Shown here in pieces: positions 1-32,422 of a DNA stretch of 32,422 nt. Both the position numbers and the translations under genes were made by a program. Position 1 is the stretch's first letter, and the number at the start of each line of letters is the position of its first letter. The stretch spans positions 1-32,422 of the forward strand of contig CAIWVP010000080.1 in NCBI GenBank assembly GCA_903916195.1, given 5' to 3'. The notes beneath the pieces are model-generated. The model did no database searches. It had not been told where the DNA came from and saw nothing but the letters and a program-made list of their open reading frames with translations. Source of the DNA: an uncultured Verrucomicrobiota bacterium (lineage in GTDB: Bacteria; Verrucomicrobiota; Verrucomicrobiia; Limisphaerales; UBA9464).

Positions 1-342
1 AACCCGGTAGACCGTCGAGAAGGAGGCCTGGAACAGGCCCTTGTCGCAGGCCGTGACCGCCAGGATGCGGTGGGACAGGTCGACGTGTTCCTGACTCTTG
101 GCCATCGCAACGATCCGGACGACCTCTTCGGGCAGGATCCGGTGCAACGGCTCTTTGGGACCGGGCACCCGGTCGTCCAGTCCCCGGCCCTGGCGGGCCC
201 GCTGCTGCCAGCGGACGACCCGACGATGTCCGATCCTGAGGATCGTACAACTGCGTCGGGCCGACACGCCTTGCTGCTGGGAGGTCTCGATCACTGCGAG
301 GATGGCAAGTTTGGTTTCAGCCTTGATCCACAGCTTGGTCAT
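1..342 (-). CDS. IS3-type transposase OrfB, partial (runs off the left edge)
   Basis: The minus strand is open for 114 codons from an ATG at 342 to the window edge. The product begins MTKLWIKAETKLAILAVIET and continues with an arginine-rich segment (RIGHRRVVRWQQRARQGRGLDD) and a later LSHRILAVTACDKGLFQASFSTVYRV stretch. This is the helix-turn-helix plus start of the integrase-like region typical of IS3-family OrfB; the DDE residues would lie beyond the edge. The ATG overlaps the orfA stop (ATGA), and the frame is -1 relative to orfA, so it may be made by coupling or as an OrfAB fusion through a run of eight A in orfA. Family assignment is by recognition of the pattern; the exact IS group is not known. 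Confidence 0.72.
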   Translation of the reverse strand, partial: MTKLWIKAETKLAILAVIETSQQQGVSARRSCTILRIGHRRVVRWQQRARQGRGLDDRVPGPKEPLHRILPEEVVRIVAMAKSQEHVDLSHRILAVTACDKGLFQASFSTVYRV

Positions 343-701
343 CGGTCCCACGAACCCCCATTCGTTTTTTTTCGAAGGATGGCCAGTTCGACCGCCAGAT
401 CCGCCATGGCCCGATCCTTGTCCTGGAGCTCGCGCTTGATCGCGTCGTAGGCACTCGTGTCGACCGCCGCGCGCTTCCTCCCAGGTTTGGCGCTGAGGCG
501 TTGCAGGGCGCCTTCCTTGACCTGCTGCCGGATGCGGGCCAGATCCGTCGAGAAGAGCCCTTCCCGGCGCAGCAGCTCGCCCACGGGTTTGTTGGGCGAC
601 TGCGCTTCCAGGTAGATCTGGAATTTCTTCTCGGCCGTCAGGAACCGTCGCTTCGTCTTCGAGGCCTTCTCGGGCACCTCGGATGGTGTGGTTTTGGTCA
701 T
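339..701 (-). CDS. IS3-type transposase OrfA
   Basis: This 120-residue basic protein starts MTKTTPSEVPEKASKTKRRF and carries a helix-turn-helix segment (FQIYLEAQSPNKPVGELLRR, then EGLFSTDLARIRQQVKEGAL). It ends in a coiled leucine-zipper-like helix (YDAIKRELQDKDRAMADLAV). Length and layout match the OrfA DNA-binding subunit of IS3-family elements. The stop codon overlaps the orfB ATG. Near the 3' end the codons CGA-AAA-AAA-AC form an A8 slippery run, the classic -1 frameshift arrangement of this family. The next known gene upstream is unrelated, so it belongs to the element that continues off the left edge. Confidence 0.75.
   Translation of the reverse strand: MTKTTPSEVPEKASKTKRRFLTAEKKFQIYLEAQSPNKPVGELLRREGLFSTDLARIRQQVKEGALQRLSAKPGRKRAAVDTSAYDAIKRELQDKDRAMADLAVELAILRKKTNGGSWDR
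365..372 (-). promoter_or_regulatory. A8 slippery site for -1 programmed frameshifting
   Basis: Eight consecutive A on the minus strand (T8 on plus) lie 23 nt before the orfB ATG. Slipping back one base moves ribosomes from the orfA frame into the orfB frame. No stop codon lies in the -1 frame between the run and the orfB ATG (it reads N-E-W-G-F-V-G-P-M). A-runs of this kind are the established slippery signals of IS3-family elements; function here is inferred. Confidence 0.6.
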
Positions 702-730
702 TGTCGTCGCTTCCGTCCGCGACCGCCCAA

Positions 731-783
731 GGAGAGGGAATGGTTCCGGTCGCCCTACGGGCTCCCTACACCATTCCCTCTCC
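731..783. repeat. Long hairpin upstream of orfA
   Basis: A perfect 14-bp inverted repeat (731-744 GGAGAGGGAATGGT, complement at 770-783) encloses a 25-nt loop that itself contains GCCC-TAC-GGGC (752-762). It lies 30 bp upstream of the OrfA start. It could be a REP-like element or a structure protecting the transposase from read-through transcription. A possible element end, TGTCCCGCC read on the minus strand, lies near 837-845, but no partner terminal repeat is in the window. Confidence 0.5.
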
Positions 784-1052
784 CTCCACCTCGTAGCCTA
801 TTGTTTCCCTCCCCTGAGGTCACGGACTCAGAAACGGCGGGACAGTGAACTGCGGGAGAGCGGCGGGCAATCCGGCGCACACCTGCACGCAACACCAGGG
901 AGAGTCGCCGCTGCGTGGATCGTGGATCGAAAAGCATTCATTCCCTGCCCAATGGCAATCCGCCAGAACACTCCCAAAAATGTCATCTTCATATACCCCC
1001 TTAAAATAATCAATTGTAATCGCCCCAAAAAACGGTAGCGGTACCCCACTCC

Positions 1053-2087
1053 ATGAAAAAGTCACCCATCTCCACCACCAACAGCAGCTACAGAACGCTG
1101 TTGCTGACTTTAGGTGCGCTTTGCTCTTTTTGCTCGGGCCACTGCCAAACACCTCCATTGGGGCTTCAGATGGAATTAGTGCCGAAACTGACGGTGGTCG
1201 GGCCGGTTGGCAGCCAAGCACGGGTTGAGTCGGCAAAGAGTCTGAGCGGTCCATGGACGACGTGGACGAATGTGGCGGTGAGTGCCGAAGGAGCGGTGTT
1301 GGTTGATTTGTCACCAGGGTCAGCGACTCACTTCTACCGGGCGGTGGCTGACCCGGTGGGGTTCGTATGGATTCCGCCTGGGACGTTCGTGATGGGGAGT
1401 CCAACCAATGAGCCTGGCCGCGTCTTGTTTTTTTCGGGGGGAAGTATCAGCGAGGAGCAGCACACAGTTACCCTCACCCGTGGGTTCTGGCTGAGCGACC
1501 ACGAGGTGACGCAGTCGGAGTTCCAGTCTGTCATGGGAAAGGCTCCGTCGAATTTCAAAGGTGCTCCTGACCGGCCTGTGGAGACCGTGAGTTGGGGAGA
1601 TGCCATGGCCTATTGTCAGGAACTTACGGCACGCGAGCGAGCCGCCGGAAGGATATCGGTGCAGCAGACCTACCGATTGCCCACAGAGGCCGAATGGGAA
1701 TATGCGGCGCGGGCGGGTTCGTCAGCAGCACGGTACGGTGCATTGGACTCAATTGCTTGGTTTCTCGAAAAGTCCGGGAACCAGACGCACCCCGTGAGGC
1801 AGCTACCCCCCAACGCTTGGGGCCTCTATGACATGTACGGCAACGTCTCTGAGCTGTGCCTCGACTATGTCCCCATCGGTTTTGGTTATCCCACCGGTAT
1901 GACGGACCCTGTCGGTTGTTGTGGGGACCAATACGATCCGATGATTGTCCGAGGAGGCTCTTGGCAATCCTCGGGGAACGAGGACCGCTTCATCCAGCTC
2001 AGGGCAGCAGCCCGGGAATCTGTGATGCAGGACAACCGGGGTAGCGCACAGATCGGCTTCCGCCCCGTCCTCAGTGCGGTTCGTTGA
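1053..2087 (+). CDS. Secreted SUMF1/FGE-sulfatase-type protein
   Basis: The 344-residue product has a hydrophobic N-terminus (about 14-29) that looks like a signal peptide. Residues 38-98 form a small beta domain of the kind common in verrucomicrobial secreted proteins (ending THFYRAV). A formylglycine-generating-enzyme-like (SUMF1) domain fills about 103-342. The SUMF1 landmarks are FVWIPPGTFVMGS, DHEVTQSEFQSVMG, RPVETVSWGDAMAYC, RLPTEAEWEYAARAG, YDMYGNVSELC, VRGGSW and a final GFRP. The family includes oxidases that convert sulfatase cysteine to formylglycine and many non-catalytic C-type-lectin-fold relatives. The usual E-W-C/V-W-E-W motif is here S-E-L-C, so catalysis is uncertain. The ATG at 1053 has no strong ribosome-binding site. 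No sulfatase gene is nearby. Confidence 0.85.
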   Translation: MKKSPISTTNSSYRTLLLTLGALCSFCSGHCQTPPLGLQMELVPKLTVVGPVGSQARVESAKSLSGPWTTWTNVAVSAEGAVLVDLSPGSATHFYRAVADPVGFVWIPPGTFVMGSPTNEPGRVLFFSGGSISEEQHTVTLTRGFWLSDHEVTQSEFQSVMGKAPSNFKGAPDRPVETVSWGDAMAYCQELTARERAAGRISVQQTYRLPTEAEWEYAARAGSSAARYGALDSIAWFLEKSGNQTHPVRQLPPNAWGLYDMYGNVSELCLDYVPIGFGYPTGMTDPVGCCGDQYDPMIVRGGSWQSSGNEDRFIQLRAAARESVMQDNRGSAQIGFRPVLSAVR

Positions 2088-2099
2088 GACCAGCTCAAC
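2083..2099. terminator. Weak hairpin at the end of the SUMF1 gene
   Basis: GTTGAG (2083-2088), a 5-nt loop and CTCAAC (2094-2099) form a 6-bp stem overlapping the TGA. No T-tract follows, so it is at best a weak terminator. Confidence 0.25.
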
Positions 2100-2121
2100 C
2101 CCACTCAGAACCTAGCCGGTT

Positions 2122-2260
2122 TCAGTAACGCTGACGCGGGGAGGCCTCTTCGAGGGCAACCGCATCCTGTCGGCCCACCTTAGCCCTGATGGAACCTAGT
2201 TCTGGATCATCACCGAGGCGGACCGGAGTGCGACGGCCGTCCTGTTCCAGAAGACTACAG
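2122..2260 (+). pseudogene. Decayed ORF remnant with in-frame stop
   Basis: One plus-strand frame reads GGLFEGNRILSAHLSPDGT, a TAG at 2197-2199, then FWIITEADRSATAVLF before degenerating. The text across the stop reads like one protein segment, as if a codon became TAG. No start codon or full domain remains and I cannot name the family. The rest of the gene-free stretch 2088-2588 shows nothing convincing beyond A/T-rich sequence just before the next gene. Confidence 0.35.
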
Positions 2261-2588
2261 ATTCAACAAGGCCACCGGAGACCGGGCTCCACTCGCACGG
2301 GAAGGGCCGCGACCGAGGGGCGCTTCGCTTCGGCCCTTTCCGGCTCTGCTCCAGTCTCTGCCGGCACAATAGACCAGCGGCAATTTTCGTCGGACACCCA
2401 GGGGCGACCTGGGTGGTGAAGTGGGACGATTCGCCCCCGACACGGTCAGGGATGTCGTTGGGAATAGCCCTTGACGGTTCAATTGCCCAAAAGTTTTCCG
2501 CTGGATATTTCGGGCCGATTTTGCAAATTACGCAAACTCCTGAAAGACCGTTTCCTAGGAGCCGTCACTCCGTCACTGGAGAAAATCT

Positions 2589-3059
2589 ATGGCACTTACA
2601 AAATGTCCAGAGTGTAGCAAAGAGGTATCTTCTCAAGCCGTAGCTTGTCCTCACTGCGGGTTTCCGCTGGCCAATGCGTCGAAGGACTCCGCGGAGGTTG
2701 AGCAGCCGAAGGTAGAGGCCTTGCCGAAATCCACTGCGGCATCGCCACCCCAAAAACCAACGCCCGGCTGCGGCTGCGGTGGCTGTTTATCGATAATGCT
2801 CCTCATCTTAGGGGTTGGTAGCATTATCATGGGTGTTTTTGGTTTTACGAAACAGAAGCCAACAGGACAGGACACGGTGATTACACGGGGCTGGCTGCGG
2901 GCGGCTATCGAGAAGAAGCCAGAGTTGGAAATTAAGAAGAATTTTGCCGAGGGACCGGCTGACTCTGATGAGAGGTGGGGACAGGCTATTTTTGGCATTG
3001 TTTGCGCTGGAGGCGGCCTTTGGATCCTCAGGGCTAGTTATGGGACACCGAAGCCGTAG
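2589..3059 (+). CDS. Zinc-ribbon membrane protein
   Basis: The 156-residue product starts MALTKCPECSKEVSSQAVAC followed by PHCG, giving a CxxC-x10-CxxC zinc ribbon at residues 6-23. A flexible Pro/Lys/Ala segment follows, then Gly-Cys-rich GCGCGGC (60-66). There is a transmembrane helix at about 67-86, a polar loop, and a second hydrophobic helix at about 131-147. Such zinc-ribbon/TM proteins are common and mostly uncharacterised. GGAG at 2578-2581 sits 7 nt before the ATG and supports the start. The last codons abut the decayed integrase on the opposite strand, so the natural C-terminus may have been altered by that junction. Confidence 0.75.
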   Translation: MALTKCPECSKEVSSQAVACPHCGFPLANASKDSAEVEQPKVEALPKSTAASPPQKPTPGCGCGGCLSIMLLILGVGSIIMGVFGFTKQKPTGQDTVITRGWLRAAIEKKPELEIKKNFAEGPADSDERWGQAIFGIVCAGGGLWILRASYGTPKP

Positions 3060-3530
3060 GCGATTCCCGCGTTGACGTGGGTGCGATGGATTTGAGGGAG
3101 CGGCAGGGCTCTGAGGCGCGCCGTCCACCATGCGATGTGGGCTCGTTCCTTGCGGAAAGTGGCGGGGCGCTTGGTGCTGGAGACTTCCGACAGGTACCGG
3201 GCCCCGATTTCTGCGAACGAAGGGCAGCGTCCATCGGTGGGATGCTCCGCTTGCTGGCTTCGGTTTTGAGGTTTTGAAGTGCGGCCTTGGCGGCAGGGAC
3301 CGTCGTCACGCCTTCCAGACTGCGGAAGGTATCCCGGGCGCGTCTGGCGTGGTCGGTGGCTGAAAATCGGGCATAGAAGACCTCGCCTCTCTTCCAGAGA
3401 GCGCGAACGCGCGAACGCGCGACTTGCGTCCATCGAAGACCTGTTCGTAACGTGCTGCGCTGGCTTTGCCAGGGGCGTTTTTGGGCTCGGAACGGCTTCC
3501 TTTCGTTTCGTCCCCTTTTATTGTCCGCTA
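3060..3530 (-). pseudogene. Tyrosine integrase, N-terminal part only, several frameshifts
   Basis: Read leftward, integrase-like text appears in three frames: NERKPFRAQK, then PGKASAARYEQVFDGRKSRV, then LWKRGEVFYARFSATDHARR through EGVTTVPAAKAALQNL, then FAEIGARYLSEVSSTKRPAT through ARLRALPLPQIHRTHVNAG. The last piece is the SAM-like core-binding domain of phage-type integrases; the catalytic domain with its R-H-R-Y residues is absent. One shift is caused by an 8-bp tandem duplication at 3401-3422. The gene lies on the 5' side of tRNA-Leu and reads away from it, whereas an island inserted at a tRNA 3' end would normally have its integrase on the other side. It is clearly non-functional and is probably a relic of a separate element. 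Confidence 0.7.
3401..3422. repeat. 8-bp tandem duplication inside the integrase relic
   Basis: The unit CGAACGCG is repeated directly, so the tract has period 8 over 22 bp. Removing one copy restores the frame from FDGRKSRVRA into LWKRGEVF. It is therefore a small mutational duplication that broke the reading frame. Confidence 0.65.
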
Positions 3531-3600
3531 CCGTGATAGCAGCAAGGCGGCAAGAAGAGACGTGGCGTAAGTATTTGCTGTGCAACGTTGTAAAGTCGTC

Positions 3601-3708
<108 letters not shown>

Positions 3709-3767
3709 AAGCGTCACTTGTAGCGCCGGTATGCACGGTGGGGCGTGAGGGTCATGGTGTCGGGGAT

Positions 3768-3929
3768 ATGACGTTGATGCTTGGAACGACGGCCCTGCTG
3801 AAAATCGACGTGAAGGGGCGGGTCCGGACGCCTGCGGCGAAGCGGGAGGAGATCCTGCGGGAGTTCGACCGCAGTGGAGCCTGCGGGGTGGAGTTCGCGC
3901 GGCGGCTCAACGCGTCACGCGGAACGTGA
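3768..3929 (+). pseudogene. Truncated IS66-type accessory protein (TnpA-like) fragment
   Basis: The frame reads KIDVKGRVRTPAAKREEILR then EFDRSGACGVEFARRLNAS. This matches the N-terminus of the small helix-turn-helix proteins that precede transposases of IS66-type elements in this phylum. It breaks off at about 3905 where the 3' end of the convergent membrane-protein gene begins. No TnpB or TnpC follows. The ATG at 3768 is the simplest start; an upstream in-frame start at 3738 is possible. Confidence 0.5.
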
Positions 3930-5253
3930 TGTCCGGCGCGTTGTCCGAGGTGGAGATCGGGCCGCCGTCGTCCTTCAGGTCGCGACCGACGCTGTAGAGG
4001 ACATAGCTGCGGTCGAGCTTACGGAAACGTAACGGGGCCGCGGCGTAGATATCTTGCGGCACGCGATTGAGGAACCCGGGCACCAGCACATCGAGCGTGG
4101 GTGGTAGTTCGTCGTCGTGCTCCAGCCGATAGCGCTCGATGGCAAGCGCGGCGTGGGCGGCGCGGTTGCGGACCTGGTTTTGTGGATCCTGCTCCAAGGC
4201 GCTGAAGAAGCGCGGCATGACCGCGGCGCTGAACCGGGTCCTCCAATAGTGGTCCTGGATCCACCGCTGCGTCTCCGCCTGCGCGGTCGTCAGTAGCCGC
4301 TCGCGTTGGGCCGGGTCGCCGCGAACGATCTCCAAGTAGCGCACCATCCGACGGGCGTAGAAGGGGAAGTCCTGCCGCTGGAGCCCGGCGGCCGCGAAGA
4401 ACTGGACGTAGAGGCCATCGGCCAATTCCCGGAGGCTCCCCGGCGGTCCCTTGCTGAGGACGGTGTCGCGGAAGACGGTTCCCGGGGTCTCGGAAAGGGC
4501 ACGCGCGTAACAGAGCTCCGCGACGATGGCCCGTTCCGCGAGGTCGGTCGTCCAGCCACGGTCCAGCGCGGTCTGCAAGCCGCGCAGTTCCGGGTCCGTG
4601 AACCGCGCGTGGTGGAGCGCCCCCTCCAGACTGGTGAGCGTGATGCCGAAGACGGCTTGGTGAAAGATGGCCGCGACAAGGTTCGGCGGCGCTCCCAAGC
4701 AGCGCGCCAGCGCCAGCGCATCGCCGATGCTTTCCGCCGCCTCCGCGGATCGTTGCCCGCGCGAGGCGCATCCGGTCCGCAGGTCAAGCAGGCGCGCGGC
4801 TTGGATGAAGTCGAAGGCGCTCGGGCCGTCTGGCGCTCCGCCCGGGACCAGATTCGGGACCAGCAGGAGCCGCGGGCGCTGCAGGACCGCGTGCAGGACC
4901 GCGAAGGCGGCGGCGTTGGTGGCCGTCACCGCTTCGGCGGCGGTCCGCTCAGCCCCGCTCCACGGGACGACCGGATCGCGGCCGGAGTCGAAGACCTTGG
5001 ACAAAGCTTCGTCGAACCCATCGCTCGACATGCGTCCCAAGGTCGCTTGAAGCGCGGGCCCGGCATTCTCACTGGCCGGGATGGACGGAAGCCGCGCGTT
5101 CATCTCCGCCCAGCTGGTCGGATGGCCCATGCGGCGCAGCGCGGCGAGTTCCGCGCTGGCGGTGCCCTCCGTGGACGGTCGCCCAACCCAAAGCAGCACC
5201 AGCAGGCCGACGGCGGCCAAGCCGAGGCTCCATTTCAATCGGGGATGTTTCAT
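3907..5253 (-). CDS. Membrane-anchored protein with T2SS-G-like C-terminal tail
   Basis: The 448-residue product begins MKHPRLKWSLGLAAVGLLVL, a positively charged start followed by one hydrophobic helix (about 8-24). This makes it a signal-anchored or secreted protein. The long middle is Ala/Leu-rich and helical with no recognised catalytic motif. The C-terminus (about 370-448) has RYRLEHDDELPPTLDVLVPG, FLNRVPQDIY, then YVLYSVGRDLKDDGG and DITF. That is the layout of the type II secretion G / planctomycete-verrucomicrobial tail domain. Function is unknown. It lies first in the island and is convergent with the IS66-type fragment. Confidence 0.7.
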   Translation of the reverse strand: MKHPRLKWSLGLAAVGLLVLLWVGRPSTEGTASAELAALRRMGHPTSWAEMNARLPSIPASENAGPALQATLGRMSSDGFDEALSKVFDSGRDPVVPWSGAERTAAEAVTATNAAAFAVLHAVLQRPRLLLVPNLVPGGAPDGPSAFDFIQAARLLDLRTGCASRGQRSAEAAESIGDALALARCLGAPPNLVAAIFHQAVFGITLTSLEGALHHARFTDPELRGLQTALDRGWTTDLAERAIVAELCYARALSETPGTVFRDTVLSKGPPGSLRELADGLYVQFFAAAGLQRQDFPFYARRMVRYLEIVRGDPAQRERLLTTAQAETQRWIQDHYWRTRFSAAVMPRFFSALEQDPQNQVRNRAAHAALAIERYRLEHDDELPPTLDVLVPGFLNRVPQDIYAAAPLRFRKLDRSYVLYSVGRDLKDDGGPISTSDNAPDITFRVTR

Positions 5254-5307
5254 GCACCGGAAGCGCCCCGTTCAACCGAAGCGGACCGCCGTCCCAAGCT
5301 AGCGGGT

Positions 5308-5343
5308 GCCGTCGTCCCGCCTATCGCTGAAAAGCGTGACGTC
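5308..5343. repeat. 36-bp direct repeat, copy 1
   Basis: This copy is identical over 36 bp to 5381-5416, offset by 73 bp. It contains CGCT-GAAA-AGCG, a 4-bp stem with a GNRA-type tetraloop, and ends in the palindrome GACGTC. The sequences between the copies are not repeated. Only two copies exist, so this is not a CRISPR array; it may be a dispersed intergenic repeat. Confidence 0.6.
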
Positions 5344-5380
5344 CGGGCCCCGCCCTGCAGGTGACGGTCGAGAGCGCCAG

Positions 5381-5416
5381 GCCGTCGTCCCGCCTATCGC
5401 TGAAAAGCGTGACGTC
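5381..5416. repeat. 36-bp direct repeat, copy 2
   Basis: This is the second perfect copy of the repeat at 5308-5343. Its right end overlaps the stop codon (5417-5415) of the frameshifted minus-strand ORF. That suggests the repeat family sits at gene 3' ends. Confidence 0.6.
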
Positions 5417-5868
5417 AGCCCCCGCTCCGCGCGTCGAGGAAGCACTTCAGCTCGGTCGCCCTCGTGCCGCCGAAGCCGGCCACCGGCTCAATCTGCTCGA
5501 TGCTGGCGAGCCGCAGCCGCTGCGGACCTGGCGTGTCGGTGGCTGGTGAACCACCACGTCGGCAGCTCCGTCACGCTCCGGGCGGGTTCCAAGGCCAACC
5601 AGAGCAGCCGTACCAAGGCCGCGCGGAGATGGACCGCGCCGGACCCCAGCGGCCCGTGGCATTCCCAGTCGTCTTCCTGCGCCGACAGCACCGTGAGTTC
5701 CAACGCGGCGGGCGTCGGCCGCCACGCGAAGAACTTCGGCGGTGCCGGCCAGGCACCCGCCCGGTTGAACCGGGGCCGAAGCGCCAGCAACAGTTCGCGC
5801 TTCCCGGTCGGACAGCCCTTGTCCCTGTGAACAAGGCAGCGTTGACGGCGCCCTAGACTACTGGTCAT
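5415..5868 (-). pseudogene. Unknown ORF divergent from lexA, single frameshift
   Basis: Reading left from an ATG at 5868 inside the operator palindrome, the frame gives GKRELLLALRPRFNRAGAWP, APPKFFAWRPTPAALELTVL, SAQEDDWECHGPLGSGAVHL and LPTWWFTSH. The frame is then lost near 5538-5541. The next frame continues sensibly as DTPGPQRLRLASIEQIEPVA then GFGGTRATELKCFLDARSGG and a TGA at 5417-5415. Joining the two gives about 150 residues. I do not recognise the family. The shift needs only one extra base, so it could be a real mutation, a sequencing error or, less likely, recoding. Its position makes it a candidate member of the LexA regulon. Confidence 0.45.
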
Positions 5869-5880
5869 GTGACCAGTAGT
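5857..5880. promoter_or_regulatory. LexA-type operator: perfect 11-2-11 palindrome
   Basis: ACTACTGGTCA (5857-5867), a TG spacer, and the exact complement TGACCAGTAGT (5870-5880) end on the second base of the lexA GTG start. A repressor bound here would cover the start region of lexA and also the ATG of the divergent ORF at 5868. LexA genes are usually autoregulated through such dyads. That this LexA binds it is inferred. A TTGACG at 5842-5847 could be a -35 box; transcription would then start almost at the GTG, giving a leaderless message. Confidence 0.65.
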
Positions 5881-6493
5881 GATTGAGCCCACCCAAAAGC
5901 AACGAGCCGTGCTCGATTTCATCACCGGACGCATGCAGCAGGGCCACCCGTGCCCCAGCCTGCGGGAGATCGCGGCGCACTTCGGCTTCGGCAATGCCTA
6001 CGCGGCGTCCTGTCACGTCGATGCGCTCGTCGCCAAAGGGGCGCTGATCCGTGACCCCGGCAAGGCCCGTTCCCTGCGTCCCACGGCGGCGATCCCACGG
6101 CATCGCACGGCGGAGATCCCCATCTTCGGCAGCATCCCTGCCGGGTTCGGGGAGGACCGGGAAGAGGAGGCGGAGGGCTGCATCGCGGTGGACTTGGACG
6201 CACTGCAACTGAAGCCCACGGCCCGGACGTTCGCCCTACGGGTGAAGGGCGATTCGATGACCGGCAAAGGCATCCTCGACGGCGACTTGGTGCTCTTGGA
6301 GCACGGCGCGGAGGCACGGCATGGGCAAGTCGTGGCCGCGCTCATCGACGGCAAGAGCACGCTGAAGACCTACGTGGTGAAGAACCGGCGGCCGTTCCTA
6401 AGGGCCGAGAACCCGAAGTATCCCGATCTGATGCCGGCCGACGAACTCATGGTGCAGGGCGTGTTCGTGGCGCTCATCCGCAAGGCCCGATGA
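5879..6493 (+). CDS. lexA: LexA-type SOS repressor / autopeptidase
   Basis: The 204-residue product has a winged-helix DNA-binding domain (1-67; TQKQRAVLDFITGRMQQGHP, CPSLREIAAHFGFGNAYAAS) and an S24 peptidase-like C-terminal domain. All autocleavage parts are visible: the Ala88-Gly89 bond in IFGSIPAGFGE, nucleophile Ser126 in VKGDSMTGKGILDGDLVLLE, and general base Lys163 in GKSTLKTY. On SOS induction RecA-ssDNA triggers self-cleavage in this family. The start is GTG at 5879 with no Shine-Dalgarno sequence, overlapping a perfect operator palindrome. The stop is 4 nt before the polymerase-fusion gene, so the two form an operon and the polymerase is probably its main target. This may be a dedicated cassette LexA separate from a chromosomal one. 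Confidence 0.92.
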   Translation: MIEPTQKQRAVLDFITGRMQQGHPCPSLREIAAHFGFGNAYAASCHVDALVAKGALIRDPGKARSLRPTAAIPRHRTAEIPIFGSIPAGFGEDREEEAEGCIAVDLDALQLKPTARTFALRVKGDSMTGKGILDGDLVLLEHGAEARHGQVVAALIDGKSTLKTYVVKNRRPFLRAENPKYPDLMPADELMVQGVFVALIRKAR

Positions 6494-6497
6494 CCCC

Positions 6498-9400
6498 GTG
6501 CCGCGCGCCATCGTCCATCTCGATGCCGATGCGTTCTACGCCTCCGTGGAGCAGTCCGCCAACGTCAGCCTGCGCGGGAAGCCCATCGCGGTGGGCGGGG
6601 AGAAGCGCGGCATCATCGCGAGCGCGAGCTACGAGGCCCGCAAGTTCGGCGTCTATACGCCGATGCCCACGGTGCAGGCCCGCCGGCTGTGTCCCCGGTT
6701 GATCGTGCTGCCGGGCGACTTCGAGCGGTACGAACAGTTCAGCCGGTGGATGTTCTCCTACGCGCAGGACTTCACGCCCGACGTGGAGATCGCCTCCATC
6801 GACGAGGGCTACTTCGACCTGTCGGCCACGTCCAAGCCCGCCCGCGAGGTGGCCACGACCGTCCGCGACGCCATCCGCCAGACCCTCAAGATCAGCGTCA
6901 GCGAAGGCATCGCCAGCAACAAGCTGGTCAGCCAGATCGCCTCCAAGCTCCACAAGCCCGCCGCGTTCGCCGAGGTGCCCGCCGGGGACGAAGCCGCGTT
7001 CCTCGCGCCGCTCGCCAACAAGTGGCTGCCCGGCATCGGTCCGAAGACCTCCGCCCGGCTCGATGCGGCGGGGTTGGCCAGCGTCGCCCAGATCGCCGCC
7101 ACGCCCGTCGACCTGCTCGGTCTGCTCTTGGGCGGCCAAGCCTTGGCGGTCCGGCAGTTCGCGCGGGGTTTGGACGAGCGGCCCGTGGTCCCGCTGCGCG
7201 AGGCCGCCAAGTCGTTCAGCGAGCAGCAGACCTTCGCGGCCGACGTGACCGACGAGGCGTTTGCTGAAGCGACCTTGCGGCGCATGGCGGACCACCTCTT
7301 CGCCCGGGTCCGCGCCGAACGGCATACCATCCGCACGCTGACCGTGAAGGTGCGCTACAACGACTTCGCGGAGGACCAGTGCGGCGAAAGCCTCCGCGAG
7401 CCGACCGCCCTCGAAACCGACGTCTACGGCCGGCTCGGGACGATGCTCCGGCAGGCATGGCGGCGGCGCGTCAGCCTGCGGCTGGTGTCGTTGAAGCTGT
7501 CCAACGTCCACAACGGCAGCTTTAGCGTGGAACTTCCGCTGGAGGCCGACGCGCGCCGGCAAGGGGCCAACGAACGCCTCGCGCAGGTGGTGGACGGCCT
7601 CCGCAAGGCCCGGGGCCACTCGGTCATCTTGCGCGGCCACGACTTCACGCTCCGGGATGCGCCGGTCGCCAACCTCGCGGAGCCCGCGTCGGCCATCTCC
7701 GAACCTGTGAAGCGGGTGGTCCGGGTGCGGCCGAAGCCGACCGCGTTCGTGCCGCTGCGCGTCCACAGCCACTACACGTTCTTGGACTCGACGCTGTCGC
7801 CCGCGGCCATCGTGGCGCTGGCGGCGGAGCACGGGCTGCCCGCGGTCGCGTTGACGGACAGCGGCAACCTCCACGGGGCCGCCGAGTTCGTGCAGGCGGC
7901 CCGGCAAGCCGGTATCAAGCCCCTCATCGGAACGGAGCTGCGCGTGGGCGACCGGACCTTGCTCGCCTACGCCGAGAACGCCCAGGGCTACGCCAACCTC
8001 TGCCGCTTGCTGTCGCGTCCCAACGATAAGGGCGACGGGGACGAAGCCTCGGTGGCCACCCGCCAACTGGCGCCGTTCTATCGTCGTGACCTAGAGGGAC
8101 TGACCGAGGGGCTGCTGGCCGTCTCCGATGATGTAGCGCTGGCCGACCTGTTCCCGGATCGCTTCTACCAAGCCGCGACCTCTCCGCGCGCCGCGGGTCG
8201 TTTCTCGGCGGTCGCCTGTCCGCCCGTCCGCTACGCCGCGCCCGCCGACCGGCTGAAGTTCGACGTGGTGCAGAGCATCCGCACCCGCACGCTGTTGCGG
8301 CAGGGCCACGCCGACAAACGGTCCGGTGGTGAGTTCCACTTCCGCTCCCCGGCCGAAGCCGCCCCGTGGTTCGCCGCGCACCCGGACTGGGCCGCACACT
8401 CGCGGGAGATCGCCGACCGCTGCACTTTCGAGTTCCCGTTCGGCCCGCCGCAGTTCCCGGAGTTCGTGACGCCCGATGGCTCCACGCCGCGCGCCTTCCT
8501 GCGCCGGCTCGTGCTCGCCGGGCTGCGCGAACGCTACGGCCCGCGTGCGCCGCAGTTCGCCGCGCAGGTGGACGAGGAACTGCGCATCATCGCCGAGGTC
8601 GGTTACGAGGCCTACTTCCTCGTGGTGTGGGAGATCCTCCAGGACTGCCGCGCCCACGGCATCGACTGGATCACCCGCGGTTCCGCGGCGGATTCGATGG
8701 TCTGCTACTGCCTCCGCATCAGCGATGTCTGCCCCATCCGTTTCGACCTCTACTTCAAGCGCTTCCTGAACCGCGAGCGCATGGCCATGCAGAAGCTCCC
8801 GGACATCGACATCGACTTCCCTCACGACCGGAAGGACGACGTGGTGGACCTCATCTTCGCCCGCTACGGCCGCGAGCGGTGCGCCATCGTCGGCGGCTTC
8901 TCCACCTATCAGGCCCGCGCGGCGTTCGCGGACATCGCCAAGGTGCTCGGCGTGTCGGAAGGCCAGGTCCGCCGCTTCACCGAGCACTTTCCGTGGAGCA
9001 GCTCCGGCGACCTGGTGGAACGGCTGCGCGGCGATGCCGAGTGCCGGGACCTGCCGCTCGACGAGGAACCGTTCAAGACCGCGCTCGACCTGGCCTCGTT
9101 CCTCGACGGCGTGCCGCGCAACCCGAAGATGCACCCCTGCGGCGTCGTGCTGTCGCGCCAGCCCATGCACGAGCTGACGCCCACGTTCATCTCCGCCAAG
9201 GGCTACCCGACCACCCATCTGGACATGGACGCCGTGGAGTTGGTCGGCCTCGTGAAGCTCGACGTGCTCGCGCAAGGCGGCCTGTCGGTCCTGCGCGACG
9301 CCAAGGCATCGCTGAGCCAGCGGGGCGTGACGGTGGACTTCGCCGGACTGGAGCCGTGGGCGGACCCCGCGGTGTGGGCCATGGTGGCCGGCGGCGGCGC

Positions 9401-10757
9401 GCGGGCGGTCCACCATATCGAGAGCCCGGCCATGACCTCGCTCTGCCAGATGACCAACGTCCGAGAGATCGACGGCGTCATCGGCATCGTCGCCGTCATC
9501 CGCCCCGGTGCGGCCAACGAGGACAAGAAGCGCAGCTTCACCCGCCGCTATCAGGGCTTGGAACCCACGGTCTATCCGCATCCGTCGCTGGAACCGTGCC
9601 TGCGGAGCACGTTCGGCCTCGTCGTGTTCGAGGAGCACGTCCTCCAGATCTGCGAGGTGTTCGCCGGGCTGCCGGGGGGCCGCGCCGACGTGCTGCGCCG
9701 CGCCTTGAACAAGGGCAAGGCCGCGGTCATCGCCGAGCTCCGCGAAGAGTTCTTCGCCTGCGCCCAAGCCAAGGGGCACGCGCCGGAGCTGACCACGGAG
9801 GTGTGGTCGCTCGTGGCCGGGTTCGCGGGCTATGCGTTCAACAAGGCGCACTCCACCGCCTACGGCGTGGAAGCCTATTGGGGCGCGTGGATGAAGCACC
9901 ATCACCCCGCGGAGTTCCTCGCGGGAGTGCTCACCCACGGCAAAGGGTTCTATGCGCCGCTCGTCTATGTGCTCGAAGCCCGCCGGCTCGGCGTGCGCCT
10001 CCTGCCTCCCGCCGTGAACCAGCCCGGCCCGAAGTTCGAGGTCGTGGGCGGGGCCATCCGCGTGCCCGTCACGCGCCTCAAGGGGTTGTCGGACCGGACC
10101 ACCACGGTGCTGCTCGTCGAGCGCCGAGCGGCTCCCTTCGCGTCCCTCGCCGACTTCGCCCGCCGCGTCGCCCCGTTGCCGGAGGAGTTGGAGGCCATGA
10201 TCCGGGCGGGCGCGTTCGACGGGTTCGGGCAACCGCGCACCGCGCAGTTCTGGGATGCACAGGTGCTCCACCGCACCTTCGGCGGCGGACGCACCTCGGG
10301 CCAAGGTTGGCTGCTGCCGCCGCCGGGTCTGGAACGGCTACCGGAGGTCACGTTGCGCGAACCCACCCAGCACGAACGGCTGGAATGGGAGAGCGAGCTG
10401 TTCGGGTTCCCGGTGTCCGGCCATCCGCTGGACCTGTATCCCGGGATCGCATGGGCGAGCTACTGCCCTGTGGAGCGGCTCGGCGAGTTCATCGGCCAAA
10501 CGGTCGTCACCTGCGGCTTGGTGGTGGAATCCCGCGTGCATCACCAAGCGACCGGGGAGCCGATGAAGTTCATGACCATCGCCGACCGCACCGGCATCGT
10601 GGAGACCGAGTTGTTCGCCGCCAGTTACCGCAGCCACGCGCTGGCGACCCTCCGGTATCCTGTGCTGGAGGTGGAAGGCCGCGTGGAGCCCTTCGAGAAC
10701 GGGAACGGCTTCACGCTCCGGGTGCTGCGTGCCGGGAAGCCACGAACGGGAGCCTGA
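6498..10757 (+). CDS. Y-family (DinB-like) / C-family (DnaE-like) DNA polymerase fusion
   Basis: A single uninterrupted 1419-codon frame encodes two polymerases. Residues 1-390 are a Y-family translesion polymerase: metal-binding D9 (IVHLDADAFYASVE), D102-E103 (ASIDEGYFDLS), a GIGPKTSARL helix-hairpin-helix and a little finger (SLRLVSLKLSNV). After a roughly 30-residue linker, residues 418-620 form a PHP domain (LRVHSHYTFLDS, ALTDSGNLHGAAEF). Residues 630-1140 are the C-family palm (RGSAADSMVCYC, catalytic D769 and D771 in LPDIDIDFPHD, D922 in LVKLDVLAQGG), with helix-hairpin-helix at about 1180-1250 and an OB fold at about 1330-1415. PHP motif 1 reads L-R-V-H, as in E. coli DnaE, so proofreading is doubtful. 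The usual DinB clamp-binding peptide is not evident. It starts with GTG, 4 nt after lexA. Function inferred: SOS-induced lesion bypass and extension in one chain. Confidence 0.92.
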   Translation: MPRAIVHLDADAFYASVEQSANVSLRGKPIAVGGEKRGIIASASYEARKFGVYTPMPTVQARRLCPRLIVLPGDFERYEQFSRWMFSYAQDFTPDVEIASIDEGYFDLSATSKPAREVATTVRDAIRQTLKISVSEGIASNKLVSQIASKLHKPAAFAEVPAGDEAAFLAPLANKWLPGIGPKTSARLDAAGLASVAQIAATPVDLLGLLLGGQALAVRQFARGLDERPVVPLREAAKSFSEQQTFAADVTDEAFAEATLRRMADHLFARVRAERHTIRTLTVKVRYNDFAEDQCGESLREPTALETDVYGRLGTMLRQAWRRRVSLRLVSLKLSNVHNGSFSVELPLEADARRQGANERLAQVVDGLRKARGHSVILRGHDFTLRDAPVANLAEPASAISEPVKRVVRVRPKPTAFVPLRVHSHYTFLDSTLSPAAIVALAAEHGLPAVALTDSGNLHGAAEFVQAARQAGIKPLIGTELRVGDRTLLAYAENAQGYANLCRLLSRPNDKGDGDEASVATRQLAPFYRRDLEGLTEGLLAVSDDVALADLFPDRFYQAATSPRAAGRFSAVACPPVRYAAPADRLKFDVVQSIRTRTLLRQGHADKRSGGEFHFRSPAEAAPWFAAHPDWAAHSREIADRCTFEFPFGPPQFPEFVTPDGSTPRAFLRRLVLAGLRERYGPRAPQFAAQVDEELRIIAEVGYEAYFLVVWEILQDCRAHGIDWITRGSAADSMVCYCLRISDVCPIRFDLYFKRFLNRERMAMQKLPDIDIDFPHDRKDDVVDLIFARYGRERCAIVGGFSTYQARAAFADIAKVLGVSEGQVRRFTEHFPWSSSGDLVERLRGDAECRDLPLDEEPFKTALDLASFLDGVPRNPKMHPCGVVLSRQPMHELTPTFISAKGYPTTHLDMDAVELVGLVKLDVLAQGGLSVLRDAKASLSQRGVTVDFAGLEPWADPAVWAMVAGGGARAVHHIESPAMTSLCQMTNVREIDGVIGIVAVIRPGAANEDKKRSFTRRYQGLEPTVYPHPSLEPCLRSTFGLVVFEEHVLQICEVFAGLPGGRADVLRRALNKGKAAVIAELREEFFACAQAKGHAPELTTEVWSLVAGFAGYAFNKAHSTAYGVEAYWGAWMKHHHPAEFLAGVLTHGKGFYAPLVYVLEARRLGVRLLPPAVNQPGPKFEVVGGAIRVPVTRLKGLSDRTTTVLLVERRAAPFASLADFARRVAPLPEELEAMIRAGAFDGFGQPRTAQFWDAQVLHRTFGGGRTSGQGWLLPPPGLERLPEVTLREPTQHERLEWESELFGFPVSGHPLDLYPGIAWASYCPVERLGEFIGQTVVTCGLVVESRVHHQATGEPMKFMTIADRTGIVETELFAASYRSHALATLRYPVLEVEGRVEPFENGNGFTLRVLRAGKPRTGA

Positions 10758-10763
10758 GGCCGG

Positions 10764-11456
10764 CTAGATGCCGGTGAAGCCGATCTGCTCCGGCACCGGC
10801 GCGACGCATTCCGGCAGGTCGTTCCGTGCCGAGTTGACCACGGTGCTGACGCGGAACCGTCGCAACGTGTCCGAGGGGCAAGGGACACAAAGCGCGGAGA
10901 GGGTTTCGCGGGTGGCCTCCGGTGCGAGCCATCGCAGGGCGGCCTCGGCGTCGAGGATGACGGGCATCCGGTCGTGGACCGGACGCGTCACCTCGTTGGG
11001 AACCGTGGTCAAAATGGTGAACGTCTCCTCCCGCAACGCCGGCTGTTCCTTGGGTTCCCAACATTCCCACAGACCCGCCAACAGGAACGGTTCACCGTCC
11101 GTCCGCACAAAGCGCCAAGGGAGCTTTTGTTTGGCCATGGCCGCCCACTCGTAGAAGCCGTCGGCCGGCACGAGGCAGCGACGCGATTTGAAGGCGGAGC
11201 GGAAGGCGGGCTTGTCGGCGACGGTTTCCGAACGCGCGTTGATGCACTGCGCGGCGAACTTCGCATCTTTGGCCCAAGCGGGGATCAATCCCCACCGGAG
11301 TTCATCGGTGACCAGCTGGCCGTCGCGGTAGCGGACGACCGGCGCGATCTGCATGGGGGCGACGTTGTAGCGGGACCTCTCCATGGCCAGAGGCACCACC
11401 TCGGCGCCCACGCGAAGGCGCATCGGCGGTTTGGTGAGGCTGTAGCGTCCGCACAT
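10764..11456 (-). CDS. SRAP domain protein (YedK/HMCES family)
   Basis: The 230-residue product begins MCGRYSLTKPPMRLRVG, so Cys2 becomes the catalytic N-terminal residue after Met removal. Other family residues are present: Asn31 (YNVAP), NARSET at 73-78, Glu103 (ADGFYEW) and His161 (HDRMPVIL). Members form a thiazolidine crosslink with abasic sites in single-stranded DNA and shield them during replication; bacterial genes are often SOS-linked. The gene is convergent with the polymerase fusion, with only 6 bp between the stops. Its upstream region holds no copy of the lexA palindrome. Full length for the family. Confidence 0.92.
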   Translation of the reverse strand: MCGRYSLTKPPMRLRVGAEVVPLAMERSRYNVAPMQIAPVVRYRDGQLVTDELRWGLIPAWAKDAKFAAQCINARSETVADKPAFRSAFKSRRCLVPADGFYEWAAMAKQKLPWRFVRTDGEPFLLAGLWECWEPKEQPALREETFTILTTVPNEVTRPVHDRMPVILDAEAALRWLAPEATRETLSALCVPCPSDTLRRFRVSTVVNSARNDLPECVAPVPEQIGFTGI

Positions 11457-11539
11457 CCCGACAAAGTGGCCAACCGGATTCCTTCAGACAAGCCGCACGC
11501 GTCTCCCTCACGCCATCCGCGCCACCGGATCAACGCGCG

Positions 11540-11710
11540 CGGCTCACCCGCCTCATCCCCGACACGGGCGCAGAACAACGCTGCGGCGTAGTGCGCCAGC
11601 AGCCGCTCCTGGCTCTTGGAGCAGTTGTTGTGATCCCAGACCGGGTCCATGAGGTTGAAGTCCAGGAACCAGCGGAAGAGAAGGTTGTACTCCAGCGCCT
11701 CGATCAAAAG
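11540..11710 (-). pseudogene. IS5/IS1182-type transposase N-terminal fragment
   Basis: The minus strand reads LETLLIEALEYNLLFRWFLD, FNLMDPVWDHNNCSKSQERL, LAHYAAALF. This is a recognisable match to the N-terminal domain of IS5/IS1182-family transposases (pattern LxEQLDYNLLFRWFVGL then VWDxSxFSKxRERLL). Start, catalytic DDE domain and terminal repeats are missing. It abuts the DUF1016 remnant on the other strand at about 11712, so it marks a scar junction. Confidence 0.6.
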
Positions 11711-11713
11711 GGT

Positions 11714-11993
11714 CTCGAGTCGGAGGACGAGGGCCAGATGGCACTCCACCTGGACTGGATGAAGCGTCACGGATGCGAGCCGGATGAAGCCGGACGGATG
11801 GGGATGCTCTTGTGCGCCTGCAAGACGGCGGAGCGTGTGGATCCTGAGGAAACGGAGAGGAGCGGCATCCAGTTGGCGACATAACTGGACAAAGATGCTG
11901 CCGAAGAAGCAGATGGAGGGGGACCTGCCTCACGCGCTGTTGCTGCCGCGGGCGCAGCTGAGAAGGTGGACGAGTCGAGCCAACCCGAAGTGA
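11714..11993 (+). pseudogene. DUF1016/YhcG-family nuclease, C-terminal remnant
   Basis: The plus strand reads ESEDEGQMALHLDWMKRHGC, EPDEAGRMGMLLCACKTAER then ERSGIQLAT followed by TAA at 11882. A second frame continues WTKMLPKKQMEGDLPHALLL to a TGA at 11991-11993. Together this matches the C-terminal third of DUF1016 PDDEXK proteins (pattern KGQMxLYLxWLEKxE, IGLILCAxK, LPPKxxLxxKL). The catalytic core is gone and a frameshift is present. It ends 7 nt before the yhaO-like gene. Confidence 0.55.
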
Positions 11994-12000
11994 CCAAGCC

Positions 12001-13257
12001 ATGATCCGATTCATCCACGCCGCCGATCCGCATCTGGACAGTCCGCTCCAAGGACTGGAACTGCACGAAGGCGCGCCGGTCGGATTGCTCCGGGGCGCGA
12101 CGCGGCGGGCCTTCGGGAATCTGGTGGACCTAGCGATCGAGGAGGCGGTGGATTTCGTGGTGATCGCCGGCGACCTCTACGATGGCGATTGGAAAGACTA
12201 CAGCACGGGGCTGTTCTTCCGCGGGCAGATGGTCCGGCTCCAGGCCAAGGGCATCCCGGTCTACCTGATCGCGGGGAACCATGATGCGGCATCGGTCATC
12301 TCCAAGAAGCTGGGCCTGCCCGAGAACGTGCATGTCTTCTCGACCCGGACGGCGGAATCAATGGAGGTGGCGGGGCATCCGGTGGTGATCCACGGGCGGG
12401 GCTTTCCGCACCGGGCGGTGCCCGAGAACCTGGCCAAAGACTATCCGTCGGCCGTGCCGGGCCGGTTCAACCTGGGCTTGTTGCACACGAGCCTGACCGG
12501 ACGCCCGGGCCACGACACCTACGCGCCCTGCTCGGAGCAAGACCTGCGCGCCAAGGGCTACGGCTATTGGGCGCTCGGCCACATCCATCAGCCCGAGATC
12601 ATCAGCGAGGACCCATGGATCGTGTTCGCGGGCAATTGCCAGGGCCGACACGCCCGGGAAGCCGGGCCGCGCGGTTGCCGGTTGGTGACGGTGAACGACG
12701 CGCTGGAGGTCGAGAGCGCGGATTGGCAGCCGTTGGATGTCGTCCGGTGGCAGGTGCTGGAGGTCGAGTTGACCGGAGTGGAGGAGGAATCCGAGGCGCT
12801 CCGCCGGTTCAGCGAGAGGTTGGGGCAAGCCGTCGCCGCAGCGGAGGGCCGGTTGGTCGCCGCCCGGATCGTCCTGAAAGGCGCCACCGGGCTGCACGGG
12901 GCGCTGCACCGCGATCCGCAGCGCTGGCGGGCCGAGCTGACTGCCCGGGCACAGGACCACGGTGAGGACGCGGTGTGGATCGAGCGGGTCCGGATCGAGA
13001 CGACCCCGCTCTATGATCTTGAGGAACTGGCGGAACGCGACGACCTCACCCGGGTCGTGCTGGATTCGCTCGCGCAGGCGAAAGGCGGGGCGTTGACGCT
13101 CCCGCCCGAGATCGGCGAGTTGTTCGATATCCTGCCGAGCGAGGTGCGGGCCGCGGTGGAGGCGGACTTGGATGAGGCCCGGCGTCCGGCGATCCTGGAC
13201 GAGGTCCGGTCCATCATCCTCGACGCGCTGGCGACGAAGGGAGGCCACGCCGCATGA
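12001..13257 (+). CDS. YhaO/SbcD-like DNA repair exonuclease
   Basis: The 418-residue product starts MIRFIHAADPHLDSPLQGLE and carries the calcineurin-like metallophosphoesterase motifs in order: D9-x-H11, G57-D58-xx-D61 (GDLYDGD), G92-NHD, LGLLHTS and YWALGHIHQPE. This is the Mre11/SbcD nuclease core. The N-terminus ('HAADPHLDSPLxG') and C-terminal length fit the YhaO subgroup. It presumably cuts DNA ends or hairpins in complex with the ATPase encoded next. Its stop codon overlaps the start of that gene (ATGA at 13254-13257), so the two are translationally coupled. No strong ribosome-binding site precedes the ATG. Confidence 0.88.
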   Translation: MIRFIHAADPHLDSPLQGLELHEGAPVGLLRGATRRAFGNLVDLAIEEAVDFVVIAGDLYDGDWKDYSTGLFFRGQMVRLQAKGIPVYLIAGNHDAASVISKKLGLPENVHVFSTRTAESMEVAGHPVVIHGRGFPHRAVPENLAKDYPSAVPGRFNLGLLHTSLTGRPGHDTYAPCSEQDLRAKGYGYWALGHIHQPEIISEDPWIVFAGNCQGRHAREAGPRGCRLVTVNDALEVESADWQPLDVVRWQVLEVELTGVEEESEALRRFSERLGQAVAAAEGRLVAARIVLKGATGLHGALHRDPQRWRAELTARAQDHGEDAVWIERVRIETTPLYDLEELAERDDLTRVVLDSLAQAKGGALTLPPEIGELFDILPSEVRAAVEADLDEARRPAILDEVRSIILDALATKGGHAA

Positions 13258-16200
13258 GATTGGAACGGTTGGACATCCCGGCCTTCGGGCCCTTCACGGA
13301 TCTGGAACTGCCGTTCCCGGCCCACGACTGCGACCTCCACGTCATCTTCGGGGAGAACGAAGCGGGGAAAAGCTCCTTGTTGCGGGCCATCCGCGACCTG
13401 TTGTTCGGCATCCACGGGCAGTCCGCGGACAACTTCCGGCATGACTACAAGAACCTGAGGATCCGGGGAGAGGTCAGCAACCGGGCCGGTGGGCGCTTGG
13501 TGTTCCAGCGGCGCAAAGGGAACAAGAACACCCTGCTGGATGTGGCGGGCAAGGAGTTGCCCGACACGGCGCTGGCACCGTTCCTCGGCAGCGTGGACAA
13601 GAACTACTTCTCGACCATGTTCGGCTTGGGCGGGGCCGAACTGAGGGAAGGGGCGCGGCAGCTCTTGAAGGCCGAAGGCGAGGTCGGCAACGCGCTCTTC
13701 TCGGCCAGCTTGGGCGGGACGCCCATCCAGAAGGTGCTGGCGGCGCTCAACGAGGAGGCCGAGCGGTTGTTCAAGGGCAGGGCCACCTCCAACGTGATCC
13801 TCCGGCCGGCCGCCACGCGCCACAAAGACCTGCTCAAGCAAAGCCGCGAGGCGGTGGTCAACCCCGAGACCTGGGAAGCCATCGAGCGGGAGCTGGCCGC
13901 CGGGGAGGAGACCCGGAAGAACCTGGAGCTGGAGGTCGCGGAACTGGGCCGGCGCTTGGCCTGGATCGCCCGCTGCGAAGACGCGCTGCCGGCGGTCGGT
14001 CGGCTCAGTGAGCAGCTCCGCCTGCTCAGGGAGATGCCGCCGTTGCCTGAGGTGTCGAGCGACTTTGTCGCCAGGGCGCGTGTCGCCCGCAGCCAAGCGG
14101 CGGCGACCCAAGGGGAAGTCGATCGTTTGACCCAGCACGTCGCGGTGCTCCAAGAACAACTGGCCGGGTGCGAGATCACCCCCGCGGTCTTGGAGCAAGC
14201 CACGGTCGTGGACCGGCTGCACCAAGACCTGGGGAGCTATCGCGACCGCAAGAAAGCCTTGTCCGACCGGGACACCAAGCTGGCTGGCCTCGCGCCGGCG
14301 TTGAGCGCGGGCATGCAGAATCTGGGGCTCCAAGGCGGCCCGGAGGTGATCGGAACGCTCCGGCTGGGCAGCGCCGCCCGTTTGGCGTGCGAAGAGGCGG
14401 CCCGCACATTGGAGGCAGCAGAGGGTCTAGAAGAATCCAACACCGCCAAGCTCGCGGAGCTCCAGGCCCAGATCGCGACCCGGGAAAAGCAGATGGAGTC
14501 GCTGCCGGAGGCGGACCTGGCACCGCTGCGGGACGCCTTGGCGAGCGCCGCCGGAGCGACCGAGGCGGACCGCACGCGGGTCGCGGCGGAGGCGGAAGCC
14601 GATCGGCTGGCCCGGGATGTGACCGACCGGCACGGGCGTCTGCCGGGGGCTCCGAGGAGCCTCGAAGCGACCGTGGCCCTGACGCCGCCCAGCAAGGCCA
14701 CCATCCGACGTGTCCGCGACGAGATGGAAGGCATCCGACGGGACATCAAGGCCGAAGAAGCCAAGGTCCTCGAAGGGAAGAAGCGCATCGAGAACATCCA
14801 AGCCGAGCTCAGGCGGGACGCACGCCGCGGGGCCTTGCCCTCGCCCGACGCGCTACGCGACGCCCGACAAAACCGGGACCACGGCTGGACCCTCGTGTTG
14901 GCGGAGTGGAAAGGTGACGGCGCCAAGGTGGAACTCGTGCCCGGCGTGCCGTTGGAGCAAGCGTTCCCGCGAACGGTGGCGCAGGCGGACACGATCGCGG
15001 ACGACCTGATCGAGCAGGCGGAGGCGGTGGCCCAGGCGGAAGAGAAGCGGTTCCAGATCTCGAAATCCGAGACCCAGAACCGAGAGGCGGAGCAGAAATC
15101 CGAAGAACTCCGTTCCGCCTTGGAGAAATGCCAGTCCGCCTGGGAAGAAGCTTGGACGCCCTGCGGCATGACGCCGCGAACACCCGATGAGATGGAGGAG
15201 TGGCGGGAAGCTTGGAGCGGATTCAAAGAGGAGGTGGGCAAGCTGAGGACCGCCGAGGAGGCCCTCCGACAGAAACGGCAGCAAATCCGGGAGGCCAACG
15301 AGGCGTTGGCGAGCGTGCTCGACGGATCCGAAGCGAAAGGATTCTCCGCGCTGTTCGAAGCGGCCAGAAACAAGGTCCGGACCGCGGAGAAGGCCGAGGG
15401 CCGCCGAGAAGCCGTGGCGGGCGAGCTCAAAGCCCTGAAGGAGCAACTGGACGCCCTGGGGCGGGACCGCGCCCGCATGGCGCAAGCGGCCGAAGCGGCG
15501 AGGCAAGACTGGAACGCGCAGTGCAAAGCCGTCGGGCTGCCTGAAGGGATCTCGCCGGAGTCCGGGCTGGCGTTGTTGCTGGAGCGGAAGGAACTCCTCA
15601 CCAGCTTCGACCGGTGGAGCGAGTGGTCGGCCGAGGCGCGGACACTTTCACAGCAGGTGGGCGATCACGGTCGGGAGGTGGAAGAGACCGCCGCGGCATT
15701 GGGCATCCAAGGGGACTCGGTCGAAGCCCAAGAGGCGGCGTTGTGGAAGGCGCTGGTCGCAGCCAAGGACGGACAAACCCGGCACGACCAATTGGCCGGC
15801 CAGGTCCAGAAGGCCCAGGTTGAGCTGGAGGAGAAGCACCAAGCGACCACCCGCGCGGTCCAAGCACTGGAAGAATTGGTCGGTGTGGCCCAGTTGGATT
15901 CCGCGGAAGAGCTGGAGCCGGTCTTGGCCGACCTCGAGACCAGGGACCGGACGGCGGCGCAGGTCGCGACGTTCCGGGACACCTTGAGCGGGCTGGCCCG
16001 TGGCCGCCCGGTGGACGAGTTCATCGACTTGGTCCGGGCCGAGAACCCCGACGATTTCCCACGACAGAGGGCGCAGCACGAAGGCGAACGGCAGGAAAAG
16101 GAATCACAGCTGCAGCGGGTCCAAGACACGCTGTCGGAAACGAAGCGGCGCCAGCACGAGCTGGAAAGGGCAGGGGACGCGGCGGCGGACCATCGGCAGC

Positions 16201-16748
16201 AGGCGGAATCATTGGCCGCCACGTTGCGGGAGGGCGCCGGCCGTTTTGTCCGGCTCCGACTGGCCACGCAGCTCTTGCAGGCGCAGATCGAGCGCTTCCG
16301 CAAGGAGAACCAAGGGCCGCTCCTGGAACGATCCGGCCGGCTCTTCCAGAGCATCACCCGAGGGGCCTTCAGCGGGCTCGACGCGGAATTCAACGCCGAG
16401 GATGTCCCCGTCCTGGTGGGGTCGCGACCCGGCGGCACCACCGTGGCCGTGGAAGGGATGAGCGAAGGGACCCGCGACCAACTCTATCTGGCCCTTCGTC
16501 TGGCCGCGCTCGAAAGGTATCTGGAGGAGCACGAGCCGATGCCCCTCATCCTCGACGATCTGTTGATCACCTTCGACGACGAGCGGACCAAGGCGATCCT
16601 GCCGCAACTCGCCGCCTTGGCCGGACGCACCCAGGTGTTCCTGTTCACGCATCACGAACATCTGGTCGAGCTTTGCCGGCAGACCTTGGGCGAAGGTCGG
16701 TTCCAAATCCATCGCCTCGATGCCGGCGCTGCGGGCCGGCCTGCCTGA
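13254..16748 (+). CDS. YhaN/SbcC-like SMC-type ATPase
   Basis: The 1164-residue protein begins MRLERLDIPAFGPFTDLELP and has Walker A GENEAGKSS at 33-41. YhaN-specific text follows (FGIHGQSADNFRHDYKNLRI, VDKNYFSTMFGLGGAELREG). The long middle (about 180-1020) is Ala/Glu/Gln/Arg-rich coiled coil. The C-terminal lobe carries a signature motif (GMSEGTRDQLYLALRLAAL, about 1067-1085), Walker B (PLILDDLLITFDDER, about 1096) and the FLFTHH switch. It is the SbcC/Rad50-like partner of the preceding nuclease. The Cys-x-x-Cys zinc hook of true SbcC is not apparent. The ATG overlaps the yhaO stop. Confidence 0.88.
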   Translation: MRLERLDIPAFGPFTDLELPFPAHDCDLHVIFGENEAGKSSLLRAIRDLLFGIHGQSADNFRHDYKNLRIRGEVSNRAGGRLVFQRRKGNKNTLLDVAGKELPDTALAPFLGSVDKNYFSTMFGLGGAELREGARQLLKAEGEVGNALFSASLGGTPIQKVLAALNEEAERLFKGRATSNVILRPAATRHKDLLKQSREAVVNPETWEAIERELAAGEETRKNLELEVAELGRRLAWIARCEDALPAVGRLSEQLRLLREMPPLPEVSSDFVARARVARSQAAATQGEVDRLTQHVAVLQEQLAGCEITPAVLEQATVVDRLHQDLGSYRDRKKALSDRDTKLAGLAPALSAGMQNLGLQGGPEVIGTLRLGSAARLACEEAARTLEAAEGLEESNTAKLAELQAQIATREKQMESLPEADLAPLRDALASAAGATEADRTRVAAEAEADRLARDVTDRHGRLPGAPRSLEATVALTPPSKATIRRVRDEMEGIRRDIKAEEAKVLEGKKRIENIQAELRRDARRGALPSPDALRDARQNRDHGWTLVLAEWKGDGAKVELVPGVPLEQAFPRTVAQADTIADDLIEQAEAVAQAEEKRFQISKSETQNREAEQKSEELRSALEKCQSAWEEAWTPCGMTPRTPDEMEEWREAWSGFKEEVGKLRTAEEALRQKRQQIREANEALASVLDGSEAKGFSALFEAARNKVRTAEKAEGRREAVAGELKALKEQLDALGRDRARMAQAAEAARQDWNAQCKAVGLPEGISPESGLALLLERKELLTSFDRWSEWSAEARTLSQQVGDHGREVEETAAALGIQGDSVEAQEAALWKALVAAKDGQTRHDQLAGQVQKAQVELEEKHQATTRAVQALEELVGVAQLDSAEELEPVLADLETRDRTAAQVATFRDTLSGLARGRPVDEFIDLVRAENPDDFPRQRAQHEGERQEKESQLQRVQDTLSETKRRQHELERAGDAAADHRQQAESLAATLREGAGRFVRLRLATQLLQAQIERFRKENQGPLLERSGRLFQSITRGAFSGLDAEFNAEDVPVLVGSRPGGTTVAVEGMSEGTRDQLYLALRLAALERYLEEHEPMPLILDDLLITFDDERTKAILPQLAALAGRTQVFLFTHHEHLVELCRQTLGEGRFQIHRLDAGAAGRPA

Positions 16749-17025
16749 GGAAGCGGTCCGGGTCAGACGCTCGGACCCCATCTCGTGGCCGCCCTGCGGT
16801 CGGCCGCACAAGCCTATGCCGCGGGCGACCCGGTCGCCCCGTGCGCCTTGCTTTGGCCGGACCCGGAACGGTTGGGGGAACGGATGACGGATCATCCCGC
16901 AGCTGCAGGCCCGGGCCCGACCTGTATGTCCGCGCCAAGCAACGGATCGGTGACCGCGACCCTCGGGCCCCCCGGGTTCTCCATCCAGTTGCGCGCCTTC
17001 GACAGCTCCAAGAGCGGCTCTGAAC
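16749..17025 (+). pseudogene. PglZ-like N-terminal remnant
   Basis: Downstream of yhaN a frame from GTG 16785 reads AALRSAAQAYAAGDPVAPCA, LLWPDPERL. The text then continues in a second frame as IIPQLQARA and in a third as PDLYVRAKQR. Stitched together this resembles the start of PglZ-domain proteins (alkaline-phosphatase-like, found in BREX and related phage-defence loci; pattern LWPDPERLWEPVIPQLQAR followed by LPDLYV). At least two frameshifts and loss of the remaining several hundred residues make it non-functional. Identification rests on a short motif and is moderate. Confidence 0.42.
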
Positions 17026-17057
17026 CACGACGATTATTTTTCTTGGTGACGACGATC

Positions 17058-17087
17058 AAAATCCCCTACCTGGGGTGAGGGGTTTTT
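17058..17087. terminator. Rho-independent terminator after the yhaO-yhaN operon
   Basis: CCCCTACC (17063-17070) pairs with GGTGAGGGG (17074-17082) with one bulged base and a 3-nt loop, followed by TTTTT (17083-17087). AAAA precedes the stem, so it could act in both directions. It lies about 310 bp after the yhaN stop, past the PglZ remnant. Confidence 0.6.
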
Positions 17088-17281
17088 CGGTGTGTCCGGC
17101 GCAGCCGGACGGCGCGCGAGTGCCCGTTGGTCTTGGGGCACGCCGCAAGATGATCACCGGAAAGCAATGCCTGCTGGTCTCTGAGGAACTGGTTGAAGCC
17201 GCGGATGGCGTCGGCGCCGATGGCTTGCATGGACCCGGAGCAGTCGAGCACGACAGTGATATGGGAGTGGCCTGCGTCCAT
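17066..17281 (-). pseudogene. VWA-domain protein, N-terminal fragment
   Basis: The ORF reads MDAGHSHITVVLDCSGSMQA then IGADAIRGFNQFLRDQQALL. This is the first strand of a von Willebrand factor A domain with the D-x-S-G-S MIDAS motif (residues 13-17). After about residue 42 similarity stops and the frame runs through the terminator hairpin. Complete proteins of this type are about 200 residues or longer. It may be a deletion relic rather than a short functional gene. A second perfect hairpin, GTCCGGC-GCA-GCCGGAC, lies within it at 17094-17110. Confidence 0.5.
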
Positions 17282-17461
17282 CGATGGAGCCTTTCAACAT
17301 ATCCGGACGCGGAGCCCTCGGCCGGTCCGGACCGGCCGGCCAAGGTGGGCTCTGCGGTCATCGCAAATGCCTCCATATATTGTGTGCGCGTGCGTACGCA
17401 CGAGGTCGCACGCGAGGGGAAGGGTTCGATCCCGGACGAACGGCACCCACCTGCCAGCCCT

Positions 17462-17545
17462 ATCCACGGGGTCTCGGACGAGGCGGCGGTGGCGCATGGG
17501 CCAGCCGAAGATGCGTTCGACGCCCCAGCGGCGTGCCAGGACGTG
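17462..17545 (-). pseudogene. IS5-type transposase C-terminal fragment
   Basis: The minus strand reads VLARRWGVERIFGWPMRHRR then LVRDPV. This is the RW-VERTFAWL-RxRRLxKD motif near the end of IS5-family DDE transposases, which contains the catalytic Glu (in G-V-E-R). Nothing else of the element is evident. In the rest of 17282-17746 I see no gene: the plus-strand frame starting MECGPKMWRGITEVVTFHFS is unrecognised and probably chance. Confidence 0.55.
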
Positions 17546-17746
17546 GTCTTCATCTCGCGGAGCCCGATGGAGTGCGGGCCGAAGATGTGGCGTGGGATCA
17601 CCGAGGTCGTGACCTTCCACTTCAGCGAGCCGGGCGATCTGGAGTGGCTTTCGGCCCACGGATCCGATCCGGAGCGTGTGTCGGCGCTGCCGCTGCGTGC
17701 CCGTATCGTCAGGGACCGCTTCGGCCGTGAGAAGGCCGAGGGGCGT

Positions 17747-18163
17747 TCAAGACTGCGCCGGCGAACGCACGTCCAGATCCGGGGCCAACGCCCGGAAGCC
17801 GGACAGATTCAGCGTCCAGATCATCTTCGCCTTCGCCAGCCGGGCCGCCTCCAGGATGAGCAGATCGTAGATGGCCCCGCCCCGCGCGCCGCGGCGGTGG
17901 GCCGAGTCCAGGCAAGCCAGCATCTGCGGGCCGGAAAGGCTGGTGAGGGTGAGGCCGGGGGTGAGCTGGCGGAGCATCTTCGCCGCCTCGGCGGGCCTCA
18001 CGCGGAATCCCAGTCGTCCGCCGGTGAGCCGGTTGAAGCTCTCGGCCAGACAATGGGTGGCGGTGTCCGTCGCTTCGGCGACCAGCTCGGCGCATCGGAG
18101 TTGATGAGGCTGCCCGGCGACCAGCGCCTCGATCAGGATGGAGCTGTCCACGAAGGTCTTCAT
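17747..18163 (-). CDS. vapC: PIN-domain toxin (VapC family)
   Basis: The 138-residue product begins MKTFVDSSILIEALVAGQPH, the N-terminal PIN motif with Asp6. It keeps a central Glu (CLAESFNRLTGG) and an Asp in GGAIYDLLILEAA, and ends with TLNLSGFRALAPDL. These acidic residues bind Mg2+ in this ribonuclease family. Length is normal for VapC. Its ATG overlaps the stop of the upstream antitoxin gene (ATGA at 18163-18160), the typical vapBC arrangement. Target RNA is not predictable. Confidence 0.85.
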   Translation of the reverse strand: MKTFVDSSILIEALVAGQPHQLRCAELVAEATDTATHCLAESFNRLTGGRLGFRVRPAEAAKMLRQLTPGLTLTSLSGPQMLACLDSAHRRGARGGAIYDLLILEAARLAKAKMIWTLNLSGFRALAPDLDVRSPAQS

Positions 18164-18390
18164 CGTTCGTCGCGCATCTCGCGCAGCGAGCCGGCCACAT
18201 CGACCGGTTGGGTGCCGACGATCAGGAGCCGGCCTTTGACCCGGCGCACCTGGGCGAACGGCGCCTCGGCGGGTCGGAGCACGGTGAGACGCCAAGAGCC
18301 GTCGCCATCGGGCCGGTAAACCACGGCCGCGCCGGGTTTGATGCCCGCCGGCATCGTCGCCCGCCGCTTGCTGTCCACCACGTAAGTCAT
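18160..18390 (-). CDS. vapB: AbrB-type antitoxin (VapB family)
   Basis: The 76-residue product starts MTYVVDSKRRATMPAGIKPG, the swapped-hairpin AbrB fold used by many antitoxins. A tail (VGTQPVDVAGSLREMRDER) presumably wraps the PIN toxin. Such antitoxins neutralise VapC and repress their own promoter as a complex. An inverted repeat 14 bp upstream (18404-18422) is a fitting operator. I chose the ATG at 18390 because the domain begins there; longer in-frame extensions upstream look non-coding. Confidence 0.8.
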   Translation of the reverse strand: MTYVVDSKRRATMPAGIKPGAAVVYRPDGDGSWRLTVLRPAEAPFAQVRRVKGRLLIVGTQPVDVAGSLREMRDER

Positions 18391-18403
18391 GGGAGAGAGT
18401 ATG

Positions 18404-18422
18404 TGGTGGGAGATTCCCACCA
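18404..18422. promoter_or_regulatory. Inverted repeat upstream of vapBC
   Basis: TGGTGGGA, GAT, TCCCACCA forms a perfect 8-3-8 palindrome just upstream of the antitoxin start. It is well placed to be the autoregulatory operator. Confidence 0.45.
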
Positions 18423-18747
18423 TCAAGGGCTCTTGAAGGCCCCCTGCCGACCCTCCGGTCCACTCTGGGCAAACCGTCCCTGGCCAAAGACGAGAGATCA
18501 CGCCCCAGTCGATTTCGAGTCGATCTCGAGTTGCACCGCGATAGGCCGAGCCCGCCTTTGGACGGATATCTGACAGGCGGCGTTCGTTCCTCGCACTCCA
18601 CATGGGCTTCCAGCCACAAAACATAGAATGGTTCGAGCGGTTGCGCGCATTCGCTCCGATTGACGCCGAGCGTGCGTGGCTCGATGGCGATTTCGGGCTC
18701 CTGATGAGTTTGTGTGGGTGAGTCGGAGGGAGTTCGACCGCCTGGCG

Positions 18748-18810
18748 GCCCGACCACGAGCCCTTGCTGTTCGCTGGGTTGTGGGAAACGTGGCGCGACC
18801 CCACGGACGC
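18748..18810 (+). pseudogene. SRAP-domain gene fragment
   Basis: About 20 codons read RPDHEPLLFAGLWETWRDPT. This is the signature strand of SRAP proteins (the intact copy in this window has EPFLLAGLWECWEP). No start or active-site residues survive, and the frame is buried under the 3' end of the next gene. Apart from this, 18423-18823 holds nothing I can assign. Confidence 0.4.
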
Positions 18811-18823
18811 GAGCCCGGAGGCG

Positions 18824-21184
18824 TCAACGGAAGCGCAACGAATACAGGTCCGCGTCTTTCATCACGAACCGCAACCGCACGGGACGGCCTTTCAGCTCGC
18901 TCAGATCCGGTCCGCGTTTCCACGTCACCAACCGCTCGATCTCGTCCCCGATCTGTTCCACCGCGTCGGCCAACGCGAAACCGGGAAGCGCCTTCCCGGC
19001 CGCGTCCTGGAGTTCGACGCGCAGCCCACCGGCCGCGCCGGCGCTGAAGTTCACCACGAGTCCACGGCCGGTGAAGGTGAGCGGCTTCGTCACGCACTCA
19101 CCGCCGGCGAACGGCGCGTTCACCGAGACGAAGCCATCCGTGCGCAGGGTGTGGCGGACGAGTTGGCCGCTCGGCTGCGCGTAGTGCGCCTGTTTGTAGA
19201 GCGACATCTCGGCCGGACCGGTCGGGACGATGCCGAGCGCGGACAGGCCGGCGCGCGAGGCCCAGTTGCCGAGATCGGGACCGGGCCGGATGAAGCCTTC
19301 CATGAAGGCGCGCGTGTAGCGGTCGCCGCCGCGGGTGGTCATGAAGACCGTTTCCGCCGTGTCGCTCGCATAGCCGGGGTGCACGCCGAGGGTCCGGGCC
19401 TGTCCGGCGGTGAGCGCCTTGCGCCCGGGCATGAACCGCATCGGCGTGGCGACGTAGATATGCGGCGCGCGGAAGTAGGGATGCGTCTGGCTCGTGTAGA
19501 GATGCTCGCGCGGCGCGTCCCCGAAACTCATCTGCACCGGCGCGGACCAGTCGAGGAAGTCGGTCGAGGTGGCGCGGCTGATGGTGCGGAACCCCGCGAA
19601 GTCGCCGCCGGTCCAGGTGCGCAGGTAGAGCGCGTAACATTGTTCGCTGGCGGACCAGAAGGCGACGTTCTGCGAATCGAAGGCGCCCTTCGTGATCAGC
19701 GGTGTCTCGCGCAGCTTGCGCCAGCGGAGCCCGTCCCCGGACACGAAGCCGAAGAGACCGCGCTCCGACGTGCCGGCCAGCGCCTTGAAGCGCTCGGCGG
19801 CGGGCACCCCGGGGCGAGCGTCTAGGAAGGGCGCGAAATTGTGTGAGAACGGAGCCTGGCCGGCGAGCACCACGTTGTTGCTGCGCGTGCCGTGGACTTC
19901 GAAGAGTCCCAGCGCGGGCTTGGTGAAGTGGATGCCGTCGCTGCTTTCGGCGTAGCAGGTGACCTCGGTTTCCGAGCCGTCGGGGCCGTCGACGGGATTG
20001 CCGCGGTAGTAGCAGCGGAAGCGCTCACCGTCGTGCAGCACGGTGACGTAAGCGCTGAAGGCGCCCTCCCACGGCGCGTCGAAGCGCAGCGCGACATCCG
20101 CGGGATGCGGCTCGTGCAGCTTGAGCGAACAGCCGTCGAGCTTCCCGATCAGCAGGTCGTCCGTGAACAACTCCAGGCGCGAGCCGAGCGCGACGGGTTT
20201 CTCCGGGGCTGTCTCGGCGGCCGCCCCGACGACCGACGCGTGGGAAGCGGCATTGATCTGCGTCTGCCGCGCGGCTTCGGCGAGCGAGCGGATGGGCACC
20301 GAGGGTCCGGGCGGTGGATCAGTGGGGTGCAGATAGAGACGGAACCAGCGCTCGGCGTGATCGCGCACGACATCCTGCGGCAGGTTGTGGGTGAAGCCTT
20401 CGTAGTTCACCAACCGCAGTCGTGCCGGGTCGTTGGTGAACGCGGGCCGGGCCGCCTCGACGAAGGCGCGCGCGGAACGGATGTCCACGACCTTGTCGTC
20501 CCCGCCGTTCACGAGGAGCGTCGCGGTGGGCCAGAGGTTCGAGGCATGAAGGATCGGGTCCACCGTGGTGAGGAGGCGTCCGGTCTCAGGCCATAGGCCG
20601 TTGGTGCCGCCGCGCCACAACCCGTTCGGTTGCCAGGTGTCGAGCCAAGCGCGATACGCACCCGTGCTGACGAACGCGACGACCGCCGCCAGTCGTGGGC
20701 CCTGGGTGGCCACGGCGAGGCCGGGGATGCCGGTCGAAGAGCTGCCGAACCAGCCGAGCTTGTCGGGATCCACGTCGGCGCGGGTGCGCAGGTAGGCCAC
20801 GATGCGCTGGCTATCGGCGATGGCGCGTTGGGCGGCGAGCGGGTAGCTGTGCGCGAAGCGCTCGTCGAAGACCAGCCACTGCGGCCGCCTCGCGGGATCG
20901 GGTTCAGGCGGATGGGCGACCGAGAAGGCGCAGAGCATCCAGCCTTCTTGGACGAGGTTCGTGCTCCAAGCGGGGGGCGCGTTGGAGTCGAGCGCGCCGA
21001 GCATGAGGATGACCGGATGCCGCGCCGCCGTCCCCGGGCACCACTGGAGAGCCACCTTCGCCGCCGGCCCGCCCTCATCAAGCGTGACCGACTCGAAGCG
21101 CACGGGAGCTGCGCCCAGGCCGAGGCGGAACGCCAGGCACACCAGTCCGGCCAGCAGATGGACCGACCGGAGCAGGGAAGACAT
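18824..21184 (-). CDS. Secreted alpha/beta hydrolase fused to a GH32/GH43-like propeller
   Basis: From ATG 21184 the product (786 residues) begins MSSLLRSVHLLAGLVCLAFR, a signal peptide; longer frames to 21301 lack coding character. Residues about 30-285 form an alpha/beta hydrolase: nucleophile elbow G-S-S-S-T (147-151, Ser149), acid in LLVNGGDDKVVD (about 229-230) and His266 in EGFTHNLP. Residues about 335-786 (LELFTDDLLIGKLDG, CYYRGNPVDGPDG, VTCYAESSDGIHFTKPALGL, WTGGDFAGFRTISRATSTDF) match the five-bladed propeller seen in secreted glycosidase-like proteins of planctomycetes and verrucomicrobia. A role in deesterifying and cleaving a polysaccharide is inferred. It is divergent from the isochorismatase-fold gene. 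Confidence 0.72.
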   Translation of the reverse strand: MSSLLRSVHLLAGLVCLAFRLGLGAAPVRFESVTLDEGGPAAKVALQWCPGTAARHPVILMLGALDSNAPPAWSTNLVQEGWMLCAFSVAHPPEPDPARRPQWLVFDERFAHSYPLAAQRAIADSQRIVAYLRTRADVDPDKLGWFGSSSTGIPGLAVATQGPRLAAVVAFVSTGAYRAWLDTWQPNGLWRGGTNGLWPETGRLLTTVDPILHASNLWPTATLLVNGGDDKVVDIRSARAFVEAARPAFTNDPARLRLVNYEGFTHNLPQDVVRDHAERWFRLYLHPTDPPPGPSVPIRSLAEAARQTQINAASHASVVGAAAETAPEKPVALGSRLELFTDDLLIGKLDGCSLKLHEPHPADVALRFDAPWEGAFSAYVTVLHDGERFRCYYRGNPVDGPDGSETEVTCYAESSDGIHFTKPALGLFEVHGTRSNNVVLAGQAPFSHNFAPFLDARPGVPAAERFKALAGTSERGLFGFVSGDGLRWRKLRETPLITKGAFDSQNVAFWSASEQCYALYLRTWTGGDFAGFRTISRATSTDFLDWSAPVQMSFGDAPREHLYTSQTHPYFRAPHIYVATPMRFMPGRKALTAGQARTLGVHPGYASDTAETVFMTTRGGDRYTRAFMEGFIRPGPDLGNWASRAGLSALGIVPTGPAEMSLYKQAHYAQPSGQLVRHTLRTDGFVSVNAPFAGGECVTKPLTFTGRGLVVNFSAGAAGGLRVELQDAAGKALPGFALADAVEQIGDEIERLVTWKRGPDLSELKGRPVRLRFVMKDADLYSLRFR

Positions 21185-21376
21185 CGGTGGAGGCTGGACC
21201 GCCGGTTTCTCGTGGCAAGGGGCGATCTCCATGCCACCCAGCTGCACCCATCCGGCCGGGATCATGGACACCTGACCTCCGGGTTCGGGGGCCGTGATCA
21301 CCGGTTGACCGACGTGGCGGGCGAGGTGGTGAAGGGGATCCTTGCCTGAGGGATGGCGCCCCCTGAGGCTGCGCCC

Positions 21377-22966
21377 ATGAACTCCCCCAGGCCGGTCCCT
21401 TGGATCCGTCTTATCGCCTCGCTGTGGCTTTTTGCGGCCTTTGCCACCGTGCCCGCCCGGGCCATCACGCTAGAACTCCAGCGCCGTGATCCGGTCACCG
21501 GCGCGATCCTTCTCCAGCCCGAGACCGTGGACCCGAGACACGTGGGCGTCATCGCTGTCGACGTCTGGAACCATCACTGGTGCAAGACGGCGACCATGCG
21601 GGTCGATGCCATCGTGCCGCGGATGAACAAAGCGCTGGATGCCGCCCGCTTGCTCGGCATGACGGTCATGCTCTGCCCTAGCGACGTGGTGGACAACTAT
21701 GTCGGCTACCCGCAGCGCGAGGCAGTCTTTGCCCTGCCCAGATTGAGTGTGCCCACGGTGGTCGATGTCACATGCCCGCCGGTGCCGGATGCCGGGGGGT
21801 GCGCCTGCGGCCGCGAACGCTGCGCCGGCAACTACGGCTGGGATGGCATGCACCCGGGCCTGCGCATCGATGCCGCGGACCTGATGCCCGACACCCAGGC
21901 CGAGGTGTACGCCATCTGCAAGAAACACGACCTGACCCACCTCATCTATGTCGGGTTCCACACCCAGGTCTGTCTGCTCGGCAAACCGATGGGGTTGAAG
22001 GCGATGAAATCCGCCGGGCTGAATTGTGTGCTGGCCCGTGACATGACGGACGCGCACCCCGGCTATGATCCGGCGCGCAACTTCACCCCCGACCTCAACA
22101 CCGGACAGGTCGTGGAGCATTTTGAGAAGCACCTGGCGCCGACGATCAGTTTCCAGGCCGAACTGGCGAAGCTGGGCAAGTGGGACCCGGACTGGGTGGT
22201 GGATCCGGTCCGCGTGACGCCCTGGGGCACACCGATGCGCCCGCACCTGTTCGAGGAACCCGTGACCGTGACGCTCACCGCTCCGCTCCAGCCCGGCGCG
22301 GAGATCCGCTACACACTCGACGGTTCCGTGCCCACCCCGGCCTCGATACTCTACTCCAAGCCCATCCTCGTCCGGGACACCACCCGCCTGCGGGTCGCCG
22401 CCTTCCGCGATGGGCGGGCGGTTTGCCTGGAATCGGAGGGGGCCTTCGCTCGGATGGGCCCGGTGCCGCCGGCACCGGATGTCGCGATCGGTGATCTGAA
22501 GCCGATCCGCAACGTCGGGTTCGGTCACAGCTACGGCGGGGAAGTGCGCTATTCCGGCAACACCCGGCCGCCCCAGAAGGACAGGTCGAACCTCGGCCAG
22601 GAGCTGAGGATCAACCGGAAGACCTACCCGCAGGGCATGGGCGTGCATGCGCCCTGCGAACTCGGGTATGAGATCAAGCCCGGGTACCGACGCTTCGTCG
22701 CCCTCGCGGGCGCGGATGAAAACCTGCTCAGCATCAGCAACGGCTCCAACCTCGCGAAATATCCCAGCGTGGTTTTCAAGGTCTTCATCGACGGCCGGGA
22801 AGCGGCGGCCAGTCCGGTCATGCGGGTGCTCTCGCCCGCCTGGCGGTTCGACGTGCCGCTGCCCGAGGGCAGCCGGATGATCAATCTCGTCGCCATGGAT
22901 GCCGGCGACGGTTCGCGCGAGGATTTCGCGGATTGGGCCCATGCCGGGTTCATCGTCCGGAAATGA
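21377..22966 (+). CDS. Secreted isochorismatase-fold hydrolase with chitobiase-C and NPCBM domains
   Basis: Starting at ATG 21377 (a weaker in-frame start lies at 21353), the 529-residue product opens with a signal peptide (MNSPRPVPWIRLIASLWLFA, cleavage near ARA-I). Residues 55-255 are a cysteine-hydrolase (isochorismatase-like) domain with Asp62 in GVIAVDVWNHHWC and Cys199 in VGFHTQVCLLG. About 265-355 is a chitobiase/beta-hexosaminidase C-terminal-type beta domain (EIRYTLDGSVPTPASILYSK). About 375-529 is an NPCBM carbohydrate-binding domain (INRKTYPQGMGVHAPCELGY). The two appended domains suggest it works on or is anchored to glycans. The substrate is unknown. Confidence 0.78.
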   Translation: MNSPRPVPWIRLIASLWLFAAFATVPARAITLELQRRDPVTGAILLQPETVDPRHVGVIAVDVWNHHWCKTATMRVDAIVPRMNKALDAARLLGMTVMLCPSDVVDNYVGYPQREAVFALPRLSVPTVVDVTCPPVPDAGGCACGRERCAGNYGWDGMHPGLRIDAADLMPDTQAEVYAICKKHDLTHLIYVGFHTQVCLLGKPMGLKAMKSAGLNCVLARDMTDAHPGYDPARNFTPDLNTGQVVEHFEKHLAPTISFQAELAKLGKWDPDWVVDPVRVTPWGTPMRPHLFEEPVTVTLTAPLQPGAEIRYTLDGSVPTPASILYSKPILVRDTTRLRVAAFRDGRAVCLESEGAFARMGPVPPAPDVAIGDLKPIRNVGFGHSYGGEVRYSGNTRPPQKDRSNLGQELRINRKTYPQGMGVHAPCELGYEIKPGYRRFVALAGADENLLSISNGSNLAKYPSVVFKVFIDGREAAASPVMRVLSPAWRFDVPLPEGSRMINLVAMDAGDGSREDFADWAHAGFIVRK

Positions 22967-23032
22967 GGCCGCGCCCGGGATCCGGAACCGGCTTGGATGG
23001 GATCGCCCCATGTGAGTCATGTCCCTGCAAAC

Positions 23033-23048
23033 GGGGGCCGCGGCCCCC
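23033..23048. terminator. 16-bp GC palindrome after the NPCBM gene
   Basis: GGGGGCCG and its complement CGGCCCCC abut with no spacer, and GCAA/TTGC flanks extend the pairing with a small bulge. It lies 67 bp after the stop. With no T-run its role as terminator is tentative. I see no gene in 22967-23643. Confidence 0.4.
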
Positions 23049-23437
23049 TTGCTATCGGTGTGCCGGTTCGCCGCGCCGCAAGGGTCTTCCGTCTGAACGT
23101 GGGCACGGGATGCTCCGGCTGGATTCCAGTGGACGGCCAGCCCCAGTGTCACCGCTCCCGGTCGTGGACTTCGTCGGAGCCGGCACGGTGCGCCACGGTC
23201 GGAGCGGAGCCGGCCTCTGCGGAACGTGCGTCCGACCCGACCCGAGGATCCGTCTCGGCGTCGCGCGCAACGTTGCCGTTGTGGTCGGTGTTGTTCGGGA
23301 CAATCAGGGACAGCGATGTTGCGTGAACGTGCGTTTCCCTGCGTCGAGGCCGAAACGTGCCGAAATCCGGAAGACGCAGCAAAGGCTCGTGAGCACGCAT
23401 CGGAACCAAGGTCCGCGAATTTCGGATCCATCGCTTT

Positions 23438-23488
23438 TGCGGCTTCGAGTCCCGCCAACCCCACCCCGCGGCCGGTCCGGTGCTTCGT
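23438..23488 (+). repeat. Right attachment repeat (copy of tRNA-Leu 3' end)
   Basis: This matches 3658-3708 at 47 of 51 positions in direct orientation, including TTCGAGTCCCGCC of the T arm and GCGGCCGGTCCGG beyond the tRNA. The rest of a tRNA is absent, so it is only the duplicated 3' end expected at the far end of an integrated island. Mismatches suggest the duplication is old. Confidence 0.7.
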
Positions 23489-23593
23489 CGTCGCCGGTCG
23501 GCGGTCCTCCCCCGTTTGAGCAGCCGGCGCCGGCGCCGGACGTTTCGTCTGCTGCATCCCCACAAATACTCGGGCGCCGACGGCAATGCTCGC

Positions 23594-23622
23594 TTGGCCC
23601 GCCGTAGTCCTGTGCGTAGCAT
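23594..23622 (+). promoter_or_regulatory. Possible sigma70-type promoter for the hsd locus
   Basis: TTGGCC, a 17-bp spacer and TAGCAT each match the -35 and -10 consensus at 4 of 6 positions. They lie 22 bp upstream of the hsdM-like fragment. This is a position-based guess. Confidence 0.28.
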
Positions 23623-23643
23623 AGCGATACTTCAAAATCCCTG

Positions 23644-23784
23644 ATGACTTGGATTTCCCCCTCCGCCAAAGACGCCGACAACGCCGCGCTCGAAAAGCGC
23701 CTCTGGGATGCCGCCGACCAGTTCCGCGCCAATAGCGGCCTCAAGTCCCAGGAATACTCCGCCCCCGTCCTCGGCCTCATCTAG
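23644..23784 (+). pseudogene. HsdM N-terminal fragment (second methylase)
   Basis: The ORF has 46 codons: [46 protein letters not shown], then TAG. This is the start of a type I methylase HsdM of a different subgroup (expected to continue GLIFLRFAE). The stop sits where Phe is expected and similarity ends within a few codons. It lies directly before the intact hsdM, so an older hsd locus was probably replaced here. Translation of it could still couple to the next gene, 31 nt on. Confidence 0.6.
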
Positions 23785-23815
23785 CTCCGCCCCATCCGCC
23801 TAAATCTCCACTTTC

Positions 23816-26212
23816 ATGGACGCCGCCCAACTCAACTGGATCACCAACTTCATCTGGGGCATCGCCGACGACACCCTCCGCGACGTGTTCGTGCGCGGCA
23901 AATACCGCGACGTCATCCTGCCGATGACCGTTCTCCGTCGCCTCGATGCCGTGCTGGAGCCCACCAAAGAGGCAGTGCTCGAAATGAAGGCCGCACTCGA
24001 CAAGGAGCAGATCACCAACCAGGACGACGCCCTGCGCTCCGCGTCCGGCGAGGCCTTCTACAACACCTCGCCCTTCCTCTTGCGCGACCTCAAGTCCCGC
24101 AAGACGCAGCAGACGCTTAAGGACGACTTCATGGCCTACCTCGACGGCTTCTCGCCGAACGTGCAGGACATCCTCAAGAACTTCGAGTTTCGCAATCAAA
24201 TCCCCCGGCTCTCCGAGTCCGACGGCCTCGGTCAGCTCATCGAAAAGTTCCTCGACAAGGACATCAACCTCAGCCCCCGCGCCGTGGGCGAGTTGCCCGG
24301 CCTCGACAACCACTCCATGGGCACCGTCTTCGAGGACCTCGTGCGCATGTTCAATGAGGACAACAACGAGGAAGCCGGCCAGCACTGGACGCCGCGTGAT
24401 GCCGTCAAGCTCATGGCCAGCCTCATGTTCCTGCCCGTGGCCGACAAGATCGAGTCCGGCACCTACTTGCTCTACGATTGCGCCTGCGGCACCGGCGGCA
24501 TGTTGACCGTCGCGGAGGAAACCCTCCAGCAGATCGCCACCGCGCACGGCAAGCAGGTCGCCACCCACCTTTACGGGCAGGAGATCAACGCCGAGACCTA
24601 CGCCATCTGCAAAGCCGACCTCCTGCTCAAAGGCGACGGCGACGCGGCGGACAACATCGTCGGCGGCCCCGCCTTCTCCACCCTGTCGAACGACCAGTTC
24701 CGCTCCCGCACCTTCGACTTCATGCTCGCCAATCCGCCCTACGGAAAAAGCTGGAAAAGCGACCTGGAGCGCATGAGCGGCGATGGCGGCAAAAAGGGCG
24801 TGAAAGACCCGCGCTTCCTCATCGAGCACGCCGGCGATCCCGAATACTCCCTCATCACCCGCAGCTGCGACGGCCAGATGCTCTTTCTGGCCAACATGCT
24901 CAGCAAGATGAAGCACGACACGCTGCTCGGCAGCCGCATCGCCGAGGTGCACAACGGCTCCTCCCTCTTCACCGGCGACGCTGGGCAGGGCGAGAGCAAC
25001 ATCCGCCGCTGGGTCATCGAGAACGACTGGCTGGAGGCCATCGTCGCCCTGCCGCTGAACATGTTCTACAACACCGGCATCGCCACCTACGTCTGGGTGC
25101 TCACCAACCGCAAGGCCGCGCCGCGCCAGGGCAAGGTCCAGCTCATCGACGCCACCCAATGGTTCCGGCCCCTGCGCAAGAACATGGGTAAAAAGAACTG
25201 CGAACTCGCCGCCGAGGACATCCAGCGCATCTGCGACACCTTCCTCGCCTTCGAGGAAACGCCGCAGTCGAAAATCTTTCCCAATGCCGCCTTCGGTTAT
25301 TGGAAAGTCAAGGTCGAGCGCCCGCTCCGCCTCCACAGCCAGCTCACGCGGCAGCGCATCGAGACGCTGCGCTTCGCCTCCGGCGACGAGGACATCCGCG
25401 CGGCGCTCCACGAAGAATTCGGCGACCAACTGTTTGAAGACCACCCCAACATCGCAGCGGTGCTGGAGAAACGCCTGTCCGAGTGGGCCGATGCTGATGC
25501 AGAGGACGAACCCGAAGGTGGCGCAAAGAAAAGATTGCCGGAGAAAGTAATAAAGAAACTGTCCGATGCCAGGACGTGGGAGCGCGATGACGCCCTTGTC
25601 AAAACGGCGAACCTGTTACGCGAAGAACTCGGCGGCGACCTTTTTCCTGATCACAACCTTTTCCGCGACCGCGTGCAGGCAGCGCTGAAGGATCTCGAAA
25701 TCAAACCTTCTGCTGCCGAACTCAAGCTCATCATCAACGCCGTCAGTTGGCGCGTGGAAGATGCGCCGCCGGTCATCGCCAAAATACACAAGCTGGGCAC
25801 CGCCGAAGCCGACGAACTGCGCGGTCGTTATTCTGTCCCCCTCTCCGCCCTTGGGGGAGAGGGCTGGGGTGAGGTGGTTGGGCGAAAGGGAAAGAAGAAG
25901 TCAACTGAACCAGACATCTCGCACGCCATCGTCGAATACGAGCCCGACAGCGAGCTCCGCGACTTCGAGCAGATCCCGCTGCTGGAAGAAGGCGGCATCG
26001 AAGCCTTCATCCGCCGCGAAGTCCTGCCCTACACACCCGACGCCTGGCTCGTCGAGGCCGACACCAAGATCGGATATGAAGTCAGCTTCACCCGCCACTT
26101 CTACCAGCCGCCCCAGCTCCGCACCCTCGCCCAGATCAGCGCCGACATCCTCGCGCTGGAGCAGGAGACCGAGGGCCTGCTCCACGAAATCACGAAAGGA
26201 GCTTGCGTATGA
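23816..26212 (+). CDS. hsdM: Type I restriction-modification methylase subunit HsdM
   Basis: The 798-residue product has the HsdM N-terminal helical domain (ITNFIWGIADDTLRDVFVRG, YRDVILPMTVLRRLDAVLEP) and an N6-adenine methylase core. The core has a SAM motif YDCACGTGGM near 218-229 and the catalytic motif N306-P-P-Y309 (MLANPPYGKSW). A long C-terminal region follows. It methylates adenine within the site set by HsdS and forms the M2S core of the restriction complex. Residues about 672-695 (VPLSALGGEGWGEVVGRKGK) are encoded by an inserted REP-like hairpin and look foreign. The stop overlaps the ATG of the DUF1016 gene. The tail HEITKGA is repeated before hsdS. Confidence 0.92.
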   Translation: MDAAQLNWITNFIWGIADDTLRDVFVRGKYRDVILPMTVLRRLDAVLEPTKEAVLEMKAALDKEQITNQDDALRSASGEAFYNTSPFLLRDLKSRKTQQTLKDDFMAYLDGFSPNVQDILKNFEFRNQIPRLSESDGLGQLIEKFLDKDINLSPRAVGELPGLDNHSMGTVFEDLVRMFNEDNNEEAGQHWTPRDAVKLMASLMFLPVADKIESGTYLLYDCACGTGGMLTVAEETLQQIATAHGKQVATHLYGQEINAETYAICKADLLLKGDGDAADNIVGGPAFSTLSNDQFRSRTFDFMLANPPYGKSWKSDLERMSGDGGKKGVKDPRFLIEHAGDPEYSLITRSCDGQMLFLANMLSKMKHDTLLGSRIAEVHNGSSLFTGDAGQGESNIRRWVIENDWLEAIVALPLNMFYNTGIATYVWVLTNRKAAPRQGKVQLIDATQWFRPLRKNMGKKNCELAAEDIQRICDTFLAFEETPQSKIFPNAAFGYWKVKVERPLRLHSQLTRQRIETLRFASGDEDIRAALHEEFGDQLFEDHPNIAAVLEKRLSEWADADAEDEPEGGAKKRLPEKVIKKLSDARTWERDDALVKTANLLREELGGDLFPDHNLFRDRVQAALKDLEIKPSAAELKLIINAVSWRVEDAPPVIAKIHKLGTAEADELRGRYSVPLSALGGEGWGEVVGRKGKKKSTEPDISHAIVEYEPDSELRDFEQIPLLEEGGIEAFIRREVLPYTPDAWLVEADTKIGYEVSFTRHFYQPPQLRTLAQISADILALEQETEGLLHEITKGACV
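25839..25875. repeat. REP-like hairpin inserted in the hsdM coding frame
   Basis: CCCTCTCC (25839-25846) pairs with GGAGAGGG (25856-25863), followed by CTGGGGTGAGG. In another frame it encodes SPSPPLGERAGVR, the usual translation of a dispersed intergenic repeat seen in many GC-rich bacteria. Here it is read through in hsdM without a stop. Confidence 0.6.
26183..26202 (+). repeat. 20-bp direct repeat, copy 1 (hsdM tail and ribosome-binding site)
   Basis: These 20 bases, encoding HEITKGA and containing GAAAGGAG, are repeated exactly at 27420-27439. The copies flank the DUF1016 gene. Confidence 0.75.
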
Positions 26213-27330
26213 AAAAGACGACCACCAGGAAGGTGTTACCAACGCCGACACAATTAGCCGCACCAGTGGTGCGACAATCGTCGCCGGTGGTGGAGGAGAG
26301 TGTCTTCAACGAGGTGCTGCAGCTCATCAAGACCGCAAAAGAAAAAGCCTATCACGCGGTGAACACCGAACTCATCACGCTTTATTGGCAGGTTGGCGAA
26401 TACATCAGCCGCAAGATTGAGACGGATGGCTGGGGCAAAGGCACCATTCAAAACCTGGGGAGCTACCTGCAAAAGTCCCAGCCAGGGATTCGCGGGTTCT
26501 CACCCCAAAACATCTGGCGGATGCGGCAGTTCTACCAAGCATACCAAGGAAAACCAATTCTCTCACCACTGGTGAGAGAATTGTCGTGGACCCACCACCT
26601 GACCATTCTCAGTCGCTCAAAACGCGAGGAGGAACGCGAGTTCTACATCCGCCTCGCCATTCGTGAAAGATGGGGCAAGCGCGAGCTGGAACGCCAGATG
26701 CAATGCTGCCTTTTCGAGCGGGCCGTCATGAATCCGCCAAAAGTCGCAGCAGCGCTGCGACAATTGCAGCCCCAAGCCGCTGAGTTCTTCAAAGACATCT
26801 ACAATCTGGAGTTCCTCGGTCTCCCCGCCGACCACTCGGAGGCCGATCTCCACGGCGCGCTGCTGCGCAATCTGGGCCGCTTCATCACCGAACTGGGGCG
26901 CGACTTCTGCTTTGTCGGCTCCCAATACCCGGTGCAGGTAGGCGGGCAGGACTTTGCGCTCGATCTGCTCTTCTTCCATCGCGGTATGAACTGCCTCGTC
27001 GCCCTCGAACTGAAAATCCGCGAGTTTCGCCCGGAGGACCTCGGCAAGCTCAACTTCTACCTCGAAGCCATCGACCGCGACCACCGCAAGCCCCACGAAA
27101 ACCCTGCTGTGGGTCTTCTTCTCTGCGCGTCGAAGGACACCGAAGTCGTCGAGTATTGCCTCAGCCGCTCACTCTCCCCGGCCATGATCGCTGAGTATGA
27201 AACCATGCTCCCCGACAAGGAACTCTTGAAGGCCAAGCTGCATGAGTTTTACCAACTCTGCGCCCCGCCGGAGGATGAGGAAACGGAGGCAGCACCATCA
27301 AAGCCTGTGCGAAGGAGGAAGAAGCCATGA
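26209..27330 (+). CDS. DUF1016/YhcG-family PDDEXK nuclease
   Basis: The 373-residue product begins MKKTTTRKVLPTPTQLAAPV. Residues about 30-175 are the DUF1016 N-terminal helical domain (AYHAVNTELITLYWQVGEYI, GFSPQNIWRMRQFYQAY, ELSWTHHLTIL). The C-terminal PDDEXK nuclease core has Asp252 (FALDLLFFHRG) and Glu267-x-Lys269 (LVALELKIREF), then GKLNFYLEAID. YhcG proteins are often carried inside type I hsd operons. Their role is unproven; interaction with the restriction complex or defence is inferred. The ATG overlaps the hsdM stop, with AAAGGAG at 26195-26201. The unit is flanked by 20-bp direct repeats. A Lys/Arg-rich tail (KPVRRRKKP) ends the protein. Confidence 0.85.
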   Translation: MKKTTTRKVLPTPTQLAAPVVRQSSPVVEESVFNEVLQLIKTAKEKAYHAVNTELITLYWQVGEYISRKIETDGWGKGTIQNLGSYLQKSQPGIRGFSPQNIWRMRQFYQAYQGKPILSPLVRELSWTHHLTILSRSKREEEREFYIRLAIRERWGKRELERQMQCCLFERAVMNPPKVAAALRQLQPQAAEFFKDIYNLEFLGLPADHSEADLHGALLRNLGRFITELGRDFCFVGSQYPVQVGGQDFALDLLFFHRGMNCLVALELKIREFRPEDLGKLNFYLEAIDRDHRKPHENPAVGLLLCASKDTEVVEYCLSRSLSPAMIAEYETMLPDKELLKAKLHEFYQLCAPPEDEETEAAPSKPVRRRKKP

Positions 27331-27449
27331 GTCCCCGAAATTTAGACTCAGTGCGTCTAAATTCGATTCGGAACGCAATGCGTTCCAAATCGGATCGGCG
27401 ATGGTCCTCCCAGCCCGCGCACGAAATCACGAAAGGAGCCACGGCATGA
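27327..27449 (+). CDS. Small 40-codon ORF bridging the DUF1016 gene and hsdS
   Basis: The frame begins with an ATG overlapping the DUF1016 stop (27327-27330) and ends with a TGA overlapping the hsdS ATG (27446-27449). It reads MSPRNLDSVRLNSIRNAMRS, then ... PAHEITKGATA. The last ten residues are the original HsdM tail. The first part is encoded by two tandem hairpins. It is probably not a selected protein but keeps ribosomes coupled from the DUF1016 gene to hsdS. Confidence 0.35.
   Translation: MSPRNLDSVRLNSIRNAMRSKSDRRWSSQPAHEITKGATA
27339..27391. repeat. Two tandem hairpins before hsdS
   Basis: Hairpin 1 is AATTTAGAC (27339-27347), a 7-nt loop, GTCTAAATT (27355-27363). Hairpin 2 is GGAACGCA, one base, TGCGTTCC (27370-27386), with outer GATT/AATC pairing to 27391. 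Both are A/T-richer than their surroundings, look imported, and lie at the right junction of the inserted DUF1016 unit. Confidence 0.6.
27420..27439 (+). repeat. 20-bp direct repeat, copy 2
   Basis: This is an exact copy of 26183-26202, here supplying the GAAAGGAG ribosome-binding site 7 nt before the hsdS ATG. In frame it encodes HEITKGA, the original C-terminus of HsdM. Confidence 0.75.
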
Positions 27450-28915
27450 TCGAGGGACTCAAGCCGTATGCGGAATACAAGGAGTCGGAGTCGAAGTGGC
27501 TCAATGCTGTTCCTGCGAAATGGGAAGTTCGGAATCTCCGTACACTCATCTCGAAGCGAGCCGAGCGAAACCGTCCAGACTTGCCGCTGCTTTCGGTGGC
27601 GCGAGAGAAGGGCGTCTTTGTTCGCTCAATGACCGACGCAGACGAGAATCACAACGTTATCCCCGAGGACTTGACCAACTACAAAGTCGCTCGCGCCGGC
27701 GATCTCGTGATCAACAAGATGAAGGCGTGGCAGGGATCAATGGGCATCGCCCCTTGCGATGGCATCGTCAGCCCCGCGTATTTCGTCTTCGACTTCCGCA
27801 TCGCCAATCACGCTTTCGGCCAGCGCCTCCTTCGCAGCAAACCGTATGTCGCGCACTTCGCGCAGGCGTCCGACGGCGTGCGCGTCGGCCAGTGGGATTT
27901 GTCGATTCCCGGAATGCGTCAGATTCCCGTGCTCGTGCCCAGCGACGACGAACAAGCGGCCATCGTGCGGTTTCTGGACCACGCGAACCGGAAGATCGAC
28001 GGCTTCATCCGCGCCAAGCGGAAGCTGATTGGGCTGCTGAACGAGCAGAAGCAGGCCATCATCCACCGCGCCGTGACGGGAAAGGATGAGGTCAGAATGG
28101 TGAAGGATGAAAACGGAAATTCATCCTTCATCCTTCAACCTTCATCCTTTCCAAAGAAGCCCTCCGGCATCCCCTGGCTCGGCGACATCCCGATGCATTG
28201 GGAAACGCGGCAGGTGAGACGCGCTACGACCTTCGTCACATCAGGCTCGCGTGGGTGGGCCAACTTTTATAGCGACGATGGACTGGTCTTCATTCAGAGC
28301 GGAAATCTTGGCCGCAACATGGCGCTGAACTTTTCCTACACGCAGTACGTCCGCCCGCCCTGTGGAGCGGAAGGTGAACGCACACGCGTTCAACGAGACG
28401 ACATCTTGATTTGCATCACTGGAGCGCTGACCGGAAATGTCGTTCACGTCGATCAAGAGTTGCCGGGGCTGTCCTTCGTTAATCAGCATGTAGCCTTGGT
28501 TCGCGTCAGGAAAGCCACTGTGAGGCCAAGGTTTCTAGCTTTTGCGCTTCGTTCAGAGATTGGGCAAGGCCAGTTCAAGACCAGCGAATATGGAGGAACC
28601 AAGCAGGGCTTGGGTCTCGGCGACGTGAAGGACGTGTTTTTTCCACTGCCTAGCCTGACTGAGCAGGATGCGATCATCGCGCATATCGATTCATCCTTGG
28701 CCGTATTCACCACCGCCATCGCCCGCACCGAGCGAGAAATCGCGCTGATGCAGGAATACCGGACGCGCCTGACCGCCGACCTCGTGACGGGCAAGCTGGA
28801 CGTGCGCGCAGCCGCCGCCCATCTCCCCGCCCCGCCCACCGCCGCCGCCGAACCCTCCCCCGACGCGCTCGACGCCGATGATATTTTGGATGAAGCTGAG
28901 CCCGAAGAATCTTGA
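27446..28915 (+). CDS. hsdS: Type I restriction-modification specificity subunit HsdS
   Basis: From ATG 27446 the product has 489 residues: MIEGLKPYAEYKESESKWLN then a first target-recognition domain (to about 175). A conserved helix follows (SDDEQAAIVRFLDHANRKID, LIGLLNEQKQAIIHRAVTGK). The second recognition domain opens SGIPWLGDIPMHWETRQVRR and ends in a second conserved helix (TEQDAIIAHIDSSLAVFTTA, LMQEYRTRLTADLVTGKLDV). Each domain reads one half of a bipartite DNA site and the helices set the spacing. Residues about 225-234 (NSSFILQPSSF) come from a 7-bp tandem repeat. The acidic tail (SPDALDADDILDEAEPEES) is unusual. The AAA gene starts 3 nt later. Confidence 0.9.
   Translation: MIEGLKPYAEYKESESKWLNAVPAKWEVRNLRTLISKRAERNRPDLPLLSVAREKGVFVRSMTDADENHNVIPEDLTNYKVARAGDLVINKMKAWQGSMGIAPCDGIVSPAYFVFDFRIANHAFGQRLLRSKPYVAHFAQASDGVRVGQWDLSIPGMRQIPVLVPSDDEQAAIVRFLDHANRKIDGFIRAKRKLIGLLNEQKQAIIHRAVTGKDEVRMVKDENGNSSFILQPSSFPKKPSGIPWLGDIPMHWETRQVRRATTFVTSGSRGWANFYSDDGLVFIQSGNLGRNMALNFSYTQYVRPPCGAEGERTRVQRDDILICITGALTGNVVHVDQELPGLSFVNQHVALVRVRKATVRPRFLAFALRSEIGQGQFKTSEYGGTKQGLGLGDVKDVFFPLPSLTEQDAIIAHIDSSLAVFTTAIARTEREIALMQEYRTRLTADLVTGKLDVRAAAAHLPAPPTAAAEPSPDALDADDILDEAEPEES
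28120..28147 (+). repeat. Four-copy 7-bp tandem repeat (TTCATCC) inside hsdS
   Basis: TTCATCC is repeated four times in a row, with one base differing in copy 3 (TTCAACC). A 9-bp inverted repeat (AAGGATGAA 28103-28111, TTCATCCTT 28120-28128) overlaps it. Because 7 is not a multiple of 3, gaining or losing one unit shifts the frame between the two recognition domains. Confidence 0.75.
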
Positions 28916-28918
28916 GCT

Positions 28919-30109
28919 ATGCCTGACAACACCAATCCGGTCCTGATCCGCCATCTGGCACCGAAGAACTTTCTTTCCTTCGGGCCTGACAACACGGGCA
29001 TTGAACTTCAATCGCTGAACCTGTTCATCGGCCCAAATGGCAGCGGTAAGTCCAATCTCATCGAGGCGATAAACCTCATGCGCTCGGCACCGAAAGAATT
29101 TCGCGACGTGACCCGAAAGGGCGGTGGCGTTGCAGAATGGATTTGGAAAGGGCAATCCAAGAAACCTGCGTCTGTGGAGTGGATCGTCAGTTACCCCAAA
29201 GGGAAGAAACCGCTTCGGCATACCATGGCATTCCACCCGGTGTCGCAGGCGTTCTCTCTGGATGATGAATGCGTCGAAGAGAGTGAGCCGCGATATGCGA
29301 GTGAGCCGGGAGTGTTCTTCTTTTACCGCTATCAAAACGGGCAGCCGGCCGTGAATACCGTGAAGGAGGGGCGACGCCAACTGGCGCGGGACACTATCGA
29401 GGCTGACCGGTCCATTCTTGCACAACGGCGCGATCCCGAAACGTATCCCGAACTGGCCTGGCTGGCGCAGAACTACGAGAAGGTACGCATCTACCGCGAA
29501 TGGGCCTTTGGGCGCAGTGCAGTTTTCCGCGAGCCCCAGAAGGCGGACATGCGGAACGACACCTTGGAAGAAGATTTTTCCAACCTCGGTCTCTTCCTTA
29601 ACCGTTTGAAGACCCGCTCACCCATCGCGAAGAAGGCAATCCTCACCGGATTGAAAGATCTCTACGATGGGATCACTGATTTTGACGTGCTGATTGAGGG
29701 CGGCACTGTACAGGTCTTCTTCACTGAGGGAGATTTCGTTATCCCGGCCACGCGCCTTTCAGACGGCACGTTGCGCTACCTTTGCCTACTGGCAATCCTC
29801 TGCGACCCCGAACCGCCACCGCTCATCTGCATTGAGGAGCCGGAATTGGGCTTGCACCCTGACATTCTTCCAAAGGTGGCAGACTTGTTGAGAACAGCCG
29901 CAACTCGCACGCAGCTCATTGTAACGACGCACTCGGACATCCTCGTGGATGCCATGACCGAAACGCCCGAGAGCGTGGTCGTATGTGCCAAGGCGGAGGG
30001 CCAAACCACGATGCAGAGATTGATTCCAGGGGACCTTGAACAATGGCTGAAAAAGTATCGGCTTGGGCAGCTTTGGACAAAAGGAGAGATCGGGGGAACC
30101 CGCTGGTGA
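28919..30109 (+). CDS. AAA/ABC-type ATPase (AAA_21-like), defence companion
   Basis: The 396-residue product has Walker A G38-PNGSGKSN (LFIGPNGSGKSNLIEAINLM). A signature-like segment ATRLSDGTLRYLCLLAIL lies near 280-297, with Walker B ICIEEPELGLHPDILPK near 303-318 and an H-loop in VTTHSDILVDAM near 337. This is the compact RecF/OLD-like ATPase head without long coiled coils. Paired with a TOPRIM-like protein it resembles PARIS AriA or the RloA-type ATPases known from hsd loci. The start is 3 nt after hsdS, and the stop overlaps the next gene's GTG. It probably senses phage interference and controls its partner; that is inferred. Confidence 0.85.
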   Translation: MPDNTNPVLIRHLAPKNFLSFGPDNTGIELQSLNLFIGPNGSGKSNLIEAINLMRSAPKEFRDVTRKGGGVAEWIWKGQSKKPASVEWIVSYPKGKKPLRHTMAFHPVSQAFSLDDECVEESEPRYASEPGVFFFYRYQNGQPAVNTVKEGRRQLARDTIEADRSILAQRRDPETYPELAWLAQNYEKVRIYREWAFGRSAVFREPQKADMRNDTLEEDFSNLGLFLNRLKTRSPIAKKAILTGLKDLYDGITDFDVLIEGGTVQVFFTEGDFVIPATRLSDGTLRYLCLLAILCDPEPPPLICIEEPELGLHPDILPKVADLLRTAATRTQLIVTTHSDILVDAMTETPESVVVCAKAEGQTTMQRLIPGDLEQWLKKYRLGQLWTKGEIGGTRW

Positions 30110-30708
30110 GCGCACATCTTTACATTGAGGGTGGTGAATCCAAAGAGGACCAAATCCGGTGCCGGGAGGGGTTTTGCAAGCTGATCGGGAAATTGGGATT
30201 TGCAACAGGCAAGAAGATGCCCCGGCTCAGTGCTTGTGGCGGACGAAACTCAGCCTTCGACGACTTCAAGACGGCCCACGCAAGCAGCAAACCGGGCGAT
30301 TACATCGCCATGCTGGTGGACAGTGAGGACCCCGTGACTGATGTCGGAAAGACCTGGGACCATCTCAAGGCCCGGGATAACTGGGATCAGCCAGCCGGGG
30401 CGAACGATGATCAGGTGCTATTCATGACCACCTGTATGGAGTCGTGGGTCGTGGCCGACCGCGAGACGCTGAAAAAGCACTACGGCCACAAGCTCCAGGA
30501 GACAGCCCTCCCCCCGGCAAACAATCTGGAGAGTCGGGGCCGATCGGATGTTCACGATAAGCTGGAGCATGCCACGCGCGATTGCTCCAACGCATACAAA
30601 AAAGGGAAGCGCTCGTTCCTCGTTGTCGGGGAACTGAATCCAGCCGCGCTCGAACCTCTGCTGCCAAGTTTCGCCCGTATGAAGAAAATTCTAAAAGCGA
30701 AGCTCTGA
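30106..30708 (+). CDS. DUF4276 (TOPRIM-like) protein, partner of the AAA ATPase
   Basis: I chose GTG 30106 because it overlaps the ATPase stop (GTGA) and the domain begins there: VSAHLYIEGGESKEDQIRCR. Frames extending to 30043 overlap the ATPase. The 200 residues carry Glu8 in the first strand, Asp72 and Glu74/Asp75 in YIAMLVDSEDP, and CMESWVVADRETLKKHYG. Together these fit DUF4276, a family with a TOPRIM-like fold. TOPRIM partners of AAA ATPases act as nucleases in systems such as PARIS (AriB) and OLD. Nuclease activity here is an inference. Confidence 0.78.
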   Translation: MSAHLYIEGGESKEDQIRCREGFCKLIGKLGFATGKKMPRLSACGGRNSAFDDFKTAHASSKPGDYIAMLVDSEDPVTDVGKTWDHLKARDNWDQPAGANDDQVLFMTTCMESWVVADRETLKKHYGHKLQETALPPANNLESRGRSDVHDKLEHATRDCSNAYKKGKRSFLVVGELNPAALEPLLPSFARMKKILKAKL

Positions 30709-30712
30709 GCGC

Positions 30713-32422
30713 ATGAAAACCGACACCACCGAAAAAGGCCTTGAAAGCCTGATCATGCGCGACATGACCGGGACGGATGGCCTGGCCTCCGGCGCGGCGG
30801 GATTCCTAGCCGAGGCTGCGCCCGCCAAGAGCGGCAGTGGCTGGTTGGCGGGAAATGATTCGGTTTATGATCGCGAGTATGCGGTGGATGCGGAGCAGCT
30901 CTTTTCCTTTCTCATGGCCACGCAGCCGGAGGAATGGGCGAAGCTGGGCATCGCGAACTACAAGGACAAGGAAGGCATGGCGCGGCAGAAGTTTCTCGCC
31001 CGCCTGCAAGGCGAGATCACGCGGCATGGGGTGATTCATGTGCTTAGAAAGGGCATCAAGCACGGGGCGTTGAGCTTTGATTTGTTTTACGGCAAGCCCT
31101 CGGCGGAGAACGCGAAGGCGGTGGAGCGCCATGCGAAGAACCGCTTCAGCATCACCCGGCAGTTGCACTTCAGCCGGGAGAACAAGCGGTCGCTGGATTT
31201 GTGCGCTTTCATCAACGGGCTGCCGGTGATCACCTTTGAACTGAAGAACAGCCTGACCAAGCAGACGGTGGAGGACGCCATCGAGCAATACAAGCGCGAC
31301 CGCGATCCCCGCGAGACGCTGTTTCAGTTTGGCCGCTGTATCGTTCACTTCGCGGTGGATGACCATGAAGTGGCGATGTGTACCGCCCTCAAAGGCAAGG
31401 GCGGCACGGCGAAGGATTCGTGGTTCTTGGCGTTCAATAAGGGCTGGAACGACGGCGCAGGCAATCCACCGAACCCGGACGGTCTCAAGACGGATTACCT
31501 GTGGAAGCGGATCCTCACTCCGTCGCGGCTGACGGAGATTCTGGAAAACTACGCGCAGGTGGTGGAGGAGATTCACCCGAAGACGGGCATGAAGAAGCAG
31601 GTGCAGATCTTCCCCCGCTACCATCAGCTCGATGTGGTGCGGATGATTCTGGCCGACGTGATGGAGCACGGGGCGGGCAAGCTCTACCTCATCCAGCACA
31701 GCGCAGGCAGCGGGAAGAGCAACTCCATCGCGTGGCTGGCCCATCAATTGATCAGCCTGACGAAGGACGGGAAGGCCGTCTTTGATTCCGTCATCGTCAT
31801 CACGGACCGCCGGATTCTCGACAAACAAATCCGCGAGACGATCAAGGGCTTTGCCCAGGTGGGCAGCATCATCGGCGCGGTGAAGGAGGGCGCGGGCACT
31901 TCCAAGACCGAGCAACTCACGAAGTATCTCAAGGACGGCAAGAAGCTCATCATCTCCACGGTGCAGACCTTCCCCCATGTGCTCGACACCATCGGCGATG
32001 AACATCGCGGCGGGAAGTTTGCCATCATCATCGACGAAGCGCACTCCAGCCAGAGCGGCAAGACGTCCTCCGCCGTCAGCCAGGTCGTGGCCGACAGCGA
32101 AGACGAGATCAACGACGCCCTCGACGAGCGCATCAAGAAGAAGAAGCTCGCCAAGAACGCCAGCTACTTCGCCTTCACCGCGACCCCTAAGAACAAGACG
32201 CTGGAGATGTTCGGTGTGCCTTATTCCGAAGGCGGCGAGGTGAAGCACCGCCCCTTCCACGGTTACACGATGAAGCAAGCGATTCAGGAAGGCTTCATCC
32301 TCGACGTGCTGAAGAGCTACACGCCCGTGGCCAGCTACTACCGTCTCGCCAAGACCGTGGAAGGCGATCCCGAGTATGACGTGAAGAAGGCCCGCAAGAA
32401 GCTCCAGGTTTATGTGGAGAGC
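30713..32422 (+). CDS. hsdR: Type I restriction endonuclease subunit HsdR, partial (runs off the right edge)
   Basis: From ATG 30713 the frame stays open for 570 codons to the window end. An N-terminal PDDEXK nuclease shows Asp162 (LDLCAFINGLPV), Glu176-x-Lys178 (ITFELKN) and a following Q-x-x-x-Y-type helix (VEDAIEQYKRD). The helicase part has Walker A SAGSGKS (Lys335), motif Ia VIVITDRRILDKQI, DEAH at 441-444 (IIIDEAHSSQSGK) and FAFTATPKNKTLEMFG. HsdR translocates DNA and cuts far from unmethylated sites. Complete proteins are about 1000 residues, so roughly the last 40 percent is outside the window. The gene starts 4 nt after the DUF4276 gene. Confidence 0.93.
   Translation, partial: MKTDTTEKGLESLIMRDMTGTDGLASGAAGFLAEAAPAKSGSGWLAGNDSVYDREYAVDAEQLFSFLMATQPEEWAKLGIANYKDKEGMARQKFLARLQGEITRHGVIHVLRKGIKHGALSFDLFYGKPSAENAKAVERHAKNRFSITRQLHFSRENKRSLDLCAFINGLPVITFELKNSLTKQTVEDAIEQYKRDRDPRETLFQFGRCIVHFAVDDHEVAMCTALKGKGGTAKDSWFLAFNKGWNDGAGNPPNPDGLKTDYLWKRILTPSRLTEILENYAQVVEEIHPKTGMKKQVQIFPRYHQLDVVRMILADVMEHGAGKLYLIQHSAGSGKSNSIAWLAHQLISLTKDGKAVFDSVIVITDRRILDKQIRETIKGFAQVGSIIGAVKEGAGTSKTEQLTKYLKDGKKLIISTVQTFPHVLDTIGDEHRGGKFAIIIDEAHSSQSGKTSSAVSQVVADSEDEINDALDERIKKKKLAKNASYFAFTATPKNKTLEMFGVPYSEGGEVKHRPFHGYTMKQAIQEGFILDVLKSYTPVASYYRLAKTVEGDPEYDVKKARKKLQVYVES

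Follow-up and report, generated by a model that had tools for sequence, protein, structure and literature searches.

A Y-family and a C-family DNA polymerase joined in one open reading frame of Verrucomicrobiota, a candidate single-chain mutasome

Introduction

Timinskas and Venclovas predicted apparently active PolY and DnaE2 systems in Bacteroidetes, encoded by separate genes and without ImuA and ImuB (PMC6511836, PMC12926913). Operons that combine SRAP genes with dinB, and in some cases with lexA or a DnaE paralog, were described by Aravind and colleagues (PMC3765255). Bacterial Y-family complexes are characterized as assemblies of several subunits without an experimental structure (PMC12926913), which makes the handover of the primer end from inserter to extender hard to study.

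Here we describe a locus of an uncultured Verrucomicrobiota bacterium, within a window (the whole stretch of DNA analyzed) of 32,422 bases. A first-pass annotation had proposed that polymerases of both families are fused at this locus as a new mutasome design.

Results

The predicted fusion of Y- and C-family polymerases in one ORF was confirmed by an uninterrupted frame that runs from a GTG at 6498 to a stop at 10757, encodes 1419 aa with no internal stops, and contains Pfam domains of both families. A stop or frameshift between the halves was looked for and none was found. The features of the locus are as follows.

5857..5880, no strand: perfect 11-bp inverted repeat with a 2-nt spacer, a putative LexA operator that overlaps the lexA start
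5879..6493, + strand: lexA (204 aa), sole LexA match of the genome (TIGR00498)
6498..10757, + strand: fused Y-family/C-family DNA polymerase, 1419 aa (open frame and Pfam)
6519..6947, + strand: Y-family IMS domain, residues 8-150, with D9 and D102/E103 (Pfam, alignment and model)
7209..7511, + strand: IMS_C, the Y-family C-terminal domain, residues 238-338 (Pfam)
7578..7634, + strand: tail motif resembling the RecA N-terminus (RecA-NT), residues 361-379 (profile-profile hhalign)
7656..7745, + strand: variable linker, residues 387-416 (sequence variability, dN and low model confidence)
7755..8126, + strand: PHP domain, residues 420-543, probably catalytically dead (Pfam and motif alignment)
8496..9272, + strand: DNA_pol3_alpha, the C-family catalytic region, residues 667-925, with D769, D771 and D922 (Pfam and alignment)
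9282..9773, + strand: DnaE fingers, residues 929-1092 (Pfam)
9990..10241, + strand: HHH_6 helix-hairpin-helix region, residues 1165-1248 (Pfam)
10302..10316, + strand: QGWLL, candidate beta-clamp-binding motif, residues 1269-1273 (pattern and E. coli alignment)

The Y-half shows the IMS fold and all three catalytic carboxylates of Y-family polymerases; the C-half has the PHP domain, fingers, helix-hairpin-helix region and Pol III alpha core, its three aspartates included, of a DnaE-type C-family polymerase. With the NCBIfam model for DnaE2, the error-prone DNA polymerase (PRK05672), the fusion scores 546.2 bits, below the curated cut-off of 939, while its 591.4 bits with the superfamily model polc lie above the cut-off of 434.35. 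A structure model of residues 1-403 (mean pLDDT 80.3) matches DinB and Dpo4 structures; the long model was too poor to interpret (mean pLDDT 53.4, pTM 0.46, 12 sequences).

The catalytic residues named for the two halves are intact by comparison with solved homologues. On a solved DinB, D9 falls on the D motif and D102/E103 on the DE motif. In E. coli Pol III alpha, D769/D771 match the PDFD motif and D922 the third-Asp motif, and we take these E. coli residues to be catalytic. In a census of 42 distinct stop-to-stop frames holding both halves, D9, D102, E103, D769 and D771 were each kept in all 42, and D922 in 41; in the remaining frame (L016) the site falls in a stretch of X and is not assessable. 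One of the 42 frames (L032) has 997 aa and stops near residue 952. The neighbouring residue 14, presumably the steric gate, is F in 36 frames and Y in six. The claim that both halves look active thus stands as far as both catalytic sets are predicted to be intact; the active-type pairing is not new in itself, having been predicted from separate genes in Bacteroidetes. In the PHP domain, the HxH of a Thermus DnaE is replaced by P-x-R and its TDHGN by TDSGN. Among the 42 fused frames, P takes the place of the first His in 40, and T is the most frequent residue at the His site of TDHGN (19/42); the alignment indicates that this domain is probably catalytically dead.

If the Y-half mainly tethered the enzyme to RecA and DNA, as ImuB does, the C-half alone would carry out bypass synthesis. 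The layout does resemble the pairing of ImuB with DnaE2, and the fusion and that system seldom co-occur in genomes of the window's order: a fusion-type match and the imuB-linked DnaE2 type were found together in 4 of 320 genomes against 23.8 expected (Fisher p = 7e-10, with kinship ignored and two candidates scored per genome). Against such a role stand the invariant D9, D102 and E103 and the F/Y at residue 14; in four ImuBs from the order, by contrast, the motifs are gone. The motif test was negative for these ImuBs and for the PolY of Desulfosarcina but positive for that of Persicobacter, and so it discriminates. We reject an inactive Y-half on this pattern and regard a mainly tethering role as rather unlikely.

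Residues 361-379 at the end of the Y-half align in register with the RecA N-terminus in a profile-profile comparison (hhalign score 22.2, P 0.0015, probability 16.5%), and none of 100 column shuffles reached that score; the region had been picked by eye before testing. Compared with the genome's own RecA alone, the profile gave a non-significant 0.8 bits, the best of 2000 shuffles giving 8.8. We propose with moderate confidence that the Y-half tail bears a RecA-NT motif. Near the C-terminus, QxWL[LIFV] occurs in 34 of the 42 fused frames, and the Q of QGWLL aligns with that of QLDLF in the E. coli chain, which we assume to be its clamp motif, with a 4-residue gap after it. The pattern Q-x-x-[LMI]-[FLY] was not found in three loci (L099, L100 and L101). 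QGWLL is accordingly listed as a candidate beta-clamp motif.

The linker of about 30 residues was as claimed; counted between residues 381 and 419 of the window's fused protein, it measures 32-76 aa in the fused frames (median 40). Its dN is several times that of either half. For the halves themselves, the window and two near relatives give dN of 0.06-0.12 against dS of 0.7-1.0, and both are under purifying selection.

If translation started inside the linker, or a protease cut there, the outcome would in effect be a separate PolY and DnaE2 pair. This possibility draws on a linker that is variable in sequence and of low confidence in the structure model, on the presence of some in-frame ATG or GTG in 37 of 42 linker regions, and on a family (f15) whose Y and C halves exist as separate genes. 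Only five of the 42 regions, however, have such a codon together with a Shine-Dalgarno-like sequence, and no internal-start signal is common to them, so that production as two proteins seems decidedly unlikely. For f15 itself, AU tests rejected placement of the split halves outside the fused clade in the Y-tree (p 0.025) and did not reject it in the C-tree (p 0.345). From these trees, fission of the fused chain is the favoured, though not proven, origin of the family.

The lexA gene directly upstream encodes a product that scores 137.5 bits with TIGR00498 (cut-off 110.95) and is the single LexA match in the genome (E 0.01; genome 96% complete). In its translation an Ala-Gly, presumably the cleavage site, and a Ser/Lys pair, which we take to be the known LexA motif, are visible by eye. 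Upstream sequence is available for 18 distinct fused loci, the window included, and in 16 of them lexA lies directly upstream of the fusion; in the other two (L101 and L017), none was found in the 2-3 kb upstream. Of 20 distinct lexA loci in the fusion family, the window again among them, 11 carry a palindrome with a 2-nt spacer that lies 15-26 bases ahead of lexA; at random places in the same loci the mean was 0.23 and the maximum two in 200 draws. The other nine loci have no palindrome at that distance. Linkage to lexA and a conserved palindrome at lexA are thus features of this family. Neither the lexA operon setting nor the palindrome, a putative operator, was part of the first-pass annotation.

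The palindrome at 5857-5880 is the sole copy in the genome at up to one mismatch. No wider LexA regulon emerged when up to two mismatches were allowed, the operator pattern being rarer than its reversed control (4 versus 10 a strand). In two genomes with split halves (L095 and L097), the unlinked dnaE half has no nearby copy of the genome's own lexA palindrome, which counts against strict co-regulation. An SRAP gene adjoins the fusion on the opposite strand, and among the fused loci compared only L013 has one in the same place. We rejected SRAP as part of the system, since it is not conserved beside the fusion.

The genome contains one recA, two Y-family (IMS) matches and two DnaE-core matches, which correspond to dinB, dnaE1 and the fusion. 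Its own dinB is 39% identical to the Y-half and falls in a separate clade. The claimed lack of imuA was borne out within the profile search of the genome: the lone NF033429 match, at 48 bits against a cut-off of 150, sits within the recA gene (contig C23), and no control genome passes either, which makes the control for this family a weak one. The best ImuB-C (PF20114) match, a single one, reached 13.4 bits against a cut-off of 24.2, which one control exceeded. We therefore rejected the presence of ImuA and of a standalone ImuB-C; imuA, imuB and ImuB-C appear to be absent, as these profiles partly show.

A second replicative polymerase, or one belonging to a mobile element, would have no part in damage tolerance. 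The C-family identity would suit such an enzyme, and DnaE-like genes occur on phages and plasmids. Yet the genome has a separate dnaE1, the fusion sits in a lexA operon, and its C-terminal alignment to the E. coli chain (1160 residues) ends at residue 1058. Since the region beyond is, we assume, the tau-binding domain, the fusion would lack that domain. None of 1360 matching phage records covers 80% of the query, none of 950 plasmid matches at E 1e-60 is fused, and a pattern scan of viral contigs gave one pattern match and no relative. A laxer plasmid search returned 14 records that cover 80% in joined pieces, and the one inspected, from Desulfosarcina, has separate genes. A replicative or mobile-element role is highly improbable on this evidence.

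Because the 42 frames had been picked as fused, their open linkers prove nothing, and the test of the fusion is its recurrence. It was seen in independent MAGs and in a one-contig genome of 4.7 Mb (G479), and a scan of genome contigs found 11 full-length fused frames among 16 loci. A hand count over 320 genomes from the window's order gave at least 59 with the fusion, each as a single match that starts in the Y-half and continues into the C-half within one frame of more than 1400 aa. Although the window is one entire MAG contig, we reject an assembly or annotation error that joined two adjacent genes, the chance of which is vanishingly small given recurrence across many independent assemblies, the one-contig genome included, and purifying selection on both halves.

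Discussion

We consider it probable that the fusion is an SOS-induced translesion polymerase, a two-polymerase mutasome in one chain. The mutasome-like character first proposed for it is supported, and bypass followed by extension, also proposed there, is plausible. LexA would repress its own lexA-fusion operon via the palindrome at 5857-5880; upon DNA damage, RecA would be activated, LexA would cleave itself and the fusion would be made. The C-half could then bind the sliding clamp through QGWLL while the Y-half tail docks on RecA, the Y-half would insert across from the lesion, and extension, without proofreading, would fall to the tethered C-half. What we infer from the locus is induction, activation by RecA, the handover and that both halves of the protein are active. 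For the fuller proposal, the odds appear about even: a single-chain translesion machine with two active sites (Y inserts, C extends, one clamp, no ImuA or ImuB) that arose once in a Verrucomicrobiota lineage and replaces ImuB-DnaE2 across much of the order, in an operon with the cell's only LexA.

With a natural one-gene mutasome whose sites are both intact, a single purified protein and two point mutants would be enough to test the handover, and structural work would start from a fixed 1:1 geometry. The finding further suggests that one fusion can replace ImuA-ImuB-DnaE2 throughout a lineage.

Several known systems share features with the fusion. E. coli Pol V (UmuD'2-UmuC-RecA) is likewise a Y-family enzyme tied to RecA and the SOS response, as is proposed for the fusion, but it has no second polymerase and UmuC lies far from the Y-half in the Y-tree. 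DinB (Pol IV) has the fold and active-site motifs of the Y-half, although by eye the genome's own dinB is without the RecA-NT tail. In SRAP-dinB-dnaE operons the genes are separate, whereas here SRAP adjoins a fused gene on the opposite strand and is not conserved.

The ImuA-ImuB-DnaE2 mutasome resembles the fusion in its LexA-linked pairing of Y- and C-family proteins. ImuB, however, is separate and catalytically dead, while the Y-half keeps its catalytic residues, and the ImuA and ImuB-C that belong to that system were not found in the fusion's genome. On neither point does the fusion match this mutasome, as far as the profiles reach. Unlike its DnaE2, the C-half also lies outside the imuC clade: a quick tree rooted at the midpoint places it with the DnaE of Desulfosarcina and Persicobacter (support 99; both flagged as long branches), apart from imuC and DnaE1.

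The predicted DnaE2B-PolY-RecA mutasome pairs an apparently active PolY with DnaE2, lacks ImuA and ImuB and has RecA-NT in the PolY tail (PMC6511836, PMC12926913). The fusion appears to have what this predicted kind calls for, namely an active-type PolY with a RecA-NT motif (held with moderate confidence) tied to a second DnaE, in a genome with RecA and no ImuA match besides it. On a Persicobacter plasmid, PolY (a 402 aa frame) is followed by an adjacent DnaE (986 aa), and this PolY is distant from the Y-half (33% identical). The DnaE2B-PolY-RecA system consists of two genes in Bacteroidetes, whereas the fusion is one chain, in another phylum, with a candidate clamp motif in its C-half. No published description of the fusion was found in the literature searched. 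What stands of the proposed new mutasome design is its single chain; the pairing of an active PolY with DnaE2 was already known as a prediction.

Results and discussion

The fusion in the window is a genuine, conserved single-chain polymerase, in which a Y-family half (Y-half) is joined by a linker to a C-family, DnaE-like half (C-half). Features of the window are as follows:

6498-10757, + strand: fused Y-family/C-family polymerase, single open frame, 1419 aa
10764-11456, - strand: SRAP (SOS response associated peptidase) gene, directly after the fusion and convergent with it
12001-16748, + strand: SbcD/Mre11-like phosphoesterase, then a large AAA_27 ATPase, together forming an SbcCD-type pair close to the fusion
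23816-32422, + strand: type I restriction-modification genes (HsdM, S-domain, start of HsdR), running off the contig end
26555-26583: perfect 14-bp inverted repeat (1-nt spacer), within the gene of the YhcG-type nuclease

In the window sequence, the GTG start codon of the fusion follows the lexA stop codon by four bases. Pfam assigns residues 8-338 to IMS and IMS_C, and residues 420-1248 to PHP, DNA_pol3_alpha, finger and HHH_6. In alignments, D9, D102 and E103 fall on the catalytic motifs of a solved DinB, while D769, D771 and D922 fall on those of Pol III alpha. The open frame, the Pfam matches and these alignments bear out the coordinates and residues of the first-pass annotation, which had read the frame as a fusion of the two polymerase families.

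Of the fused loci compared, L013 alone shares this position of the SRAP gene; the relative L100 has a distant match to SRAP, on the upstream side of lexA. A YhcG-type nuclease, an AAA ATPase and a DUF4276 protein are encoded between the restriction-modification genes. By eye, a stretch of about 36 bases upstream of lexA (window about 5309-5417) is apparently duplicated, about 73 bases apart.

D9, D102, E103, D769 and D771 are kept in all 42 distinct fused frames (including L032, which ends early) and D922 in 41, the exception being L016, where the sequence there is read as X. The catalytic motifs are also kept in split PolY and DnaE genes, and are not kept in four ImuBs of the window's order. 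Comparison of the window with L005 and L013 gave dN of 0.06-0.12 and dS of 0.7-1.0 in both halves, and dN of 0.44-0.55 in the linker. Of the 42 linker regions, 37 contain an ATG or GTG in frame, but only five have one with a Shine-Dalgarno-like sequence. The frame in L032 (genome and contig G052:C707) stops near residue 952, and that genome holds the remainder of a similar gene on a different contig. At a single site (window 9339-9344, after residue 948 of the window protein, P0001), beyond the third catalytic aspartate, 15 of the 42 frames have an insertion of 15-26 residues.

A scan of GTDB genomes yielded 16 loci, with a full-length fused frame in 11 (L005-L010, L012-L016), truncation by contig ends in L011, L017 and L018, and a separate PolY in L019 and L020. 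Their record titles name Verrucomicrobiota and Kiritimatiellota, with the one exception of Klebsiella pneumoniae, a title that is probably wrong. The fusion is present in the locus so titled (L010) and in L014, titled Akkermansia muciniphila. Because the genome searches score only few candidates per genome, the distribution counts are lower bounds: of the 320 genomes in the window's order, 119 (65 of 118 genera) match the fusion at E 1e-130 or better, and in at least 59 of the 320 genomes one match spans the Y-half into the C-half in a single frame of more than 1400 aa. One of these fused genomes, G479, consists of one 4.7 Mb contig. A phylum sample of 387 genomes gave 11 matches at E 1e-120, of which three are fused (G000, G244, G396). 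G351 has its two parts on separate contigs, the first being a truncated frame that continues into the C-half; G061 has a separate DnaE relative; five matches are DnaE1 by tree; and the eleventh (G073), outside the tree, shares its genus with one of the five DnaE1 genomes. The order-wide and phylum-sample matches therefore indicate that the fusion is frequent within a single order and occurs sporadically outside it.

Fused and split Y-halves group together in one clade (100/100), separate from the relatives' dinB genes. In a quick tree with long branches, fused and split C-halves likewise form one clade (100, including the cut L104), which adjoins the separate DnaE of G061 and stands apart from DnaE1 and imuC. 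In family f15, where separate polY and dnaE halves are present, lexA-polY occurs in G491 and G483 (L096, L098), and a dnaE half lacking an adjacent polY or lexA occurs in G491, G492 and G481 (L095, L097, L099). The trees place these split halves among fused relatives, and the simpler reading is a single fusion, then fission. Placement of the split halves outside the fused clade was rejected by the AU test for the Y-half (p 0.025) and was not rejected for the C-half (p 0.345).

The fusion is likely under LexA control. The upstream lexA, identified by TIGR00498, is the only LexA detected in the genome (96% complete), and among the 18 distinct fused loci for which upstream sequence is available (the window among them), 16 have lexA as the gene directly upstream; none was found within the 2-3 kb of upstream sequence examined in L101 and L017. 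Of 20 distinct lexA loci in the fusion's family, 11 have a palindrome with a 2-nt spacer at a distance of 15-26 bases ahead of lexA, against a mean of 0.23 (maximum 2) at random places in the same loci and 0.13 (maximum 2) in shuffles, with 200 draws for each control. Its half-sites vary from species to species, and L095 and L097, the unlinked dnaE halves, have no copy nearby of the palindrome that precedes lexA in G491.

The window genome has one recA over the cut-off, and its two IMS and two DnaE-core matches correspond to dinB, dnaE1 and the fusion. ImuB-C was below the cut-off in this genome, and NF033429 (ImuA) matched only recA, its cut-off being passed by no control genome either.

Many relatives carry a second DnaE2 type, which imuB adjoins in all four loci inspected closely (L120-L122, L126). 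Among the 320 genomes of the order, 64 match this imuB-linked type and 119, cut and split copies included, match the fusion. Both types are matched in four genomes versus 23.8 expected (Fisher p 7e-10) and, by genus, in six versus 14.9 expected (p 1e-4), in tests that ignore phylogeny. This pattern fits two interchangeable systems. G008, which has the imuC-type DnaE2 instead, contains a 127-residue piece (G008:C21:2107-2487) with 66% identity to the end of the fusion, perhaps a remnant.

The fusion likely functions as a translesion machine, and we infer an internal handover between its halves. A model of the Y-half (mean pLDDT 80.3) matches DinB and Dpo4 folds, with low confidence at residues 341-358 and 378-403; a 1190-residue model was poor and was left out of the analysis. 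The site at which Y-family tails often carry a clamp motif is ELPLE in the window and varies among the fused frames. A candidate clamp motif in the C-half, QxWL[LIFV], occurs in 34 of the 42 fused frames and falls, Q on Q, where the E. coli chain has its clamp motif. The E. coli Pol III alpha match stops at residue 1058 of 1160, so the fusion lacks the tau-binding end. Proofreading by the PHP domain is unlikely, since it deviates from the active-site pattern HHDHEH[C/H]DH quoted in PMC12926913, the first His being Pro in 40 of 42 frames.

A profile-profile comparison against 31 RecA sequences aligns residues 361-379, in the tail of the Y-half, to the N-terminus of RecA (P 0.0015, probability 16.5%), with a score that none of 100 column shuffles reached; a simpler profile test gave this motif no support. 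Such an alignment is as expected of the RecA-NT motif of Timinskas and Venclovas, as presented in PMC6511836.

The Y-C fusion is not described in the accessible parts of PMC6511836, PMC12926913, PMC3919608, PMC3765255, PMC8565304 and PMC3901139, and is absent from the titles and abstract starts of the literature searched. That an active PolY would work together with DnaE2 and RecA was proposed by Timinskas and Venclovas for Bacteroidetes (PMC6511836, PMC12926913). To this the present analysis adds the joining of both polymerases in a single chain, how this fusion is distributed, and the near-exclusion between it and the imuB-linked system.
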